Below, one piece after another: positions 1 to 64,000 of a stretch of 64,000 nt of DNA. The position numbers were made by a program, and so were the translations under genes. A model generated the notes under the pieces. That model searched no databases and was not told the DNA's origin. It saw nothing but the letters and a program-made list of their open reading frames with translations. The DNA lies in NCBI RefSeq assembly GCF_009469605.1, contig NZ_SSXU01000002.1, positions 300,807 through 364,806 on the forward strand. The letters run 5' to 3'. Source of the stretch: Zoogloea sp. 1C4. Lineage in GTDB: Bacteria > Pseudomonadota > Gammaproteobacteria > Burkholderiales > Rhodocyclaceae. Each line of letters starts with the position of its first letter. Positions within the stretch are counted from its first letter, which is position 1.

Positions 1-2857
1 CGATGCCGCGTGCCCGGTCGATCTTCTCGGCCACCTTGAAGGCGGCATCCAACTCGCTGACGCCGTGCTGCTGCATGAGCTGGTAGCGCTCGGCCTTCTC
101 TTCGGGTTCGGTCTGCGCGAGCGCGAGATACAGGCTCGGCGGCACGGCGCGGAAGAGCACCTCCATGCTCTTGGAGAGGATGACGCCCTCGGTGAACTTG
201 CCCGCTTCCTTGCGTGCCGAAAGCATCAGCGCCTTCTGCGCCGGCGAGAGTTCGCGGAATCGTGCGATCTTCTCCACCTCGTCCGGCGGCATCGACAGGC
301 AGATCCACCACTCGATCATGTTGAGCATGGGCTCTGCGGCGCGCGGCAGATCGTCGATGTTTTGCGTCGCCAGCCAGAACCAGGCGCCCAACTTGCGCCA
401 CATTTTTGTAATTTTCACGACATACGGCGCGAGCAGCGGGTTCTTCGTGATGATGTGGCCTTCGTCGGTCACGTTGATGATCGGGCGGCCGAGATACTGG
501 TCACGCTCCGCGATGTTGTTCACCGTGCTGATGAGGCTGATGTACGCGATCGAGAGCTGCGCGTTGTAGCCCTCACGGGCATAGGTCGCGAGATCCACCA
601 GCGTGATGTCGGCCTCGGGCCACGGCGTGCCGTCGCGGTCGAACATCTCGCCGTCCGTGCCTTGGCAGAACATGTCCATCGCGTCCGCCATCTCCAGCAG
701 CCGCACGCGCCGCATCTCGGGCAACGTCGGGTCCTGGCCGCGGGTGCGCAGCGCATTGCGCACGTCGCGCGTGAGCACCGTGCGCTTCTCGGCCACGCAG
801 TGCTCGGCGGCGTCGAGGATGCACTGGCGGATCAGCGAGCGGTCGGCGCGCGTCATCCTGGCTTCCTCCTTGTCCTCGCCGCCAGTGATCATCAGCCGCG
901 CCGTGATCTCCAGTTCGCCCAGCACGTCGCGCTGTTCGTCCGCCTCCATGGCTGAGGCATCGGGTGGCAGGTCTTCGTCCAGCGCATCGGCATCGAGCGT
1001 TTGCACATCGCTGGGCGTTTCGATCAGCCGGCGCGCGTCGGCGAACGGCGCTAGGCTGATGCCCGATCCGGGGGCCAGCTTGACCCGATTCACGGTCAGG
1101 CCCAGGCGCCTGGCGAAGTCGCTGAACAAGCCGAAGCTATTGCCGGCTTCCACGATGAAGAGGCGCGGCCGATAAATGGCCGTGACCTGGTTCAGCAGAT
1201 TGTTGAGCGTGGCCGATTTGCCGGAACCCGTCGGGCCGAACAGGAACAGGTGGGCGTTCATCTGCCGGTCCAGGCGATTGAGCGGATCGAAGGTGATCGG
1301 CCCGCCGCCGCGGTTGAACATCGTGATGCCTGGATGCCCCGTACCCTGGGCACGGCCCCACACCGGCGACAGGTTTGCCGCGTGCTGGGCGAACATCAGT
1401 TGCGTGTACCACCGGCGCCGATCCTTGCCGGGGTTGTAGCAGCACGGCAGCCAGCGCAGGTAGCTGTTGAGCGGCGCCACCTCATCATCCTCTCGCACCG
1501 GCTGCAAACCAGCGTTGAGCATCACGTTCGCCAGGTCCAGGCCGCGCCGATCCAGTTCCGCCTCGTCGCGCCCGCGCAGGTAGAACGCCAGCGTGCCCCG
1601 GTAGAGCTTGTGCGCGCTGCCGATCAGCGAGCGGGCTTCATGCACGTCCTTGAGCGTCTGCTCCGACGCCAGCGTCTCGCCCACGGCCTTCTTCGCCAGG
1701 TGGTTCAGATCCGATTCCAGGACATCCTGGGGCGTGGCAACCATCGTGAGACAAAGCAAGGTGTCTTCCGGCATCTGGTCGAACAGCGTGTTGATCGCAT
1801 CGCCCTTGCGGGTCTCGCCGGTTAGATGTCCCGTGCCGGGCGGCATGCGCAGCCGGTCGGTGATCAGCACACGGTGCGGCATGCCGTCGAAGTACCAGGT
1901 GCCGTGCTCCACGTCGGAGCGTGGCTGGCCGAAGAACAGCCGCTGGCTGAAATCCCGCCCGCTCGCCAGTTCGATCTCGCCGGCCTCAGTCTCGTCCGGG
2001 TAGCGCGCCAGTGCGTAGAAGCGCTCCCGGTCCTCTGTACTGGGCCCGAGCATCGCGGGGCGCGGATTGAGCCACCGCAGCAGCCAGTCGTGGACGTCGG
2101 CTGCGACCATGCGCCGTGCCTGGATGCCGGCGTTCGCCAGCCCGCCACACAGGCGGTCGCAGACGATGTTCAGCATCTGCTCGGGCGTCTGGCCGCGGCG
2201 GCTTGCCTGCCCGGTGGCACGTCGATAGACCACCATGCGCACGCGCCGCGTCTGCCCGCGCCAGCGCAGCCGCGTGACCACCGTGTCCTCGAACAGGCCG
2301 CCGGGCTTGGCCACCGCACGCAGATGGTGGCCGAAGAAGCGCAGGTAGAACTCGGTGAACGCTGTCCCGCGGGCACGTGGCTGCACGTAGTCACGCAGGG
2401 TCTGCATGTACTGGTCGAAACTCGGCTCGTCCTGGGCATAGAGCTGGAGCACCCAGGGGTTCTCGTCCAGCTCATCGAAGCTGTCCTGCAGCGCGTTCTC
2501 CAAGGCGTCGCGGGCGTGGGCAAGCCAGCCCGGTTCCCGGCCCTCGGTCCCCAGCGGCACCAGCTCGAAGAAGGCCGCCACCGATTGGCCGTCCTCCAGC
2601 AACATGGACCTTGACTCGGGCAAGAACTCGACCCAGGGCAGCAGTTCCACGAAGGACGGTGCGACCTCGTACAGCGCCTGCTCGTCGGCCTCCGTCGCCG
2701 GTTTGCGGCCCCGGACTGCCGAGCCGGGTTCGGGGATGCCGGCTTGGCGCAAGGCCTCAATGTGGCGCTGCCAGCCGTCCGGCTGCTCGTCATCACCAGC
2801 GCCGGATGCGGCCAGCTTCAGCGCGGCCGGCTTAGGCCAGGGAAGTTTCCAGCGCAT
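1..2857 (-). CDS. VirB4/TraC-like conjugative transfer ATPase, PFL_4706 family (3' end outside window)
   Basis: This is the large ATPase thought to energise pilus assembly and substrate transfer at the inner membrane. The frame is open from ATG 2857 to the window edge, about 952 codons, so the last residues are missing. The Walker A motif GPTGSGKS lies near residues 541-548 (nt 1214-1237). It is followed by a core strand LFIVEAGNSFG near residue 575. The start overlaps the stop of the upstream lipoprotein gene in an ATGA arrangement, so translation is probably coupled. Position after the PFL_4703, 4704 and 4705 homologues supports the family call. Long plus-strand ORFs over this stretch are antisense shadows. 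Confidence 0.9.
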   Translation of the reverse strand, partial: MRWKLPWPKPAALKLAASGAGDDEQPDGWQRHIEALRQAGIPEPGSAVRGRKPATEADEQALYEVAPSFVELLPWVEFLPESRSMLLEDGQSVAAFFELVPLGTEGREPGWLAHARDALENALQDSFDELDENPWVLQLYAQDEPSFDQYMQTLRDYVQPRARGTAFTEFYLRFFGHHLRAVAKPGGLFEDTVVTRLRWRGQTRRVRMVVYRRATGQASRRGQTPEQMLNIVCDRLCGGLANAGIQARRMVAADVHDWLLRWLNPRPAMLGPSTEDRERFYALARYPDETEAGEIELASGRDFSQRLFFGQPRSDVEHGTWYFDGMPHRVLITDRLRMPPGTGHLTGETRKGDAINTLFDQMPEDTLLCLTMVATPQDVLESDLNHLAKKAVGETLASEQTLKDVHEARSLIGSAHKLYRGTLAFYLRGRDEAELDRRGLDLANVMLNAGLQPVREDDEVAPLNSYLRWLPCCYNPGKDRRRWYTQLMFAQHAANLSPVWGRAQGTGHPGITMFNRGGGPITFDPLNRLDRQMNAHLFLFGPTGSGKSATLNNLLNQVTAIYRPRLFIVEAGNSFGLFSDFARRLGLTVNRVKLAPGSGISLAPFADARRLIETPSDVQTLDADALDEDLPPDASAMEADEQRDVLGELEITARLMITGGEDKEEARMTRADRSLIRQCILDAAEHCVAEKRTVLTRDVRNALRTRGQDPTLPEMRRVRLLEMADAMDMFCQGTDGEMFDRDGTPWPEADITLVDLATYAREGYNAQLSIAYISLISTVNNIAERDQYLGRPIINVTDEGHIITKNPLLAPYVVKITKMWRKLGAWFWLATQNIDDLPRAAEPMLNMIEWWICLSMPPDEVEKIARFRELSPAQKALMLSARKEAGKFTEGVILSKSMEVLFRAVPPSLYLALAQTEPEEKAERYQLMQQHGVSELDAAFKVAEKIDRARGI

Positions 2858-3306
2858 CAGTAGTCCTCCACGCGCTCACCCGGCATCGCGTACTGAATGC
2901 GCTGGTACAGCGGGAAGACGGTCGTGTAGCCGGGCACCGGCACGGGATCGGTGCCGGCCAGGTGCGGGTACACGTACATCACGAGATCGGGATTGGGCAG
3001 GCGCTGGAACTGGCGATGGACCTCGTTGCGCGCGGTGCGCGTGTAGCGCATCTGCTCGGCAGGTGCGGCCTGCATATCGGCGTCGGTCAGCGGCCGACGC
3101 AGGCTCTGGCGCGCATCGAGCAGTTGGCCGCCGGCGTTCCGTCCGGCTGCGCCACCGCCGTCCCCGGCCTCCTGCTGCCAGATGTCCATCATCGTGCGGT
3201 CACCGTGGGTCAGCAGCTTTTCCTTGCTGGTGGCGCAGCCGGCGAGCGCCGCGACGGCGAGGACCAGCGCCAGGCCACGGGCCAAGCTATTCAAGTTCGA
3301 GAGCAT
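2857..3306 (-). CDS. ICE conjugative transfer lipoprotein (TIGR03751-like)
   Basis: A 149-aa protein with a hydrophobic N-terminus ending in the lipobox LAGC (residues 21-24), so it should be processed and anchored to a membrane as a lipoprotein. It belongs to the mating-pair apparatus by position, between the TraB-like protein and the VirB4-like ATPase, and is probably the VirB7/TraV-like piece (inference). A longer in-frame start exists upstream, but ATG 3306 gives the proper signal peptide. It overlaps the upstream gene by 20 bp and the downstream gene by one base. Confidence 0.85.
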   Translation of the reverse strand: MLSNLNSLARGLALVLAVAALAGCATSKEKLLTHGDRTMMDIWQQEAGDGGGAAGRNAGGQLLDARQSLRRPLTDADMQAAPAEQMRYTRTARNEVHRQFQRLPNPDLVMYVYPHLAGTDPVPVPGYTTVFPLYQRIQYAMPGERVEDY

Positions 3307-4705
3307 GGCTTTCTCCTGTGCGGTGATCGACCTTGCGGCCTTCGGGATCGAAGTCGATGGCGAGCGGCTTTTCGAGGTGGACGGCGACCTTCGCGCCGGG
3401 CTGGACATAGACGGCGGCGAACGCTTGGCCGTAGAGCTTGTTGACCCAGGCCGACATGTCCCGCACGCCGCCCGCCAGAATCTGGCCGACCGCCTCCTGG
3501 CCGCTGATGCCCACGGTGCCGATGGAGCCGTCCGAGCCGACATAGGACATGCGGCCGCTGTCGCTCTCGATGAGCGAGGCCACGCCGGCACCGGCCGCGG
3601 TGATCAGGGCCTGCGAGCCGAGGTACTGCTGGGCGTTGCTGCGCCGCTCGCCGCTGACGCAAGGAATGCCGTGGGGATCGCTGATCCAGCCCAAGCCATC
3701 GCGCTGCTGGTTGTTCTGCTGGTTTCCTTCGCGGTCTTCGGGGATCGTGCGAATCGTGCCGTCGTTGAAGACGAACGTGATGCTGCGCACCTGGCCGCGC
3801 ACGCAAGAAAGCGTCCAGTCGCCCGAGGCGGTGCCGCTGAACACGGCGCCGGCCACATCGGGAATGTCGATGCCGTTCGCCGTGAGGTTGTCCGGCCCCA
3901 CCAGCACCTTGAAGGGGTACGGGTCGTTGACGGTGCCGTCGATCGGCACACGCCCGATCAGCGCTGTCATCGCCACCGAGCCCATGAGCGTGGAGTTCGT
4001 GGGGACGGTATAGACGGGCTTTGCGGTCTTGACGCCCGCGGCGCGTGCCCCGGCGTTCGCCACGGTTTCCGCCGTGGTTTGCAACGTGCTCTGCTCGGGG
4101 CCGAAGCTCGTCGGGAAGCTCATGCCGCCAGCCGTGCCGCGCCCCCTGTTGCGTCCCTCGGCAGGCTTCGCGTCATCCGGTTCAACCCAGCGCATGCCGC
4201 CTTCCATCCCGGCCTCGTCGCCCCCCTGCAGCCCCAGGCCCACGGGCAGATCGGCATGGCTGCCACCGCGCCCACCAATGCTGTCCAGGCGCCGCTGCAG
4301 GTCAGCGAGCAGCCCCTCGGTCTGCTGGCGCTCGCTGGCCGCCTGCTGCTGGTCGCGCCGCAGGTTGGAGCGTTCGGACTCCAGCGCAGAGTTGATGCGC
4401 TGGTCGATCGAGTTCTCGCGCTGACGCAGCCGCTGGTTTTCCTCACGCTGGGATTTGTTGTCCGAGAGCGCGGTCTGAAGCTCGGTGCGCAACTGCTTCA
4501 CTTGGGCAACGAGCGTCGCCACGGTGTCGCGCGGGGTATCCCCCTCGATGCCCAACGCTTTCATTTCCGCAGGCGTGAGCTTGGCGCCGGCATCCGCGGC
4601 CGGTGGTGCCGAAGTGCTGCCACCCGAGAACAGCCGGATGGCGACGAACAGCACCAGCAAGGCAACCGGGATCATCAGCCACTTCAGGAGTCCATTACTG
4701 CGCAT
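3287..4705 (-). CDS. TraB/VirB10-like ICE protein, PFL_4705 family (TIGR03752-like)
   Basis: A 472-aa protein with one membrane segment at residues 8-25. A charged coiled-coil stretch follows at about residues 60-145, rich in Gln, Glu and Arg. A Gly-rich linker leads to a C-terminal beta-rich domain (about residues 215-450). This is the layout of VirB10/TraB proteins, which span the envelope and link the inner-membrane ATPases to the outer-membrane core. ATG 4705 was chosen because the membrane segment follows directly; the first 32 codons of the longer frame look non-coding. It overlaps the upstream gene by 11 bp. Confidence 0.88.
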   Translation of the reverse strand: MRSNGLLKWLMIPVALLVLFVAIRLFSGGSTSAPPAADAGAKLTPAEMKALGIEGDTPRDTVATLVAQVKQLRTELQTALSDNKSQREENQRLRQRENSIDQRINSALESERSNLRRDQQQAASERQQTEGLLADLQRRLDSIGGRGGSHADLPVGLGLQGGDEAGMEGGMRWVEPDDAKPAEGRNRGRGTAGGMSFPTSFGPEQSTLQTTAETVANAGARAAGVKTAKPVYTVPTNSTLMGSVAMTALIGRVPIDGTVNDPYPFKVLVGPDNLTANGIDIPDVAGAVFSGTASGDWTLSCVRGQVRSITFVFNDGTIRTIPEDREGNQQNNQQRDGLGWISDPHGIPCVSGERRSNAQQYLGSQALITAAGAGVASLIESDSGRMSYVGSDGSIGTVGISGQEAVGQILAGGVRDMSAWVNKLYGQAFAAVYVQPGAKVAVHLEKPLAIDFDPEGRKVDHRTGESHALELE

Positions 4706-5609
4706 CGGGGGCCTCCTTGGCGTCCGTGGGCCTGTCTTTCGGCAGCGGGAGATGTGCGGCGGGGTCGAAGCGGTGGATCGCGGGCAGCAGCGACTGCGCA
4801 AGGCCGCGACCGCGCGTCACCAGGTACAGGACGGTCGTGTCCTCGGGTGTTCCGCGCGGGCCAAGCGCCTCATGTTGGAAGGTGGCGGTGAGGAAGTCGC
4901 CTTGCAGCACGCGCGGGTCGAGCGCGACCCAGTCGGCGCCGGTGTTGGTGAGGCGCACGGCAGTCACCCATTGGTCTTCCAGGCGCCACGACGCGAGCGC
5001 GACCGCGCGCACCGGCAGCGTTGGCATCAGTGTGTCCAGGTCGAGGTCGCGGGGCAGGTTGGCCCGCATGACGCCCGGAAGCGGCTCGACGGTGCGCAGC
5101 GGTGCGTAGAGGTTCTGCGCGGCGAAGCGCGTCAGCACGACAGGGACCGGAGTTTCGCGCCGCGCGGTCCGCGCACCTGCCTGGCCCTGGGCGCGTGCCG
5201 GGGCCTCGGCACTGTCGGCTTGCTCGCCATAGCGTCCCGGTGCGCTGTCACCCTCGACGATGCGCACCGGCTCCAGCTCGGCTTCCCCGTCCTTGGGCGG
5301 TTCAGCTGCGATGTCCAGCAGGATCAGCGCGCCCGTGTCGGCGTCCTGCAGTTGCAACCGCGTGGGCTCGATCGGCTCGCTGGCGCGCAGGTACACCGCG
5401 CCGCCCGCACTCTGCACGCGCAGGCGTTCGCCCACGCCCGCGGGCACGCCCACGCGCACGTTCCGGTTGATGAACACGATGCGTTCCTGACCGACCTTCA
5501 GCGGCACTGCCAGTGGCATGCGTTCCCAACGCAGGATCTCCACCGCCTGGGCGACGGGTGCCGCGGCCACGGCCAGTAGCCCCAGCAGCGCGAGTACAGG
5601 ATGCTTCAT
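4695..5609 (-). CDS. TraK/VirB9-like ICE protein, PFL_4704 family (TIGR03749-like)
   Basis: A 304-aa exported protein. A signal peptide covers residues 1-22 and is cut after AQA. The mature part is beta-rich with no further membrane segment, as expected of a periplasmic or outer-membrane core component. The role as a VirB9/TraK analogue is inferred from family and from its place between the TraE-like and TraB-like genes. Its ATG overlaps the upstream stop by four bases, so it is part of one tightly packed operon. Confidence 0.85.
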   Translation of the reverse strand: MKHPVLALLGLLAVAAAPVAQAVEILRWERMPLAVPLKVGQERIVFINRNVRVGVPAGVGERLRVQSAGGAVYLRASEPIEPTRLQLQDADTGALILLDIAAEPPKDGEAELEPVRIVEGDSAPGRYGEQADSAEAPARAQGQAGARTARRETPVPVVLTRFAAQNLYAPLRTVEPLPGVMRANLPRDLDLDTLMPTLPVRAVALASWRLEDQWVTAVRLTNTGADWVALDPRVLQGDFLTATFQHEALGPRGTPEDTTVLYLVTRGRGLAQSLLPAIHRFDPAAHLPLPKDRPTDAKEAPDAQ

Positions 5610-6298
5610 GGGGTGTTTCCTCCTTGAGGCGCTTGCGGAGAAAGGCCACTCGGCGCCGGGCGCGCCGGCTCCGGTGCACTGATGCGCTGGGGCGCGCCCT
5701 CATAGCAGTCCAGCGCCAGGCCGAACGGGTTGCGGGCGGGATCGACGTCCACCCGCGTGACCTTGATCGGATAGCGCACCAGGGCGCGTTTAACCTGCTC
5801 GGCGCCGTAGTACTCGTCCGCCGTGATGTCCAGCGTCACCACCCAGTCGCGATCGGATACGGTGCGCACGCGCGCCGTGGGGTCGTCGCCATAGCCGCGG
5901 CCGGGAATCTCGTAGATGCCGCGCACGCGCTGACGCAGCTCGCCCGTGGAGCGGCGGTAGTCATAGTCCGCCCGCAGGAAGGCCTGGCAGGACGGGGTGA
6001 GGTACGGCGAGAGCGTGTGGAGGTTGCGCGAGTAGTCTTCTTCGCCATTGGTCGGCCAGCGGTTCAGCGTCTGGAACACGTAGAACGTGAACGCATAGAC
6101 CGATTCGGGCGGCACTTCCCACCACTTGCGGGTACTGCCAGAGCGCAGGTCGGGCGGGACGTGGATGGTCAGGTCGCGCGGCGCGCTCCACCAGCCGCCG
6201 CCCATGACCAGGGCGACGACGACCAGCGCGCCCGCGCCCAGCCGCAAGGTCTTGATGTGCGCCTGCAGGTGGGTAACCTCGTTTTTGAAGCGGCTCAT
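5606..6298 (-). CDS. TraE/VirB8-like ICE protein, PFL_4703 family (TIGR03746-like)
   Basis: A 230-aa protein with a short cytoplasmic N-terminus, one membrane helix at about residues 20-37 and a periplasmic domain that ends in a Pro-rich tail. The order matches VirB8/TraE-type assembly factors of the mating-pair channel. ATG 6298 is preferred over an upstream in-frame start because the 97 extra codons overlap the next gene completely and look non-coding. ATGA overlaps join it to both neighbours. Confidence 0.85.
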   Translation of the reverse strand: MSRFKNEVTHLQAHIKTLRLGAGALVVVALVMGGGWWSAPRDLTIHVPPDLRSGSTRKWWEVPPESVYAFTFYVFQTLNRWPTNGEEDYSRNLHTLSPYLTPSCQAFLRADYDYRRSTGELRQRVRGIYEIPGRGYGDDPTARVRTVSDRDWVVTLDITADEYYGAEQVKRALVRYPIKVTRVDVDPARNPFGLALDCYEGAPQRISAPEPARPAPSGLSPQAPQGGNTP

Positions 6299-6693
6299 CG
6301 CATGCTCCTGCGGGTGGACCAGAAGCCCGAGCGCGAGATCAGCACATGGCCACCGACCCAGCCAGCCATCAGCGGATGGCGCGTGGCGATGCGCCATTGC
6401 AGTTGCCGATACAGCCAGGTGTCGGGGCGCCCACGCTTGAGGCGGCGCAGGATGCCGCCGCCGATGAACACGCCCAAGGCCACGCCCAGGACGACGAACG
6501 TCGGCGCCAGCGCGATCGTGCGGAACACCCAGGACAGCGGCGCGCCGACCAGCAGGCCGGCGGCGCCGGACAGGCCGCAGCAGATCCACAGCTCGTCGGC
6601 GGTGAGGCCGCGCACGACAACGGGATGGCGGTTGAGCCGGTGCGGAAGGAAGGTGACCGTTCCGTCCGCACGGACGTGCTGCTGCTCGGACAT
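6295..6693 (-). CDS. ICE conjugative transfer membrane protein, TIGR03750 / DUF3487 family
   Basis: A 132-aa protein with two hydrophobic segments at about residues 38-56 and 60-80, followed by a basic tail that includes RRLKRGRPD. It sits between the pilin-like protein and the TraE-like protein, the place of the TraL-like membrane subunit in this type of secretion system. The TraL comparison is an inference from position and topology. Confidence 0.83.
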   Translation of the reverse strand: MSEQQHVRADGTVTFLPHRLNRHPVVVRGLTADELWICCGLSGAAGLLVGAPLSWVFRTIALAPTFVVLGVALGVFIGGGILRRLKRGRPDTWLYRQLQWRIATRHPLMAGWVGGHVLISRSGFWSTRRSMR

Positions 6694-6704
6694 ACCGGCC
6701 TCGC

Positions 6705-7064
6705 TTACAGGATGCCGGTGGCTTCGGTGAGCAGCCAGATGCCGATCACGAGCAGCACGGCGCCGATGGCGACCGTGAGGCCGAACTGGCCCCAGGTCTT
6801 GCGGCCGGTGTGGATTTCCGCGTAGGTGCCGTAGGCGTGGTAGCACACGCCGATGAACATCGACGCCACCACCAACAGGGCCACGAGCATGATGATGTCG
6901 TAGCCGTAGTTGCGGATCGTCTCCATGATGCCGTTGCCGGTGCCGCGCGTCGGGTTCTCCAACTGCGGCAAGCCTTGCGCGAACGACAGCGCGGGCAGCG
7001 CGGCGGCGCCCAGGGCCACGGCGGCGCGCTGGGCAAAACGGGAAGTGAAGATGCGGTTGTGCAT
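6705..7064 (-). CDS. Pilin-like ICE membrane protein (TIGR03745-like)
   Basis: A 119-aa protein with a signal peptide (residues 1-29, cut near SFAQ) and two membrane helices at about 55-77 and 93-115. This is the size and topology of a VirB2/TraA-type pilin. It lies directly before the TIGR03750 protein, as in related elements. Pilin function is inferred, not shown. Confidence 0.82.
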   Translation of the reverse strand: MHNRIFTSRFAQRAAVALGAAALPALSFAQGLPQLENPTRGTGNGIMETIRNYGYDIIMLVALLVVASMFIGVCYHAYGTYAEIHTGRKTWGQFGLTVAIGAVLLVIGIWLLTEATGIL

Positions 7065-7080
7065 GGTCGGGCCTTTCAGG

Positions 7081-7314
7081 TCAGGACAGGAGGAAGAAAC
7101 TCAGGACGAGGTACATCGCGACGAAGCGGATGCAGACGCCGAGGAACTGGCGCTGGTTGAGGCGGCTCTCGGACCACCCCACGTAGGCCGTTCGGATGGC
7201 CCAGACGCCCCACACGAGCAGGACCGCGAACACGACGCCGACCAGGACGGTCGCCATCGCGGAAGGCGCGATGCCGCTGTTGGCTTGAAATGCTGAGACC
7301 TGGGCGCCGTTCAT
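7081..7314 (-). CDS. Small ICE membrane protein, PFL_4701-type (TIGR03758-like)
   Basis: A 77-aa protein with two hydrophobic helices (about residues 20-41 and 61-77) and a short polar loop between. It belongs to the conserved string of small membrane proteins between the RAQPRD gene and the pilin-like gene. It may be a second pilin-like subunit or an assembly factor; the sequence does not decide. Its start overlaps the stop of the upstream gene by four bases. Confidence 0.8.
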   Translation of the reverse strand: MNGAQVSAFQANSGIAPSAMATVLVGVVFAVLLVWGVWAIRTAYVGWSESRLNQRQFLGVCIRFVAMYLVLSFFLLS

Positions 7315-7694
7315 GGCTTGCCCTCCGCAGTCGTCGCCGGCAGCGGCTCGGTCGCCCGCTCGGTGCGGTAGTCGCCGGCCAGTTCGGAGGGGTCGCGCGG
7401 CTGGGCGCGCGATGGCGTCAGATGGAACTGGATGCCGGCGCGAACACGCGCCAGGTCAGCCAGCAGCCGCGGGTAGTCGAAGTGGTAGCGCTCGCCCGGC
7501 TGGATGGGGGCATGCGCGGCGCTGTCCGCGACGGTGCGCTCCAGCGCGTCGAGCTGGCGCAGTGCGGCGACCAGCTCCTGGCGCTGCGCAGGGGACTCGG
7601 CCAAGGCCATCGGGGACTGACCCAGCAGGAGGGCCGTCACGAGAAGAGTGGGTACGCCGCGATGCGCGGCGCGCAGCCAGATCGAAGCCACCAT
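7311..7694 (-). CDS. RAQPRD-family ICE protein
   Basis: A 127-aa protein with an N-terminal export signal (about residues 1-32) and a helical periplasmic region. It carries the family signature RAQPRD near residues 95-100. The family is found only in mating-pair gene clusters of this type; its molecular job is unknown. It heads a new transcription unit: a motif shared with the pilL operon lies 64 nt upstream of the start, and 98 bp separate it from the preceding gene. Confidence 0.9.
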   Translation of the reverse strand: MVASIWLRAAHRGVPTLLVTALLLGQSPMALAESPAQRQELVAALRQLDALERTVADSAAHAPIQPGERYHFDYPRLLADLARVRAGIQFHLTPSRAQPRDPSELAGDYRTERATEPLPATTAEGKP

Positions 7695-7750
7695 CGCGCC
7701 ATTCCTGTGTGATCAGCAATGGGGTGATCGTGGAGATCAGGGCTGTTTTA

Positions 7751-7770
7751 GGCCGCAAACAATAGGAACC
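7751..7770 (-). promoter_or_regulatory. Motif M1 upstream of the RAQPRD operon
   Basis: A 20-bp sequence, 17 of 20 bases identical to 13911-13930, with the core AACAATAGGAA (plus strand) 64 nt upstream of the start codon. A second copy sits 61 nt upstream of pilL and a weaker one 64 nt upstream of the PFL_4669-type gene. It is probably an activator site or part of the promoter of the transfer operons. Confidence 0.5.
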
Positions 7771-7792
7771 TGCGGATGACCGGATTGATGGC

Positions 7793-8554
7793 TTAGAGGT
7801 ACTTTTTGAAGCTGCCCGCGGTCAGGCTCACCGCGAGTCCCAGCAAGGCCGCGCTGGGCAGCAGAATCACCAGCGGATGCACCGAAATCGGCAGCGCGAG
7901 GTAGGTGACCCACGGCAGCACGGCTAGCGGCATCAACGAGGCTTTCGCACGGTGGTAGATGAAGCCCGATTCGCGGCCCGCGCCGAACCGGCGCACGTCG
8001 CGCCGCACCAGCCCGTCGATCAAGCCGACGAAGGCCGCGGTAAGGATCAGCGGTAGCGTGAGCACCAGGACCAGCAGGCGCACCAGGAACGTGAGCGTCG
8101 TGAAGGCTGCGGCGATCAGGTAGCTCTCGGCCCAGACATAGACCTGGCTGATGTAGTAGCGGAAGTTGCGCACGCCGTCCTGGCTCTTGCCCTGGCTGGG
8201 CGCACGGGCGCGCTCTGCGGTCTGGCTCGTGCGCTCCAGCAAGCCTGAGCGCACGAACACCCATTCGTAGCCGGTATCCACCAGTTGGTGTGCTGTACGC
8301 CCTGGCTCCTGCACGACCACGCTGCGCGTGAAGTGGTTCGACAGGTGCCCCAGCTCGTACTGCAGCATCTGCTGGGAATGCCGCCAGCCTTGATCCTTCC
8401 AGAACAAGTGCATGCCGACGCACTCCACCACGATCGAGAACAGCAGCGAGCCGATCAGCACCCCGAGCAGCCGGAACGGCAAGGTGATGGTGCCGACGAT
8501 CAGGCCCTGGCGCTGGTTCTGCTCCCGTTGCGCGGTTGAGGCGGCATCCTTCAT
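7793..8554 (-). CDS. ICE membrane protein, PFL_4697 family (TIGR03747 / DUF4400-like)
   Basis: A 253-aa inner-membrane protein with hydrophobic segments near residues 20-48, 150-185 and 215-245. It directly follows TraD, whose stop it overlaps by four bases, and this pairing is conserved in related elements. It may act with the coupling protein; that is inferred from linkage only. Confidence 0.85.
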   Translation of the reverse strand: MKDAASTAQREQNQRQGLIVGTITLPFRLLGVLIGSLLFSIVVECVGMHLFWKDQGWRHSQQMLQYELGHLSNHFTRSVVVQEPGRTAHQLVDTGYEWVFVRSGLLERTSQTAERARAPSQGKSQDGVRNFRYYISQVYVWAESYLIAAAFTTLTFLVRLLVLVLTLPLILTAAFVGLIDGLVRRDVRRFGAGRESGFIYHRAKASLMPLAVLPWVTYLALPISVHPLVILLPSAALLGLAVSLTAGSFKKYL

Positions 8555-10743
8555 GGCGATGCCTCGTTGCCTGCGCTGTCCTCGGCGCCGGTGACCACCG
8601 CGCCAGGCTCGGCCGGAGCGGCGTCATCCAGCAGATCGTCGGGCAAGGACGCATCCTGCAAGGCCGGGGAACTGGTGAACTCCCACCACTGCGTGGCCTC
8701 GCTGTAGCTCCGGCGCATGTACCCCGCGAGTTGCTGCAAGTCCGCCGGCATCACTTCGTCCGGGTCCGGCGCCGGCAGCGGCATGCGCACCTTCCAAAGC
8801 TGGCCGCCCTGCAGCAGCGCGAAGCATTGGCCTTTGGGCAGGCCGACGACATGCGACGGCTCGATCATCGGTACGCTGGTGCTGCTGATCCGGTCCTGCG
8901 TGTTCGACGTGAAATCCGTCGCCCCACGGATGTCCGAGCTGTCGGTGGCGCCCGAGACGATGGTGGTCGTATAGACCTCGACCTTCGGCAACTGCCGGGT
9001 CAGCAGTTCGGCCGTGGCGGTCTCCCTGACCCTGAGCATGAACAGGTTGTTGAAATTTCCGATCACCTGGCCGGCCTTGGCCCGGTTGCCGATGCGGGCC
9101 TCGATGTCCGAGAGGGTCTGCGTGTACGCGGTAACCTGTAGCCCGGCACCACCGCCCTTGTTGATCAGCGGCACGAATTCGTCACCCATGAGTTCATTGA
9201 ATTCGTCCGCATGGACATTGATCGGCACGCGCGCGCCGGCCGATGCACCCGGCAGGCCGTCGTCGATCCCGTGCTTGTAGATGTGGCCGGCGACCGACAC
9301 GAGATCGCTGAACATCGAGTTGCCGACTGCGGCGGCGACCTCGGCGTCGGAGAGCGCATCCAGGCCCACATAGACGATGGCGCGCTTTCGGATGACCTGC
9401 ATCCAATCGAAGATCGGACGTGGGTCGGCCAGGTCGGAGTAGTTCGGTGCCAGAAGCTGGGCGATCTTGCCGCTCGTGAGCTTCTCCAGCAGCGGCAGCA
9501 GCGATGCGACGATCTTGTCGAAATAGGTCTTGTCGTAGCGGACGGCACTGCGCAAGCCGTCGAGCACCGGGTCGTAGTTGCGCGCCTGGGAGAGGTACTG
9601 CTCCAGCGCCACGACGCGCTTCTCGCGCCCGATCATGTTCCTGGGGATGTTCTTCTCGTTGAGCTTGGCCTCGATCTGGACGATCACCTCCCAGGCCTTG
9701 GGCTCCGTCTTGGCGAAATAGTGCTGGGCGTACTCGATGAACAGCGCGTCGATGTTGATGACGTGGCGCTGGATCAGCATGTAGTCCGGGCGCTGCCCCA
9801 GTTCCACCAAGGCGCGCGCGATGATGTTGACGAACCGCCACGCGAACTCCCTGAAAGCGGCACTGTTGCCTTCGCCGGAGAGCTGCCCCGCGATGCGCGT
9901 CGCCACTTCCGAGATCCGGCCGAAGCGGCCCACGGCGTTGTAGCGGGCGCTGATTTCCGGCCAGCCCAGGTGGAAGATGTAGAACTCGCCTTCGCGGCCC
10001 GCGCGCTGGGCCTCGACGTACATCCGCTTCAAGAGATCGGCATCCCCCTTGGGGTCGATGACGATCACGACCTCGTGCTCGCCCGCGGCGTTCTTGCGGC
10101 GGATGTCCTGGGTGACGAACAACTCGGCGAGCCGCGTCTTGCCCACGCGCGTGGTGCCCAGCACCAGCGAATGCCCGACGCGCTCGCCCAGCGGCAGGCT
10201 GACATCCACCTCGTCGGGTTCGATGCCATGCAGCCGCGGCAGGCCGCCGACCGGCGGCAGCGGGCGCACCGGATTCATGGGCACGTCCCAGCCCGTGAGC
10301 GCGGGCAGCCGGGACAGCGGGAACGGCGCGAACTCCAGCCGTTCCTCCAGGCGCCTCGCCAGCCGGTAGGCCGGCGTCGGCTCCACGTACCGGCGAAACT
10401 CCGGCCGGTACGTCTGCATCAGCCTATGGGTGTGCTTCTGCTCCCAGAGGAACCCGCGCCCCACGAACAGCCGCTGCTGGCTGACCGGCACGTCCTTGCT
10501 CGTCATCACGTACCGCGGCAGGCGGCGGATGTTGCGCCGGTAGCGCAGGATGACGCGGGCATCGCGATAGCGGATTGCGCCGTAGGCGCCGAACGCCAGC
10601 GCGCTGCCGACGCCCATCGCTGGGCTCAGCGCGAGCGACCATGGGGCCACCAGGCACAGAAACGCGGCGCCTGCACACGCCGCGACGGTGTATAGCTCCA
10701 CCGCTGGACGTAGCAGAACCTCGACCGGCTGTTTCCCCGACAT
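8551..10743 (-). CDS. traD: Conjugative coupling protein TraD, SXT/TOL-type
   Basis: A 730-aa ATPase that brings the relaxase-bound DNA strand to the secretion channel. Two N-terminal hydrophobic segments (about residues 18-55) anchor it in the inner membrane. Walker A GTTRVGKT is at residues 196-203 and Walker B VIVIDPKGD near 223-231. Length and the N-terminal topology fit the VirD4/TraD coupling proteins. It starts five bases after the end of the PFL_4695-type gene, so it belongs to the same operon as the transglycosylase and PilL. Confidence 0.95.
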   Translation of the reverse strand: MSGKQPVEVLLRPAVELYTVAACAGAAFLCLVAPWSLALSPAMGVGSALAFGAYGAIRYRDARVILRYRRNIRRLPRYVMTSKDVPVSQQRLFVGRGFLWEQKHTHRLMQTYRPEFRRYVEPTPAYRLARRLEERLEFAPFPLSRLPALTGWDVPMNPVRPLPPVGGLPRLHGIEPDEVDVSLPLGERVGHSLVLGTTRVGKTRLAELFVTQDIRRKNAAGEHEVVIVIDPKGDADLLKRMYVEAQRAGREGEFYIFHLGWPEISARYNAVGRFGRISEVATRIAGQLSGEGNSAAFREFAWRFVNIIARALVELGQRPDYMLIQRHVINIDALFIEYAQHYFAKTEPKAWEVIVQIEAKLNEKNIPRNMIGREKRVVALEQYLSQARNYDPVLDGLRSAVRYDKTYFDKIVASLLPLLEKLTSGKIAQLLAPNYSDLADPRPIFDWMQVIRKRAIVYVGLDALSDAEVAAAVGNSMFSDLVSVAGHIYKHGIDDGLPGASAGARVPINVHADEFNELMGDEFVPLINKGGGAGLQVTAYTQTLSDIEARIGNRAKAGQVIGNFNNLFMLRVRETATAELLTRQLPKVEVYTTTIVSGATDSSDIRGATDFTSNTQDRISSTSVPMIEPSHVVGLPKGQCFALLQGGQLWKVRMPLPAPDPDEVMPADLQQLAGYMRRSYSEATQWWEFTSSPALQDASLPDDLLDDAAPAEPGAVVTGAEDSAGNEASP

Positions 10744-10747
10744 GGCT

Positions 10748-11296
10748 TCATTGCTCGATGCCGGTGGCCGTGATCAGCGCCGGGTAGTGCCGCAGGCCCA
10801 GGCGATCGGCCAGGTCGTCTCCGGCCACGGGCGCGAGGGGCACGCCCGGCGCCAGGGTACGCAGCCGTGCCAGGCCCTGCACGGTCTCGACGTTGACCAC
10901 CAGGCCGACCGCGCCGCGTTCGCGCAAAGCCGCGCCGCGCCGCTGCAACCAGGCCCGGGAAGCCTCGTCGTCGCCGATGACCGCGAACGGCCGCAGGCCG
11001 GGCGCTTCGATCACGCGCCGCGCGACGGTGCCGGGCGTGAGCTTGGTGCTGCGCACCGGCAGCATCGCGGCTTCGTCCGCTGGCGTGGCGGGAACCCGGG
11101 GCGTCGGGATGGGTGGCCGGGCCGGCGCGTTGGCGCGCGGCTGGAGGTTCAGGGCCTCGTAGTACGGCAGCGCCGACGTGCCGCCATGGTCCTCGACCAC
11201 GATCAGCGGCTCGCCGGCACGCGAGGCCAGCGGCAGGCCTGCCAGCAGCACGAGCAGGACCGTGAATGCGAGATGGGCCGGATGGGGTTTCGTCAT
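10748..11296 (-). CDS. ICE protein, PFL_4695 family (TIGR03765-like)
   Basis: A 182-aa exported protein with a signal peptide (about residues 1-27). The remainder ends in a region with the look of a restriction or targeting fold (GLRHYPALITATGIEQ at the C-terminus). The family is restricted to ICE transfer regions and has no assigned activity. ATG 11296 overlaps the upstream stop by four bases and gives a clean signal peptide, unlike the longer frame. Confidence 0.83.
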   Translation of the reverse strand: MTKPHPAHLAFTVLLVLLAGLPLASRAGEPLIVVEDHGGTSALPYYEALNLQPRANAPARPPIPTPRVPATPADEAAMLPVRSTKLTPGTVARRVIEAPGLRPFAVIGDDEASRAWLQRRGAALRERGAVGLVVNVETVQGLARLRTLAPGVPLAPVAGDDLADRLGLRHYPALITATGIEQ

Positions 11297-11895
11297 GGGG
11301 AGGTCTCCTGGCGCGCGGCGAGGACCGCGGCGGTTGGGCGTGCGCCCTGCACGCGGGCAAGGTGGCGGGACACGCTGCGCCGATAGCGGGCGGCGGGCTC
11401 GCCACCCGCAGGACGGTGGTAGCGGCCGATCGCCAGCAGCCAGTCCTCGCCGGAGGTGTGCTGCTCCTTCAGGATCTCGGCGGCGATGGCGAGGTTGCGG
11501 TACGGGTCCAGCAGGTCGCACGCGCTGGTGAAGCGGTGCTTGTGGTAGCCGAGGTTGATCTGGCCCAGGCCCGCGTCGATGCGCGTGTGCGGCGTGGCGC
11601 GCATCGCCTGCTGCAGGCCGGCGCAGGCATCGGCCCGCGTGGCGAAGCGGCGGGACTGGCCGGCGACGTTGAGGGACCACGGCCATGGGACGATGCGCCC
11701 GTTGCGCCGGAGGCCGCTCTCCTGCAAGGCCACGGCGTAGAGCACCGTCGAGGGGATGCCTGCGCGCTGGGCGGCAAGCTGGTAGGCCGGTGGCGGAACC
11801 TCCTGGGCATGGCCCGTGCAGGTGTACAGGCCAGCGGCGAGCACCAGTGCGCGCAAGAACTGCGATACGCGGGCGGCTACGGCTGGCGCTGCCAT
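11293..11895 (-). CDS. VirB1-like lytic transglycosylase of the ICE
   Basis: A 200-aa periplasmic muramidase that probably opens the peptidoglycan for the transfer channel. The signal peptide covers about residues 1-30. The SLT-type domain starts near residue 40, with the catalytic Glu in VALQESGL and the downstream motif GLGQINLGYH. Conserved aromatic residues near IGRYHRP complete the fold. It overlaps the upstream gene by 19 bp. Confidence 0.9.
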   Translation of the reverse strand: MAAPAVAARVSQFLRALVLAAGLYTCTGHAQEVPPPAYQLAAQRAGIPSTVLYAVALQESGLRRNGRIVPWPWSLNVAGQSRRFATRADACAGLQQAMRATPHTRIDAGLGQINLGYHKHRFTSACDLLDPYRNLAIAAEILKEQHTSGEDWLLAIGRYHRPAGGEPAARYRRSVSRHLARVQGARPTAAVLAARQETSP

Positions 11896-12602
11896 TGGCC
11901 GTTCACCTCGCGCACGGCGGCGGGCAAGTCACCGGACAGGCCGAGCGCCAACCAACGGCCACTGTCGTGGTTGAGCGTGATGCTGCCGGCCCGCACGCGC
12001 GCCGGGTCGATCTGCGCGCGCTTGGCCCAGTCCCGAATGCGCGCGTCGTCCTGGCGGCTGCCCACCATGTACAGGTCGAACTCCGCGCCCGAGGATTGCA
12101 GGCGCTGCACGAGCTGCCCGCAGGCGGCGCAGCCGTCCTTGACGAACACCGCCATGCGGCCGCTGCCGCGCGTGGCGACAGCGCCCGGCTTGTCATCAGG
12201 CAGGTTCACGCGCTGCATGCCCGGATTCAGACGCTGCCAGGCTTCGTCGTAGGCGCGCTGGTAGGCGAGCAGCTTCTCGACGCGGCGCGCTTCGACCTGC
12301 ACCTGCAGTTCTGCGTAGCGCCGCCGCTCTTCGTCGGTGCGTGCCTCGATGCCCAGGGCGGAAAGCGGGTCCAGGTTGGGCGAGTAGATACCCAGCGGCC
12401 CGTCCATCAGCTCGCGGTAGCGTTCCCATTCCTGCCGTTGCAGACCCCATTCGCTGGCCGTCCGGTCGTCCAGCACGCGGGCGGCCAGCGGGCGCTCCTG
12501 GCTCTGTGCATTGCGCGCGGGTGCCGTGGCGGGTTGCTGCGCCCAGGCGGGGCACTGCACCGACGCCAGCACGAGTACGGAAAGGAGGATCGACGGCTTC
12601 AT
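11877..12602 (-). CDS. Periplasmic thioredoxin-like ICE protein, PFL_4693 family (TIGR03759-like)
   Basis: A 241-aa protein with a signal peptide (residues 1-21, AWA). A helical middle part is followed by a thioredoxin-like C-terminal half that carries a CxxC pair in DGCAACGQL, about residue 157. The family may help disulfide formation in secretion-system parts; that role is inferred from the CxxC. ATG 12602 is chosen for the signal peptide. Confidence 0.85.
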   Translation of the reverse strand: MKPSILLSVLVLASVQCPAWAQQPATAPARNAQSQERPLAARVLDDRTASEWGLQRQEWERYRELMDGPLGIYSPNLDPLSALGIEARTDEERRRYAELQVQVEARRVEKLLAYQRAYDEAWQRLNPGMQRVNLPDDKPGAVATRGSGRMAVFVKDGCAACGQLVQRLQSSGAEFDLYMVGSRQDDARIRDWAKRAQIDPARVRAGSITLNHDSGRWLALGLSGDLPAAVREVNGQWQRQP

Positions 12603-12616
12603 GGGGTGTGCTCCGG

Positions 12617-13261
12617 TCAGGGGATCGCCACGCGGCGCGTCTGGTCGCCGGCCTGGAACACCGCGGTGTTGCCCTCGACCGCCTGCAAACGCCATGGGCC
12701 GACCGCATCACCGGGCAGCAGCACCTGAAGCTGGTCGGGTGTGAGGTCCCCGGCTGTCGGCGCGACCGACACGCTGCGCTGGCCGGCGCGCAGTTCGGCG
12801 CCGACGACGCGGAACGGCAGTGGCGGCGGTTCGGCCTTGGAGGCGGCGGGCTTGCTTGGTGCGCGTGCTTGGACGGGCGCTGCGGCACGCGCGGCGGTCT
12901 GGCGTGTCTTGATCTGCTCGATCTCCGCGCGCAGTGCCTGAAGATCGTCGGCGGCGGCATAGCCGTTCAGCGACTTCTCCACCTGGGCGGCGCGCGCTTC
13001 CAGGATTTGGCGGGTATCTTTGAGGTCAGCGGCCGTTGCGACGGCAGGACGCTGCTGGATAGCCTCGATCGTCTCGGCCAGGCCAGTCGCCTGCGCTTCC
13101 AGGCGTTGCAGGCGTGAATCCAGCCGGTCCTGGTCGGTTTGGTCGCGCATCGCCAGGTAGCCGAGCGCCACGATGACGCTGAGGCCGATCAGCCAGAGCC
13201 AGAGCAGGCTTTGCACCACCACGGCGGCGGTCGGGCGCCGCGAAGGTTGCGGAGCATTCAT
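12617..13261 (-). CDS. ICE inner-membrane protein with coiled coil, unnamed conserved family
   Basis: A 214-aa protein with one membrane helix (about residues 15-37), a long coiled coil (about 42-120), an Ala/Pro linker and a C-terminal beta-rich domain of about 70 residues. It lies between PilL and the PFL_4693-type gene, where related elements carry a protein of the same layout. I cannot name a tested function. The topology suggests a periplasmic scaffold, possibly of pilus or channel parts. Confidence 0.72.
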   Translation of the reverse strand: MNAPQPSRRPTAAVVVQSLLWLWLIGLSVIVALGYLAMRDQTDQDRLDSRLQRLEAQATGLAETIEAIQQRPAVATAADLKDTRQILEARAAQVEKSLNGYAAADDLQALRAEIEQIKTRQTAARAAAPVQARAPSKPAASKAEPPPLPFRVVGAELRAGQRSVSVAPTAGDLTPDQLQVLLPGDAVGPWRLQAVEGNTAVFQAGDQTRRVAIP

Positions 13262-13857
13262 GGCTGGCCTCCTGGAATGGAAGGCATCAGCGGGAAGGTC
13301 TGCACTGCATCGGCGGCGCTCGGCTCGGGCGTGGGTTCGACGGCCACGCGGTCGCCGGGCCGGTCGAAGCAAATCTGTCGGGCGCGGTCATCCGCGTGCA
13401 GTTCCCAGGCCGGCCCAGCCAGGGTGAGCAGTGCATCGCGCAAGGTCATGGGACCGAGATGCAGGTGCGCCGCCGGCAGCGGCAGCGCGTACAGTTCGAT
13501 CACGGCATGCGCGGTCTGGCACAGGCCGTAGCCGCTGCGTTTGAGTACGTGCCGCAGCCCATCCCCGACCGTGGCGCGTGCATCCTCGGGCATGGACACG
13601 TCGATGGTCTGCAACAGCAGGTCGCGCTGCGCTGCCATGGGTGCCAGTTCGACCAGTGTGTAGCGGGCGTAGCGCACGACCGGGATGTACTCGGGCGCTT
13701 CGGGTTCGGGCGCGGCCGAGACTTCCTCGATGGTGTCGAGCGCGACCGGCGCAGTCGTCGTCGCGCAGCCACCGGCCAGCACCGACCACAGCAGGCCGAG
13801 AAATCCCGCCAGCAGGCGGCGTTCGGGATGGTGAAACCAGGGTGGAGAGGGGCACAT
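13258..13857 (-). CDS. PilL N-terminal-type ICE lipoprotein (TIGR03748-like)
   Basis: A 199-aa protein with a hydrophobic N-terminus and the lipobox LAGGC (C at about residue 31). A conserved globular region spans about residues 60-165, the PilL_N domain found at the head of these transfer regions. The family is linked to type IV-like pili used in mating on some plasmids. It is the first gene of the mating operon, behind a terminator and a motif shared with the RAQPRD operon. The next ATG overlaps its stop by four bases. Confidence 0.85.
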   Translation of the reverse strand: MCPSPPWFHHPERRLLAGFLGLLWSVLAGGCATTTAPVALDTIEEVSAAPEPEAPEYIPVVRYARYTLVELAPMAAQRDLLLQTIDVSMPEDARATVGDGLRHVLKRSGYGLCQTAHAVIELYALPLPAAHLHLGPMTLRDALLTLAGPAWELHADDRARQICFDRPGDRVAVEPTPEPSAADAVQTFPLMPSIPGGQP

Positions 13858-13910
13858 AGCTCGGCGTCCTGAAACATCGAGCCCTCACCATCGCCGCTCT
13901 GGCCACGAAC

Positions 13911-13930
13911 GGCAGCAAACAATGCGAACC
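13911..13930 (-). promoter_or_regulatory. Motif M2 upstream of the pilL operon
   Basis: The second copy of the 20-bp motif (17 of 20 bases shared with 7751-7770). Its core AACAATGCGAA (plus strand) lies 61 nt upstream of the pilL start. The near-equal distance in both copies argues for a shared transcriptional signal. Confidence 0.5.
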
Positions 13931-13956
13931 ACGCAGCGCCCGATTTACCGGGAGCG

Positions 13957-13982
13957 GAAAAAAAACGGCCCCGAAGGGCCGT
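13957..13982 (-). terminator. Rho-independent terminator after the SNF2-like helicase gene
   Basis: On the minus strand the hairpin ACGGCCC-TTCG-GGGCCGT (7-bp arms, tetraloop) is followed by eight T residues. It begins 12 bp after the helicase stop and separates the cargo genes from the mating operon. Confidence 0.93.
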
Positions 13983-13994
13983 AAGTGGAACGTG

Positions 13995-16274
13995 TCATGC
14001 GGCGACAAGCTGCCGGGCCAGTGCGACCTCGACGGAATCGCCGTCCTGGTTCAGGACATCGAGCCCCGATTCGGGCACGTCGCCCGAGGTGGACTGCGAG
14101 ACCATGATCTTCTTGGCCATCAGCTCCAGGCAGGTCATCTGCGAGGAGCCGGCGTAGCCCAGGTACATCACGCGCACGGACAGCTTCTGCCCGATACGCC
14201 AAGAGCGGCGTGCCGCCTGCTGGAGCGAATACACGTTGTAGCCCGACTGCATGAACACGATCGTCGGAAACTCCAACAGGTCCAATCCCGTCTTGACAAG
14301 CTCCGGATTGGTGATGAGCACGTCGATGCCACGGTCCAACTGCTCGGCGATCCAGTCCTCGCGGCGGCTGGCATCCACGCTTGCGCGCAGTACCGCCACT
14401 TTGAAGCCTTCCTGCTCCAGCAATACCTTCAACCGGCTAGTCGTGTCGCGCGTGCCGGTATAGACGGTGTAGGCCAGAACCTTGCGGCCCTGTGCTTTCT
14501 CTTCCCTGCAGATGTCGATCAGCTCACGCTCCTTGGGGCTGATCTCGAACTCGTTGAACTGAGCCGGGACAAACGCCAGGGTGTTGCGCGTACGCGGATG
14601 CACAACGGTCTCCGACCGGAAGCAGCAATCCGGCCAGGCCAGCAGCACATTGAGGACTACACCGAGCAAGGTAGTATCGCGTCGCGCCAGAGCCTGTTTC
14701 AGCTCCGCGGTCAGCCGACCTGCCAGATCGCGGTAGGCCGCGGCTTGCGCCGTGTCCATCGCGACTTCACGAAACTCTTCGTCATACGGCGGCAGGACAT
14801 TGCCGCCGATGTCTCTGAGCTTGAGGAAGATCGTGAACGGCAGGATGCAGCGCAGCACACCCTTCGGGCCGAAGCCCGGGGCCTTGACCGTTCTGACACT
14901 GACTTTCGTGCCTTTCGCGGTCTTGTGCGCCGTCCCGGTGCTCTCGGAATAAATGTCCTTCAGGACACCGTGATCGCGCATGAACGCCATCGCGGCCGAG
15001 GTCATGCTGCCGCTCGTGGTCGGGCGATAGCCGTCTTCGATCATCCGCCCGGGAAGGGCTCGGAACAGCAGGTAGAACAGATCGTCGCCGTAGCCGCCCA
15101 TCAACGTGCCGGTCAGCAGCAAGGTCTTGCGAGCCTTCGCCGCCAGCACGCCCATGGCCTGGCCCTGGGCGCTGCCGCCGTTCTTGTACTCGTGGGCCTC
15201 GTCGGCGATGAGCAGGTCGAACGTGCCTTGCGGCAGGTAGCGCTTGATGAACTCGGACGGTTGATAGCCGCCCTCGCCAAAGCCGAACTCCATGTTGGCC
15301 ATCGCACGTTCCATGCGCGTGGCTTGACGGTCGGAAAACACCAGCTCGCCGTTGCCATCCATGAGGTTGATGAACTCGTGAATGTTGTCGCCGAGCATCG
15401 AGGCCAGGAAGCCGTCGCCGAACTTCTGCATCAGCTTCTGCGCGGTGACTTCCCCGATCGTCGGGATGCGCTTCAAGGCTTTGAGCACGGCCGAGGACTG
15501 GTCGCTGCCGGACAGGCTGCGCGGGCGGATCAGTGTCCACAGGGGCGCAGCGCAATGGCCGCACTTCCTGCGGGATTCCTCGGCTTCGAGCGCGACCGGG
15601 TTGACCGGCTCGCCGTCGAGGTCGGTGATGACCGTGCCGCAGTCCGGGCACGCTGCCACGTCGCCGTGGCGGGTGCGCCGCGTGGTGAAAACGGGCTTCC
15701 AGTGGAAGCCCATCCGCATCCTCACGCGGCCCAGGACGAAGAACTCCTGACCCGTGGGCTGGACACCCAACTGCTCACGCAGCTTGATGAGCTTGACGAG
15801 CGTATCCGGCCCGTTGAGCACCCACACTTTGGCGCCCGCTACCGTCTCCTGGATCTCGCGCCGCCACTTGTAAACCAGGTGCGGTGGCGAAAGCACCAGA
15901 GTGCGGCGGTAGCCTTCGGCGTTGAGCACGACAGCCGTGGCGATGCCGACGGTCGTCTTCCCGCAACCCATCTCGCCGTTGACGATCGCGGCGCGTTCGC
16001 CACGGTCGATCAGCAGCTCGGCAGCAGCGTGGACGACTTCGGCCTGGGCCGGGAACAGCTTGCGCTTGAGGCTGGCGACGATGAGTTGCCGGTGCGCCTG
16101 CGGTTGGCCGGTATAGACCGGCGGATTGGCGCTGTTGAGGGCGTCGAGCAGTTCGTCGCCGAACTCGCCAACGAAATCCTGAAGGCTCAGGGTCAGAGGG
16201 TTGGATTCCGCGTCGAGCAGTTCGCCCTGCACGGGTGTGGCTTCAGCGGTAGTGGTGTCGAGATCGAGGGACAT
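13995..16274 (-). CDS. SNF2-like DEAD/DEAH-box helicase of the ICE
   Basis: A 759-aa ATPase of helicase superfamily 2. Walker A GEMGCGKTT lies at residues 100-108 and the Walker B box is IADEAHEY near 350. A zinc-binding insert has CPDCG and CGHC pairs at about 205-245. The C-terminal helicase half ends with the motif VI-like run QAARRSWRIGQ. This box order is typical of SNF2/RapA-like translocases. Its substrate is unknown; a role in ICE replication or defence is possible. ATG 16274 has GGAG ten bases upstream and is preferred over an in-frame ATG at 16328, which lies in the leader hairpin. Confidence 0.88.
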   Translation of the reverse strand: MSLDLDTTTAEATPVQGELLDAESNPLTLSLQDFVGEFGDELLDALNSANPPVYTGQPQAHRQLIVASLKRKLFPAQAEVVHAAAELLIDRGERAAIVNGEMGCGKTTVGIATAVVLNAEGYRRTLVLSPPHLVYKWRREIQETVAGAKVWVLNGPDTLVKLIKLREQLGVQPTGQEFFVLGRVRMRMGFHWKPVFTTRRTRHGDVAACPDCGTVITDLDGEPVNPVALEAEESRRKCGHCAAPLWTLIRPRSLSGSDQSSAVLKALKRIPTIGEVTAQKLMQKFGDGFLASMLGDNIHEFINLMDGNGELVFSDRQATRMERAMANMEFGFGEGGYQPSEFIKRYLPQGTFDLLIADEAHEYKNGGSAQGQAMGVLAAKARKTLLLTGTLMGGYGDDLFYLLFRALPGRMIEDGYRPTTSGSMTSAAMAFMRDHGVLKDIYSESTGTAHKTAKGTKVSVRTVKAPGFGPKGVLRCILPFTIFLKLRDIGGNVLPPYDEEFREVAMDTAQAAAYRDLAGRLTAELKQALARRDTTLLGVVLNVLLAWPDCCFRSETVVHPRTRNTLAFVPAQFNEFEISPKERELIDICREEKAQGRKVLAYTVYTGTRDTTSRLKVLLEQEGFKVAVLRASVDASRREDWIAEQLDRGIDVLITNPELVKTGLDLLEFPTIVFMQSGYNVYSLQQAARRSWRIGQKLSVRVMYLGYAGSSQMTCLELMAKKIMVSQSTSGDVPESGLDVLNQDGDSVEVALARQLVAA

Positions 16275-16294
16275 GGTGATGCTCCAAAGAAAAT

Positions 16295-16333
16295 GGGGCA
16301 TGCACCACCCCCAACGGGGCAATGGCATGCCCC
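16295..16333 (-). promoter_or_regulatory. Leader hairpin of the helicase gene
   Basis: GGGGCATGC and GCATGCCCC form a perfect 9-bp stem that encloses a smaller C4/G4 stem. It ends 21 nt before the start codon. It is one of a series of hairpins in front of cargo genes of this ICE. Confidence 0.6.
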
Positions 16334-16406
16334 GGAGTGGGAAGAGAATCGGCGCGTGGCCGAAGGTTGAAGGTGCGGGCCTGGGTGGCCTGCGAGTGAA
16401 CCGTGC

Positions 16407-16712
16407 TCAGTCCTCGGACGGCAACACGATGACGGTGGCGCTGCGCTGCGCGTCGGTAACGATGCGAATGGCCAGCCCTGGGTGGATCACGTAGTGCGAC
16501 TCCAGCGAAGCACCTGATTGAAGCGCGGTGCTGTTGGCCTGCCATTGCTGGACGTTGACGTCTCCCCAGTCGCCACGGGTGTGGCGCCTGAAGTACGGGA
16601 TTGGGTCGAGGCGACCCGCGCGGACCAGGCGGTCAACGGCTCTGCTGAAGATAAGCGCCCCGATGGGGAACGCCAGCCTCTGGCAGTAGGTTTCGATGCG
16701 ATGCGATGCCAT
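16407..16712 (-). CDS. Conserved small ICE protein, RGDWG family, copy 1
   Basis: A 101-aa protein of unknown function. Its middle carries DPIPYFRRHTRGDWGDV, which is shared with the next gene upstream (DPLSYVQRHVRGDWGEI). Both also share a beta-rich C-terminal half. The two genes are therefore tandem paralogues. No membrane segment or catalytic motif is evident. A strong AGGAGGAG ribosome site precedes ATG 16712. Confidence 0.75.
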   Translation of the reverse strand: MASHRIETYCQRLAFPIGALIFSRAVDRLVRAGRLDPIPYFRRHTRGDWGDVNVQQWQANSTALQSGASLESHYVIHPGLAIRIVTDAQRSATVIVLPSED

Positions 16713-16731
16713 GGGCTCCTCCTTGGTTATT

Positions 16732-16767
16732 GAGCCACGACACCCCTGGCGGAGTGAAGTGGCTCCG
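16732..16767 (-). promoter_or_regulatory. Leader with two mutually exclusive stems before the RGDWG copy 1 gene
   Basis: GAGCCAC (16732-16738) can pair with GTGGCTC (16759-16765). CGGAG (16750-16754) can pair with CTCCG (16763-16767) instead. Both use the same CTC, so only one stem can form at a time, as in attenuators. This is a prediction by eye. Confidence 0.4.
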
Positions 16768-16797
16768 TCAGGTGGATGGGATGACGAGGCGGTGCCT

Positions 16798-17118
16798 TCA
16801 GATCAGGTCGCGCTCTTCGGGAAGCTGGACCACCGTGGTCTGGTGGTCTTCGCTGGTCTTCACGATCAACACCAGTTCCGGCGTGATCCGGTACTGGGAG
16901 ATCATCAGGTTGTCCTGATCGAGTGCGACATCGTTGGCCTGGCGGGTGGCCTCGTCGATCTCGCCCCAGTCGCCGCGCACGTGGCGCTGCACATAGGACA
17001 AGGGATCGATGAGACCTCGGCGGGCCAGCCAATGCACCTTCTCGCTCAACTGCAACGAGGCCGGTGCGAACAAGGGTTGCTTGTGCGGCGCGGGCCGCTT
17101 GAACGGATTGGGGAACAT
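16798..17118 (-). CDS. Conserved small ICE protein, RGDWG family, copy 2
   Basis: A 106-aa protein, paralogue of the gene at 16407-16712 with the shared block RRGLIDPLSYVQRHVRGDWG. The N-terminus differs (Pro-rich) while the C-terminal strand regions align. Such proteins are common in this ICE class and have no assigned role. GGAG lies nine bases before ATG 17118. Confidence 0.75.
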   Translation of the reverse strand: MFPNPFKRPAPHKQPLFAPASLQLSEKVHWLARRGLIDPLSYVQRHVRGDWGEIDEATRQANDVALDQDNLMISQYRITPELVLIVKTSEDHQTTVVQLPEERDLI

Positions 17119-17167
17119 GGTGTTTCTCCTTCGATGAAGTGCAGCGGGACGTCAGGCGTCCGGGGGA

Positions 17168-18277
17168 TTAGCGGATGGTCAGCACCTCGCCCCGTGTCGG
17201 GGAGCCAGGCGTCATGTCCCATGCGCGGATGACGGGAACAAACTTGTCGGTGAGGATGCGGGTCTCGGCGATCGAGCCGTCTTCGCGTTCGGTGAATTCC
17301 CGCTGGAGCGTCTTGTCCTTGTGGGTGTCACCTTTGACGACGAGCACGCGCCCGGTCTTGGAGCGCACAACCCCCGAGATCGCACCCGCGGCCAGAGCCA
17401 GGGCGAGATGCCAGTGGGACAAGGCACGCGCCGGCGGACGCAGCGACTGCTGCGCGGCCCCCAGGTGCGTGTCCAGCGACGGCCAGAGGCCTTGCAGCCG
17501 GCCGACTTCATCGGCGAACTGCTCCGGCTCCATCGTCACGCGGAAGAAATGCTCCGGCTCGGCCGGACTGGCGGGGACGATGTACGGCAGGAACGGCCAA
17601 TCGCTCGGCAGCTCCTCGGCTTCGACTTCGCCAAGCCCAACCTGCAGCAGCAGATTGCGCACGGCCTTGACGCCATCGGGAGCCTGTTCACGCTGTCGCA
17701 CCCTTCGGCCGAAGATCACCACCTGCTTGAACTGCGTCTCCACCGCTCGGTAGATGCGCAGGTCCGTGTAGTGGCGTGTCAGCCAGCCGACCAGCTCCGC
17801 ATCGAGCACGTAGGCGGGGACGATGAAGACCAGCACGCCGCCGTACTGCAACAGCGACAGCGAACGCTGATAGAACAGCTTTTCGAGGCGGGCACGGCCC
17901 TGGCCCTGATAGCCGATGTTGCCGTTGACGTCCTTGGACAAGTCGCCATACGGCGGGTTGAGCCAGAGCAGCCCGAACGACTGCTTGGAGACCATCGTGT
18001 CCATCAGGTCCGCGTGCAGGCAGTGATCGACCAGGCCGCGGGCATGGCGTGCCCGCTCCGCGTCGAACTCGACCGCGAACGCCTTGGCCTGCTCGCGCCC
18101 GAGGGCATGGGCGGCTTCGGCGATCGCCACGCCTTCGCCGGCGCAGGGATCGAGGATGCACATGGGCCCGTCGCTGGGCATCAGTGCGTTGAGGGCTCTT
18201 TCGAGCGTGGGTTCGTCAGTCGGGTAGTAACCGTTCTTAGCGAAATTGCGGGCGAGCCGCGGGAACATGAGGGCCAT
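17168..18277 (-). CDS. N6-adenine-type class I methyltransferase (DUF6094-like)
   Basis: A 369-aa protein with the AdoMet-binding loop LDPCAGEGVA near residue 41 and the catalytic motif NPPYGD near 113, typical of N6-adenine or N6-type amino methyltransferases. No restriction enzyme gene is adjacent, so this looks like an orphan methylase carried by the ICE. It could modify the element's DNA, or possibly RNA. ATG 18277 follows a GGAG sequence; the longer frame adds 13 residues of no clear use. Confidence 0.82.
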   Translation of the reverse strand: MALMFPRLARNFAKNGYYPTDEPTLERALNALMPSDGPMCILDPCAGEGVAIAEAAHALGREQAKAFAVEFDAERARHARGLVDHCLHADLMDTMVSKQSFGLLWLNPPYGDLSKDVNGNIGYQGQGRARLEKLFYQRSLSLLQYGGVLVFIVPAYVLDAELVGWLTRHYTDLRIYRAVETQFKQVVIFGRRVRQREQAPDGVKAVRNLLLQVGLGEVEAEELPSDWPFLPYIVPASPAEPEHFFRVTMEPEQFADEVGRLQGLWPSLDTHLGAAQQSLRPPARALSHWHLALALAAGAISGVVRSKTGRVLVVKGDTHKDKTLQREFTEREDGSIAETRILTDKFVPVIRAWDMTPGSPTRGEVLTIR

Positions 18278-18305
18278 GGAAGTCTCCTGGTTGGCGGGGA
18301 GGAAA

Positions 18306-18335
18306 CACGGAAGCACGCCAAGGCGTGCCTCCGTG
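18306..18335 (-). promoter_or_regulatory. Leader hairpin of the methyltransferase gene
   Basis: CACGGA, GCACGCC and their complements GGCGTGC, TCCGTG form a 13-bp stem with one mismatch and a two-base loop. It lies 28 nt upstream of the start codon. Confidence 0.65.
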
Positions 18336-18341
18336 GGTGGG

Positions 18342-18992
18342 TCAGGCCGCTACCACTTCCGGCGTCCAGATCTTGGCCGGGTATCGATAGGCGGTGAGCA
18401 CATCACTGCGGATCAGCGAACCCAGCGCCAAGGTCAGCGCCGGCACGTCGATGGCTAGCCGATGGCCTTCCAGCGGCCCGAGGGCGAACGGAAGGCGGGC
18501 CAGCATCTCGCGGCTTTGCAGCAGTTCCAGCACGGTCTCGCGCCAGTGGTCGAGCAGCGGCAATGGGCAGGTGTCCCGCACCAGCATCCACAGGCGGTCG
18601 AGCCGGTGGGCGCTGTCGCGCGGCAGCAGTGCCAGTGCGCTGGCGTTGGCCTTGTCGGGCTTGACGCAGCGGCGGTCGAACAGCCACACGTTGGACAGCG
18701 AACCGAACAGCGTTCGCCGATAGGCGCGCGTGACGCGCTTTTCCAGGCGATCGACGTTGCCGATGAACACCGGGACGCTGCCGCCCTGGTCGGTGATGAT
18801 GTGGAACTGGTCCAGTCCCTGCTCGTCGCGCCCGAGGGTCAGGCGAGCCAGGAACTGCTGGACGGCGGTGTCGCGCGCCCAGATGGACAGGAAGATCAGG
18901 TTGCCCTGGTCATCGCCGACGCAAGCGTCGGCCATCACGTCCGGGCATTCGTCGATGCGGTACAGCGTGGTGGAAGAAGTGTTTGCGAGCAT
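18342..18992 (-). CDS. Conserved ICE protein of unknown function
   Basis: A 216-aa soluble protein, mixed alpha/beta, without a signal peptide or a motif I can tie to an activity. It lies between the methyltransferase and a cluster of small ICE genes and keeps this place in related elements as far as I know. The start has GAGGA 10 bases upstream. Confidence 0.72.
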   Translation of the reverse strand: MLANTSSTTLYRIDECPDVMADACVGDDQGNLIFLSIWARDTAVQQFLARLTLGRDEQGLDQFHIITDQGGSVPVFIGNVDRLEKRVTRAYRRTLFGSLSNVWLFDRRCVKPDKANASALALLPRDSAHRLDRLWMLVRDTCPLPLLDHWRETVLELLQSREMLARLPFALGPLEGHRLAIDVPALTLALGSLIRSDVLTAYRYPAKIWTPEVVAA

Positions 18993-19029
18993 GGTGGTGT
19001 CCTCGGATTAACGGGAACAGCACCGCCCG

Positions 19030-19050
19030 CTGGGGCAAGTACTGCCCCAG
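19030..19050 (-). promoter_or_regulatory. Leader hairpin of the 216-aa protein gene
   Basis: CTGGGGCA and TGCCCCAG form a perfect 8-bp stem with a five-base loop, 38 nt upstream of ATG 18992. It is flanked by the CCACC sequence seen in the other leaders. Confidence 0.6.
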
Positions 19051-19068
19051 GGGGTGGAAGAAAAACGC

Positions 19069-19329
19069 TCAGTCCGGCTCGAATTGCCGGGTGTGCGGGT
19101 TGAAGTGAAGCGCCTCGTCCACCGCCGTGATCGGCGTGAAGCCGTCCAGGTAGATGTTGTTGAGGTACTGATCGCGGTAGGTCAGTGCCTGCCGTGCCTG
19201 TTCCTCGGTGAGGCCGTTGCTGATGAAGTACTCCAGCATCTCCTCGTCGGAGGACACTTCGTCGTTGGACAAACTTCCTTCAACGAGTGCCAGCAGCGAG
19301 GGTGAGAGCGCAGCCAGGATCGGGTCCAT
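19069..19329 (-). CDS. Small acidic ICE protein of unknown function
   Basis: An 86-aa acidic protein, mostly helical, with no recognisable domain. It follows the 135-aa gene after 16 bp and probably shares its transcript. GGAGG lies seven bases before the start. Confidence 0.65.
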   Translation of the reverse strand: MDPILAALSPSLLALVEGSLSNDEVSSDEEMLEYFISNGLTEEQARQALTYRDQYLNNIYLDGFTPITAVDEALHFNPHTRQFEPD

Positions 19330-19345
19330 GTTGGTTCCTCCTGGC

Positions 19346-19753
19346 TCAGGCCATCAGCGTCGCGGCGGGAGCCGTGACAGCCGTGGGTGTGCGCCGCCGT
19401 GCGTGGTAGGCGCGAACGCCTGCACGCCAGTCGGCGGACTGCTCCGGTGCGAGGTCCAGATAGGACAGCGGGCACGAGTAGTAGTACGGGTGCATGGACT
19501 CTTCCAACGGCTTGTAGCCCCACTGGTTGCCGCTGCGTTCCAGCAGATCGCAGCGGATGTAGCGCAAGGACTGGCCCGGCGCGAGATCACGATGCACACC
19601 TTCGACCTTGGCGGTCAGTTCGACCACTGACCACAGCACGTTGCCGCGCAATGCGTGAGCGATAACCTTCGCGCTGACGCGCTCGGTCTGCTGTGGTGCG
19701 ATCAGTTCCGCGATCAGTTCAGACCGCGATTGGGGAGAGAAATACCAGCCCAT
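19346..19753 (-). CDS. Conserved ICE protein (DUF6927-like)
   Basis: A 135-aa protein that begins MGWYF. A mixed alpha/beta region follows, with the conserved-looking blocks VLWSVVELT and YYYSCPLSYLDL. No catalytic residue can be assigned. It shares a transcript with the 86-aa gene downstream. The DUF name is from memory and uncertain. Confidence 0.68.
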   Translation of the reverse strand: MGWYFSPQSRSELIAELIAPQQTERVSAKVIAHALRGNVLWSVVELTAKVEGVHRDLAPGQSLRYIRCDLLERSGNQWGYKPLEESMHPYYYSCPLSYLDLAPEQSADWRAGVRAYHARRRTPTAVTAPAATLMA

Positions 19754-19779
19754 GAGAGGCCTCCTCGAAAAGTTGAGCT

Positions 19780-19814
19780 GGAGGCCTCCCCGTGGGGAAG
19801 AACCCCCAGTGGGT
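19780..19814 (-). promoter_or_regulatory. Leader element of the 135-aa gene
   Basis: The palindrome GGAGGCCTCC overlaps the short stem CCCC-GT-GGGG. The sequence continues into CCCAGTGGGTG, the shared leader sequence of this ICE. Confidence 0.45.
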
Positions 19815-19859
19815 GATGGAATGCCGCAGGTGCAGCGAAGGAAAACCTATGCCTTACCC

Positions 19860-20198
19860 TTAGTCCCAGTCGTCATCGTCGCGATCACAACCGGCCGGAC
19901 AGCAGCCGAACTCGATCCCATGCGAGCAATAGCCATGCTCCGCATTCCAGTCCTGGGTTTCCTGCCGTTCGGCCGGTGTTGCGTAGTCCCATTCCTGTGC
20001 GATCTTCAGCGCCTGTGCGCGCTGTTCTTCCGGCAATCGACCGAGTTGCGCGTCGATCGCCGAACTGAAGCGTTCGACGTAGTAGTCGTGAGACAGTCCG
20101 CAACCCTTGGTGGCTTGTGCGGCTGCCGTCTCGCAGAGAGCCCGCCACGCGGGTTCATCCAGCGCGGAGCGGGGGATATCGCAAGCGATGGTGGACAT
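19860..20198 (-). CDS. Small Cys- and Asp-rich ICE protein
   Basis: A 112-aa protein, helical at first. It has a C-terminal cluster of Cys and Asp: CSHGIEFGCCPAGCDRDDDD. The Cys pattern suggests metal binding, but the family is unnamed to me. ATG 20198 is preceded by GGAGG. The longer frame begins in a non-coding leader and was rejected. Confidence 0.68.
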   Translation of the reverse strand: MSTIACDIPRSALDEPAWRALCETAAAQATKGCGLSHDYYVERFSSAIDAQLGRLPEEQRAQALKIAQEWDYATPAERQETQDWNAEHGYCSHGIEFGCCPAGCDRDDDDWD

Positions 20199-20226
20199 GA
20201 TGAAGACCTCCAGAAGATGGCCAGGG

Positions 20227-20263
20227 CCTCCCCCGCATGGGGAAGGAACCCCGGCGGGTGGAT
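20227..20263 (-). promoter_or_regulatory. Leader element of the Cys/Asp-rich protein gene
   Basis: A CCCC-GCAT-GGGG stem is followed by GGAACCCCGGCGGGTGG (plus strand). This is one of the clearest copies of the shared pattern: a C4/G4 stem next to a CCCCGGNGGGTGG block. Confidence 0.55.
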
Positions 20264-20292
20264 GAAGAACACCGCGCATGCGGCGTCTACGA

Positions 20293-20982
20293 TCACGCAG
20301 GTTGCAGTTCGGCCTGGCGGCTCCACTCCTGCGTCTTGAAGTCCAGCGCGTAGCCCAGCTCGCCCAGGCGGGCGATCTGTGCACGCAAAGCGCGGCGGTC
20401 GATGGTCGAATCCAGTTTCACGGACTCGCCCAGCGGCCACAGCAGGCCGAAGAGCGCGGGGTCACCGTCTTGGGTGCTGCCGGGGGCAGCAGCCTCAGCA
20501 GGTGGCGGCGCATCCACGCCAAAGGGCGTGGTATCGACCATCGGGTCCGCGGACGCCTGCACGGGTGCGGGCTTGGCGGGCCTGGACGCTTTGGTCGGCT
20601 TGGCCGGCGTTGTCGCAGGCTGCGCCCCTTGCTCTTCATCGAGCGGATCGACGTCCTGGGTGGCGAAGCTGCGGGCTTCGTCGCGGCTGAGTTTGTCGAT
20701 GCCGTTGAGCGTCATGCCGTCGAGGCTGGCACGGATCTCGAACCGCATGCCGCCGCCGACCGGATAGGACTTCGGGAAGATGTACCTGATGATGAATTCC
20801 CCGTCGTACTTGCCTTCGGGGTACTGCTCCAGCTCCGGGTCTTTGACCTCGAAAGTACCGAGGTGCGTGGCGAGGCGGCCAACCGTGAACGGGCCGTTCT
20901 TGCCGCGGATGGTACGCAGCGTGAGCTGGCCGGGGACGACGATGGGCGCAACCGATTTCTCGGAAGCCGATGGGGTTGCCAT
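20293..20982 (-). CDS. DUF3275-family ICE protein
   Basis: A 229-aa protein. The conserved N-terminal domain (about residues 12-115) is beta-rich and has the block RTIRGKNGPFTVGRL. A long Ala/Pro/Lys linker and a C-terminal helical piece that ends QEWSRQAELQPA follow. The family is confined to ICEs of this class; its function is unknown. It probably follows the DUF932 gene in expression. Confidence 0.82.
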   Translation of the reverse strand: MATPSASEKSVAPIVVPGQLTLRTIRGKNGPFTVGRLATHLGTFEVKDPELEQYPEGKYDGEFIIRYIFPKSYPVGGGMRFEIRASLDGMTLNGIDKLSRDEARSFATQDVDPLDEEQGAQPATTPAKPTKASRPAKPAPVQASADPMVDTTPFGVDAPPPAEAAAPGSTQDGDPALFGLLWPLGESVKLDSTIDRRALRAQIARLGELGYALDFKTQEWSRQAELQPA

Positions 20983-21076
20983 GATGGTTCTCCTGATGAT
21001 GAATGACGGGCCGCCGACGGCACCCGGTGGATGAGAGGAAATGGCCTCGCCCGAGGTGGGCGAGGTCCGCGTGGCA

Positions 21077-21904
21077 TCACGCCTTGAGCTGGCGCATGCC
21101 TTCGGCCAGCAGCCACAACGCCCGGTTCAGGCGCAGGTTCTGGTCGATGCCTTGCACCGGACGGGTGCGCTGATTGCGGCCGTTGGCCGTGCGTCCGTTC
21201 AGGCCCCCTTTGACGAGGTTCTCCTGGACGCGGTTGAAGACGGCCCACAAGTCGTTCTTGCGGTCGTCCCATCGCCGGGGTGCCAGCAGTTGGCTCTCCG
21301 TGACAGGCGTGGACTTGGCTGGATCGTCGTACTTGAGTGCGAGCGCGGAGTTTGCAAAGACCTCCGCTTCGCCCTCATCGAGGGTGATGGTGCGCATCGC
21401 ATCGCGCGCGTTCTGCACGCGCTCGAAGCCTTCGAGGACTCCGTAGGCACCTTCGATCACCTGGCTGGCCACGTCGCCCTTGTGGGGAACGCGGATGTCG
21501 GCGGTGGTGTCACCGCAAACCAGGCCGTTGTGGCAGACGAACCGGAACATGCCGGCGAGCATCTGATAGCTGCTCGTGCCGTCGTGGCTGTTGAGCAGGA
21601 TGATCTCGTTCGCCTCGTCGCCGTTGATCTGGCTCGCATGGCGAAGTCGGATGAGGTGCTTCGTGTACTCGCGCCGGTCTTCGTTGCGCACGCGTGTCTG
21701 GCACACCATGAAGGGCTCGAAGCCCTCCTGGCGCAGCTTGGTCAGCACGGTCGAGGTCGGTATGTAGGCATACCGATCGGACCGGCTCCCATGCGGAGCG
21801 TCGGCGAAGATCGACGGAACGACGGCACGAATGCGGTCGTCCGAGAGTGGACGATCGGAGCGCAGGATCGGGGATTGCGGAGCAAAACGGGATGCCAGAG
21901 ACAT
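21077..21904 (-). CDS. DUF932-family ICE protein
   Basis: A 275-aa protein with the DUF932 fold seen in many phages and mobile elements. It shows the typical blocks TKHLIRLRH, EIILLNSHDGTSSYQM and FRFVCHNGLVCGD in order between residues 85 and 145. The biochemical role is unknown, possibly in replication or DNA exchange. ATG 21904 has AAGGAGA nine bases before it; the longer frame was rejected. Confidence 0.88.
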   Translation of the reverse strand: MSLASRFAPQSPILRSDRPLSDDRIRAVVPSIFADAPHGSRSDRYAYIPTSTVLTKLRQEGFEPFMVCQTRVRNEDRREYTKHLIRLRHASQINGDEANEIILLNSHDGTSSYQMLAGMFRFVCHNGLVCGDTTADIRVPHKGDVASQVIEGAYGVLEGFERVQNARDAMRTITLDEGEAEVFANSALALKYDDPAKSTPVTESQLLAPRRWDDRKNDLWAVFNRVQENLVKGGLNGRTANGRNQRTRPVQGIDQNLRLNRALWLLAEGMRQLKA

Positions 21905-22024
21905 GGCTGATCTCCTTTGAGAAATGCGGTAACCGCGCGGCGGTGAGACCACGCGGAACTCGGGGGATGAAATGCGCAAGCGCGCGTCATGGGGACGCGG
22001 CGGATGCGGGAAGAGAAGCGACAA

Positions 22025-22040
22025 GGCCCCGTGAGGGGCC
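22025..22040 (-). terminator. Terminator-like hairpin after the STY4534-family gene
   Basis: GGCCCC and GGGGCC form a 6-bp stem with a 4-base loop, 8 bp past the stop. The following minus-strand sequence, TTGTCGCTTCTCTT, is only moderately T-rich, so termination may be partial. Confidence 0.5.
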
Positions 22041-22048
22041 ATGCCGTA

Positions 22049-22954
22049 TCAGAACGAAGCAGCCAATGCCGGCTCCTGCTCCTCGACTTGCGCCTCGGGC
22101 TCGCGCTCGGCGGGCTCGGTGGCCGTGTCGATGGCGTCGTCGGCTTCGGACGCGGATGCGTCTTCGGCCGGCGGCGCCTCGGGTTGCGCCTGGCTCGTCG
22201 GATAGACCTGGGTGCCGTCGATCTTGATCAGACCGATGTGGACCAGCGTCGATTCCAGGCTTGCGGCCGGTTCCCCGGCGTGCTCGCCCTTGGTGCGGAT
22301 GTACGGATCGATCTTCATGTCGTTCAGACGGAAGGCGATCAGCACCTTGCGGTCACCCTCGATGGCCTGAACGCACCGGCGAACCAGATGCTCGGCTTCC
22401 GGGGTGGCGACGATGGTGTCGAAGTACCGATACTCCGGTTCATCGACAGGCCCGGCCAGTGCTGCGACGGTGCAAGAGAGGAACGAGTCGCCAGCCTTTG
22501 GGGTGACGTCCTTCACACGATTGAGATAGCCGATGCCGCGGGTGATCAGCTCGTGCTGCTCGATCGAAGCCAGTTCGGCCCGGTCGATCAGTTCGGCCTT
22601 GAGCAGTCGCGCCTTGAGGGACGCGGCGGCCTGACCCTTCTGCTCACCCTTGTCGCGGATGTACGCATCGCCCCACAGGTCACCGAGGCGAAATCGCACC
22701 AGCGGGCGCTGCTTGGGATCGTCAACGCCGATGTAGCGCTGAACGAGCTTCTTGGCCTCGGCACCCGAGACCTTGACGTCGAAGTAGCGGTAGCTGGGGT
22801 CCCGGGCGGGGCCGACCAGCGCGGCGATGGTGCAAGCAAGGAAAGGCTGCGCACGGCGGCCGCCCCGGACGGGCACTTCACGGACACGCTGGACGTAGCC
22901 GATGCCCGAGGTGTGGAGGTCGAAATACGATTTCTCGTTGGACGTGGTGTTCAT
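22049..22954 (-). CDS. STY4534-family ICE replication protein with two DUF3577 domains
   Basis: A 301-aa protein built from two copies of the same about 110-residue domain. Copy 1 runs from GIGYVQRVREV (about residue 18) and copy 2 from GIGYLNRVKDV (about 141). Each has a YRYFD block and a C-terminal IR-KGE motif (AYIRDKGEQ, PYIRTKGEH). The tail is acidic. Members are linked to ICE replication and may bind single-stranded DNA (inference from the SSB-like strand pattern). Most relatives I recall are shorter, so the duplication is notable. Confidence 0.82.
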   Translation of the reverse strand: MNTTSNEKSYFDLHTSGIGYVQRVREVPVRGGRRAQPFLACTIAALVGPARDPSYRYFDVKVSGAEAKKLVQRYIGVDDPKQRPLVRFRLGDLWGDAYIRDKGEQKGQAAASLKARLLKAELIDRAELASIEQHELITRGIGYLNRVKDVTPKAGDSFLSCTVAALAGPVDEPEYRYFDTIVATPEAEHLVRRCVQAIEGDRKVLIAFRLNDMKIDPYIRTKGEHAGEPAASLESTLVHIGLIKIDGTQVYPTSQAQPEAPPAEDASASEADDAIDTATEPAEREPEAQVEEQEPALAASF

Positions 22955-22986
22955 GGTGAATCTCCATTGGGATGAAGCGGAGACAC

Positions 22987-23032
22987 ACCGGCCCACGCAT
23001 GCGGGGAAGGTGCGTAACCCCGCGGTGGGTTG
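22987..23032 (-). promoter_or_regulatory. Proximal leader element of the STY4534-family gene
   Basis: GCGGGG (23001-23006) and CCCCGC (23018-23023) can pair. The block GCGGTGGGTTG follows on the plus strand. It lies between the distal two-hairpin element at 23106-23191 and the start codon. Confidence 0.5.
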
Positions 23033-23105
23033 ATAAGGCGAAAGCATCCGCCACCAGAGGCTGGTGGCCGCTCGCGGATGGATGCGGTGCGAGCTGGCTC
23101 GGTCA

Positions 23106-23191
23106 CGCAGTGGGAACTGCGCCGCAACCTCGAAGACCGATGGTTGCCTGGCATGTCGCTGACAACGTCAGCAGGCATGGGGTCAGCATGG
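23106..23191 (-). repeat. Two-hairpin leader element, copy 1
   Basis: On the plus strand stem H1 is CGCAG/CTGCG (23106-23121). Then comes CAACCTCGAAG, TGCCTGGCATG, and stem H2 GCTGAC/GTCAGC (23158-23172). The same order is found at 25277, 28284 and 29183 with different but complementary stem bases. It lies upstream of the STY4534-family gene and would sit at the front of that transcript. Confidence 0.65.
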
Positions 23192-23719
23192 CCGGGCCTC
23201 GCGCGCGCGGCAGCAATCAATCGGCATCCGGGTGCTTCCCTTTGTCCGCGCCGCCCGGCGCCTGCCACAGGCATTTGGGGCGGCGCAGGTGCTCGGGGTA
23301 TCGGCGAGGGGGCGGCTGGGACGGCTCCAGGCGCCGCCGCCGCGCGCGCCAATCAGCCGCCAGCCGGCGGCGCGCGGGCTGGCGCCGCCTTCGTCGGGTA
23401 AGGTGTAGGTGATCAGGCGGATGTAGCCCAGCGACTTTGCCGCCTGCCAGGCCGCGCCGTATAGCTTGCTGCAGGCGTTGGGTGTGCTGTCGGTGCACAG
23501 CCGTGTGACTTCCCGCGTCCAGCCATCGTCCAGGTGCCGCGCGACCGGCCGGCCGACGATGGCCACGCCGCGGATCAGGTCGCTGTCGACCAGCGTGACG
23601 GCCAGGGCGAACTTCGCAGCCTGGACCGGACGGTGATGGTGTGCCAGCACGAAGACGTTGGCCGTGCGCAGCGACACCGGCAGCAGGTGCAGCCTCGGCG
23701 AGGTCGATGATGTGTTCAT
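23183..23719 (-). CDS. XF1762-family ICE protein, probable frameshift near the 3' end
   Basis: A 178-aa frame. Residues 1-130 match the XF1762 family, with GRPVARHLDDGWTREVTRLC and YGAAWQAAKSLGYIRLITYT; the pattern resembles an acetyltransferase (GNAT) core. After WSRPSRP the reading frame turns into Ala/Arg-rich sequence. One added C in the run of five C on the minus strand near 23310 would restore the family-like tail RRYPEHLRRPKCLWQA and move the stop to 23217. Either a real -1 change or a sequencing error is possible. Activity, if any, is unknown. Confidence 0.72.
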   Translation of the reverse strand: MNTSSTSPRLHLLPVSLRTANVFVLAHHHRPVQAAKFALAVTLVDSDLIRGVAIVGRPVARHLDDGWTREVTRLCTDSTPNACSKLYGAAWQAAKSLGYIRLITYTLPDEGGASPRAAGWRLIGARGGGAWSRPSRPLADTPSTCAAPNACGRRRAARTKGSTRMPIDCCRAREARPC

Positions 23720-23814
23720 GCGGTCGTCTCCGGTGGCATGCCGGCGCTGTGGCCCGCGGGGCGTGCCTTGGCGGCTGGAGACGAACGCGCATGCGCGGCG
23801 ATGGCCGCGGTGCG

Positions 23815-23843
23815 AACAAAAGAAAGCCCCCGGTGCGGGGGCT
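23815..23843 (-). terminator. Rho-independent terminator after the DUF3085 gene
   Basis: On the minus strand AGCCCCC and GGGGGCT (7-bp arms, 5-base loop) lead into TTTCTTTTG. It lies 27 bp beyond the DUF3085 stop. Confidence 0.88.
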
Positions 23844-23869
23844 GCGAGGGCTGCGCGGCGGTTGCCGCT

Positions 23870-24223
23870 TCAGGCGGGAGGCACCACGGCCAAGGACAGG
23901 TGCGTGGCGGTGGCGGACAGCACGAGATCGTCCGCCGAGTGCAGGAGGCGCGTGAACAGGCCGTCCTTCGGGTCGAAATACTCCGCAAAATCGTCGCCAC
24001 CCAGCTCGCGGCCGGCGAGGTGCCACCAGTCATCGAACGGGTCGGTGTCCGGGTTGCAGCCGACGGCGTAGGCGAGCAGTTGCTGGCGTCCATCCGGGCG
24101 ACGCTCCCCACGCTCGGCGAGGAAGTACACGCCCTGGTCCTTGACCAGGACGATGCGGCACTGATTGGCGATGGCTTCGGTCAGCACGGGGCGCAGGTCG
24201 GCGCCTTTGAATCGCAGTGACAT
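23870..24223 (-). CDS. DUF3085-family ICE protein
   Basis: A 117-aa protein with the family blocks CRIVLVKDQGVYFLAERGER and CNPDTDPFDDWWHL, and the C-terminal LHSADDLVLSATATHL. It is soluble and mixed alpha/beta; its function is unknown. The gene is a unit of its own, with a terminator after it and a terminator-like hairpin 32 bases before its ATG. Its expression is therefore likely controlled by leader attenuation. ATG 24223 (AGGAG nine bases upstream) is preferred over an in-frame start inside that hairpin. Confidence 0.87.
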   Translation of the reverse strand: MSLRFKGADLRPVLTEAIANQCRIVLVKDQGVYFLAERGERRPDGRQQLLAYAVGCNPDTDPFDDWWHLAGRELGGDDFAEYFDPKDGLFTRLLHSADDLVLSATATHLSLAVVPPA

Positions 24224-24241
24224 GGATGAAATCTCCTGTGT

Positions 24242-24284
24242 TAAAAAAAGAGAAAGGCCCTCCACCCGATGGGATGAAGGGCCT
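24242..24284 (-). promoter_or_regulatory. Attenuator-like hairpin in the DUF3085 leader
   Basis: On the minus strand AGGCCCT and AGGGCCT (7-bp arms, 16-base loop) are followed by TTCTCTTTTTTT. The ribosome site AGGAG begins six bases later. A terminator this close before a start codon suggests conditional read-through. I recall a published candidate RNA called the DUF3085 motif; whether this is the same cannot be checked here. Confidence 0.65.
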
Positions 24285-24347
24285 GTAGGTCACGCGGCCG
24301 GAATGGCTGGAACGCCGTGGCGGGTGCCTCGGGTCAGCCGAGGGGCG

Positions 24348-25172
24348 TCATGCCGGGACGGCTTGGCGCTTACGGGCCGCCTTCGCGTCGAGGATGCTCA
24401 CGTCGATCTGGCGCCAGCGCCCGTCGTCGATGAGCCGCTCCAGCACTTCGCCGAGCATGTCGAAATACACCTCGTCGTGCCGATCGACCAGTTCGACCGA
24501 TTCACCGTTCTGACGGTGCAGTTCCACCACGTAGGTGTCTCCGCCGCGGTCGTAGAGGATCGTCACCCGGCCCTCGAACTTCGCGGTCGAGACCGTGAAG
24601 CTGATCGCCGGCGGGGTCTCGATGATCTTGGAGGGCGTGGGATCGACCCAGGTGAAGTCGCGGGCACCGGCATCCACCAGCATGTGGGTGATGCGCCGGA
24701 AGCGATCGGGGGCCGGCATCTCTTCCAACTGCTCGATGAGCTGGCCCAACTCCATGCACTGCGGCGTGGGAATGGGCAGCTTGGCCGGCGCCGAGCCGAG
24801 GATGTGCCTCGTGATGGTGTACGGCGTGCCGTCCGAAGTCTTCTCGGTGATGACCTCCGGCGTGTCCGCGCGCAGTCCGTCGAAGCGACGACGGGCATAG
24901 GGTTGGACATGCACCTTGGCGCCTTCGGCAGGAACCGTGGTCACCAGGCTGGGATCGAGCACCGCGAACTCGGAAGGCTTGAGCTTGACGACGATGGCAT
25001 CGTCGGTCGCAGCGACCACCTTGCCGTCGAAGGGTTGGGGGTCGATGGCAAAGCCCAGCGTTGAGGACAGCGGCTGATCATCGAACACGCGGTACTTGAA
25101 CGATCGCACGTTACGGGGCACATGGCCTGCGACCAGCGAAGGCATCATGGATTTGATGAGGGAACGGTCCAT
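24348..25172 (-). CDS. Conserved ICE protein of unknown function (274 aa)
   Basis: A 274-aa soluble protein, beta-rich in its first half and mixed in the second. Similar ICE genes are sometimes labelled GTPase, but I see no P-loop or other nucleotide-binding motif, so I do not repeat that name. ATG 25172 has AAGGAG eight bases upstream. The frame continues up through the leader, but that part has no protein-like character. Two leader elements precede it (25195 and 25277). Confidence 0.72.
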   Translation of the reverse strand: MDRSLIKSMMPSLVAGHVPRNVRSFKYRVFDDQPLSSTLGFAIDPQPFDGKVVAATDDAIVVKLKPSEFAVLDPSLVTTVPAEGAKVHVQPYARRRFDGLRADTPEVITEKTSDGTPYTITRHILGSAPAKLPIPTPQCMELGQLIEQLEEMPAPDRFRRITHMLVDAGARDFTWVDPTPSKIIETPPAISFTVSTAKFEGRVTILYDRGGDTYVVELHRQNGESVELVDRHDEVYFDMLGEVLERLIDDGRWRQIDVSILDAKAARKRQAVPA

Positions 25173-25194
25173 GGGGAAACTCCTTGAGAAATAA

Positions 25195-25230
25195 CAAGGG
25201 ATTCCCCGCCCGCAAGGGAGAGGTCCCTTG
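25195..25230 (-). promoter_or_regulatory. Proximal leader hairpin of the 274-aa gene
   Basis: CAAGGGA (25195-25201) and TCCCTTG (25224-25230) form a perfect 7-bp stem around a G/C-rich loop. It is followed on the plus strand by TGGGTGG, the shared flank of these leaders. Confidence 0.55.
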
Positions 25231-25276
25231 TGGGTGGCGTGGATGGACGCGGTAGGTCCGTAGGAAGAAACGACCA

Positions 25277-25361
25277 GCACGGTTTCCCGTGCTTGCAGCC
25301 TCGAAGGTCTCGACTGCCTGGGCATGTGTCGGCAGCGCCGACGGACATGGGGTAAGCATGG
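25277..25361 (-). repeat. Two-hairpin leader element, copy 2
   Basis: H1 is GCACGG/CCGTGC (25277-25292). Then comes GCAGCCTCGAAG, TGCCTGGGCATG and H2 GTCGGC/GCCGAC (25328-25342). It ends in CATGGGGTAAGCATGG, nearly the same as copy 1. It lies upstream of the 274-aa gene. Confidence 0.65.
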
Positions 25362-25430
25362 CCCCGGGGTGGTCGGCCTGCCCGCAGGAAACGGCACCGC
25401 AACATGCCCGCATTCCTGTGCTGCGTACAA

Positions 25431-25452
25431 GAAAAAGCCCCTCGAAAGGGGC
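25431..25452 (-). terminator. Rho-independent terminator after the 92-aa gene
   Basis: On the minus strand GCCCCT-TTCG-AGGGGC is followed by TTTTTC. It lies 9 bp after the stop at 25461. Confidence 0.9.
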
Positions 25453-25460
25453 CGGAGGGG

Positions 25461-25739
25461 TCAGGCTTGGTACACGAAGTAGTGCTCGCGCTGACGCGGA
25501 AAGAACACGTGCTTCCACGTGTCCCCGCTTGTGTTGCCACCGTCGAAGATGACCATTTCGTAGTCGTCCACGTCGGTGTCCATCAGGTCGGCGCTGGCGA
25601 TATGGCGCATGTGCAGCATGCCGCTCATGCGCTCGACTACCAGGATCTGGCCGATGGCATCGTCCTGGCTCATGGCATTGAAGCAGGCTCCAAGCTGGTG
25701 CTCGAAGTCCGATACGGGCGAGATGAGATCGGGGAACAT
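25461..25739 (-). CDS. Small acidic ICE protein of unknown function (92 aa)
   Basis: A 92-aa acidic protein with a mixed fold and no recognisable motif. It is a single-gene unit with its own strong leader hairpin and a terminator directly after it. This bounded layout supports a real gene. AGGAG lies nine bases before ATG 25739. Confidence 0.7.
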   Translation of the reverse strand: MFPDLISPVSDFEHQLGACFNAMSQDDAIGQILVVERMSGMLHMRHIASADLMDTDVDDYEMVIFDGGNTSGDTWKHVFFPRQREHYFVYQA

Positions 25740-25762
25740 GGGATCGCTCCTATGAAAGTGAA

Positions 25763-25794
25763 CCGGCCCGGCTCCCTGGCGGGAGACGGGCCGG
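25763..25794 (-). promoter_or_regulatory. Strong leader hairpin of the 92-aa gene
   Basis: CCGGCCCG-G-CTCCC pairs with GGGAG-A-CGGGCCGG: a 13-bp stem with a single mismatch and a four-base loop, 23 nt before the start codon. No T-run follows, so it is not a simple terminator. Confidence 0.65.
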
Positions 25795-25835
25795 CATGCG
25801 GTGAGGAAAAGGTAGGCTGGGGATGTGTCTGGCAG

Positions 25836-26567
25836 TTATTCGCCGGCCAACGGCAGGCCCGGCAACACGGGTGCGTCGGCATCGAGAATGAGGATGCGCA
25901 CATCGGCCTGGCCGGCCAGTGCAAGGATCTGTGCCAGGTCGTCCGGCATGCCCTTGCTGCAGTGCTCCTGCCGAAGCTGCTCGGCGGAGATCTCCTCGAC
26001 GTCCTGCAGGTGCTGGCCCGTCCAGGGCGTGGAAATCAGCTTGACGCCGATCGCCGGGCTGTAGGGAACCCGGAACGCAATGAACAAAAAGGCTTCCGGC
26101 GTCGCGAGGTCAGCCAGGTTGGCCAGGTACTGGCCGGTTTCGTGGCTGATGTGCGCGCTGCTGATTTCCCAGCACCGGCTGTAGTAGCCGGTCTCGAAGC
26201 TCAACCGCTGCACGACTTCCCGTGCGGCCTCGGCCGAATAAGTGTCGCCAATGTGGACGGGGAGGCCGTCGAAGTCGTCGCCGTGGATCGCGTACACCAC
26301 GGCACCCACCACGCCGTAGGCGCCTTCACCGGCATCGCGTTCGGCCAGCACCTCGGCACTCACGGAGTCTGGGCCATTGCTGACTACGGCGAAATCGCTG
26401 GTGACGATGCAGGATGCTGAAACCAGCTCCTCATCGGAGAGGTGTTCTTGGCTCTGGTGGATGTTTCGCCAGACATGCGGGCTTCCGTCCTCGTGGCTGA
26501 TGGACAGCGTGCGGACGATTTTCAGATTCCAGTAGCCGCGTAGAAAGGGATTGGGATTCTGGGACAT
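25836..26567 (-). CDS. Conserved ICE protein of unknown function (243 aa)
   Basis: A 243-aa soluble protein, alpha/beta, acidic, with no motif that I can assign. A middle region (AYGVVGAVVYAIHGDDFDGL) and a C-terminal helical region are evident. The upstream extension of the frame overlaps the next gene and is rejected. GGAG lies nine bases before ATG 26567. Confidence 0.7.
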   Translation of the reverse strand: MSQNPNPFLRGYWNLKIVRTLSISHEDGSPHVWRNIHQSQEHLSDEELVSASCIVTSDFAVVSNGPDSVSAEVLAERDAGEGAYGVVGAVVYAIHGDDFDGLPVHIGDTYSAEAAREVVQRLSFETGYYSRCWEISSAHISHETGQYLANLADLATPEAFLFIAFRVPYSPAIGVKLISTPWTGQHLQDVEEISAEQLRQEHCSKGMPDDLAQILALAGQADVRILILDADAPVLPGLPLAGE

Positions 26568-26606
26568 GGGATTTCTCCAACAGAATAATGATGGAGCCAA
26601 TCCCCG

Positions 26607-26629
26607 CCACCGGGAATTGACCCCGGTGG
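26607..26629 (-). promoter_or_regulatory. Leader hairpin of the 243-aa gene
   Basis: CCACCGGG (26607-26614) and CCCGGTGG (26622-26629) form a perfect 8-bp stem with a 7-base loop. GGTGGGTGG follows on the plus strand. Confidence 0.6.
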
Positions 26630-26650
26630 GTGGAAAGAAAGGAAACAGCG

Positions 26651-27337
26651 TCAGGTGACGCTGATCGTTGGCGTTTGGGCCAATCGCTCGGCGACGCGTC
26701 GGCGCAAATTCATGCGGAATGGCTCGTCGCTGACGCCCGCCAGCAGATTGATGGTCTCCAGCGCAATCAGGGCCGAGGCCTCTTCGATGTCGGCGGCCAC
26801 AATGGCCTTGCGCAGTTGGTCGCCGAGCTGGAGGGCCTGCGAGGAGGAACTGATGACGCGGACCTCGCGGCTCAGGTAGCAGCCGTTGCCGCCGAACTCG
26901 AACAGCCGCGGCTTGCTGCAATACCAGCATCCCTCGAACTGGATGGCGGTCAGGTGGTGGCCGTCATCGAATCGGGTGGCGATCAGAAACAATGCGTCGA
27001 GATCGGCGGTGTCCTCGAACGAATGACGCTCGATCAAGTTCCCCAGCTCTTCGTCCTCATCGGCACCGAAGTGCACGGCGAGCAGTTCGAGCAGCGGCGG
27101 GATCGAAAGCCCTTCGTCGTCCGGCATCGGAATGCCGAGTTGCGTGGCCAGGTCTTCCAGGCCATCGAGCACGTCCGGCCATTGCGGATTGGTGGTCTCG
27201 GCGATCTGGGCGATGTAGGCCTGCCCGTTGCCGGGATGGCTCTCGTCCAGCGCGAAGGCGCCGAACAGCGCCTGGATGACGGGCGTCACACGGTCGAGCA
27301 CGAGAACGCCGGTGGCTTCGTAGTAATTGTTGGCCAT
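26651..27337 (-). CDS. Conserved ICE protein of unknown function (228 aa)
   Basis: A 228-aa soluble protein. An acidic helical N-terminal half is followed by a Cys-containing strand region (GCWYCSKPRLFEFGG) and a helical C-terminus. The CxxC may be structural. ATG 27337 has AAGGAG seven bases upstream. It lies among single-gene units with hairpin leaders. Confidence 0.7.
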   Translation of the reverse strand: MANNYYEATGVLVLDRVTPVIQALFGAFALDESHPGNGQAYIAQIAETTNPQWPDVLDGLEDLATQLGIPMPDDEGLSIPPLLELLAVHFGADEDEELGNLIERHSFEDTADLDALFLIATRFDDGHHLTAIQFEGCWYCSKPRLFEFGGNGCYLSREVRVISSSSQALQLGDQLRKAIVAADIEEASALIALETINLLAGVSDEPFRMNLRRRVAERLAQTPTISVT

Positions 27338-27517
27338 GAAGGCTCCTTTCGATGAATGAACGGAGCCAGCCCTTGCGGACGATGGCATCCGCAGGGGAAC
27401 CGCCTGATGCCGGATGGCACTGGGCGGGGAGAAACGCGAGGGACATGGCCTCGGGCGAGGCGCATGTCCCTCATGGGGTCGCGTGAACGCAGTGATGAAG
27501 GTGTGCCGGGGACCGGC

Positions 27518-27910
27518 TCACCAACCGCTGTAGTTCAGCAGGAGGTCGGCGATCACCTGGCGACGAGGCAGATCGAGGCCGTCGAAGTCCGACAACCCGT
27601 TGAAGTGGCAGCGCTTGAGCATGGCACCGCCCTCGCGCGCGTTGTAGAAGCTGACCATCGCGGACAGGAACATGCGTTCCCCGCTGCTCAGGACGCCGAG
27701 GGCGTCGTTGAGGCGCAGCATGTCGGGGCGCAGATCCCACTTGCTCTTGGCCTGGTTCAGACCTTCACGGGTGCCATCGCCAAACCATTGCGGGCCGGCG
27801 ATCTCGACACCACGCTTCCATGCCTCGAAAAAGGCTTGGGGCGCGGCGCTGAAATGCCGTTCTTCCCGAACGATCTGATCGACGACTTCCTGCGGCAGTA
27901 GCTGGTTCAT
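27518..27910 (-). CDS. Conserved ICE protein of unknown function (130 aa)
   Basis: A 130-aa mostly helical protein with the block VLSSGERMFLSAMVSFYNAREGG, which looks conserved. No catalytic motif is seen. The gene begins 21 bp after the 73-aa gene and probably shares its transcript. GGAGG lies 8 bases before the start. Confidence 0.7.
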   Translation of the reverse strand: MNQLLPQEVVDQIVREERHFSAAPQAFFEAWKRGVEIAGPQWFGDGTREGLNQAKSKWDLRPDMLRLNDALGVLSSGERMFLSAMVSFYNAREGGAMLKRCHFNGLSDFDGLDLPRRQVIADLLLNYSGW

Positions 27911-27931
27911 GACGTGATTCCTCCAGTTGGA

Positions 27932-28153
27932 TCAGGGAACGGCGAGCTGGGACCAGCCGCCTCTTTCGAGGGCACGTTGAGCCGCGGCATGGCTGCGGAA
28001 GTACTCACGAGATTCCCGCGAAACGGGACCTTCGGTATCGCGCGTGCCGATGTAGTGGCCGGCGGCGCTGTGCAGGACTTCGAGCGGCAGGAACTTGCCG
28101 CAGTAGGTCAAGGCCAATTGACCGAATCGGCCGAAAGAGGCTTGCTGGGACAT
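27932..28153 (-). CDS. Small ICE protein of unknown function (73 aa)
   Basis: A 73-aa protein with a short strand region and a helical, Arg-rich C-terminus. AAGGAG lies nine bases before ATG 28153. It probably heads a two-gene unit with the 130-aa protein, behind a long structured leader. Confidence 0.65.
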   Translation of the reverse strand: MSQQASFGRFGQLALTYCGKFLPLEVLHSAAGHYIGTRDTEGPVSRESREYFRSHAAAQRALERGGWSQLAVP

Positions 28154-28283
28154 GGATGGGCTCCTTGGAAAAGCGGGGCCCTGTCCCTCACGGGATGGCA
28201 GCTCCCGCACGCGGTTGAAAAAAAGCATCAGCGTCTTGGCGACGCGCGTCCGCGCAATGGATGCGATGCGGACTGGTGGGTTG

Positions 28284-28353
28284 CGCGGGGAGAACCCCGC
28301 GGCAGCCTGAAACCCTGGCTGCTGGCATGTGCTGACGAATCAGCGAGCATGCG
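28284..28353 (-). repeat. Two-hairpin leader element, copy 3
   Basis: H1 is CGCGGGG/CCCCGCG (28284-28301). Then comes GCAGCCTGAAA, TGCTGGCATG and H2 GCTGA/TCAGC (28331-28344). It lies upstream of the 73-aa gene. The stretch from GGTGGGTTGCG to CTGCTGG is nearly shared with copy 4. Confidence 0.65.
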
Positions 28354-28430
28354 GGCAGCTTCGTGGGGGGGGCGCGCCACGTCAGTTGGAAATCGGCATC
28401 TGGTCCAGCCCCGATTGATGTACGCAGAGA

Positions 28431-28460
28431 CAAAGAAAAGCCCCGCAGCAAGTGCGGGGC
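28431..28460 (-). terminator. Rho-independent terminator after the 185-aa gene
   Basis: On the minus strand GCCCCGCA and TGCGGGGC (8-bp arms, 5-base loop) are followed by TTTTCTTTG. It lies 26 bp past the stop. Confidence 0.9.
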
Positions 28461-28486
28461 GGTCATGACGGTGCGGTGAGGCTGGA

Positions 28487-29044
28487 TCAGCGGGGCTTGT
28501 CGCCCAGGACATGCTGCTTCCAGATGGCGAATGCCTCGTCCGCTGGCAGCTCGGCCAGGATGACGATGGGCTGGTCCTGTCGGCTGCGCAGCTTTGCGAA
28601 ATACGCTGCGCGGTCGGCAATGGCCTTGAGCTTGATGCCCTTGAGGAACAGCAGCCTGCCGTCCTTGATGAACAGCACCTTGTTGCCGATGTCGCGGTTG
28701 AACGCGGTGCGCAGCTTGCGCTCCGCGTGCATGGCATCGGCCAATTGGTCCACTAGGAAGTCGAGCGTCATGTCGATGAGAAGCGGCTCGTCGTCTTCGC
28801 GTTCGACGTCGAGCGATGCCGGCGGCAGGCTCTTGGCGAATTCCTCGGCCTGGGCCAGCAGCGCGGCCTGGCCTTGCAACGCGCGCACGAACGTCGAGCC
28901 GCCGTGTCCGTCGTTGCGGGCTTCGGCGATGGGCCTGCCGTCGAACATGACGGTGGCGGTGAAGCACAGCGTTTCCTCGCTCGCGAAATCCGCGACCTTG
29001 AGGTTCTTGAGGGTGATGCGGTCTTGTCGGGTGATGGTGTCCAT
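28487..29044 (-). CDS. Conserved ICE protein of unknown function (185 aa)
   Basis: A 185-aa soluble protein with an N-terminal beta-rich half and a helical second half that includes ADAMHAERKLRTAFNRDIGN. No motif points to an activity. It is a single-gene unit with a long leader and its own terminator. AGGA lies about nine bases before ATG 29044; the longer frame is rejected because it runs through the structured leader. Confidence 0.7.
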   Translation of the reverse strand: MDTITRQDRITLKNLKVADFASEETLCFTATVMFDGRPIAEARNDGHGGSTFVRALQGQAALLAQAEEFAKSLPPASLDVEREDDEPLLIDMTLDFLVDQLADAMHAERKLRTAFNRDIGNKVLFIKDGRLLFLKGIKLKAIADRAAYFAKLRSRQDQPIVILAELPADEAFAIWKQHVLGDKPR

Positions 29045-29062
29045 GGGAAGTCCTGATATCGA

Positions 29063-29112
29063 CCGGGTTGACGACACGCCCCTGACGGGACGCGGCATAC
29101 ATCCCGTGGGTT
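29063..29112 (-). promoter_or_regulatory. Proximal leader element of the 185-aa gene
   Basis: ACGGGA (29085-29090) and TCCCGT (29102-29107) can pair, and the plus-strand flank is GTGGGTTGG. This is the proximal part of the two-part leader. Confidence 0.45.
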
Positions 29113-29182
29113 GGAGGAAGGTGGCATCGATGCCCGGTGGGCAGCGTTCGCCGGAGAGATGCCGGGGCGAACTGGCGGGTGG

Positions 29183-29251
29183 CGTGGGCGGAACCCACGG
29201 CAGTCTGGACACCCTGGCTGCTGGCTGTTGCCGATGCGTCGGCAATGCAGG
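29183..29251 (-). repeat. Two-hairpin leader element, copy 4
   Basis: H1 is CGTGGG/CCCACG (29183-29199). Then comes GCAGTCTGGACACC, TGGCTGCTGG and H2 TTGCCGA/TCGGCAA (29228-29245). It lies upstream of the 185-aa gene. Confidence 0.6.
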
Positions 29252-29344
29252 AGGGAGGATCGCGCGACCCGCCGGCCGCGTCTTGCATCAATCCGAAGCG
29301 ATCGATCCCGTCTTGTGCAGGTACTGCACCAGCCGGCGTCCCCA

Positions 29345-29429
29345 GCCACGCGACGCACAGCACGGCCATGGAATTGCCGATCGCCTTGCAGTTCGGTGCA
29401 TCGGCGGTGCGTAGTGAGGCGGATTGCAA
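29345..29429 (-). pseudogene. Possible remnant of a C5-cytosine DNA methyltransferase C-terminus
   Basis: In one minus-strand frame the sequence reads KAIGNSMAV followed by a Trp-Leu-Gly, as in the last conserved motif of phage-type C5 methylases (typically KALGNSMAV...W.G). Nothing upstream shows the catalytic motifs, and the frame continues downstream without the usual end. I read it as a deletion scar; a chance match is possible. Confidence 0.3.
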
Positions 29430-29510
29430 TGTTGGCGGTCATGTGGGTCTCCCGTTCGTGTGGCGCAGGGCCATCGCCCTGGCCGGGGCGTTGAAAGGCA
29501 GGAGAAAGGC

Positions 29511-29535
29511 GCCGAAGGCCCCAGGGGCCTTCGGC
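29511..29535 (-). terminator. 11-bp inverted repeat, terminator- or attenuator-like
   Basis: GCCGAAGGCCC and GGGCCTTCGGC form perfect 11-bp arms with a three-base loop. The minus-strand flank GCGCCTTTCTCC has only a weak T-run, so it may be a leader hairpin instead. Confidence 0.5.
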
Positions 29536-29720
29536 TCGGGAGGAAAGAAGAACCACCCGTGGGCTGATTGGCAGGCCCGGTCGTCGCTAGAACCGTCTGC
29601 TCATCCAGCAATCACACCCGGCCCATGTCGTGGCTGGGGCCGGCATCGTCTGGCGCACATCCGCGCACAAAGGGAGCCCGTTTTTGCGCCGGCGGGCACC
29701 GGCACCGAATACCGCTGACC

Positions 29721-29772
29721 GCGAAGGGTCTCCGGATGGCTCGCACAGGCAAGCCATCGGGGGACCCTTCGC
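29721..29772. repeat. 52-bp imperfect hairpin upstream of topB's end
   Basis: GCGAAGGGTC/GACCCTTCGC outer arms (10 bp) and GATGGCT/AGCCATC inner arms (7 bp) are separated by short mismatches. The loop is about 10 bases. It has no T-run; the role is unknown. Confidence 0.55.
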
Positions 29773-29973
29773 AGCGGCGGAAGGAATGCAGACGAGGAGA
29801 ACGCGCGGGGTGCGGTTCGCGGAGAAGCCACCTTCAGGTCCCGCGGCCGGGGCCGGCCGGACGGGACGCGCACACGGAGCAAGAAGGCGTTGCGCGCTGG
29901 GGCGTCCCGCAGGGCATGCGGGACACGGGCCACGCCGCCGATGGCGGGCATGGCTCACGGGGAACGGGGGCGG

Positions 29974-32007
29974 TCAGGCGCCTTTGCGGCCACCGCCACT
30001 GGTACGGCGTGGACGCGAGGCACCACGCCTGGACGTGCCGGTTGCCACCGGCAGCGTGCCTTTGCAGTCGGGGTAGCGACTGCACGACCAGAACGGGCCG
30101 CTCTTGCCGGTTCGCTGGCGCGTGGGTGCGCCGCACTGCGGACAAGCCGGTCCTTGGGGAACCTTGATGGACAGGGACGTGCTGCCGTATTGCGCGATCA
30201 ACTGCGAAATCCAGGCGGCCTGCTTGCCGATGAACACATCCAGGGTGAGTTGTCCGCCCTCGATCATGTCCAGCGCCTGTTCCCAGACGGCGGTGGTGCC
30301 GGGGTCGGCAATCGCCGCGGGCACGGCGTCGATCAGCGTGAACGCCGCATCCGATGCGCGGATGGAGCGCCCCTTCTTCACGATATAGCCGCGGGCGATC
30401 AGCCCGCTGATGATGTTGGCCCGCGTCGCCTCGGTGCCGATGCCCGTCGTGTCCTTGAGCTTCTGCTTCAGGCGCGGGTCGGTCACGAAACGCGCAACGC
30501 CCTTCATCGCCTTGACCAGTTCGCCCTGGGTATAGGGCTTGGGCGGCATCGTCTTGAGGGCCTTGATGTCGGCCCCGGCGACCTGGCATGCCATCCCGTC
30601 ACGCAGCGCAGGCAGCACCTGGGTGCGCACGGGGGCGTCGCCATCCTCATCGGCGCTGCCTTCACGTTCGGACTCGGCCAGCACCAGGCGCCAGCCGCGG
30701 GCGACGACCTGCTTGCCCGTAGCCACCAGCTTCTGCTGGCCGCAGGAGAGATCCGCCACGGTGCGGTCGAACTCGTGGTGCGGGAGGAACTGGGCCAGGT
30801 AATGTGCCCGGATCAGCCGGTACAACGCCCGTTCCTTCTCGCTCATGGCGGAGAGATTCGCGGGTTCGAGCGTCGGGATGATGCCGTGGTGCGCCGTCAC
30901 CTTGCCGTCGTTCCAGGCGCGCGAGCGCTGGGTGCGGTCGAGCTGGCCCATGATCTGGGCCAGCGTGGGATCGGTCTTGAGCAGGCTGTCCAGGACCGTG
31001 GGCACTTCGGCGAACATGCTTTCGGGCAGGTAGCCCGAATCCGAGCGCGGGTACGTCGTGGCCTTGTGCGTCTCGTACAGGGCCTGGGCGATCTCCAAGG
31101 TTTCCTGCACGTCCAGCCCAAGCTGCTTGGAACAGACTTCCTGCAAGGTGCCCAGGTCGAACAGCAGCGGCGGGCCTTCGCGCACGCGCTCGGTCTCGAC
31201 CGACACCACCTGGGCACTGCCCGCGGCGCGGATCTGCTGCGCGGCCTGCTGTGCGACGGGCTGCCGCAGGCAGCGGCCGGCGTCGTCGGTGCTGGCATCG
31301 GGTGCCACCCACTGCGCGGTGAACGTCTGACCGCCTGCGGACAGCGACACGTCGATGGCCCAGTACGGCACGGACACGAAGGCCGCGATCTCTCGGTCGC
31401 GGTCCACCACGAGTTTGAGCGTCGGGGTCTGTACACGCCCGACCGACAGCACGCCATCGTAGCCGGCCTGCCGCCCGAGCACGGTGAACAGCCGGCTGAG
31501 GTTCATGCCCACGAGCCAGTCGGCGCGCGAGCGCGCCAGCGCCGAGTAATACATCGGCAGCGTCTCGGCCGAGGGCCGCAGCTTGGCGAGCGCGGTGCGG
31601 ATGGACGCATCGTTGAGCGCCGACAGCCACAGGCGTTCGATGGGACCGCGGTAGCCGCACAGGTCGATGATCTCGCGTGCGATCAGTTCGCCTTCGCGGT
31701 CGGCGTCAGTGGCGATGACAAGCTGGGTCGCCTTCGCCAGAAGCGCTTTGACGACCTTGAATTGCGTGGCGGTCTTCGGCTTGACCTCGACCCGCCACTG
31801 CTGGGGAATGATGGGCAGCTGTTCCAGCGACCAGCGCTTGAGCGCCGCGTCATAGACCTCGGGTGCTGCCGCTTCGACGAGATGGCCGATGCACCAGGTG
31901 ACCGTGACACCGGAGGCGTTGAGGCAGCCTTCACCGCGCTGCGTGGCGCCGAGAATCCGGCCGATGTCTTTGCCCTGGGAGGGCTTCTCGCACAGAAACA
32001 GCCGCAT
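29974..32007 (-). CDS. topB: ICE-type DNA topoisomerase III
   Basis: A 677-aa type IA topoisomerase that probably separates intermediates of ICE replication or transfer. The Toprim domain begins MRLFLCEKPSQGKDI and has the metal-binding DADRE at residues 101-105. The catalytic Tyr is Y319 in TTYPRSDSGY. Fold residues of the gate continue to about 600. A C-terminal C4 zinc ribbon (CPQCG...CSRYPDC) and a basic tail end the protein. It is well conserved in this ICE class. Confidence 0.95.
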   Translation of the reverse strand: MRLFLCEKPSQGKDIGRILGATQRGEGCLNASGVTVTWCIGHLVEAAAPEVYDAALKRWSLEQLPIIPQQWRVEVKPKTATQFKVVKALLAKATQLVIATDADREGELIAREIIDLCGYRGPIERLWLSALNDASIRTALAKLRPSAETLPMYYSALARSRADWLVGMNLSRLFTVLGRQAGYDGVLSVGRVQTPTLKLVVDRDREIAAFVSVPYWAIDVSLSAGGQTFTAQWVAPDASTDDAGRCLRQPVAQQAAQQIRAAGSAQVVSVETERVREGPPLLFDLGTLQEVCSKQLGLDVQETLEIAQALYETHKATTYPRSDSGYLPESMFAEVPTVLDSLLKTDPTLAQIMGQLDRTQRSRAWNDGKVTAHHGIIPTLEPANLSAMSEKERALYRLIRAHYLAQFLPHHEFDRTVADLSCGQQKLVATGKQVVARGWRLVLAESEREGSADEDGDAPVRTQVLPALRDGMACQVAGADIKALKTMPPKPYTQGELVKAMKGVARFVTDPRLKQKLKDTTGIGTEATRANIISGLIARGYIVKKGRSIRASDAAFTLIDAVPAAIADPGTTAVWEQALDMIEGGQLTLDVFIGKQAAWISQLIAQYGSTSLSIKVPQGPACPQCGAPTRQRTGKSGPFWSCSRYPDCKGTLPVATGTSRRGASRPRRTSGGGRKGA

Positions 32008-32283
32008 GTCCGTCCATCCGCTTCCCGTTGTTCATGGAGTTGCTGGGATCGAGGATGCCGAGCGCCTGTTGGGGCAGCAGCAAACAAGCTGCATGCGGCA
32101 GCGACCGCTTTCACGCCGATGGAACGGCTTGGGCGGGATGGCGTGCGGCCGGCGGTGTGCGAGCCGGGAGCCGCGATGTTCGGGAGCGCGCGGAAGCCGG
32201 TGGACGCTGATGGAGCTATCCCCTGGGGATAGCTCGCGAGGACATGGGGGGCGGCAACGTACTGCGGCCGCCCCCACGCCGGA

Positions 32284-32736
32284 TCACTTCCTGCGCTTGG
32301 GCTCCTTCGACGCTGCCGGTTCCTGGGCGGCCTGGGGCTTGGGCTGCGCGTCCTGTGCGGTCTCCTGCGATTTGGGGCTCAGAACGACGGACTCGATGCG
32401 GAACGGCAGGATGCCGACGCTGCGCGCGTTGATCTGCCAGGTCTCGCGCGGCTGATCCTCGTTGTCGGTCCAGGGTTCGCGCTCCATGCGGCCGACGACC
32501 AGCACGCGCATGCCCTTCTGGTAAAGGTCCTTCCAGTGTGCGGCGTCGCGGTGCCAGATTTCCACCGGCGCCCAGAAGCCGCCGCGGTCCTCGAAGTCAC
32601 CGCCCTTGGTGGGAACGGGGTTGTCGAAATACACGTTCAGCCGCAACAAGCGCCGCGGTTCGTCGTTGCCGTTGGGGAACTCCCGGTACTCGGGGGGCGA
32701 GCCGATGTTGCCTTCGCCCGAAAAATGCGTGCTCAT
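32284..32736 (-). CDS. ssb: ICE-encoded single-stranded DNA-binding protein
   Basis: A 150-aa protein with an OB-fold core at about residues 8-115, with the strand block MRVLVVGRMEREPW. The charged Gln/Pro/Lys-rich tail ends KEPKRRK and lacks the acidic DDDIPF tip of chromosomal SSB. It probably coats ICE single strands during transfer or replication. In ICEclc an ssb follows inrR, and the order here is the same. Confidence 0.85.
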   Translation of the reverse strand: MSTHFSGEGNIGSPPEYREFPNGNDEPRRLLRLNVYFDNPVPTKGGDFEDRGGFWAPVEIWHRDAAHWKDLYQKGMRVLVVGRMEREPWTDNEDQPRETWQINARSVGILPFRIESVVLSPKSQETAQDAQPKPQAAQEPAASKEPKRRK

Positions 32737-32809
32737 GGTGCAATCTCCTTGGTGGTTGAAATACCCGTGCCATGTCGGCGTCGGGCGCGTGCTGGGGTGC
32801 CCGACGCGA

Positions 32810-33337
32810 TCACCGATCGCGCACTCCGGGGGGTATGGACGCGAGCCGGCGCAGGTAGGCGTCTTCCGCCTCGGCGGCCTTGCTGGCGCACTCCTGGGCC
32901 TGCCTACCCAGGGTGTGCAACAGGCTGATCTGCATGTTCAGCGTGATGCGCTGCAGCTCGATCGCGTGCAGGTCGGCCAGCAGGTTGACCGGCGTGCTGG
33001 TGCTCGCCATCAGCTCCTGCCACAGGGCCACGCCCATGGCCGAGCGGTCGTTCCTGCGCCAGCGCAGGAACGTCGTTCCCGCGCCAGTGGTCTGCTGGGC
33101 CAGTTCCACGGGCAGCAGATGGAAGGGATGCCCACCGGCCTGTTGCAGCACTTGTCGCTGCGCCAGGCCGATCAACTCGTCGCGCATGGCGAAGCACTGG
33201 CTGGCCCAGGCCTCCAAGTCCCCTTTACCTTTAAAAGGCTTTAAAAGGCCTTTTAGAGAGGCCGCGTGTTCCAGGCGCATGAAGGCTCCCTGTTGCAGGC
33301 CCCGGAAGTAGCGGGTCGGCTGGTTCAGATCGCTCAT
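32810..33337 (-). CDS. DUF3158-family ICE protein, positional match to InrR
   Basis: A 175-aa mainly helical protein of the DUF3158 family. It lies between the PFL_4669-type gene and ssb. In ICEclc that slot holds inrR, a factor needed for strong integrase expression in transfer-competent cells; equivalence here is inferred from order and size. The start overlaps the upstream stop by four bases. A small palindromic run (CCTTTAAAAGG) lies inside the gene near 33226. Confidence 0.75.
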   Translation of the reverse strand: MSDLNQPTRYFRGLQQGAFMRLEHAASLKGLLKPFKGKGDLEAWASQCFAMRDELIGLAQRQVLQQAGGHPFHLLPVELAQQTTGAGTTFLRWRRNDRSAMGVALWQELMASTSTPVNLLADLHAIELQRITLNMQISLLHTLGRQAQECASKAAEAEDAYLRRLASIPPGVRDR

Positions 33338-34128
33338 GCGGATTCGTCCTCGCCGGCAGTGGCTGCGCCTTCGGACGGGTCGGCAGCAGCGGCCGCATCA
33401 CCATCGACGCTGGTAGCGGCTGCGGCAGGATTCTCACCGCGCTGTTGCAGACCACGGCGCACCATGGGTGGCGCAAACGTCGAGCGGCGCGTGCCTTCGA
33501 GGACGTCCTGCGGCAACTCGCCGAACTTCTCCAGCGCGACCCGCGCTGCGGCATTCTTCGCCGCGAAATCGTCGCGGGTGCAGCCCGAGTAGCGGTACTG
33601 CTGGGCCAGCGAGAACAGGCTGCGCAGCGCGTGCGCGCCCTCGTTGAGCCAGCGCTCCAAAGTGCTGCGGTCGATCAGCGCGGTGTGGTGGGCGAGGATC
33701 AGCTTGCGCGCGATGTCGTCGTAGTCGGCCAGGAGATAGACGGCGGCAAAGCCCAACTGCGCATTGACGAACAGCGGCAGCTTGACGGGCTGCACGTTGA
33801 GGTTCTCGCCCAGGCTCAATGCCGCAGGCACGCCCGCCAGTGCCTGGTCCACTTGTTTGCGCAAGGTCTGCAGCGTGGTCCTGGTCTGGTCGAGCTTGTC
33901 CTCGATGCGCAGCATCCACCAGTCGCTGTAGGGGTCGTCCTGCTCCGAGCCGCGCTTCATCTTATTCATCACCGCGATGTAGCCGTTCAGGCCGACGATG
34001 CCGGGTCGCCCTTCGGCGGCGGCGCGGCCGTGCCAGATGCGGGAAGCGTGATGCGTGTGCAGCGTCAGCGACATCGCGCTGCGCAGGGAGCCGAGGTTGA
34101 GTTGCAATGGTTCGTTGCTGGTTGCCAT
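33334..34128 (-). CDS. PFL_4669-family ICE protein (TIGR03761-like)
   Basis: A 264-aa soluble protein with conserved blocks TLHTHHASRIWHGRA near residue 23 and DPYSDWWMLRIEDKL near 65. An Ala-rich C-terminal tail follows residue 225. The family is found in ICEs near ssb and topB; its activity is unknown. As first gene of the unit with the DUF3158 protein and ssb it corresponds to the gene behind the PinR promoter of ICEclc. Confidence 0.85.
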   Translation of the reverse strand: MATSNEPLQLNLGSLRSAMSLTLHTHHASRIWHGRAAAEGRPGIVGLNGYIAVMNKMKRGSEQDDPYSDWWMLRIEDKLDQTRTTLQTLRKQVDQALAGVPAALSLGENLNVQPVKLPLFVNAQLGFAAVYLLADYDDIARKLILAHHTALIDRSTLERWLNEGAHALRSLFSLAQQYRYSGCTRDDFAAKNAAARVALEKFGELPQDVLEGTRRSTFAPPMVRRGLQQRGENPAAAATSVDGDAAAAADPSEGAATAGEDESA

Positions 34129-34547
34129 GGTGAGCGCTCGCAGTTGGACAGGGAGCCGCCAGCATCCGCATGCAGCGGAAGGCAGTCAGTCAACAAACCG
34201 AAATGAGCCGGCCCCCGGTTCTATGCGCGCTGGCGGCGCAGCGCGCAACGGTCCCTTGGAGGCCGGAGCATTCACGTTGGCGCTCCGTGCCTCGGTCGTT
34301 GACGGTATGCGTACTGCACCGCACGTCGCGCTGCCGTTCGACACGATCCTTCGCCGCGCAGCCGTCCCCAGTGGACCGTTCCGTTGAGCGCCATGGAGGT
34401 CTGCTTCATGGTCTTGCAGGCGCTCTACTCAGGTTTTGCGCAGCATGTCGCGCCGTCGTCCGGCGTTTCACCACACAGCCGTCCCCTGGGGACCGTTTCT
34501 GCCGACCGCCAAGGAGGTCTGCTTCATGGCCTTGCCAGGCCCTGCGC
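34129..34547. other. Gene-free promoter region before the PFL_4669-type gene
   Basis: These 419 bp have no credible gene. They hold two imperfect direct repeats of about 95 bp (34359-34452; the second reaches into the replication gene) and a weak copy of the M1/M2 motif, AACAAACCGAA at 34192-34202, 64 nt from the start codon. By position this is the counterpart of the bistable PinR promoter region of ICEclc. Confidence 0.55.
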
Positions 34548-34570
34548 TCAGGATTTGCGCAGCAGATCGC
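34359..34570. repeat. Pair of about 95-bp imperfect direct repeats at the 3' end of the replication gene
   Basis: Copy A (34359-34452) and copy B (34476-34570) share CAGCCGTCCCC, GGAGGTCTGCTTCATGG and a CTCAG-TTTGCGCAGCA block. Copy B contains the last codons and stop of the replication gene, so copy A is a decayed duplicate of that 3' end. GTCCCC-GGGGAC-like inverted repeats sit in both. Confidence 0.6.
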
Positions 34571-35780
34571 GCAGGCGCTCGATGTGCTGCCGGGCCACCG
34601 CGGGCGGCACGACGTTGCGCGGCGGCTCGGGCGGTGGCGCTCGCGCCGCCGATGGTGTTGGCGCTGCCGGGCTGGTCTGCTTGGCCCACGCATTGAACTC
34701 GCCGCGCATGGCGCGCTGGATGATGCCGAACAGGTACCCGGCGGGGTTGCGGATGCCATGCTTGCCGCACCGTGCGGCCCACTCGTCCAGCACAGCCTGC
34801 CGCAGGGCAGCGTCCACTTGCTGCAACGCCATCCTGGCGCCGGCTTGCTGTTCCGCCTTCAGTTCCGCGAAACGCTTGGGCCATTGCAGGTCGCCCAGCG
34901 CGCGCGCCTGCGCGGTAGTACGTACTTCATCAATACGACTACTACGTACTGTACGGTCCTGCTTCGGATTCCGAAGAGCGCCGTCTGGCGCGGGTTTCGG
35001 CCCTGCTTCGGATTCCGAAGAAGGGCGTTCGCCATTCCGAAGAAGGCTGGCGGGCCCTTCTTCGGAATCGTGGATCGCATCCTCCTGTGGATAACTTGCG
35101 GTGGCGGTGATGCCCTGGTCGGCCAGGCGCTCGGCGAGCACTTGCAGCCGCGACGGCAAGGTGCGTCCGGACAACATCGGGTCGTCCGCGATCTCCTGGA
35201 GGGTGTTGAGTCCCACCACCTGGACGGCCTTGGCGGAATGCCCCAGCGACTGGCTGACCAGGGCCAGGTAGTCGGCGTCGAGCTGCATGGCCTCGAACAG
35301 TGTCAGGGGTTCGTCGTGCAGGACGTAGAGGTTTCCGAGGATGCGGCCGGTCTTGGGGTCGCGCCGTCGTCGCACGAGGCTCAGCCAGCGCGTCAGGCGC
35401 AGCAGCGTCAGCGCCCGCGCGACGGTCTCGTGGGAGGCTTGTCCCGCGCAGGGCATGGACGCCAGCCATGGGCGCAACTGCTCATAGGTCGGGAACGTCG
35501 TGACGCCGTCGTCGTTGAGCATCAGCCGGAACACCTGCCAGGCGTTGCGCTCCAGCGGTGTCAGGCGGCGGTCGACGAACAGCCGCCGCGGCACGCTCTC
35601 GTGCCGATTGCCACTGAATAGGAAGGCGTCGCCGGACGCCGCAGGCGTGGGCACTGCCATGGGCGCTGGCGCGCGGGGATTTGGATTGGGCGTGAGGTCC
35701 TTCAGCGCAGCGTCGAACAGGTCGGCGAGTGCGATGGGGCCTTGACGCGGGGCTCGTGGGGCGGTGTCGTCCACGGCCAT
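34548..35780 (-). CDS. STY4528-family ICE/pathogenicity-island replication protein
   Basis: A 410-aa protein. The N-terminal third (about residues 60-150) looks like a winged-helix DNA-binding region (RLTPLERNAWQVFRLML ... ARALTLLRLTRWLSL). A polar linker at about 225-290 is followed by a helical C-terminus. The family is annotated as replication protein of ICEs. The DNA coding for the linker contains iteron-like palindromes and a perfect DnaA box. The gene starts three bases after the DUF2857 gene, at the end of the parA operon. Confidence 0.8.
   Translation of the reverse strand: MAVDDTAPRAPRQGPIALADLFDAALKDLTPNPNPRAPAPMAVPTPAASGDAFLFSGNRHESVPRRLFVDRRLTPLERNAWQVFRLMLNDDGVTTFPTYEQLRPWLASMPCAGQASHETVARALTLLRLTRWLSLVRRRRDPKTGRILGNLYVLHDEPLTLFEAMQLDADYLALVSQSLGHSAKAVQVVGLNTLQEIADDPMLSGRTLPSRLQVLAERLADQGITATASYPQEDAIHDSEEGPASLLRNGERPSSESEAGPKPAPDGALRNPKQDRTVRSSRIDEVRTTAQARALGDLQWPKRFAELKAEQQAGARMALQQVDAALRQAVLDEWAARCGKHGIRNPAGYLFGIIQRAMRGEFNAWAKQTSPAAPTPSAARAPPPEPPRNVVPPAVARQHIERLRDLLRKS
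34911..35094. other. Candidate replication origin inside the replication gene
   Basis: Within 184 bp there are the palindrome AGTACGTACT (34917-34926) and the partner run CTACTACGTACTG (34939-34951). Two copies of CTTCGGATTCCGAAG follow (34962-34976 and 35006-35020), then related half-sites ATTCCGAAGAAGG (35034) and CTTCTTCGGAAT (35057). TGTGGATAA at 35086-35094 is, on the minus strand, the consensus DnaA box TTATCCACA. The encoded linker is low in complexity, which leaves room for DNA constraints. Confidence 0.5.
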
Positions 35781-35783
35781 GGC

Positions 35784-36344
35784 CTAGTCCAATCCCTGAT
35801 CGACCCAGTTCCTGATCGCGGCCCAGACCACCGAGAGCGGCAGTGACATGCCCTCGGCCAGGTCCATGGCCGCATCGAGAATCGAGGTCTCATCCTCCAG
35901 ATCGACGTTCCTGCTGCTGGTCACGGCTTTCCATTGCCGCCAAAGTTCGGTGTCCTGGGTCTCGTCCAGGACGGGGTGGCGCCCCTTGCGCTTGGGCAGG
36001 CCGAGGATCTCCCGCCGCAGGGCGACTTCCTGATGGGTCAGGCCATAGAAGCGGCTGACCATCTCCGTGCTGGCCCCCAGCCGCAGCATGCGATCGACCG
36101 TGGCGATTTCCTTCTCCACGTCCTGTGCCTGGTTGAGCAGGCGCTGCAGCACTTCGCGGTTGACCGTGACCGAGCACCACGAGACGCTGGCGTTGGCCAG
36201 CACGCTGATCAGCGCGGGGTGCTTGAGCGCATCCAGCTCGGCCTCGCCGAAGCCCATGGCCTTGCAGCGGCGCAGTTGGCCGTTGCGAAGGTCATACAGC
36301 GCCTGGGCAATCACGGCCTGGTTGAGCGGATGCGATGTGGACAT
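35784..36344 (-). CDS. DUF2857-family protein, probable BisC-type regulator subunit
   Basis: A 186-aa helical protein of the DUF2857 family. In ICEclc a protein of this kind (BisC) acts together with a ParB-like partner (BisD) as the activator that sustains transfer competence. The match here rests on family and gene order. GAGGGAGG lies six bases before ATG 36344. The in-frame ATG 36362 overlaps the upstream stop and is the alternative start. Confidence 0.75.
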   Translation of the reverse strand: MSTSHPLNQAVIAQALYDLRNGQLRRCKAMGFGEAELDALKHPALISVLANASVSWCSVTVNREVLQRLLNQAQDVEKEIATVDRMLRLGASTEMVSRFYGLTHQEVALRREILGLPKRKGRHPVLDETQDTELWRQWKAVTSSRNVDLEDETSILDAAMDLAEGMSLPLSVVWAAIRNWVDQGLD

Positions 36345-36358
36345 GCGGCCTCCCTCGC

Positions 36359-38032
36359 TCACGTCCCGGGCGCCGTGGTGCCGGCTTCCAGGTCCAGCAG
36401 ACGCCGGGCCAGGCGGAGCAGCCGAAATAGCTTGACCAACGCCGTGTCGCTCAAGCGCCTTGTGCAGTCGCCGTGGTGTTGACCCTGGCCGTGCAGCAGT
36501 GCTGGCAAGTCGGCGGCGAGCTGCGCGCCATCCACGCCCGCTTCAGCAGTGGGCTGACCCGTCAGAGTGATGAGCAGCGCCAGCACCGCCCGGCCGAGCG
36601 GCGATGGTGCATGGGCGGGCGCGCAGCAAACGAAGCCGATGCCATCGGAGCGATCCTCGATGCACTCGTCCAGGGCTGCCTCCCCGGCGATCTCGCGCGC
36701 GAACTGCGCGATGTGGATGCGCAGCCGATCGGGCGTGTCCAGGCCGGCGTCGATGTACCAGACGTCGGAGATCGGATAGAGCCCGCCGGCTTGCACCGGG
36801 ATGGACTGCAGCACGCTCGCCGAGAAGTCGGGCGGCAGCGCATCGCCCAACTGGTCGGCAACCATGCGCTGGATCGACTGCAGCCGTTCGGTCGTCGGTG
36901 CCGGCGAGACGATGTGCTCGAGAAGCAGATCGCCTGGTGCGGCCGTGGGGCTTTCCGTTGTCGTCTCTCGGGCCGTATCCTCGCGCAAGGTGGGCTCGGA
37001 CGCCGGAGGGCTGGCGGGTGGAGGACTGGCCGCCGCTGCAGGCTTGGCGATGGACGATGCTACGCCCGGGGGAGGCGGCGTGCCGGCGGTGGGCGAAGGC
37101 AACGCCGGCGGCGCCGCAGGTGGCGTCGGGTCACTGACCAGCGCCCGGTGGCGGCTTTCCGATTCGGTCAGGTCCAGCGCCAACACGTCGTAGCCGATGC
37201 CCAGCAGCTCGGACATCTGGCCGATCAGCTCGTCCTGCACGCGCTGCGGCGCGAACTCGTCGCCCTGCGTGTCGAACTGCGCCAGCACCTCCTGAAAGAA
37301 GCTGTCGAAGTCCAGCGGCAGCGTGCGGTCCTTGGCATAGTGCTCCCAGGTGCGCTTGCAGGCCGTCCGCATGACCGACAGCCGCTCGACCTGGTGGCGC
37401 CCCAGGCCGCCATAGAGCACAGTGGGAATGGCGGGCAGCAGGTAGCGCACCGCGTCGGCCATGCGGGTGATGTGCGACCGCTGGACGGGGAACCCATCGG
37501 CCGCCAGGCGGCGGGCCAGTTCCGACTGGCTCAGGGCGGCGCTACTCTCCTGCTCGTAGAACTCGCGTGCTTTCTCGACGCCGAGCGCGCGCTCGATGAA
37601 CGTGAGGCCACCGCGCAGTTCGTTCTCGGCAAGATGCCCGGTCAGCGCGACGATTTCACCGCGCTCCGGCCATGGCCGAAACAGGCACGATATGCGGAAG
37701 AAGCGTTCGTCCTTGGTCTCCGACCAGAGTTCGCGCAGGATCGCCAGCCGCGTGTTGCCGCCGTTGCGGATGATGTAGTGGTCCTCGCCGGGCCGGCGGG
37801 TGATGGCTGGCGCCGCGTCCAGGCCGCGCTCGCGGATGGACGCCTTGATTTCCTCGTAGGCGGGGTTGCGCTTCATGCGCGGGTCATGGTCGTAGGGCCG
37901 CAGCTGGTCCAGCGTCACGACCATGGGCGTGTCCGCGATCGGGTCGCTCAAGGCCGTAGCCGCTGGGCCGCTGCGCTCGAAGCCGGCCGCGAGCAGCTTG
38001 CCGGCCATGTCCTGCGAGGTCATGTCAGCCAT
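36359..38032 (-). CDS. ParB-like protein, probable BisD-type regulator subunit
   Basis: A 557-aa protein. A ParB N-terminal domain covers about residues 38-110 (LDQLRPYDHDPR ... YIIRNGGNTRLAIL), and a helix-turn-helix region lies at about 165-210 (LSQSELARRLAADGFPVQRS). A long Pro/Ala-rich linker and a conserved C-terminal domain (about 385-530) follow. Much longer than chromosomal ParB (near 300 aa). It overlaps the Shi-like gene by 8 bp. Both partition and gene activation are possible roles; the ICEclc parallel favours activation. Confidence 0.82.
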   Translation of the reverse strand: MADMTSQDMAGKLLAAGFERSGPAATALSDPIADTPMVVTLDQLRPYDHDPRMKRNPAYEEIKASIRERGLDAAPAITRRPGEDHYIIRNGGNTRLAILRELWSETKDERFFRISCLFRPWPERGEIVALTGHLAENELRGGLTFIERALGVEKAREFYEQESSAALSQSELARRLAADGFPVQRSHITRMADAVRYLLPAIPTVLYGGLGRHQVERLSVMRTACKRTWEHYAKDRTLPLDFDSFFQEVLAQFDTQGDEFAPQRVQDELIGQMSELLGIGYDVLALDLTESESRHRALVSDPTPPAAPPALPSPTAGTPPPPGVASSIAKPAAAASPPPASPPASEPTLREDTARETTTESPTAAPGDLLLEHIVSPAPTTERLQSIQRMVADQLGDALPPDFSASVLQSIPVQAGGLYPISDVWYIDAGLDTPDRLRIHIAQFAREIAGEAALDECIEDRSDGIGFVCCAPAHAPSPLGRAVLALLITLTGQPTAEAGVDGAQLAADLPALLHGQGQHHGDCTRRLSDTALVKLFRLLRLARRLLDLEAGTTAPGT

Positions 38033-38294
38033 GGCCGCACCCCTCGCAGTCCCCACGACCGCCGGCCGGCGCCATGCGGGCCTCTCGCTCGGCGCGGCGG
38101 ATCTGCGCACGGGCGTTCAATTCGGCCCGGTGGTCGCTCGCGGTCGAACTGGTGTAGATCGCCGCGCAGCCGGCCTTGGTGAACTTGAGGTGCCCGCCCG
38201 GCGTGCGCTTGACGTGCCAGCCTTCACCGACCGCGAACTCGATCAGCGCGCGCAGCCGCTTGTGGCCGCGGGCCAGTTCATGTGCGTTCGCCAT
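38025..38294 (-). CDS. Short ICE protein between parA and parB, Shi-like
   Basis: An 89-aa basic protein. The N-terminal part has a HicA-like strand pattern (LIEFAVGEGWHVKRTPGGHLKF), which suggests RNA or DNA binding. The C-terminus has His and Cys (CEGCGHG). It holds the place of shi in ICEclc. It overlaps parA by 17 bp and the ParB-like gene by 8 bp. No antitoxin partner is seen, so a toxin role is not supported. Confidence 0.72.
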   Translation of the reverse strand: MANAHELARGHKRLRALIEFAVGEGWHVKRTPGGHLKFTKAGCAAIYTSSTASDHRAELNARAQIRRAEREARMAPAGGRGDCEGCGHG

Positions 38295-39153
38295 GGGACC
38301 TCCCGGCATCAAGAGGACGTGGCGGGCGACCGGACATTGCGGCAAATCTGTCCTGCCATTGCGGGAACAGCTCGCTTGCGAGCGCGCGCATCGTGTCGAG
38401 CGAGGCCGGCGCGACCCTGCCGGGCGGCTGGCGGTGCTCGACCCGATGCACCGGCAGGCCGCGCGTCGCGGCGCGCGGATAGGCTTCGATGGCTGGCACG
38501 TCGGTGGCGAGCACGCGGATGCCGGCATGGTCTTGGAACAGGTCGCGCAGGGCCTGCTGGATCAGTCGGGCGTTCGCCGACACCGGGTGGACGCGGTTGA
38601 TGAGCAGGTGCAGCGGCGGCGGTTCGATGCCCAGGTGCCGGTACGGCGCGATGTCTTCGAGCAACTGCATGGTGCCGCGTCGAAGCTCCCGGGCCGCGAG
38701 GATTTCCGGCGTGACGGGCGACAGCGCAAGGTCGGAGGCGAGCACCGCCATCTCCAGCAGCACGGAACGCGCGCCCTGGGTGTCGATCAGCACCAGGTCG
38801 TAGAGGGGAGCAAGTGCTGGCAGCAGATGCCGCAGCCGCAGGCGGCCATCCGGCGCATGCAGCAATAAGGTGTTCAGCTCGCCCCGGTGGTCGTTGGACA
38901 GCACCAGGTCCAGGCCCGCGATGATCGTGCGGGACACGAGCTGGCCAAGGTCGCGCTCGTTGAAGGCCAACAGCTCATAGATGCCGCCCGGCGCGCGCTG
39001 GGTCAGTTCGTAGTAGGAGGACAAGGTGGGCTGCACGTCGAGATCGAGCAGCAGCACGCGCAGGCCCGCGTCCGCGGCGAGCCCGCCCAGGTTGGCGGCC
39101 GTCGTGGTCTTGCCGACGCCGCCCTTCGTTGAAATGATGGATACGACCTGCAT
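38278..39153 (-). CDS. parA: ParA-family partition ATPase of the ICE
   Basis: A 291-aa deviant Walker ATPase. Walker A is KGGVGKTT at residues 10-17, the Walker A' region LLLDLDVQPTLSSYY is near 34-48, and the Walker B strand is LVLIDTQGA near 120. It is likely to help keep the excised ICE in the cell or to act in the regulatory operon. It lies 42 bp after alpA in the same direction. Confidence 0.9.
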   Translation of the reverse strand: MQVVSIISTKGGVGKTTTAANLGGLAADAGLRVLLLDLDVQPTLSSYYELTQRAPGGIYELLAFNERDLGQLVSRTIIAGLDLVLSNDHRGELNTLLLHAPDGRLRLRHLLPALAPLYDLVLIDTQGARSVLLEMAVLASDLALSPVTPEILAARELRRGTMQLLEDIAPYRHLGIEPPPLHLLINRVHPVSANARLIQQALRDLFQDHAGIRVLATDVPAIEAYPRAATRGLPVHRVEHRQPPGRVAPASLDTMRALASELFPQWQDRFAAMSGRPPRPLDAGRSHGERT

Positions 39154-39195
39154 GGCGCTCTCCGGCTGGGAATGGGAAGTCCGCGGGAGAACGGG

Positions 39196-39408
39196 TCAGG
39201 TCCGGTGGTTGAGGCGCTCGGCGATCCACTGGTCGATTTCGATCGAATCCCAGCCGACGGCGCGCACGCCCAGGCGCAGCGCCTGGGGAAACTGGCGCTT
39301 CTTCATCAGGTTGTAAATGTGGGCGCGTTTGAAGCCGGACTTGGCTTCGACTTCATCGAGCCGCAGGATGCGGCGCTCGTTCGGCGGGAGTACAGGGGGC
39401 TGCGACAT
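39196..39408 (-). CDS. alpA: AlpA-family excisionase-like transcription regulator
   Basis: A 70-aa winged-helix protein with the family pattern ILRLDEVEAKSGFKRAHIYNL and the C-terminal VGWDSIEIDQWIAERL. In ICEclc AlpA is the intermediate step of the competence cascade and activates the bisDC genes. ATG 39408 has AGGAG nine bases before it and is chosen over GTG 39417. Confidence 0.9.
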   Translation of the reverse strand: MSQPPVLPPNERRILRLDEVEAKSGFKRAHIYNLMKKRQFPQALRLGVRAVGWDSIEIDQWIAERLNHRT

Positions 39409-39471
39409 GGCGGTCACTCCTGAACGCTCGGTGGCGTTTGTTGGCGTGACCTTTATTCAATAGACCTGGCT

Positions 39472-39501
39472 GCGGAAAGACATTGCAAATGCAATCTCCG
39501 C
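39472..39501. promoter_or_regulatory. Palindrome upstream of alpA, possible operator
   Basis: ATTGCA-AA-TGCAAT (39482-39495) is a perfect 6-bp inverted repeat. It is framed by GCGGA (39472-39476) and TCCGC (39497-39501). It lies 74 nt upstream of the alpA start, between alpA and the BisR-like gene. A regulator site is inferred. Confidence 0.5.
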
Positions 39502-39527
39502 GGTTGCACATACAAGCTGGAAAAACC

Positions 39528-40274
39528 TCATGCGCTTGCGCTACGGACGTACTTCCTGGCGTTGGCGAACTTGCCGTTCAAGGTTCGCTCCGTGATGCCC
39601 ATGGTGCCGCCGAAGTGGGCGACCAATGCCGAGACGAGTGCCTCCTGTGTTTTGAAGCTGGAATAGGGCACACCCGAAGGGGACTGGCCCAGCATCAGCG
39701 TCAGCATCCCGCCGATGATGTTGAGATACGTCGTCTCCGCTCGCTCGCTGATCTCGCATTGCTTGGAAGCCAGCAGCGCGGTGGACTGCTTGAGCAAGGT
39801 GTCGCGCTGCTCCTGCAATTCCTGCATCTGGCGACGCGCATGCTCCAGGGCCGCCTGAAGGGCCAGTCGCTCGATCAGGATCGCCTGTCCTGTTTCCAAG
39901 GTGATAAAAGGATGCGCCATGCGTTCGCCACGGCTGAACAGGAATCCTGGCCGGTGCTCGGGATAGTGGTTGCGCATCCAGCGCTTCAGATCGACATGGC
40001 GAACGGTCAGATCCGGCGACTGCAGCAGCTTCGGATCATTGAGCGTGATGCCGTTCTGGCCGTAGGGCAGCTCCCCGTTGAGGATGCCGTCATAGATACG
40101 CTCCGAGTACAGCCGGCACTCATTCCATCGCGGGCAATTCAACGATGGAGGCAGGAAGCGCGGTGACGCGATCGCAGCCAGGATCATCGGCAGGTACCGC
40201 AGCAACCCGGCCCACCGTATGGCAGCCTCGATGGGACGATAGAACACCTTCGATGTTGGAATGTCCTTGTGCAT
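39528..40274 (-). CDS. BisR-like regulator of ICE transfer competence
   Basis: A 248-aa protein with no Pfam-type domain that I recognise. The N-terminal part is rich in Arg and aromatics, a coiled coil runs at about residues 130-175, and the conserved-looking C-terminus has TTYLNIIGGMLTLMLGQ and ITERTLNGKFANARKY. BisR of ICEclc is of the same length and lies in the same place, next to alpA at the element end, where it starts the alpA step. The assignment comes from position and size. AAGGAGA lies eleven bases before the start. Confidence 0.7.
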   Translation of the reverse strand: MHKDIPTSKVFYRPIEAAIRWAGLLRYLPMILAAIASPRFLPPSLNCPRWNECRLYSERIYDGILNGELPYGQNGITLNDPKLLQSPDLTVRHVDLKRWMRNHYPEHRPGFLFSRGERMAHPFITLETGQAILIERLALQAALEHARRQMQELQEQRDTLLKQSTALLASKQCEISERAETTYLNIIGGMLTLMLGQSPSGVPYSSFKTQEALVSALVAHFGGTMGITERTLNGKFANARKYVRSASA

Positions 40275-40502
40275 GTCTTCGTCTCCTTTCGGAAGCGCTA
40301 CATCACCGGCTCCTTTCTTGCCCTGCCAAGGGCTGCTGTGTCGTTATGACCTTCCGCGGGTGCCTGGGAAGATGCCCTGAACGTAGACGGGCGAGGTGAT
40401 TGGTTTGGCGTCCGCTGTAGGTGGCCTCGTCTTGCTCGTTGTGCAAGAATCGATCGGTTGCCGGCCCATCGAGCGATGAGGACGAAAGCTCGATATTGGC
40501 GC

Positions 40503-40856
40503 TCACGGTACCAGCGTCATGCGCTGCGCTGTTCCCCGCAAAACCGATTTGGTATGGTCTGATACGGCGATGGTTTCAGAAGCTGCGATCAACGGCTTCT
40601 GTTCTCCGGGACCTAGGGTCGGCAGAGAAAATCCGGCGGTGTCATATCTGCCCCGGATGCTGATATAGCGATATAGCATCACCCGCGCAGGTCCAGATGA
40701 CTGCCAACCTGAGATTCGATGCTCACAAGTCCGTAGCAGTTGGTCTACTTGCTCTCTGGTTTCGAGACTGGAAGTGTTGTCGTCCGGTCCGAGGTAGATG
40801 GGCGGGGTGATGAATGCCCTGGCATTCCAGGAAGTGGCTTTGCCTAACATGCTCAT
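40503..40856 (-). CDS. Possible ICE-end gene of unknown function (117 aa)
   Basis: An open frame whose first 70 residues look protein-like (ARAFITPPIYLGPDDN, then an acidic helical part). The last third is less convincing. A GGGG sequence lies ten bases before ATG 40856. It is in the junction region where no other candidate exists. It may be a decayed gene. Confidence 0.35.
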   Translation of the reverse strand: MSMLGKATSWNARAFITPPIYLGPDDNTSSLETREQVDQLLRTCEHRISGWQSSGPARVMLYRYISIRGRYDTAGFSLPTLGPGEQKPLIAASETIAVSDHTKSVLRGTAQRMTLVP

Positions 40857-41359
40857 GGTAAAATTCCCCAGGCTTACTTTGGAATTCCGTTCGGGTGTAC
40901 TCGGGCCGAGTTCTGGCTTTTAAATTCAACACTTTGGTCTGTCCATGACCCGTACCGCTTCGACCAACATCGCTCTGTGGTGGCGCTTCCAATAGGAAGC
41001 GGCATGTCGTTGCGGTCTTGACCGCACCTTGCCGCCGTACCGGCAGGCAAGGTTTCAAGAAGGCTCCCCGGCACGGCGGCTCCAAGATTTGAGGAGATTG
41101 CCCGATGCCCTTGGCACCCCAGCCCCGTCGTAGAACTGATGCCCCGCGCGCTGTGTCGCCGCGAGGGGTAGGTCTGTCCGCCCAGTCTCAGCACTTGGCC
41201 CTGGCATGCGGGCGCCGTCGCTGCGTCAGTACACCGCACTGGCGCACGCCAAGACATCTCTCAGGAGCCCTTGCTACCTTGAGCCAGCACATGCTCGCGC
41301 TTCGTCCATCGCAATCAACTGTCGATGTGTGTAATAAAGTGGGTAATGGAGGTTGTGTA
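40857..41359. other. Gene-free ICE end / junction segment
   Basis: These 503 bp hold three adjacent inverted repeats (40984-41053) and AT-rich direct repeats near 41328-41365. I looked for a tRNA gene or the 3' end of one, as expected for an ICEclc-type attR, and found none that I can support. A 97-codon plus frame here is Arg-rich and looks non-coding except for its last 12 codons. Confidence 0.5.
40984..41053. repeat. Three back-to-back inverted repeats at the ICE end
   Basis: CGCTTCC-AATA-GGAAGCG (40984-41001), TGCGGTC-TT-GACCGCA (41011-41026) and ACCTTGCC...GGCAAGGT (41026-41053, with an inner GCCG/CGGC) follow each other within 70 bp. They could be recombination or regulator sites, or a terminator block that shields the chromosome. 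Confidence 0.6.
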
Positions 41360-41365
41360 ATGGAA
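41328..41365 (+). repeat. Three imperfect 12-bp direct repeats before trpG
   Basis: TGTGTAATAAAG (41328), TGGGTAATGGAG (41340) and TGTGTAATGGAA (41354) share the TGKGTAATRRAR pattern. They stand out as AT-rich in GC-rich DNA, and the middle one contains the ribosome site GGAGG. They may be arm-type sites for an integrase. Confidence 0.5.
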
Positions 41366-41398
41366 AACATTAATGAAATCAAGGACTTAGAATCATGA
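41360..41398 (+). CDS. 12-codon leader ORF coupled to trpG
   Basis: ATG 41360 with GGAGG seven bases upstream opens a 12-codon frame ([12 protein letters not shown]) whose stop TGA overlaps the trpG start (ATGA). It has no Trp codons, so it is not a trp attenuator peptide. Its base use is AT-rich, unlike trpG. It may be supplied by the ICE end and drive translation of trpG by coupling. Translation is not proven. Confidence 0.4.
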
Positions 41399-41970
41399 GA
41401 CTCCTGATGATCGACAACTACGACAGCTTTACTTACAACCTCGTCCAGTACTTCGGCGAACTCGGTGCCGACGTGCGGGTGTATCGCAACGACGAGATCA
41501 CCGTCGAGCAGATCGCCAACCTCAAGCCGGCACAGATCGTCGTCTCGCCGGGGCCCTGTTCGCCGGCCGAGGCGGGCATCTCGGTGGCGGCCATCCAGGC
41601 CTTCGCCGGCAAGATCCCGCTGCTCGGCGTGTGCCTCGGCCACCAGAGCATCGGTGCGGCCTTCGGCGGAAAGATCGTCCATGCCAAGCGGCTGATGCAC
41701 GGCAAGGTGTCGCCGGTGCATCATCTCGACAAGGGCGTGTTCAAGGGCCTGCCCAACCCGCTCACCTGTACCCGCTATCATTCGCTGGCCATCGAGCGTG
41801 AATCCCTGCCCGACTGCCTGGAAGTGACCGCCTGGACCGATGACGGCGAGATCATGGGCGTGCGCCACAAGACGCTGTTCGTCGAAGGCGTGCAGTTCCA
41901 CCCCGAATCGATCCTGACCGAGCGCGGCCACGATCTGCTGCGCAATTTCCTCGAACAATCCAAAGCCTGA
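41395..41970 (+). CDS. trpG: Anthranilate synthase component II (glutamine amidotransferase)
   Basis: A 191-aa class I amidotransferase that supplies ammonia to TrpE for anthranilate synthesis. The catalytic Cys is C80 in [12 protein letters not shown]. The His and Glu of the triad are in VQFHPES (H169, E171). The N-terminus [20 protein letters not shown] is intact. The usual upstream partner trpE is missing; the ICE lies there instead. trpD follows after 11 bp. Confidence 0.97.
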
Positions 41971-41981
41971 CCGGAGCCGCC

Positions 41982-43013
41982 ATGTCCATCACTGCCCAGG
42001 AAGCCCTGCAACGCACCATCGAACATCGGGAAATCTTCTACGACGAGATGCTGTCGCTGATGCGCCAGATCATGGCCGGCGAAATCTCGCCGGTGATGAC
42101 CGCGGCCATCCTCACCGGCCTGCGCGTCAAGAAGGAAACCATCGGCGAGATCGCCGCGGCGGCCACCGTGATGCGGGAGCTGTCCACCAAGGTCATCGTG
42201 CCGCCGCCCAATGATCACTTCCTGGACGTGGTGGGCACCGGCGGTGACGGCTCCCACACCTTCAACATCTCCACCGCCACCATCTTCGTCGCCGCGGCGG
42301 CCGGCGCCCGGGTTGCCAAGCACGGCGGGCGCAGCGTCTCCAGCAAGTCCGGCAGCGCCGACGTGCTCGAAAGCCTGGGCGTGAACATCAATCTCAAGCC
42401 CGAGCAGGTGGCCGAGTGCGTCGCCCGCACCGGCATCGGCTTCATGTTCGCCCCCAACCACCACAGCGCGATGAAGAACGTCGCGCCGATCCGCCGCGAG
42501 ATGGGCGTGCGCACCATCTTCAACATCCTCGGTCCGCTCACCAACCCGGCCGGCGCGCCCAACACCCTGCTGGGCGTGTTCCACCCCGATCTGGTGGGCA
42601 TCTGCGTACGCGTGATGGAGCGCCTGGGCGCGAAGCACGTGCTGGTGGTGTATGGCCGCGACAGCATGGATGAGGTGTCGCTGGGCGCCTCCACCCTGGT
42701 GGGCGAGCTGAAGGACGGCCAGATCCGCGAATACGAGATCCACCCGGAAGACTTCGGCCTCACCATGATGTCGAGCCGCAACCTCAAGGTGGCCGACGCC
42801 GACGAATCCAAGGCCATGCTGCTGGGCGTGCTCGACAACAAGCCGGGCGCCGCCCGCGAGATCGTCGCCCTCAACGCCGGCACCGCGCTGTACACCGCCA
42901 ATCTGGTGGATTCCATCGGCGAAGGCATCGCCCGCGCCCGCGACGTGCTGGCCTCCGGCGCCGCCCGGGCCAAGCTCGAGGAATTCGTCGCCTGCAGCAA
43001 GTCCTTCGCCTAA
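41982..43013 (+). CDS. trpD: Anthranilate phosphoribosyltransferase
   Basis: A 343-aa enzyme that joins anthranilate to PRPP, the second step of tryptophan synthesis. The PRPP loop [14 protein letters not shown] is at residues 85-98, and [19 protein letters not shown] follows near 111. The metal and anthranilate region [16 protein letters not shown] is intact. Full family length. It is in an operon with trpG and trpC. Confidence 0.97.
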
Positions 43014-43037
43014 GCCGCTCCCATTCAGAGAACCTCC

Positions 43038-43826
43038 ATGTCCGACATCCTCAACAAGATCCTCGCCGTCAAGCACACGGAAGTCGCCGCCGCCCGCGCT
43101 GCGGTGTCCGACGCCGCCGTGCGCGAGCTCGCCGCCGCCCAGACGCCCGCGCGGGATTTCGTCGGCGCGATGCGCGCGAAGATCGCCGCCGGCCGCGCCG
43201 CGGTCATCTCCGAGATCAAGAAGGCCAGCCCCTCCAAGGGCGTGATCCGCGCCGACTTCCGCCCCGCCGAGATCGCCGCCAGCTACGAGAAGGCCGGCGC
43301 CGCCTGCCTGTCGGTGCTCACCGACCGCCAGTTCTTCCAGGGCGCGCCCGAGTACCTCCAGGCCGCCCGCGCCGCCTGCGGCCTGCCGGCCCTGCGCAAG
43401 GATTTCCTGGTCGATCCCTACCAGGTGTTTGAAGCCCGTGCGATGGGCGCCGACGCCATCCTGTTGATCGCCTCCGCGCTCTCGCTGGCCGAGATGCAGG
43501 AGATGGAAACTATCGCCGAAAGCCTCGGCCTCGGCGTGCTGGTCGAAGTCCACGACGGCGCCGAACTCGACGTGGCCCTCAACCTGCGCACGCCCCTCAT
43601 CGGCATCAACAACCGCAACCTGCGCACGTTTGAAGTCAGCCTGCAGACCACGCTGGACCTGCTGCCGCGCATCCCGGCCGAGCGCATCGTCGTCACCGAA
43701 TCGGGCATCCTCGCCCCGGCCGACGTGGCCCTGATGCGCGAGCACAAGGTCAATGCCTTCCTGGTGGGCGAAGCCTTCATGCGCGCCGACGACCCCGGTG
43801 CCGGCCTCGCCGCCCTGTTCGGCTGA
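43038..43826 (+). CDS. trpC: Indole-3-glycerol phosphate synthase
   Basis: A 262-aa TIM-barrel enzyme that closes the indole ring from CdRP. It shows [11 protein letters not shown] near residue 58, the barrel strand [12 protein letters not shown] near 120, [10 protein letters not shown] near 187 and the phosphate loop VTESGI near 217. A monofunctional TrpC, not fused to TrpF. A ribosome site AGAGAACC precedes it after a 24-bp gap. Confidence 0.97.
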
Positions 43827-43829
43827 CCG

Positions 43830-46800
43830 ATGAGCGAGACGCCGGAGCAGTCCGGGCCGGCCCCGCAGGATCAATCCCCGCCACCGCCTAGCCCGGGCTG
43901 GGGGCGGCGGCTCCTGCGCGGCGTGCTCGCGCTGCTGATCGCCGGCATCACCGTCGCCATCGTGCTGGTGGGCTGGCTGGGCGGCACCACCTCCGGCCTT
44001 GGCATGCTGGTGGATTTCGTCGCCCGGCTGTCGGGCGGTGTCGTCACCTTCGAGAAGGCCGACGGCTACCTGCTGGGTGATCTGCGCCTGGGACTGCTGC
44101 GGGTGCGCACGCCCACGGTGCAGGTGGATGTGCATGACCTGGCCCTCACCTGGAATCCCGCCGCGCTCACCCGCGGCCGGCTCGACATCGCCCGCCTCGC
44201 TGCTGCCGACGTGCAGGTGGCCAGCGCCCCCAGCGACGCGCCCTCCACGCTGCCCGACAGCCTCGCGCTGCCCGCCGCCATCGCCATCGACCACTTCGAG
44301 ATCGGCCGGCTGCGGGTCGGCGAACTTACCGACGGCAAGCCCGCCGCGCCGGACATCGAATTCACCGCCCTGACCGGCGCGCTGCAATCCGACGGCCGCC
44401 ACCACCGGGCGACCGGCCTCAAGGCCACCGCACCCTTCGGCCAGCTGGCCGCCGACGCTGAGCTCGACGGCCAGCGACCTTTCCCGCTAAAGGCCAGCGC
44501 CAGCCTCGCCACCCGCCACGCCGACGAAGCCTGGACGGTGAGCGCGAAGGCCGGCGGCGACCTGCAGAAGCTGCTGCTGGATGCCACCATCGCCGGGGCC
44601 GGTGTTGATGGCACTGCAGCCGTCGTCGCCACGCCCTTTGCCAGCCTGCCGCTGCAATCGGCCAAGGCCCACCTCACCGGCGTCGACCCTAAGCGCTTCC
44701 ACCCGGACGCCCCCACCGCCACCCTCGACATCGACGCCGATCTCGTCCCGTCCGCCGCCACCGACAAGCCCACAGCCACCGACTGGGTGGTGAGCGGCCC
44801 GGTGCGCATCGTCAACCGCGCTCCCGGCAGTTACGACAGCGGTGCGCTGCCGGTCGAATCCCTCGCCACCGCCCTGCGCTGGGCGGGCGGCGAGCTGGCC
44901 CTGGCAGACGTGGACCTGCGCCTCCCCGGCAACGGCCGCGCCGAAGGCTCGGCCCGCTGGCAGGCGCCCAAGCCCGGCACGGGCAACGAGACCGCTACCG
45001 GCTTCGGCAAGGTCGATGCCGAGCTGCGCATCAGCAATCTCGACGCCCGCAAGCTCGACAAGCGTGCCGCGACCACCCGCATCGCCGGCCGCATCGACGC
45101 CACGGCCGACGCCGACGCGCAGACCCTCCGCGCGGATCTCCGCGACCCGCAGCTCGCCCTGCGCCTCGACGCCCGCCACGCAGCCGGCCTCGTCACCATC
45201 GACAAGCTCCTCGCCACCGCCCGCGCCGCCCGGCTGGAGGCCACCGGCAAACTGGCGCTGGATGCCGCCGGCGCCTTCGAGGCCACCGGCCGGCTCGACC
45301 GCTTCGACCCCCGCGCGTTCGTGACCACCGCGCCCACCGCCGACCTCAACACCCGTTTCACCCTCAAGGGCAGGCGCGTGCCCCAGCTCGCCGGGCGGCT
45401 CGATTTCGATCTGGCGCCCAGCACCCTCGAAGGCAAGCCCCTGGCCGGCCGCGGCGTGCTGGCGGTAGAGGGCACGCGCCTCGCCGACGCCGACGTGGCC
45501 CTCACCCTGGCTGGCAACCGGCTCGTCGCCAAGGGCCGCTACGGCAAGCCCGGCGATGCCCTCGACCTGAACCTCGACGCCCCGGCGCTTGCCGCCCTCG
45601 GCCACGGCCTGGGGGGCAAGCTGCGCCTGGCTGGCGTGCTCCGGGGCAGCATCGACCACCCGGCGGGGGATTTCGAGCTCGCCGCCGAGCAGCTCGCCGC
45701 AGGTGGCATTCGCATCGACGCCGCAAACGGCCAGGGCCGCATCGCCGAAGGCAGGAACGGCAGCATCGCCGTGGCCCTGTCGGTGGCCGGCCTGCGCACG
45801 CCGGCCAAGGACGGCAGCGTCGGCGACGCGCTGCTGCGTCGGGCGAGCTTCGTCTTTGATGGCTCCCGCGCCGCCAACACCGCCCGGCTGGAGGCCTATG
45901 CCAACGGCTCCACCTCCGTCGTTGCCACCCTGGCCGGGGCGCTCTCCGACGGCCCCCGCTGGCAGGGCCGGCTCGAGAGCTTCCAGCTGCGTGGCGACGA
46001 TCGCCTCACCCTTGCCGCGCCGGCGCCCCTGCTGCTCTCCGCCAACGAGATCACCCTGGGCGCGGCCGAAGTGCGCGGCGTGGCCGGCGGGCGTTTCCGG
46101 CTCGACGAAACCCGCTGGCAGGCCCGGCATCTGGTCGCCCGGGGCAGCGTCAGCGGCGTGCAGGTCGGGGTGAATCTCGATCCGGCCACCCGAAAGGTGC
46201 AGTCCCGCGGCAACTCGCTGCAGATCGGCGGCGAATGGAACGTGGACATCGGCGAGCAGGTGAATGGTCTCGTGCGCGTCTTCCGCGAAAGCGGCGATCT
46301 TGAACTGCAGGGCGATTCGCCGGTGCAGCTGGGGCTGGACGAGCTGCAGCTCACCGTGAGCGCCGCGTCCAACCGCATCGCCTTCGGCTTTTCGGCCCAC
46401 GGCAGCCGGCTGGGCAGCGCATCGGGCGCCGGCACTGCGCTGGCCGAGCGCACCGCCGACGGCACCGTGCGGCTGGTGCCCGGCGCGCCCCTGCTGGGCT
46501 CTGCGCGGCTCGACATCCCCTCCATCGCCTGGGCCGGCCCGCTGGCCGACCAGAACCTCAAGACCGACGGCAGCCTGAAGGGCGAATTTTCCCTCGCCGG
46601 CACCCCGGCCAGCCCCGAAGCCGCCGGCCGCATCCGGGGCGACAAGCTCTCCTTCGTGATGGCCGACCAGGGCCTGCACCTGTCGGGGGGCACCCTGCAG
46701 CTCGACTTCAACCGCGACCGGCTCAATCTCGAGGAATTCAGCTTCGTCTCGCCCAACCGGGTCAAACCCCGCGAAGGGCGCATTGACCTGGCGCGGCTCA

Positions 46801-47882
46801 CCGCCACGCCGGGCACCCTCAAGGCCAAGGGGCAGGTGCAGCTCGCCACCGGTGAAGGCCATTTCGACTTCCGCGCCGACCGCCTGCCGCTCCTCCAGCG
46901 GGTCGATCAATGGCTGGTGCTGAGCGGCGAGGGCGAGCTTGCCACCGGCTGGAATTCCGCCCACCTCAAGGGCCGGCTGGCTGCCGATGCCGGTTTTGTC
47001 GAACTCTCCCGCACCCCGCCCCCCAGCCTGGGCGAGGACGTGGTGGTGCTCGACCCCGCGCGAGGTGCCAAGGCCCAGGCCAGCCCCTTCAGCATGTCGG
47101 TCGATCTGGCCATCGGCCTGGGTGACGCCCTCTACGTGCGCGCGCTCGGCCTCGACACCCGTCTCGCCGGCGACCTGCGGCTCACCTCCGGCCCCGGCCG
47201 CCCCCTGGCCGCTACCGGCACCATCACCACCGTGGGCGGGGTGTATGAAGGCTATGGCCAGAAGCTCAGCATCGAAAAAGGCATCATCACCTTCAACGGC
47301 CCGGTGGCCAATCCGGGCCTCAACGTGGTGGCGCTGCGCAAGGGCCTCACCGTCGAGGCCGGCGTGGGGATCACCGGCACCGCCCGCCGGCCGCTGGTGC
47401 GGTTGGTGTCGGAGCCCAACGTGCCCGACCCCGAAAAGCTCGGCTGGATCGTCCTCGGCCGTCCACCCGATCAAGGCTCCGGCGGCGAAATGGCCCTGCT
47501 GCTGCCTGCGGCCCAGGCCCTGCTGGGGGATTCGGGCTCCGGCATGTCGGCCGGCCTGGCCCGGGCCCTGGGTTTCGACGAAATCTCGTTTGGCTCGAGC
47601 GTCGACAGCCGCAATCGGGTGCAGACCAGCAGCGTCGCCACCGGCAGCGTCACCGGCACCGCCTCCAGCGCCTCGTCCAGCAACATCGACAGCGTGCCCG
47701 GGCAGGTCATCACCATCGGCAAGCGCCTCTCTGCCCGGGCCATGCTCTCCTTCGAGCAGAGCATCTCGGGCACGTCGAGCATCGTCAAGCTCACCTACCA
47801 GCTCACCCGCCGCATCGCCGTCATCGGCCGGGCGGGGAGCGAAAACGCGCTGGACGCGGTGTTCACGCTGTCGTTCAAGTAG
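43830..47882 (+). CDS. tamB: Translocation and assembly module protein TamB
   Basis: A 1350-aa protein with an N-terminal inner-membrane helix (about residues 31-55). A very long beta-rich periplasmic region follows, then the conserved C-terminal DUF490 domain (about 1050-1350) with an end that resembles outer-membrane strands (LSFEQSISGTSSIVKLTYQL, ending FTLSFK). TamB spans the periplasm and helps move outer-membrane proteins or lipids. It starts three bases after trpC, so it is probably co-transcribed. Its usual partner tamA is not in the window. Confidence 0.9.
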   Translation: MSETPEQSGPAPQDQSPPPPSPGWGRRLLRGVLALLIAGITVAIVLVGWLGGTTSGLGMLVDFVARLSGGVVTFEKADGYLLGDLRLGLLRVRTPTVQVDVHDLALTWNPAALTRGRLDIARLAAADVQVASAPSDAPSTLPDSLALPAAIAIDHFEIGRLRVGELTDGKPAAPDIEFTALTGALQSDGRHHRATGLKATAPFGQLAADAELDGQRPFPLKASASLATRHADEAWTVSAKAGGDLQKLLLDATIAGAGVDGTAAVVATPFASLPLQSAKAHLTGVDPKRFHPDAPTATLDIDADLVPSAATDKPTATDWVVSGPVRIVNRAPGSYDSGALPVESLATALRWAGGELALADVDLRLPGNGRAEGSARWQAPKPGTGNETATGFGKVDAELRISNLDARKLDKRAATTRIAGRIDATADADAQTLRADLRDPQLALRLDARHAAGLVTIDKLLATARAARLEATGKLALDAAGAFEATGRLDRFDPRAFVTTAPTADLNTRFTLKGRRVPQLAGRLDFDLAPSTLEGKPLAGRGVLAVEGTRLADADVALTLAGNRLVAKGRYGKPGDALDLNLDAPALAALGHGLGGKLRLAGVLRGSIDHPAGDFELAAEQLAAGGIRIDAANGQGRIAEGRNGSIAVALSVAGLRTPAKDGSVGDALLRRASFVFDGSRAANTARLEAYANGSTSVVATLAGALSDGPRWQGRLESFQLRGDDRLTLAAPAPLLLSANEITLGAAEVRGVAGGRFRLDETRWQARHLVARGSVSGVQVGVNLDPATRKVQSRGNSLQIGGEWNVDIGEQVNGLVRVFRESGDLELQGDSPVQLGLDELQLTVSAASNRIAFGFSAHGSRLGSASGAGTALAERTADGTVRLVPGAPLLGSARLDIPSIAWAGPLADQNLKTDGSLKGEFSLAGTPASPEAAGRIRGDKLSFVMADQGLHLSGGTLQLDFNRDRLNLEEFSFVSPNRVKPREGRIDLARLTATPGTLKAKGQVQLATGEGHFDFRADRLPLLQRVDQWLVLSGEGELATGWNSAHLKGRLAADAGFVELSRTPPPSLGEDVVVLDPARGAKAQASPFSMSVDLAIGLGDALYVRALGLDTRLAGDLRLTSGPGRPLAATGTITTVGGVYEGYGQKLSIEKGIITFNGPVANPGLNVVALRKGLTVEAGVGITGTARRPLVRLVSEPNVPDPEKLGWIVLGRPPDQGSGGEMALLLPAAQALLGDSGSGMSAGLARALGFDEISFGSSVDSRNRVQTSSVATGSVTGTASSASSSNIDSVPGQVITIGKRLSARAMLSFEQSISGTSSIVKLTYQLTRRIAVIGRAGSENALDAVFTLSFK

Positions 47883-48039
47883 GCGGCGCACGCGGTCAAG
47901 GCCAAGCTGAAGCGCCTTGCCGTCCAAAACCCCTTGCTCGATCCGTTCGCGCTGGGCTTTCGGGGCCTTGACGCAAATCATTGCCCGCTCGGACGGCATC
48001 AGGCCAGATGCATGATCTGACCCCGTGGAGGCTCGCCTG

Positions 48040-48768
48040 ATGTCCGATCAACTCACGCCCTGTCGCATTTCTGTCGGCACCATCCTCTCGGCGGTTTCAG
48101 AGGGCTGGGCGGCGTATCGGCGATGTCTGGTGCCGGCGGCGGGGTTTGCGGGGGTGTTCATGCTGATCGGCGTGGGCATCTTCGGGGCGCTGGCCCACTT
48201 TGGCCTGTCGGCAATGATGTTGCCTTTTGCCGGTGGCTTTCTGCTGGTGGGGCCGGCGGTGCTGGCAGGGTTCTTTGCTTTGCGGCGGGCTGTCGCCGCG
48301 GGGCGTGGTGCGGGCTTTGCCGATGTGCTGTCGGGCTTTCGGCAGGCGCCGAGGGGTTTGTGGGGGCTGGCGGCGGCGTGCAGCCTGCTCCTGCTGATCT
48401 GGCTCACCGACGCGGCCACGGTGTATAGCTTCATGATCGGTGGCACGACACCGGATGCAGGCCAGGTGGCGCGCTTTCATCTATGGACCAGCCTGATGGG
48501 CGCGGTGCTGGCCTTCATCGTGTTCAACATCACTGCATTTGCGGTGCCGCTGCTGTTCGATGGGCGGGCGTCGCTGGTGCAGGCGGTGACCGCCAGCGTG
48601 CGAGGGGTGTTCGCCAACCCCGCGCCGATGCTGGTGTGGGCGGTGCTGCTGGCGGGGGCGATCATCGCCACGATCCTGTTTCCGCCGCTGCTGCTGGTGT
48701 CGCTGCCGTGCCTCGCGTTTGCGTCGGATCTGCTTTATCTTCAGGTCTTTCCGCCGGCCGGGGGCTGA
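48040..48768 (+). CDS. DUF2189-type integral membrane protein
   Basis: A 242-aa protein with six or so hydrophobic segments (about residues 34-52, 58-80, 105-125, 150-172, 205-225). The family is common in proteobacteria and has no known role. ATG 48040 has GGAGG nine bases upstream and is preferred over the in-frame ATG 48025. Confidence 0.8.
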   Translation: MSDQLTPCRISVGTILSAVSEGWAAYRRCLVPAAGFAGVFMLIGVGIFGALAHFGLSAMMLPFAGGFLLVGPAVLAGFFALRRAVAAGRGAGFADVLSGFRQAPRGLWGLAAACSLLLLIWLTDAATVYSFMIGGTTPDAGQVARFHLWTSLMGAVLAFIVFNITAFAVPLLFDGRASLVQAVTASVRGVFANPAPMLVWAVLLAGAIIATILFPPLLLVSLPCLAFASDLLYLQVFPPAGG

Positions 48769-48795
48769 GCGGAGCCCCAGCCTGGAGAGACAACA

Positions 48796-49344
48796 ATGAG
48801 CGAAAAGACGAACGAGGTCGCCATTCTGGCGGGCGGCTGCTTCTGGTGCATCGAGGCGGTGTTCCTCGAGGTGCAGGGTGTGAGCGCGGCGCAGTCGGGC
48901 TACATCGGCGGCCGCGTGGAATCGCCCACGTACGAGCAGGTGTGCAGCGGCGACACCGGTCACGCCGAGGCCGTGCGCATCGAGTTCGATCCGGCGGTGA
49001 TCGGCTATTCCGATCTGCTCGACATCTTCTTCGCGATCCACGATCCGACCACGCCCAATCGCCAGGGCAACGATGTGGGCACCCAGTACCGTTCGGCGAT
49101 CTTCACCACCCGCCCGGAGCAGGATGCCATCGCCCGGGCCAAGATCGAGCAGCTGGCCTTCGAGGGCGAGTTTGACGCGCCCATCGTCACCGAGGTCGAG
49201 CCCGCCGGCACCTTCTGGCCGGCCGAGCCCTATCACGACAACTACTTTGCCCGTAACGGCCGCCAGCCCTACTGCCAGTTTGTGGTGGCGCCCAAGGTGG
49301 CCAAGTTTCGCAAGGCTTTTGCGGGGCGTCGCAAGGGCGGGTGA
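48796..49344 (+). CDS. msrA: Peptide methionine sulfoxide reductase A
   Basis: A 182-aa cytoplasmic repair enzyme that reduces methionine-S-sulfoxide. The active-site motif GGCFWCIEAVF has the catalytic Cys at residue 15. The blocks GYIGGRVESPTYEQVCSGDT and HDPTTPNRQGNDVGTQYRS are complete. Full length. A GGAGAG ribosome site lies about ten bases before the start. Confidence 0.96.
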   Translation: MSEKTNEVAILAGGCFWCIEAVFLEVQGVSAAQSGYIGGRVESPTYEQVCSGDTGHAEAVRIEFDPAVIGYSDLLDIFFAIHDPTTPNRQGNDVGTQYRSAIFTTRPEQDAIARAKIEQLAFEGEFDAPIVTEVEPAGTFWPAEPYHDNYFARNGRQPYCQFVVAPKVAKFRKAFAGRRKGG

Positions 49345-49499
49345 GCCGGGCGCAGCACGGGGATGAACGCCAGCCGTCGCGGCCGCGCAGCGGGTGATGG
49401 TTTCAGCCGGCACTGCATCGATGGACTCCCTCTGGCAACATCAGCCACGAGCGACAGCCTTGATTGGTCAAGGATGAACCTACGGACCAAACATAATCC

Positions 49500-49529
49500 T
49501 TGCAATAAATGAGACGACCGGTCTAATAT
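49500..49529 (+). promoter_or_regulatory. acuR promoter with TetR-type operator
   Basis: The -35 TTGCAA (49500-49505), an 18-bp spacer and the -10 TAATAT (49524-49529) form the promoter. The operator AGACGACCGGTCT (49512-49524) overlaps spacer and -10. The acuI promoter has the same layout. Confidence 0.7.
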
Positions 49530-49535
49530 TGGCCC

Positions 49536-50174
49536 ATGGAGATACAGCATCCCGTTGCCCGTAGGCGCGGCCGCCCGCCGAAGCGGCCCGATGAGACGCT
49601 CGAAACGCGAGAGCTATTGATTCGCGCCGGTCTGGAGGCGCTGACCGAAAAGGGGTTCTCTGCTACGGGTATCGATGAAGTGCTCAAGCGGGTGGGTGTG
49701 CCCAAGGGGTCCTTCTATCACTATTTCGAGAGCAAGGAAGCCTTCGGGGCGGAGCTGATTGATCGGTATGCGAGCTATTTTGCTTACAAGCTCGACCGCC
49801 ATTTCAACGATCAATCCAGGAAGCCGCTCGATCGTCTATCGGCCTTTGTCGAAGACGCCCGCGGTGGAATGGCGCGGCACGATTTCCGTCGTGGCTGTCT
49901 GATCGGTAACCTCGGTCAGGAGATGGCGGCCTTGCCGGAAAGTTTCCGGGCGCGGCTCAATGCGGTGTTTTGCGACTGGGAGCGGCGCTTGGCGTGCTGT
50001 CTCGAAACCGCGAAGGAGGCGGGCGAAATCCCCGCCGTCGTGGACTGCGCGCAGCAGGCCACCTTTTTCTGGATTGGCTGGGAAGGTGCGGTCCTTCGCG
50101 CCAAGCTCGAACGTAGTGCCAAGCCTCTGGAAATCTTTGCTCGCGGATTTTTAGCCGGGCTGCAGAGGCCCTGA
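49536..50174 (+). CDS. acuR: TetR-family regulator, AcuR-type
   Basis: A 212-aa repressor. The N-terminal helix-turn-helix lies at about residues 28-70 (LIRAGLEALTEKGFSATGID ... GVPKGSFYHYFESKEAF). The C-terminal ligand domain has Cys-rich spots (CDWERRLACCLE). Linkage to acuI and the shared operator suggest the AcuR role: it represses acuI until an acrylate-type inducer binds. It very likely represses itself too. Confidence 0.85.
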   Translation: MEIQHPVARRRGRPPKRPDETLETRELLIRAGLEALTEKGFSATGIDEVLKRVGVPKGSFYHYFESKEAFGAELIDRYASYFAYKLDRHFNDQSRKPLDRLSAFVEDARGGMARHDFRRGCLIGNLGQEMAALPESFRARLNAVFCDWERRLACCLETAKEAGEIPAVVDCAQQATFFWIGWEGAVLRAKLERSAKPLEIFARGFLAGLQRP

Positions 50175-50179
50175 TTTTT

Positions 50180-50209
50180 TTGATTTTTTGTAGACGATCG
50201 GTCTAAATT
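50180..50209 (+). promoter_or_regulatory. acuI promoter with TetR-type operator
   Basis: The -35 TTGATT (50180-50185), an 18-bp spacer and the -10 TAAATT (50204-50209) are visible. The operator AGACGATCGGTCT (50192-50204) differs by one base from the acuR operator and holds the same position. Confidence 0.7.
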
Positions 50210-50223
50210 TCGAGGAGCGAAAG

Positions 50224-51207
50224 ATGTTCAAAGGTATTCTGATTGAGAAGGATGAAGCCGGCTATCGCGCCAACATCAAGGACATTGACGAAGGGCAGTT
50301 GCCCGATGGAGATGTCACCGTCCGCGTCAGTCATTCCACGCTCAACTACAAGGATGGCCTTGCCATCACTGGCAAGGGGCCGGTGGTTCGACGCTTTCCG
50401 ATGGTGCCCGGAATCGATCTGGTCGGCGTCGTCGAATCGAGTACGCACCCGGAATACAAGGCCGGCGACAGTGTGCTGCTGAATGGATGGGGTGTCGGCG
50501 AGGGGCACTGGGGCGGCTTGGCCCAGAAGGCGCGTCTGAAGGGTGACTGGCTGGTGCCATTGCCCGAGCAGTTTTCCCCGCAGCAGGCCATGGCGATCGG
50601 AACGGCCGGCTATACCGCCATGCTCTGCGTGCTGGCACTGGAGCGCCACGGTGTGACGCCCGCGCATGGCGAGATTCTGGTCTCCGGCGCCGCGGGTGGC
50701 GTCGGCAGCGTGGCAACCGCAGTGCTGGCGAAGCTGGGTTATACGGTGGTCGCTGTCAGTGGGCGGACAGAGGAGGCGGACTACCTGAAACACCTGGGTG
50801 CAAGCGAAGTGCTCAATCGCGCGGAGTTCGGGACGCCGGGCAAGCCGCTGGGTAAGGAGCGCTGGGCCGGTGCGGTTGATGTCGTCGGCAGTCATACGTT
50901 GGCGAATATCTGCGCTACCACCAGATATCGCGGTGTGGTCACGGCATGTGGACTTGCAGGGGGAATGGATTTCCCGGCTACGGTCGCGCCGTTCATCCTG
51001 CGTGGTGTGACACTCGCCGGTATCGACAGCGTGATGTGCCCGCGCCCCGATCGCCTTGAGGCGTGGCGACGCCTGGGTGCCGACCTCGATGTTTCCAAGC
51101 TGGAGATGATCAGCACCGAGATCTCGTTAAGCGATGCAATCCCCACGGCGTCGAAGCTCATCAATGGCGAGATTCGCGGCCGCGTGATCGTGGACGTCAA
51201 TCGCTGA
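50224..51207 (+). CDS. acuI: Acrylyl-CoA reductase (NADPH), AcuI/YhdH family
   Basis: A 327-aa zinc-free MDR-family quinone reductase-like enzyme. It reduces the toxic acryloyl-CoA to propionyl-CoA with NADPH. It shows the N-terminal barrel with [15 protein letters not shown] and the nucleotide loop [20 protein letters not shown] at about residues 156-175. Full length. GAGGAG lies nine bases before the start. Confidence 0.92.
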
Positions 51208-51382
51208 CAGAGGGTGGCTGGCCTTCGCGGATCGCCGGTGCGGCAGGTTCAACCTGACGTTGCCCGCGCGTAGCGGTGAGCGGTCGTTGATGGGAATTTT
51301 CAAGTCATTGGGCGAAAACCGAAACCTTATCGCGTCATCTGATGATTGATAGAATCCGCCGTTCATCAAACAGGAGCGTTCC

Positions 51383-51727
51383 ATGACTCAAGTAACCACG
51401 GCGAGCGGCCTCGTCATTGAAGATACCCAGGTTGGCACCGGCGCCGAAGCCGTTGCGGGCAAGAACGTCCAGGTGCATTACACCGGCTGGCTGACCGACG
51501 GCACCAAGTTCGACTCCAGCAAGGATCGCAACGACCCGTTCGTGTTCCCCCTCGGCGGCCGTCGCGTGATCGCCGGCTGGGACGAAGGCGTGCAGGGCAT
51601 GAAGGTGGGCGGTACCCGCAAGCTGACCATTCCGCCCCAGCTGGGCTACGGCGCGCGCGGCGCTGGCGGCGTGATCCCGCCGAACGCCACGCTGGTGTTC
51701 GAGGTGGAACTGCTGGCCGTGCTGTAA
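51383..51727 (+). CDS. FKBP-type peptidyl-prolyl isomerase
   Basis: A 114-aa single-domain FKBP without a signal peptide, so cytoplasmic. It has the family blocks [38 protein letters not shown] and [16 protein letters not shown], including the drug-site Tyr, Trp and Phe. It is a single-gene unit with a good terminator. Confidence 0.95.
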
Positions 51728-51748
51728 TCCAGCTGCACCTTGCTGCAA

Positions 51749-51784
51749 ACACAACGGGCGCCACTGGCGCCCGTTGTGTTTTGT
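51749..51784 (+). terminator. Rho-independent terminator after the FKBP gene
   Basis: ACAACGGGCGCC and GGCGCCCGTTGT form a perfect 12-bp stem with a three-base loop, followed by GTTTTGTG. Confidence 0.92.
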
Positions 51785-51930
51785 GGCGCGGAGCGATGAA
51801 GGCGAGTCGTGAAGGGCGTTCAGTGGGTGGGCTTGCGCTGGCGCAAAGCAGCAGCACGGGCGTCTGTGTAGGCTGAGGATGATGCTGATCGGGTTATTGA
51901 CGGGCAACCATCTGAAAGGGGAGAGCCATC

Positions 51931-53514
51931 ATGTCAATGCTGAAGCGAGCGCGGGTGGCGGTGCTGGCGGCTTTACTGGCGTCTGGCGTGCCGCTGGCTG
52001 GGGCCCAGAGCCCGGCATGGCAGGTGCTGCAGCGGGATGCCATGACCAGCTACCAGCAGGGCGATTTCGAGGCTTCGCGCCGCAAGGCGCTGGAGGCGCT
52101 CGATCTGGCTGAGAAGGAGGGCGGCCGGGATAGCCCGCCTGTGTTTGCCAGCCTGCAGGTGCTGGGCCCGGCGCTGCTGTCGCTGGGACGGCTGGACGAG
52201 GCGGAGGTGGTGCTAAAGCGGAGTGTTGTCCTGGTGGAGAGGGCGGCGGGGCCCGACTCTCCGTTGCTGGCCCAGCCGCTGGTGCACCTGGCCGGGGTGA
52301 AAATGCAGCGGGGGCAGGCGGCCGAGGCTGTGCCCCTGACCCAGCGGGCCCGGGGCCTGATCGAGCGGGACGGCGGGGCCACGTCGCTGCAGCTGGCCGA
52401 GGCCCTGGATGTGCAGTCGAACGCCCTGGCGCGGCTGGAGCGGCATGAGGAGGCCGAACAGGGCTACCGGCAGGTGGTGAGACTCGTCGAGGCCTTGCGC
52501 GGTGCGGATGGCGGCGATCTGGCCTACGCGCTGGTCGGCCTGGGCCGGGAGCAGATCGCCCTGGGCCACAACGCCGATGCCGAGGCCACCATCGAGCGCG
52601 CGGTGACGATTGGTGAGCGGCAGCTGGGAGCCGAACACCCGGTTGTGGGGCTGGCGCTCACCGCGCGGGCCAAGCTGCGGCTGGTGCAGCTGCGCTTTCG
52701 TGAGGCCGACCGCGACGCCCAGCGGGCGCTGGCGATCGAAGAGAAGACTACCGGCGGCGGCAACGCGACGAGTGTGGAGGTGCTGGGGCTGGCTTTGAGC
52801 GCGGCCTCGGGCTGCGGCGACCAGCCCCGCGCGGAGAAGCTCGCCCAGCGCCTGCTGGCGGCAAGCGAGCAGGCTGCGGGGCCAGATTCGACGCTGGTGG
52901 CGAGCGCGCTCAACAACCTGGCGACGGTGTATCGGGCCCAGCGCCGTTACGACGAAGCTCATCAGCTTTACGAGCGCGCCCTCGGGATTGTGGCGGCCCG
53001 GGAGGGCAAGAATTCGCCGGAATACGGGCGGATGCTCAACAACCGCGCCTTTCTGTATGGCGCGCAGAACCGCCACCGGGAGGCGGAGGTGCTGTTCCGG
53101 GAGGCGCTGGAGGTGTTCAGGCGCAGCCCCCTTGCCACGCCGCCGATGATTGCCGCGGCCGAGATCAACCTGTGCGGCAATCTCGCTGAGCAATCGCGCC
53201 CGGCCGATGCGGAGGCGGTGTGCAGGATGGCGCTGGCCCGCTGGATCGAGGTGGCGGGTGAGGACAGCCTGCAAGTGGCCAACGTGCGCTTCCAGCTGGC
53301 CGGTTTGCGGGTGGCCCAGGGAGACGATGCCGGGGCGCTGGCGCTCAACCGGCAGGTACAGGCCACGGCGGAGCGCTACGTAGCCGAGGCGCCGGACTTC
53401 ATGGTGGCTGCGCTGACCCAGCTGGCCGAGCTGGAACGCAAGGCGGGCCGCACCGCTCAGGCCGAGGCGGCCGCGAAGCGGGCGGCGGAGATCCGCTCCG
53501 GCCTGCCCCGCTGA
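51931..53514 (+). CDS. Exported tetratricopeptide-repeat protein
   Basis: A 527-aa protein with a signal peptide (about residues 1-25, cut near AGAQ) followed by at least eight TPR-like helical pairs of the kinesin-light-chain type, for example ALNNLATVYRAQRRYDEAHQ and MLNNRAFLYGAQNRHREAEV. It is likely a periplasmic scaffold for protein contacts; partners are unknown. GGGGAG lies ten bases before the start. Confidence 0.85.
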   Translation: MSMLKRARVAVLAALLASGVPLAGAQSPAWQVLQRDAMTSYQQGDFEASRRKALEALDLAEKEGGRDSPPVFASLQVLGPALLSLGRLDEAEVVLKRSVVLVERAAGPDSPLLAQPLVHLAGVKMQRGQAAEAVPLTQRARGLIERDGGATSLQLAEALDVQSNALARLERHEEAEQGYRQVVRLVEALRGADGGDLAYALVGLGREQIALGHNADAEATIERAVTIGERQLGAEHPVVGLALTARAKLRLVQLRFREADRDAQRALAIEEKTTGGGNATSVEVLGLALSAASGCGDQPRAEKLAQRLLAASEQAAGPDSTLVASALNNLATVYRAQRRYDEAHQLYERALGIVAAREGKNSPEYGRMLNNRAFLYGAQNRHREAEVLFREALEVFRRSPLATPPMIAAAEINLCGNLAEQSRPADAEAVCRMALARWIEVAGEDSLQVANVRFQLAGLRVAQGDDAGALALNRQVQATAERYVAEAPDFMVAALTQLAELERKAGRTAQAEAAAKRAAEIRSGLPR

Positions 53515-53526
53515 GGCGCCGCGGCC

Positions 53527-53643
53527 TCAGTCTTCGGTGAGGAGCGTCAGGCTGTCCTTCCCGTAGGCCTCGAGCTCGCGATCGCCCACGCCGGAGATGG
53601 CGGCCAGCGCGATGATGCGGTCGGGCCGGCGGCGGGCGATGTG
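53527..53643 (-). pseudogene. Orphan C-terminal fragment of a recQ-like gene (HRDC end)
   Basis: In one minus-strand frame the last 37 codons before a stop read IARRRPDRIIALAAISGVGD and continue to a LLTED end. The intact RecQ at 59966-61780 ends with the near-identical IARRRPDSILALATISGVGD. Nothing upstream matches RecQ, so this is a broken duplicate of the recQ 3' end. Confidence 0.7.
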
Positions 53644-53822
53644 GCGCCGGCCGTCCCCGTTGCGGTCGAGGCGCTGAAAGCCGGATCGATCAGGCCCGTG
53701 ATCCCGGCACACCTGGGCGTCGGCGGCTGGCGAGGCGGGCGGGTCGGGAGCATCGGCGGCATTCTGGAGCGATTCCCGACCATATGGCGCAAGCGCATCG
53801 TGCGTGCAGGTGATCCGGACGC

Positions 53823-55571
53823 TCAGTCGGGGCGTGCCGGTGCCAGCTGCAGCACGGCCTCGAGGAGGGCATCGGCGCTGATCGGCTTGTGCAGCAGCCG
53901 CACGCCGCCAGCCATGGCTTCGCGCAGGCGGTCGGGGGCGGTGTCGCCGGTCATCAGGATCACCGGCGGCCGGCGCTGCAGGAACGCCCGGATGGCGTCG
54001 AGGGCCTGGTGCCCGGTGCGATGCCCGCGCAGGCGGTAGTCGGTGATGACCACCGCCGGTTCGAAGTCGTGCAGGCAGTCGATGGCGGCGGCTTCGGATT
54101 CCGCCGTCCGGCAGTCGCAGTTCCAGCTTTCCAGCAGCGCGCGCATGGCGCACAGGACGGTCTGGTCGTCGTCGATGACGAGCACCCGGAGCCGTTGCAG
54201 ATCCCGGGGCTGGTCCGTCGTGGCGGCGGCCGGCCATGGCGGGCTGGGCGCGTCGGCGTGGCACGGGATGGCCACCCGGAACACCGATCCACGTCCGGGC
54301 CGGGATGCGAGGCTGAGTGCCAGATCCATGGTCCTGACCAGCTGGCGGACGATGGCGAGCCCCAGGCCGAGGCCGTGGCGTCGGTCGCGCTCGGGATTCC
54401 CGAGCTGGTGGAAAGCCTGGAAGATCGCCTCGTGCTGGGACGAGGGAATGCCGATCCCGGTGTCCCACACCTCGATCACCGCCAGCCCCGCCCGGGGCCT
54501 TCGGCAGGCGATGAGGAGGCCGCCGCGCTCGGTGTAGCGGACCGCGTTGGCGATCAGGTTGCGCAGCACGAGCTCCAGGAGGCTCGGGTCGGTGTGGCAG
54601 ATGGCGGGCGTGTCCCGCAGGCGGAACACCAGCTGCTTCTGTTCGGCCTGGGGGGCGAACTCGGCTTCGAGCTTGCGGAGCATGGGCTGGAGCGGGAAGG
54701 GCTGCGGATTGGCCTCGATCACGCCCGCTTCCAGGCGGGAGAAGTCGAGCAGGGTGTTGAGCATCTCGCCGGCGGCCCGGGCGGCGCCGTCCATGTGGGT
54801 CAGCAGGTCGGTCTGGCCTTCGTCCAGCGGGGTGCGGCGGAGCGAGGCGATGAACAGCCCCAGAGCGTGCAACGGCTGGCGCAGGTCGTGACTGGCCGCC
54901 GCCAGGAAGACCGACTTGGCGCGGTTCGCCTCTTCGGCACGCAGGGTTTCGGCGCGCAGCTGCTCGACGAGCTCCAGGTTCTCGAAACGCAGGAGGATGG
55001 AGCGGCGGGCGACCAGCGCGTAGTTGCGGGCGAACACCGTGAGCACCAGCAGGTACAGCGGGATGCCGATCCACAGCCACAGGTAATGGGCGCCGCCGGC
55101 AACGAGCACGTAGGCCCAGACCGGCAGGATTGCGGGGAAGAAGAACCCGATGGCGACCGGCAGGCATGGGGAGAAGATCGACAGGGCCGCGGCGCTCATG
55201 CCGGCGATCAGGGCCAGGGCGGAGACCACCGACGGGGGCGACTCCAGATCCATGTACACACAGCCGGCCAAGCCCCACAGGCTGCCGAGCACGATCAGCA
55301 GCGCGGTCATCCACCGGGCGTAGTCCTGGGCACCTGCCGGCGTGACCCGTGCCGGGTTGCGCCTCCGCCACAGGTGACCGAAGGCGCAGGCGAGGCCCAT
55401 CGCGGCGCACCACAGCCCGACATGGGCCGGCCCGCCGGACAGCAGGACGGCGCTGCCGAGGAGCACTGAGGCGAGGAAGCAGCCGAGCATGGCGATGCCG
55501 AAGCTCTGGTCGATCAGCGCCATCCCGGCGGCCAGCAGGTGGGGGGCGTCGAGGCGCAGGGGCGAGGTCAT
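53823..55571 (-). CDS. Hybrid sensor histidine kinase with C-terminal receiver domain
   Basis: A 582-aa kinase. Six or seven membrane helices fill about residues 12-190, so the sensing part is in the membrane. The H-box ASHDLRQPLHALGLF is near residue 230, followed by the N-box NLIANAVRYTE, the G1 box DTGIGIPSS and the G2 box GLGLGLAIVRQL. A receiver domain (about 455-575) has VLVIDDDQTVL and the phospho-acceptor in ITDYRL. ATG 55571 overlaps the response regulator stop. The signal is unknown. Confidence 0.9.
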   Translation of the reverse strand: MTSPLRLDAPHLLAAGMALIDQSFGIAMLGCFLASVLLGSAVLLSGGPAHVGLWCAAMGLACAFGHLWRRRNPARVTPAGAQDYARWMTALLIVLGSLWGLAGCVYMDLESPPSVVSALALIAGMSAAALSIFSPCLPVAIGFFFPAILPVWAYVLVAGGAHYLWLWIGIPLYLLVLTVFARNYALVARRSILLRFENLELVEQLRAETLRAEEANRAKSVFLAAASHDLRQPLHALGLFIASLRRTPLDEGQTDLLTHMDGAARAAGEMLNTLLDFSRLEAGVIEANPQPFPLQPMLRKLEAEFAPQAEQKQLVFRLRDTPAICHTDPSLLELVLRNLIANAVRYTERGGLLIACRRPRAGLAVIEVWDTGIGIPSSQHEAIFQAFHQLGNPERDRRHGLGLGLAIVRQLVRTMDLALSLASRPGRGSVFRVAIPCHADAPSPPWPAAATTDQPRDLQRLRVLVIDDDQTVLCAMRALLESWNCDCRTAESEAAAIDCLHDFEPAVVITDYRLRGHRTGHQALDAIRAFLQRRPPVILMTGDTAPDRLREAMAGGVRLLHKPISADALLEAVLQLAPARPD

Positions 55572-56188
55572 GGCGTCTGGCGAAGGAGCCCGCGGCGCTG
55601 GGCTTCCAGCACCGCCTCGATCCGGCTCGCCACGTTGAGGTGGGCGAGGATGGCGGCCACATGGACCCGCACGGTGTTCTCGGCCAGCCCCAGGTGACGG
55701 GCGATCACCTTGTTCGAGCGCCCCAGGCCGAGGTGGTGCAGGACTTCCAGCTGGCGTGGCGTGAGCGGGCCGGGCGAGCCCGGACGGCCCGCTGCACGCG
55801 GCGTGGCAATGGGCGGCGGGGCCTGGAGGCACTGGGCGATGCTGGCTTCGATCTGTTCCGGCGTTGCCGATTTGGACAGGAAGCCGGAGACGCCGTAGCG
55901 GGTCGCCATCTCGGGCGTCCAGGCCTCGGTGGTGCCCGACACGACGATGATCCGCGCCGCCGGGAAATGCCGGTGGAGCACCTGCGTCCCTTCCAGCCCG
56001 CTCAGGCCGGGCAGCTGGAGGTCGAGCAGGATCAGGTCGATGGCGGTGCGGCCGTGCTGCTCGACGGCCTCCATGACCGAGCCGGCTTCGAGGATGTCGG
56101 ACGTTGGCAGGGAGTCGCCCAGCAACAGGCGCAGGCCGGTGCGGAAAAGCGTGTGGTCGTCGATCAGGAGCAATCGGTAGTGCTGCAT
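55568..56188 (-). CDS. NarL/LuxR-type response regulator
   Basis: A 206-aa regulator. The receiver domain covers residues 3-120, with LLLIDDHTLFRTGL and the phospho-acceptor in LILLDLQLPG. The C-terminal LuxR-type helix-turn-helix (about 142-200) has LTPRQLEVLHHLGLGRSNKV. It is co-translated with the hybrid kinase by an ATGA overlap and is its likely partner. It is divergent from the perforin-like operon, so it may control it. ATG 56188 is chosen for the start of the receiver fold; a GAGGAGA site precedes it. Confidence 0.92.
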   Translation of the reverse strand: MQHYRLLLIDDHTLFRTGLRLLLGDSLPTSDILEAGSVMEAVEQHGRTAIDLILLDLQLPGLSGLEGTQVLHRHFPAARIIVVSGTTEAWTPEMATRYGVSGFLSKSATPEQIEASIAQCLQAPPPIATPRAAGRPGSPGPLTPRQLEVLHHLGLGRSNKVIARHLGLAENTVRVHVAAILAHLNVASRIEAVLEAQRRGLLRQTP

Positions 56189-56477
56189 CAATGGATTCTC
56201 CTCGCGCGGAGCCGGGGGCGCGGCGCTACAGGGACAGTGGGGAGGGAACGAGAAGAACGCGCGACCGGGGATCGGAAAGGGCGGCAATGGCCGCAGCCTC
56301 TAGTCGGGAAGGACTAGCCGTAGTCAATCCGGATTATGGCGGTTTTGGCTGATGACGTGAATACTCTTTTGGCATTGGCAGGGCGCTGTGATGCAGCAGC
56401 CATGCGCATGAAGCCTCAGGGCCAGGTGAGCGACAGGGTATGTCGCACAACTCAACACGTCACGAAAGGAAATGGAC

Positions 56478-56834
56478 ATGGTTTCGGAATCCGGTCAGGT
56501 GGAAAAGTACTATCAGTTCGCCGAGTGCCTCAACGACGGCGGTTTTGTGATGGATTTCGAGGTGTACCGGGGCGATGTCGCCGGCCGCCTCGATGGTGCG
56601 GGGGAGAACTGGAACAGCGGGCGTTATCCGATCGGGCAGCGGCGGAAGATCGATCTGGGCACCCTGCGTTTCAACGGCCAGCCGCCCGAGGTGGGCGACA
56701 GCCTGCAGATCTTCGTCCGCGTCGTGGCCGGCGTGGATAAGCGCGGGCCGAGTTTCCTGTACGCGCCGAACGGCCACACCGCGGTACAACGCGCGGCCGG
56801 CACGACCCTCTTCTATGGCATTGACCTGCTGTGA
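56478..56834 (+). CDS. Small beta-rich protein, first gene of the MACPF operon
   Basis: A 118-aa soluble protein that I cannot place in a family. It is beta-rich, with the blocks GGFVMDFEVYRGD and DSLQIFVRVVAGVDKRGPSF, and would fit a small beta-sandwich. There is no signal peptide. AGGA lies seven bases before ATG 56478; ATG 56472 is possible but too close to it. The next gene overlaps or follows at once. A binding or partner role for the perforin-like protein is a guess from linkage. Confidence 0.75.
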   Translation: MVSESGQVEKYYQFAECLNDGGFVMDFEVYRGDVAGRLDGAGENWNSGRYPIGQRRKIDLGTLRFNGQPPEVGDSLQIFVRVVAGVDKRGPSFLYAPNGHTAVQRAAGTTLFYGIDLL

Positions 56835-56842
56835 GCGGCGCC

Positions 56843-57583
56843 ATGATCGAGATCAGTAGCGGCACCGATACGGAATGGTTCCGGGTTCACCCGAACATGG
56901 AAGTGCAGTTCGGCCTGAACATGGCCGACGCGCTGGCGAAGCCCCGCAACCAGGATGCCACCCTGCGCATGATGACGGATGTCCGCCTGAGCGCCGGCGG
57001 AAACGCGGCGGTGGAGGGGCGGCTGTTTCCCCATGCGGTCATCGCGCTGGCCAACGCGGCCCTGTCGATCCGGATCCGCTGTGCGGCGAAGGTGGGCTTC
57101 GGCTTCTCCATCCGCAGCAACGCCGAGACCGTCGTCGATAAGCTCTACGCGGTCGATCGCGTAGATGAGAACGGGATGATGACGGCCACGATCCGGCGTT
57201 ATCAGTCCTCGTCCGACCTGCTCACCATCGACTCGGCGCGAGCCCGGATCGACGGTGGCGTGTCGACCGGTGAGGCGATGGCGCACTGGAGCTGCGACAT
57301 CGAGGCGTGGCCCGTCCTGCAGTATCTCGACCCCATCTCGGGCCGCGTCTACGACGAGCGGCATCCGCGCAATCTCGCCACGCCCCCCGCGCGCCCGGTG
57401 CGCCAGGCGGCGCCGCCGCTCGCCGACGGACTGGGCATGGCGACGGCGTCGTCGGGGGTGGGGGCCGGTGGTCTGTGGCGGGACGAGGGCGCGGAGCAGG
57501 TCTTCGAGCGCATCCAGGTGCAGAAGGAGAGCCCGCAGGAGCGGTTCGGGGTGTTGCATGTCACTTTCCTGGTGGCGCGCTGA
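56843..57583 (+). CDS. Unrecognised protein, second gene of the MACPF operon
   Basis: A 246-aa protein without a signal peptide. The first about 170 residues look like a compact beta-rich domain (TDTEWFRVHPNMEVQFGLNM, then AVIALANAALSIRIRCAAKV). A Pro/Ala/Gly linker follows and a short final strand region ends FGVLHVTFLVAR. ATG 56843 lies nine bases after the upstream stop; GTG 56831, which overlaps that stop, is the alternative. No known family comes to mind. Confidence 0.72.
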   Translation: MIEISSGTDTEWFRVHPNMEVQFGLNMADALAKPRNQDATLRMMTDVRLSAGGNAAVEGRLFPHAVIALANAALSIRIRCAAKVGFGFSIRSNAETVVDKLYAVDRVDENGMMTATIRRYQSSSDLLTIDSARARIDGGVSTGEAMAHWSCDIEAWPVLQYLDPISGRVYDERHPRNLATPPARPVRQAAPPLADGLGMATASSGVGAGGLWRDEGAEQVFERIQVQKESPQERFGVLHVTFLVAR

Positions 57584-57619
57584 TAGCGGCGCAATGCCGG
57601 ATTTCGGGGAAAAGCGGAT

Positions 57620-59530
57620 ATGACCAAGATTAGCGTCAAGATCATCAACGAGACGGATTCGACCAAGAACACCGTCCTGCAGTTCGAACGGACCCAGAGC
57701 CTCCAGGACGTGCGCGCCCAGCTGGTGAAGGAGCAGCTGATGAAGGACGGCGACGTCTTTCTCAGCGACGGCTTCGCGGTCGTCAAGGATAGCGAGGCGG
57801 GCACCCAGATCGAGAGCCTGCTGGCCACGAAGGACGCGACGGAGCTGCGGCTTTCGATCCGGACGAGTGCGGCGGATCTGCCGCCGGCGATGTACTCCTT
57901 CCAGCGCAAGAGCGAGGGCGGCAAGCGCGCGTTCAAGCTGAAGCCCACCCTCACGCTGGCCGAGGTGCGCACCGCGCTGGGGGCCTGGCTGGGGACGGAA
58001 GACCGCTTCCTCGGGCGTGACGGCAGCGAGATCGCCGTGGCCGAGGAAGGCGACTGGGCGCTGAAGGACATCGCCAGCGCCGAAGGTGTGGTGGCCGTGC
58101 AGGACGCGGTGGCGGCCAAGCCCCAGGAGGCGCGGCCCTTCACCTTCACCCGCAGCTTCGACGAGGAGAGCAAGTCCCTCAAGCTCAAGCCCGAGGACAC
58201 CCTGGCCGCGGCGCGGACCGCGCTGGGGGCGTGGATCCAGAAGGACGACCACTTTGCCGACAAGGCCGGCGGCAAGGTGGCGCCGGATCAGGAGGCGGGC
58301 TGGACGCTGGGCGATGTCGAGGCGGAGAAGGGCGGTGTGCGGATCCTGTCGGCCAAGTCCGGCAAGCCGTCGGTCCGCCCCGGGCAGCCGGGCACGCCGT
58401 CCTTCATCGATACCACCCGTCGCCCGCCGGCCTGGGGGCTGCCCGACGAGGGCTCGCCGCCCGATCTGCTGAAGGAGCTGGAGGTGCAGCTCAACGGTGC
58501 CGAGGTGGAGGTGCCGGAGCTGTTCACCAGCCTGAGCCTGGAGCAGGTCAAGGCGCTCTACACGATGCTCTACCTCAACCGGGGGCTGTACATCGGGCCG
58601 AACCCGCTCGACATGGATTTCACGCGGCGCTCGGACGATGCGCCGGTGGAGTACATCCACGAGAACCGCATCATGCGTTCGGCGCCGCCCAACTATTCGG
58701 CCTGCAGCGTGACCACGGCGACCGCGAGCCGCATCCTCAACGAGTTCCGCCAGCGCAGCGTGCATGCCGCCAAGGCCTCGGGGAGCTACGCCGGTTGCGG
58801 GATCGCCGCCGAGTTCCGGCGCGACCTGGAAAAGCTCCAGCGCCAGGAGACCACGGACATCTTCCTGACCAACCAGACGCTGGTGCCCAAGGTGGTCCTG
58901 CTCTTCGACAGGGAGGCCGATCTGCGCTGTGCGCCGCGTTTCCAGGCGGCGGTCGAGAAGGTCTTCGAGACCTACACCTCGCTGCCCCAGCAATACGAGG
59001 CGCTGCATCGGGACGTGTTCAGGAAGTTCGGCTACTTCTACCCGTGCCGCGTGACGGTGGGCGGCAAGCTGCAGCGGAGCATGGTTGCGAAGTCGAACGC
59101 GAAGAGCGACCAGGAAAGCCTGCTGAACGAGTTCAACTTTGCGGCGAACGGCGAGTTCGAGACCGATTCCGGCAAGGCCAAGTTCGATGTGGGCTATTCG
59201 TACAGCGACCTCAGCCAGAGCAAGCACAACACGCTCATGCAGCTCAAGGAGCAGCAGATGATCTCCATGGGCGGCAGCTCCAGCCTGGCGCTGGACCCGA
59301 AGGATCTGGCGAAGTGGACGGGCAGCGTGGCCTCGGTGAAGTTCTGGGCGGTCATCAACAACGCCGATCTCGTCCCGGTGCTGTGCTTCCTGCCCGACGC
59401 CCTGGCCCAGCGCTGCGCCACGGTCATCGAGGAGCAGGCCCGCTCGGCCGTCACCGCCCGCTACACGGTGATGGACATGACGGCCTTTGCCCAGGTGATC
59501 TCCTCGAAGGCTTTCGAGGCGCTGATCTGA
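57620..59530 (+). CDS. MACPF (perforin-like) protein with three N-terminal beta-grasp-like repeats
   Basis: A 636-aa protein. Residues 1-80, about 90-162 and about 172-242 are three related ubiquitin-like repeats; the last two share a KLKP-TL-EVRTALGAW pattern. After a Pro-rich linker the second half (about 270-636) resembles MACPF proteins, with a FRKFGYFYPCRVTVGGKLQR block near 470 like the family's Y-G-x-F-V...GG signature, two amphipathic stretches around it and a C-terminal end without a secretion signal. A pore-forming role is inferred. The call is by eye and should be confirmed by structure search. Confidence 0.65.
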   Translation: MTKISVKIINETDSTKNTVLQFERTQSLQDVRAQLVKEQLMKDGDVFLSDGFAVVKDSEAGTQIESLLATKDATELRLSIRTSAADLPPAMYSFQRKSEGGKRAFKLKPTLTLAEVRTALGAWLGTEDRFLGRDGSEIAVAEEGDWALKDIASAEGVVAVQDAVAAKPQEARPFTFTRSFDEESKSLKLKPEDTLAAARTALGAWIQKDDHFADKAGGKVAPDQEAGWTLGDVEAEKGGVRILSAKSGKPSVRPGQPGTPSFIDTTRRPPAWGLPDEGSPPDLLKELEVQLNGAEVEVPELFTSLSLEQVKALYTMLYLNRGLYIGPNPLDMDFTRRSDDAPVEYIHENRIMRSAPPNYSACSVTTATASRILNEFRQRSVHAAKASGSYAGCGIAAEFRRDLEKLQRQETTDIFLTNQTLVPKVVLLFDREADLRCAPRFQAAVEKVFETYTSLPQQYEALHRDVFRKFGYFYPCRVTVGGKLQRSMVAKSNAKSDQESLLNEFNFAANGEFETDSGKAKFDVGYSYSDLSQSKHNTLMQLKEQQMISMGGSSSLALDPKDLAKWTGSVASVKFWAVINNADLVPVLCFLPDALAQRCATVIEEQARSAVTARYTVMDMTAFAQVISSKAFEALI

Positions 59531-59609
59531 TCGCCTGCCCGTTTTATATCCCGCCGCAGCGATGCGGCAATTCACTGGAATCCGATTCCAGACCTATTCG
59601 AGGAGTGAA

Positions 59610-59867
59610 ATGATGACGACCATAACCTTGATCCAGGCCGCCAAATGCGGTGCCGAAGGCATTGCGCAGATGACCGCCCGAGTGACCGACAAGAAGACGG
59701 GGGAGGTGCGCAACCTGCAGCTGTCGGATCTGAAGAACGGACCGCTGGCGTTCCTGTGTACAAACTCCGTGACGGCCCTTGCCGGCGCCCGTGAGGTGGA
59801 GATTACCTACAACGCCAATTACGGGTCGGGTCACCAGACCATCCAGGTGAGCTCGGTGATCAGCTGA
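59610..59867 (+). CDS. Small beta-rich protein, last gene of the MACPF operon
   Basis: An 85-aa soluble protein, beta-rich, with the blocks AQMTARVTDKKTGEVRNLQL and EVEITYNANYGSGHQTIQV. The family is unknown to me. GAGGAG lies four bases before ATG 59610 and seven before ATG 59613, so the second may be used. A terminator closes the operon 37 bp further on. Confidence 0.7.
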   Translation: MMTTITLIQAAKCGAEGIAQMTARVTDKKTGEVRNLQLSDLKNGPLAFLCTNSVTALAGAREVEITYNANYGSGHQTIQVSSVIS

Positions 59868-59880
59868 TCCGCCTGGTCTG

Positions 59881-59942
59881 CCCCGCGCCACGTGCGGGGC
59901 ATGAAAAAGCCGCCAGGCCGTGAAGGCCGGGCGGCTTTTGTC
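59881..59942. terminator. Terminator block between the MACPF operon and recQ
   Basis: CCCCGC/GCGGGG forms a first stem. AAAAGCCGCC (59905-59914) and GGCGGCTTTT (59930-59939) form a second with A and T runs on both sides, so it can act on both strands. Confidence 0.9.
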
Positions 59943-59965
59943 TTGCTGGGCTGACTTCAGGCGCC

Positions 59966-61780
59966 TTACCCGGCCTCGGCCAGCAGCGCGATGATGTCCT
60001 GCCCGTAGGCGTCGAGCTTGCGGTCGCCCACGCCGGAGATGGTGGCCAGCGCGAGGATGCTGTCGGGGCGGCGGCGGGCGATGTCGCGCAGGGTGGCGTC
60101 GTGGAAGATCACGTAGGCCGGGACGTTGCGCTCTTTCGCGGTGCTGGCCCGCCAGGCGCGCAGGCGGTTGAGGAGCTCCGCTTCCTCGCCGGTGGCCTCG
60201 GGCCAGTCGGCGCTGCGGCGGGTGCCGTCCTTCTTCTTTTTGTTCGGGCTGGGATCGACGCGCAGGGTGAAGCCGGCCTCGCCGCGCAGGATCGGCCGCG
60301 CGGCCTCGGTGAGGGTGAGGGCGCCGTAGCGTTCGTGATCCACCGCCAGGGCGCCGTGGGCGACGAGCTGGCGGATCAGGGTGCGCCAGCCCTTGTCGTC
60401 GAGCTCGGTGCCGATGCCGAAGGTGCTCACCTGGTCGTGCTGCCACTTCTTGACGTTGTCGGTGGCCTTGCCGATCAGCACGTCCACCACGTGGGCGGCG
60501 CCGAAGCGGCTGCCGGTGCGGAACACGCACGACAGCGCCTTGCGGGCCGATTCGCTGGCGTCGCGCACTTCTGGCGGGTTCAGGCAGGTGTCGCAGTTGC
60601 CGCAGGGGGCCGAATCTTCGTCGAAGTAGCCGAGCAGGCGCTGGCGGCGGCAGCCGGTGGTCTCGCACAGGCCCAGCAGGGCGTCGAGCTTGGCGGTGGC
60701 GACGCGCTTCACCTCGTCGCTGGCCTCGCCCTGGTCGATGAAGCGGCGCTGCTGCACCAGATCGGCCACGCTGTAGGCCATCCAGGCTTCGGCGGGCTGG
60801 CCGTCGCGGCCGGCGCGGCCGGTTTCCTGGTAGTAGCCCTCGATGGAGCGGGGCAGATCCAGGTGAGCCACGAAGCGCACGTCGGGCTTGTCGATACCCA
60901 TCCCGAAGGCGATGGTGGCGACCATCACGATGCCGTCCTCGCGCAGGAAGCGGTCCTGGTTGATCGCCCGCTCGTCGGCGCCCATGCCCGCGTGGTAGGG
61001 CAGGGCGGCGATGCCTTTCTCCTGCAGCCAGGCGGCGGTCTCGTCCACTTTCTTGCGGGACGAGCAATACACGATGCCGGCTTCGCCCAGGTGGCCGTCC
61101 TTGATAAAGGCGAGCAGCTGGGCACGGGGGTTGTCCTTGGGGACGATGGTGTAGCGGATGTTGGGCCGGTCGAAGCTGGAGACGAACTCGCGCGCATCCA
61201 GCAGACGCAGGCGCTCGGCGATCTCGCGGCGGGTCTGGGCGTCGGCGGTGGCGGTGAGGGCGATCCGCGGGATCTGCGGGTAGCGCTCCTGGAGGATCGA
61301 CAGCTGGAGGTATTCGGGCCGGAAATCATGGCCCCATTGGGACACGCAGTGGGCTTCGTCGATGGCGAACAGCGCCAGCTGGCCGGCCTCGTAGAGGTGG
61401 TCGAGCAGATCGAGGAAGCGCGGCGTGACGAGGCGTTCCGGCGCCACGTAGAGGAGATCCAGCGCGCCAGCGAGCATCGCCCGCTCGATCTCCATCGCCC
61501 GGTCGAAGCTCAGGCTGGAGTTGAGGAAATCCGCGGCGGCGCCCACTTCCTTCAGCGCGGAGACCTGATCCTGCATCAGCGCGATGAGGGGCGACACGAC
61601 GATCGCCACCCCGGGGCGCAGCAGCGCCGGGATCTGGTAGCACAGGGACTTGCCGCCCCCGGTAGGCATCAGCACCAGGGCGTCGCCACCGGCGCTTACG
61701 TGTTCGACGATGTCTTCCTGCGGCCCGCGGAACTGGGTGTAGCCGAAGACGTGGAATAGGGTTTCGCGGGCGCGGCTCAT
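59966..61780 (-). CDS. recQ: ATP-dependent DNA helicase RecQ
   Basis: A 604-aa superfamily 2 helicase for repair. It has motif 0 FGYTQFRGPQ, Walker A MPTGGGKSLCYQ near residue 38, Walker B IDEAHCVSQWGHDFRPEY near 139, motif VI QETGRAGRDG near 322, and a zinc cluster (CETTGC ... CGNCDTC). A C-terminal HRDC domain follows at about 525-600. Full family length. Its 3' end has a broken copy at 53527. Confidence 0.96.
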   Translation of the reverse strand: MSRARETLFHVFGYTQFRGPQEDIVEHVSAGGDALVLMPTGGGKSLCYQIPALLRPGVAIVVSPLIALMQDQVSALKEVGAAADFLNSSLSFDRAMEIERAMLAGALDLLYVAPERLVTPRFLDLLDHLYEAGQLALFAIDEAHCVSQWGHDFRPEYLQLSILQERYPQIPRIALTATADAQTRREIAERLRLLDAREFVSSFDRPNIRYTIVPKDNPRAQLLAFIKDGHLGEAGIVYCSSRKKVDETAAWLQEKGIAALPYHAGMGADERAINQDRFLREDGIVMVATIAFGMGIDKPDVRFVAHLDLPRSIEGYYQETGRAGRDGQPAEAWMAYSVADLVQQRRFIDQGEASDEVKRVATAKLDALLGLCETTGCRRQRLLGYFDEDSAPCGNCDTCLNPPEVRDASESARKALSCVFRTGSRFGAAHVVDVLIGKATDNVKKWQHDQVSTFGIGTELDDKGWRTLIRQLVAHGALAVDHERYGALTLTEAARPILRGEAGFTLRVDPSPNKKKKDGTRRSADWPEATGEEAELLNRLRAWRASTAKERNVPAYVIFHDATLRDIARRRPDSILALATISGVGDRKLDAYGQDIIALLAEAG

Positions 61781-61807
61781 AGGGGCGGGATTTTACCCCG
61801 CCCCGCC

Positions 61808-62809
61808 TCAGAACAGCCGGGCGAGATGGGTGGTCAGGCCACTCGGGGAGACAAAAGTGAGCTCGTAGGTGCTGGAGAGGCCGGCAGCCTGCTCGTCGGT
61901 GAGGCCGGTGGCGCAGAGGATGAACTGGCTGCGGTCGATGCCGAGGCGCTTACGCAGGCGCAGGTACTTGTCGATGTCCTGCCGGAACTCGCCGGTCTTG
62001 CACTCGATGCACACGGGCGTGTTGTCGTCGATGAGGAAGAACACATCAAGCTCGTGGAGGTCTTCGTTGGGGAAGATCACCGATAGCTGGCGGGCGCACG
62101 AGAAGCGCTGCCGGCGCTCGCGGAGCAGGCCCAGCACCTTCATGAAGGCGTACCACTCGAGCCATTCGCCACCGAAGAAGCTGCGGATCGCCGGCGCCGA
62201 CTGGATGGTGCCGCGGCCGATCTTCTCCTGCTTCTGGTAGAAATATTTGGCCAGGAAGGCGCAGTCGTAGAGGCGCTTGCAGAAGGCGTTGAGGGTTTGC
62301 CCGTCCTTCTGGCTGAGCTTGCCGAGGTTGAGGCTGAAATTGGGCACATCCTTCTGCTGGCCCCAGCGGATCTTGTCCACGACCTCGCGGAGCTGGTCGT
62401 AGTTGTCGCCCAGCTCGATGGCGATCTCGTCGAAGAAACCGGTGGTGTCCACCGCGTCGTGGTTGGCGCGGATCTGGATCTGCCGGCGCTCGAACCACTG
62501 GAGAACAGCGGCGTGCTGCGCCGCGTTGGCCAGGTGGTCGGAGTTGTGGATGTCGATGTTCAGATCGGTGCCGCCAGCCGCCGCGGCGGGGCTTTCATTG
62601 AGCGTGGGGAAGGCGCTCGCCTGCTGGGCCTTGAGGGCATTCAGCTCGTCGCGCTGGCTGAAATACTGCTGGAGTACCTTCCGTACGAACAGGACGGTGT
62701 CGTAGACCGCCACCGGCTGGGTGCATTGCGGGCAGGCGATCTGCTGGCCGGTGAGTTCGCCGGGGACTTCGGCGACGTGGCCACATTTGTTGCAACGGAG
62801 GATTGCCAT
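61808..62809 (-). CDS. Zinc-ribbon protein with Card1/Can2-like PD-(D/E)xK nuclease domain
   Basis: A 333-aa protein. An N-terminal zinc ribbon (CNKCG ... CPQC, residues 6-29) is followed by a helical middle part. The C-terminal domain (about 205-333) has the arrangement GEWLEWYAF, HELDVFFLIDDNTPVCIECK, typical of DUF1887-type nucleases with Glu, Asp and ECK as metal and catalytic residues. There is no CARF domain and no CRISPR nearby, so a type III accessory role is not indicated. A DNA repair or defence role is open. Confidence 0.78.
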   Translation of the reverse strand: MAILRCNKCGHVAEVPGELTGQQIACPQCTQPVAVYDTVLFVRKVLQQYFSQRDELNALKAQQASAFPTLNESPAAAAGGTDLNIDIHNSDHLANAAQHAAVLQWFERRQIQIRANHDAVDTTGFFDEIAIELGDNYDQLREVVDKIRWGQQKDVPNFSLNLGKLSQKDGQTLNAFCKRLYDCAFLAKYFYQKQEKIGRGTIQSAPAIRSFFGGEWLEWYAFMKVLGLLRERRQRFSCARQLSVIFPNEDLHELDVFFLIDDNTPVCIECKTGEFRQDIDKYLRLRKRLGIDRSQFILCATGLTDEQAAGLSSTYELTFVSPSGLTTHLARLF

Positions 62810-62881
62810 GGAAGCGGAGAAACGAAGACGGGTCGCCGGATTATGCCAACCCGCGCTTCGCGTGGCGATATGCCGAAAGAT

Positions 62882-63148
62882 CTAGGCTTTGGTGCCGTGG
62901 TGCTCGGCGACGTAGTGCTTGAGCACCGTCTTGAGCATGGCGGCGTGGGCGGTGTCGCCCTTCTCGCGGGCGTGGTGGATGTCGTCGATGATCATGCGGC
63001 GGATGCGTTTTTCGCCGCTGGGGGTGTGGCAGAGGTAGCAACCCATTTCGACGGCGGCCATTTCTGGGATGTGTTCGTGCTCGGCAATGGCGAGGATTTC
63101 GTCCTCGGACAGGTCGGACAGCTCGATGCAGTCTTGCAGCGTCAACAT
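62882..63148 (-). CDS. Small conserved protein of unknown function (88 aa)
   Basis: An 88-aa helical protein with the block MGCYLCHTPSGEKRIRRMI, whose CxxCH would fit metal or, less likely, heme binding; it has no signal peptide. GAGGAGA lies nine bases before the start. It is a single-gene unit divergent from the metallo-beta-lactamase-fold gene. Confidence 0.72.
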   Translation of the reverse strand: MLTLQDCIELSDLSEDEILAIAEHEHIPEMAAVEMGCYLCHTPSGEKRIRRMIIDDIHHAREKGDTAHAAMLKTVLKHYVAEHHGTKA

Positions 63149-63289
63149 GGGTTTTCTCCTCTCGTCTTGTAAGTCTTTTTCTTACTTGACATTGGGCGCT
63201 TTTTTTGAAACTAAAACATTGATGTAACGCAATTGGGTGCCATACGCTGCCGAATGGATAGAATCGAATCTTTTCGTCAGGGGGTCGTG

Positions 63290-64000
63290 ATGCAGGGTTT
63301 GAGCGCTTTCGGTAACGGGATTTACGCCGTGGATTCGGGTTACACCGGCACGGACGTGGCGGCGATTCACCTGATCGAGGAGGGCGGCCGGGCGGCGCTG
63401 GTGGATACCGGCAACAACGACGCGCTGGTGCATGTGGAGCAGGCGCTGGCCGAGACGGGGCTGTCGCCCGAGGCGGTGGATTACGTGCTGCTGACCCACA
63501 TCCACCTGGATCACGCCGGCGGCGCCGGGGCCTTCATCCGGGCGTTTCCCAACGCCAGGCTGGTGGTGCATCCGCGTGGTGCGCGCCACATGGCCGAGCC
63601 GTCGAAGCTGTTTGCCGGCGTGTCGGCGGTGTATGGGCCCGAGCGGGCGAAGGAGCTCTACGGCGAGCTGATCCCGGTGCCGGCCGATCGCATCATCGAG
63701 GCCACCGACGGGCTGGAGCTGTCCCTTGCCGGGCGCACCATCCGGGTGTTCGACACGCCGGGGCACGCGCGCCATCACGTGTGCTATCTCGACACCAAAA
63801 GCCGCAGCTTCTTCACCGGCGATACGTTCGGGCTGTCCTACCGCCAGTTCGACGTGGATGGCCGGCCGAGCATCTTCCCGACCACCACGCCGGTGCAGTT
63901 CGAGCCCGACGCGATGCACGACTCCATCCGCCGCATGGAGGCCGAGCAGCCGGTGGCGATGTATCTCACCCACTACGCGCAGGTCACCGACGTGCCCCGT
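63290..64000 (+). CDS. Metallo-beta-lactamase-fold hydrolase (3' end outside window)
   Basis: The first 237 codons of an MBL-fold protein. The metal motif HIHLDHAGG lies near residue 66. The later metal ligands are a His in TPGHARHH near 158 and an Asp in FFTGDTFGL near 180. The family covers glyoxalase II-like and other hydrolases, and the substrate cannot be told from this part. CAGGGGG lies before ATG 63290; ATG 63254 is in frame and gives 12 extra residues. The frame is open to the window edge. Confidence 0.88.
   Translation, partial: MQGLSAFGNGIYAVDSGYTGTDVAAIHLIEEGGRAALVDTGNNDALVHVEQALAETGLSPEAVDYVLLTHIHLDHAGGAGAFIRAFPNARLVVHPRGARHMAEPSKLFAGVSAVYGPERAKELYGELIPVPADRIIEATDGLELSLAGRTIRVFDTPGHARHHVCYLDTKSRSFFTGDTFGLSYRQFDVDGRPSIFPTTTPVQFEPDAMHDSIRRMEAEQPVAMYLTHYAQVTDVPR

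Follow-up and report, generated by a model that had tools for sequence, protein, structure and literature searches.

The four repeated elements in the window, meaning the whole stretch of 64,000 nucleotides of Zoogloea sp. 1C4 DNA analyzed here, are copies of a known RNA family, Rfam RF01754 "radC RNA", the fourth copy being a divergent relative (Table 1). The family is presumed to form the 5′ leader of DNA-associated genes, which include radC. The elements, found in this genome and its relatives, resemble it in their Proteobacterial hosts, their leader position, their association with radC genes, and a conserved secondary structure with covariation, and members of the RadC and STY4534/DUF3577 families lie downstream of copies. 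A preliminary description of this DNA had reported four repeats with complementary stem arms in front of different ICE genes. All of the repeats and quoted arms are present in the sequence, and the copies indeed lie in the leaders of four ICE genes; the coordinates given covered the 5′ half of an element that measures about 150 nt in full. Copies 1 to 3 score 2.4 to 3.1 times the RF01754 gathering score of 40 bits. Over the 14 kb searched, RF01754 picks up nothing at 29.1-29.3 kb, where copy 4 lies, even with E values as high as 1 admitted. A model built from 35 copies, which include window copies 1 and 3 and exclude copy 4 (R1), nonetheless recovers copy 4 with E 8.4e-12, and the best non-member score of R1 within the window is 17.1 bits. 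The product of the gene after copy 4 is 82% and 74% identical to two proteins encoded downstream of radC RNAs (70.7 and 61.6 bits, above the Rfam cutoff). It is on the basis of the R1 score and of the radC RNAs before these related proteins that we call copy 4 a divergent relative.

Table 1. Positions of the radC RNA copies, promoter-like boxes, downstream genes, and terminator-like hairpins in the window
Feature	Position	Strand	Evidence and context
radC RNA copy 1, class I	23044..23189	-	RF01754 124.8 bits; before DUF3577/STY4534 gene; P1, P1b, P2, PK1, P3, P4, PK2, P5 located
radC RNA copy 2, class II (3′ half different)	25208..25359	-	RF01754 106.5 bits; 5′-half helices and PK1; before 274-aa gene
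radC RNA copy 3, class I, then T run	28225..28361	-	RF01754 94.5 bits; helices and both pseudoknots; before 73-aa and 130-aa genes
radC RNA copy 4, divergent class I	29124..29261	-	R1 61.4 bits; before 185-aa gene
Promoter-like box, copy 1	23211..23244	-	PWM 19.7 bits
Promoter-like box, copy 2	25381..25414	-	PWM 28.8 bits
Promoter-like box, copy 3	28383..28416	-	PWM 26.4 bits
Weak promoter-like box, copy 4	29282..29315	-	PWM 11.8 bits, start at -54
Gene after copy 1: DUF3577, STY4534 family ICE replication protein	22049..22954	-	Pfam PF12101 E 1.5e-93; NF040584 E 5.3e-78
Gene after copy 2: 274 aa	24348..25172	-	no family match in profile searches
Gene after copy 3: 73 aa	27932..28153	-	no family match in profile searches
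Second gene after copy 3: 130 aa	27518..27910	-	no family match in profile searches
Gene after copy 4: 185 aa	28487..29044	-	no family match in profile searches
Terminator-like hairpin between 92-aa gene and copy 2	25436..25453	-	consensus scan
Terminator-like hairpin between 185-aa gene and copy 3	28440..28460	-	consensus scan

The fold of radC RNA comprises the hairpins P1/P1b, P2, P3, P4, and P5 and two pseudoknots. P1/P1b, P2, and P3 are found in all four copies, together with pairing of the P2 loop to the strand after P3 (PK1). The 3′ half occurs in two forms, of which class I additionally contains P4, P5, and PK2, in which the P4 loop pairs with the nucleotides at the end of the element. 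In copy 4, P1 is possible as CUG/CAG, not as CAUG/CAUG, and the remaining helices are kept by compensated pairs. The two stems reported earlier, H1 and H2, are real and correspond to P3 and P1b, respectively, but had been taken from the complementary strand; the "GCARYCT segment" is likewise present and forms one side of an additional helix, P2. Pseudoknots are beyond what a covariance model can represent, and PK1, P4, and PK2 are missing from the RF01754 structure line printed by cmscan. The CaCoFold revision places radC/RF01754 among the RNAs with covarying pairs missing from database structures (PMC7657543), and PK1, P4, and PK2 may already be among those pairs. As a separate observation made with a T-loop in mind, UUCRA stands at the end of the P2 loop in 21 of 35 copies; neither window copy 3 nor window copy 4 has it there.

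The compensatory stem changes that had been read as the mark of a structured RNA stand above our own tree-based null, from which all covariation significance is taken. Across 35 class-I copies, 96.4% of 1454 pair cells are paired, and two-sided changes occur in 21 of 42 pairs (8.9 on average after shuffling, with none of 500 shuffles reaching 21). When the proposed pairs alone were tested in 65 class-I copies, pairs in P1b, P2, PK1, P4, and P5 reached E<0.05, and pairs in P1b, P2, and P3 were significant in a wider set of 83 5′ halves. With all column pairs tested, only three passed, in P5, P2, and P4, and none in PK1. P1 gave no significant covariation in any of these tree-null tests (65 class-I copies, 83 5′ halves, or all pairs). 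For PK1, the best single pair in the 83 5′ halves has E 0.075, none falling below 0.05, and the helix sum is significant (11 of 100000 random null helices). We note that the mismatch control for PK1 is weak, runs of at least 4 pairs occurring in 117/142 of its own loop-strand pairs versus 2346/4625 foreign ones; the claim is made because of the E<0.05 within the proposed pairs, the helix sum, and the two-sided changes in the 35 copies. PK2 was assessed by local search instead of from the MAFFT alignment, in which it is misaligned (about 20 of 65 copies paired at four of five positions), and forms five Watson-Crick pairs in 62 of 65 copies versus 304 of 13000 shuffled loops.

The earlier placement on the plus strand did not hold, as the element and the genes that follow it lie on the minus strand. 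The wobble asymmetry favors this strand (68 G-U versus 16 A-C), and when 39 of the 80 named loci were searched with R1, all 112 matches fell on the strand of the DUF3577 gene. Our collected set holds 160 copies from 34 genomes, counted apart from listed places in G001, G007, G017, and G188, a single place in G058, and three matches below the threshold (G032, G303, and G351). The families downstream of these copies include STY4534/DUF3577 (38), the 130-aa family (34), RadC (33, assigned through one member tested, Pfam PF04002), and the 274-aa family (29). On plasmid pKF715A, a match shares 47 nt with a thioredoxin gene and is followed by radC.

New here is a promoter-like box, together with a −10-like CAnnYT, common to copies before four gene families, with no box before radC. 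The 34-bp box starts 54-58 bp upstream in 100 of 103 distinct copies from the four families, and CAnnYT directly precedes P1 in 94 of the 103; before radC, the corresponding counts are 0/30 and 1/30. The shuffled-window PWM maximum is 8.8 bits. In the control for the box itself, the shuffled sets were given 10 starts and the real set 30. The copy-4 box is uncertain because a plus-strand site at 11265, without a radC RNA, scores 12.5. A sigma-70 scan gave 1 site versus 1.1 expected. The first ten positions of the RF01754 model appear to be promoter DNA, not RNA. Taken together, the absence of the box before radC and the overlap of one copy with an upstream gene on pKF715A point to an RNA element rather than promoter DNA. 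ICEclc belongs to the same ICE class as the element here. Its transfer-competence promoters, of the BisDC type, carry a common 27-bp motif (PMC9286271). In both cases a single box recurs at several promoters within an ICE; the two boxes are likened by description, not by sequence.

Our best explanation, to which as a whole we would give an even chance, is that radC RNA is a sensor RNA carried in ICE gene leaders, its output varying from one gene to another. Transcription would start at about P1 from an activator-dependent promoter, the box followed by CAnnYT, common to ICE operons, so that separate transcripts would each begin with the RNA; where radC follows, the RNA would lie inside an operon. 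Less firmly, the folded RNA could serve as the sensor part of a leader that regulates the next gene, and its most likely partner would be a single ICE- or host-encoded protein, RNA, or ligand. The box would set the timing of transcription and the RNA the share of the message that is used.

In most leaders examined, the presumptive output is translational, through a hairpin over the Shine-Dalgarno sequence. The leaders in the window span 187-235 nt from the motif 5′ end to the ATG, and pairing of the Shine-Dalgarno sequence is predicted at P≥0.7 for 31 of the 32 non-redundant leaders taken from four families; ahead of the copy-3 gene the hairpin is weaker (P 0.60), and ahead of the copy-4 gene it is missing (P 0.36). 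The mean z of this hairpin is only −0.8 to −1.5, and it is not specific, being predicted also before 243-, 228-, 92-, and 130-aa, DUF3085, and parA genes without a radC RNA. A direct switch between the RNA and the start site is not evident, since the median distance from the RNA to the chosen start codon lies between 31 and 94 nt for four families and is 137 nt for a small one. In about half of the 73/130-aa leaders, the output may instead be attenuation, by a U run as in an intrinsic terminator. Of 27 distinct 73/130 copies, 15 have TTTT no more than 8 nt past the element, versus 1/34 for DUF3577 and 1/29 for RadC, and the U run is absent from the other 12; copy 3 ends in GAUGC and a U run and is terminator-like in the consensus scan. 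Attenuation is therefore possible as an output of the 73/130 family alone; as a general mechanism it was rejected, TTTT occurring in only 9 of 36 non-redundant class-I copies. A test for upstream open frames gave no discrimination in this G+C-rich DNA.

Transcript data from ICEclc can be set beside these leaders by coordinates, not by sequence; ORF names match window genes exactly or closely for three genes, and the match of ORF81655 to DUF3577 fails (6745 versus 5883). In favor of the leader reading, stationary phase brings a rise in read coverage upstream of ORFs 81655, 88400, and 84835 (PMC9286271), and a weak primer-extension end about 250 nt before ORF81655 is described in PMC2892462. Against it, reporter expression was not obtained with fragments from upstream of ORFs 73676, 84835, and 89247, though read coverage rose (PMC9286271).

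A different role, which we consider unlikely, would be that of a 5′-terminal stabilizer or processing element whose pseudoknotted end shields the mRNAs of stationary phase from decay and needs no dedicated trans factor. The inferred start would make P1 the first nucleotides of the message, and by our own coordinate match ICEclc transcripts of the region are among its most abundant core transcripts (PMC2892462). However, the conserved loop letters and pseudoknots are more than a stabilizing hairpin needs, the radC copies have no box, and one of them sits within a run of transfer genes. Less probable again is processive antitermination, in which the RNA would modify RNA polymerase for read-through of ICE operons. 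The RNA stands at operon starts, and can also sit inside an operon, with terminator-like hairpins between operons (12 in the region versus 6.4 expected in the consensus scan), and ICEclc has a 14-kb operon in the corresponding region (PMC2892462). Yet, for the three copies whose operon ends were covered by the scan, the putative terminators follow after one gene for copy 4, five for copy 3, and one for copy 2, and two further terminator-like hairpins lie inside the copy-3 operon.

A DNA element, whether the cruciform protein site offered as an option in the preliminary description or an Frpo-kind single-stranded-DNA promoter used on entry into a recipient, is very improbable: one downstream gene is named as a replication protein and leading-region genes of conjugative elements can have such promoters (PMC11541004), but the 68:16 asymmetry favors one strand (a folded single DNA strand could partly share it), the −35/−10 of an Frpo-type promoter lie inside a hairpin of the transferred strand whereas box and CAnnYT here precede and lie outside the stems, and copies before radC keep the fold without both. 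The STAXI motif is also pseudoknotted, lies near genes for DNA-handling proteins, and is discussed as RNA or single-stranded DNA in PMC2864571; its pseudoknots are in tandem, and we liken it to radC RNA by description only.

Returning to the sensor reading, a bolder version that we offer tentatively makes radC RNA the post-transcriptional half of a two-layer ICE regulon, in which a common activator box would switch on the operons at the same time. One trans factor or ligand, sensed by the double pseudoknot present in several leaders of the element and also within the operon before radC, would then determine output on gene-specific platforms (mostly Shine-Dalgarno hairpins, and attenuation in the 73/130-aa leaders). 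Were this true, the proteins would be made only in transfer-committed cells or new recipients. The notion that DUF3577 is an SSB-like protein that binds its own pseudoknot leader, for which T4 gp32 is the model, was unsupported and has been dropped; a profile search of DUF3577 against solved structures gave a best E of 1.1, and comparison with the SSB of the ICE gave a probability of 1.0 on hhalign's 0-100 scale.

The radC RNA, described by Weinberg et al. 2010 (PMC2864571), has been listed since then without a function, and our literature search of main texts found no paper on one. With the full fold, the position of the RNA relative to the box, and a natural comparison available between copies linked to a promoter and the box-less radC copies, function becomes directly testable in a model ICE. 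The RNA may reveal how a single mobile element keeps several operons coordinated once transcription has begun. All 39 named loci searched with R1 carry a radC RNA. By title they are beta- and gammaproteobacteria, one Gluconacetobacter, and one Proteobacteria MAG, which fits the Proteobacteria range of the family; a locus titled Phycisphaerae MAG (L197) lies outside the 39. The single phage-labeled match, MT835540.1, looks like a mislabeled ICE because it carries pilus-type ATPase genes and STY4534.

The four copies of a hairpin element that the preliminary description located at 23.1-29.3 kb, each before a different ICE gene, are present in the sequence together with their stem arms, and copies 1-3 are ordinary radC RNAs, a family already known (Rfam RF01754, gathering score 40 bits). 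The element had been read on the plus strand, but Rfam places copies 1-3 on the minus strand, as are the ICE genes downstream. Copy 1 is followed by the gene for a DUF3577/STY4534 replication protein (22954-22049, minus strand), and the minus-strand genes after copies 2, 3, and 4 encode products of 274 aa, of 73 aa and 130 aa, and of 185 aa. The window also carries the ICE markers PFL_4669, PFL_4695, ICE ParB, STY4528, topB, and SSB, and we take its ICE to be of the PFGI-1/ICEclc class. The present work adds a divergent copy 4, a fold, and a shared upstream box. Copy 4 is absent from the RF01754 matches even at E ≤ 1 (14 kb searched). A covariance model was built from 35 class-I copies of this and other genomes, with copies 1 and 3 in and copy 4 and two relatives out; this model (R1) recovers all four copies, and everything else in the window scores ≤17.1 bits. 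The 185-aa product shares 82% and 74% identity with two proteins that sit behind radC RNAs scoring 70.7 and 61.6 bits with the Rfam model.

radC RNA copies in the window
Feature	Position	Strand	Score	Remark
Copy 1	23189-23044	minus	RF01754 124.8 bits	
Copy 2	25359-25208	minus	RF01754 106.5 bits	class II
Copy 3	28361-28225	minus	RF01754 94.5 bits	
Copy 4	29261-29124	minus	R1 61.4 bits, E 8.4e-12	

Genome-wide, R1 counts nine copies and Rfam eight; radC RNAs lie on three contigs (C64, C140, C72), which suggests two or three related ICEs. Another radC RNA, before a radC gene, is found 769-917 bases left of the window. With matches at E ≤ 0.001 (above the Rfam cut-off in parentheses) and the source genome included at each rank, radC RNA occurs in 7/23 (7) genomes of the genus, 27/199 (26) of the family sample, with 1 to 14 matches per positive genome, 10/300 (8) of the order, and 2/369 (2) of the class. 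The genes assigned downstream of 160 copies are DUF3577 (38), 73/130 aa (34), RadC (33, one member confirmed by Pfam), 274 aa (29), 218 aa (16), and a few others. In 39 named loci searched among the best 80 of 414 with DUF3577, radC RNA stands directly before this gene in 39/39, and all 112 matches are on the DUF3577 strand. A 149-nt query matched six plasmid records and one "phage" record; MT835540.1, a Bacteriophage sp. by name, has pilus-type ATPase genes, STY4534, and two radC RNAs, and looks like an ICE.

On the minus strand, the order of the fold from the 5′ end is P1, P1b, a long-looped P2, P3, and then a strand complementary to the P2 loop, with which it forms the pseudoknot PK1. The two-hairpin outline first proposed captured part of this, its H1 being P3, its H2 P1b, and its GCARYCT segment one P2 arm, but the fold has further helices and pseudoknots. 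P1 is CAUG/CAUG, possibly CUG/CAG in copy 4, and PK1 reads CGGUC/GACCG, GACC/GGUC, GGGUU/AACCC, and GGGUG/CACCC in copies 1-4. In class I, P4 (GUUCGC/GCGAAC and compensated variants), P5, and a terminal GAUGC lie 3′ of PK1, and the GAUGC pairs with GCAUC of the P4 loop as a second pseudoknot, PK2. The classes are set by the 3′ end: 100 of 141 distinct sequences are class I, and the remainder (41), class II, has a different 3′ half; every distinct copy before the 274-aa (27) and 218-aa (14) genes is class II. The P2 loop terminates in UUCRA, the beginning of the T-loop consensus, in 21/35 copies, including copy 1 (loop 23141-23130, minus strand) and not copies 3 and 4.

Across the 35 aligned sequences, pairing holds in 96.4% of 1454 cells, versus 22-49% when partners are slid by 1-3 columns. 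The compensatory stem changes first noticed in the window hold up across these sequences; they are two-sided in 21 of 42 pairs, against a shuffle mean of 8.9, with 0/500 shuffles as high. Beyond a tree null (our own procedure, with substitutions replayed on the tree), covariation among the proposed pairs alone in 65 class-I copies is significant (E < 0.05) for pairs of P1b, P2, PK1, P4, and P5, and for none of P1. Extending the test to every column pair leaves three significant (P5, P2, P4), and the next, also in P5, has E 0.12. In 83 5′ halves, pairs of P1b, P2, and P3 pass, PK1 is supported as a helix only, and P1 is again without significant covariation. PK2 has five Watson-Crick pairs in 62/65 copies, three of these as GCACC/GGUGC. 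Read on the gene strand, the paired positions hold 68 G-U and 16 A-C among cells that are not independent, an excess that favors the gene strand as the functional one. The cmscan structure line of RF01754 is without PK1, P4, and PK2; because covariance models cannot hold pseudoknots and the available text on CaCoFold reports additional covarying pairs for radC, unnamed there (PMC7657543), we do not claim these three as unpublished.

Expectation-maximization on 74 nonredundant upstream sequences from four gene families, the radC-gene copies being left out, returned a 34-bp promoter-like box (AA.gcGG.c.....ccg.TgCCGATT.CCgc.CG) that starts 55-57 bp before the motif in 74/74 training sequences, with a log-likelihood of 1282 versus 464-470 in three shuffled sets that were given fewer starts. 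At -54 to -58 and at least 10 bits, the box is found in 100/103 distinct copies of the four families versus 0/30 radC-gene copies, and a -10-like CAnnYT at the first motif positions in 94/103 versus 1/30. The named loci, which partly overlap the training genomes, have the box in 86/91 and CAnnYT in 83/91; at random places, CAnnYT occurs in 136/3000 and the box anywhere in 150 bp in 63/3000. We infer an RNA start near P1 and read positions 1-10 of the Rfam model as promoter DNA. The copy 4 box (11.8 bits) is uncertain because a plus-strand site at 11265 scores higher (12.5 bits). Boxes without radC RNA lie on the minus strand of the window at 34220, 13946, 7786, and 32111 (18.5, 17.3, 15.5, and 9.9 bits), those before PFL_4669 and topB among them, and may reflect a broader ICE regulon. 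A 27-bp motif is described, in the part of that report available, as common to 8/9 ICEclc transfer-competence promoters (PMC9286271), and the box is possibly this motif.

One 5′ half joined to gene-specific 3′ parts resembles a sensor with exchangeable outputs, and our best guess, to which we give an even chance, is that a trans factor or a ligand exerts control. The Shine-Dalgarno sequence is predicted to be paired (P of at least 0.7) in 31/32 leaders of four radC-led gene families; such pairing is also predicted for genes without radC RNA, and it falls below 0.7 for the copy-3 (0.60) and copy-4 (0.36) genes. At the minus-strand gene starts 26567, 27337, 25172, and 22954, predicted Shine-Dalgarno hairpins close just before the ATG, with outer stems that differ by gene. 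Among rival readings, stabilization by the RNA is unlikely, and antitermination is more doubtful still. TTTT follows the element in 15/27 distinct 73/130 copies, 1/34 DUF3577 copies, and 1/29 RadC copies, and in copy 3 (28225-28245) and other 73/130 copies the last hairpin is followed by a T run, as at a terminator; a family-specific attenuator is possible there. In plasmid pKF715A (2469-2619 of the locus), the radC RNA shares 47 nt with the 3′ end of a thioredoxin-domain gene and stands before radC, amid transfer genes; thus, the fold is kept where the box is missing. This retention in radC-gene copies speaks against a cruciform or promoter element and for an RNA that works on the gene after it; a DNA element is highly improbable.

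For ICEclc, the accessible part of one report gives read coverage that rises in stationary phase ahead of ORFs 81655, 88400, 84835, and 89247, and no reporter expression from fragments before 84835 and 89247 (PMC9286271). In another report, in the sections available, 5′-RACE yielded no specific product before six ORFs, 81655, 88400, and 89746 among them, and primer extension placed a weak end ∼250 nt before ORF81655 (PMC2892462). If ORF names are taken as lower coordinates, ORFs 87986, 85934, and 84835 lie 414, 2466, and 3565 from 88400; the 130-aa, 92-aa, and 274-aa genes of the window lie 414, 2471, and 3584 from the 73-aa gene. ORF81655 is mismatched to DUF3577 (6745 vs 5883). The match of ORFs 88400, 87986, 85934, and 84835 to the 73-, 130-, 92-, and 274-aa genes by spacing is suggestive only. 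A 265-aa relative of the 274-aa product (3244-4038 of its locus, plus strand) has a subthreshold Pfam KfrB match (E 0.001, 19.5 bits, cut-off 25). The large plasmid of Tistrella mobilis (NC_017958.1, 63581-88298) matches 90% of window positions 18000-34000 at 91.3% identity.
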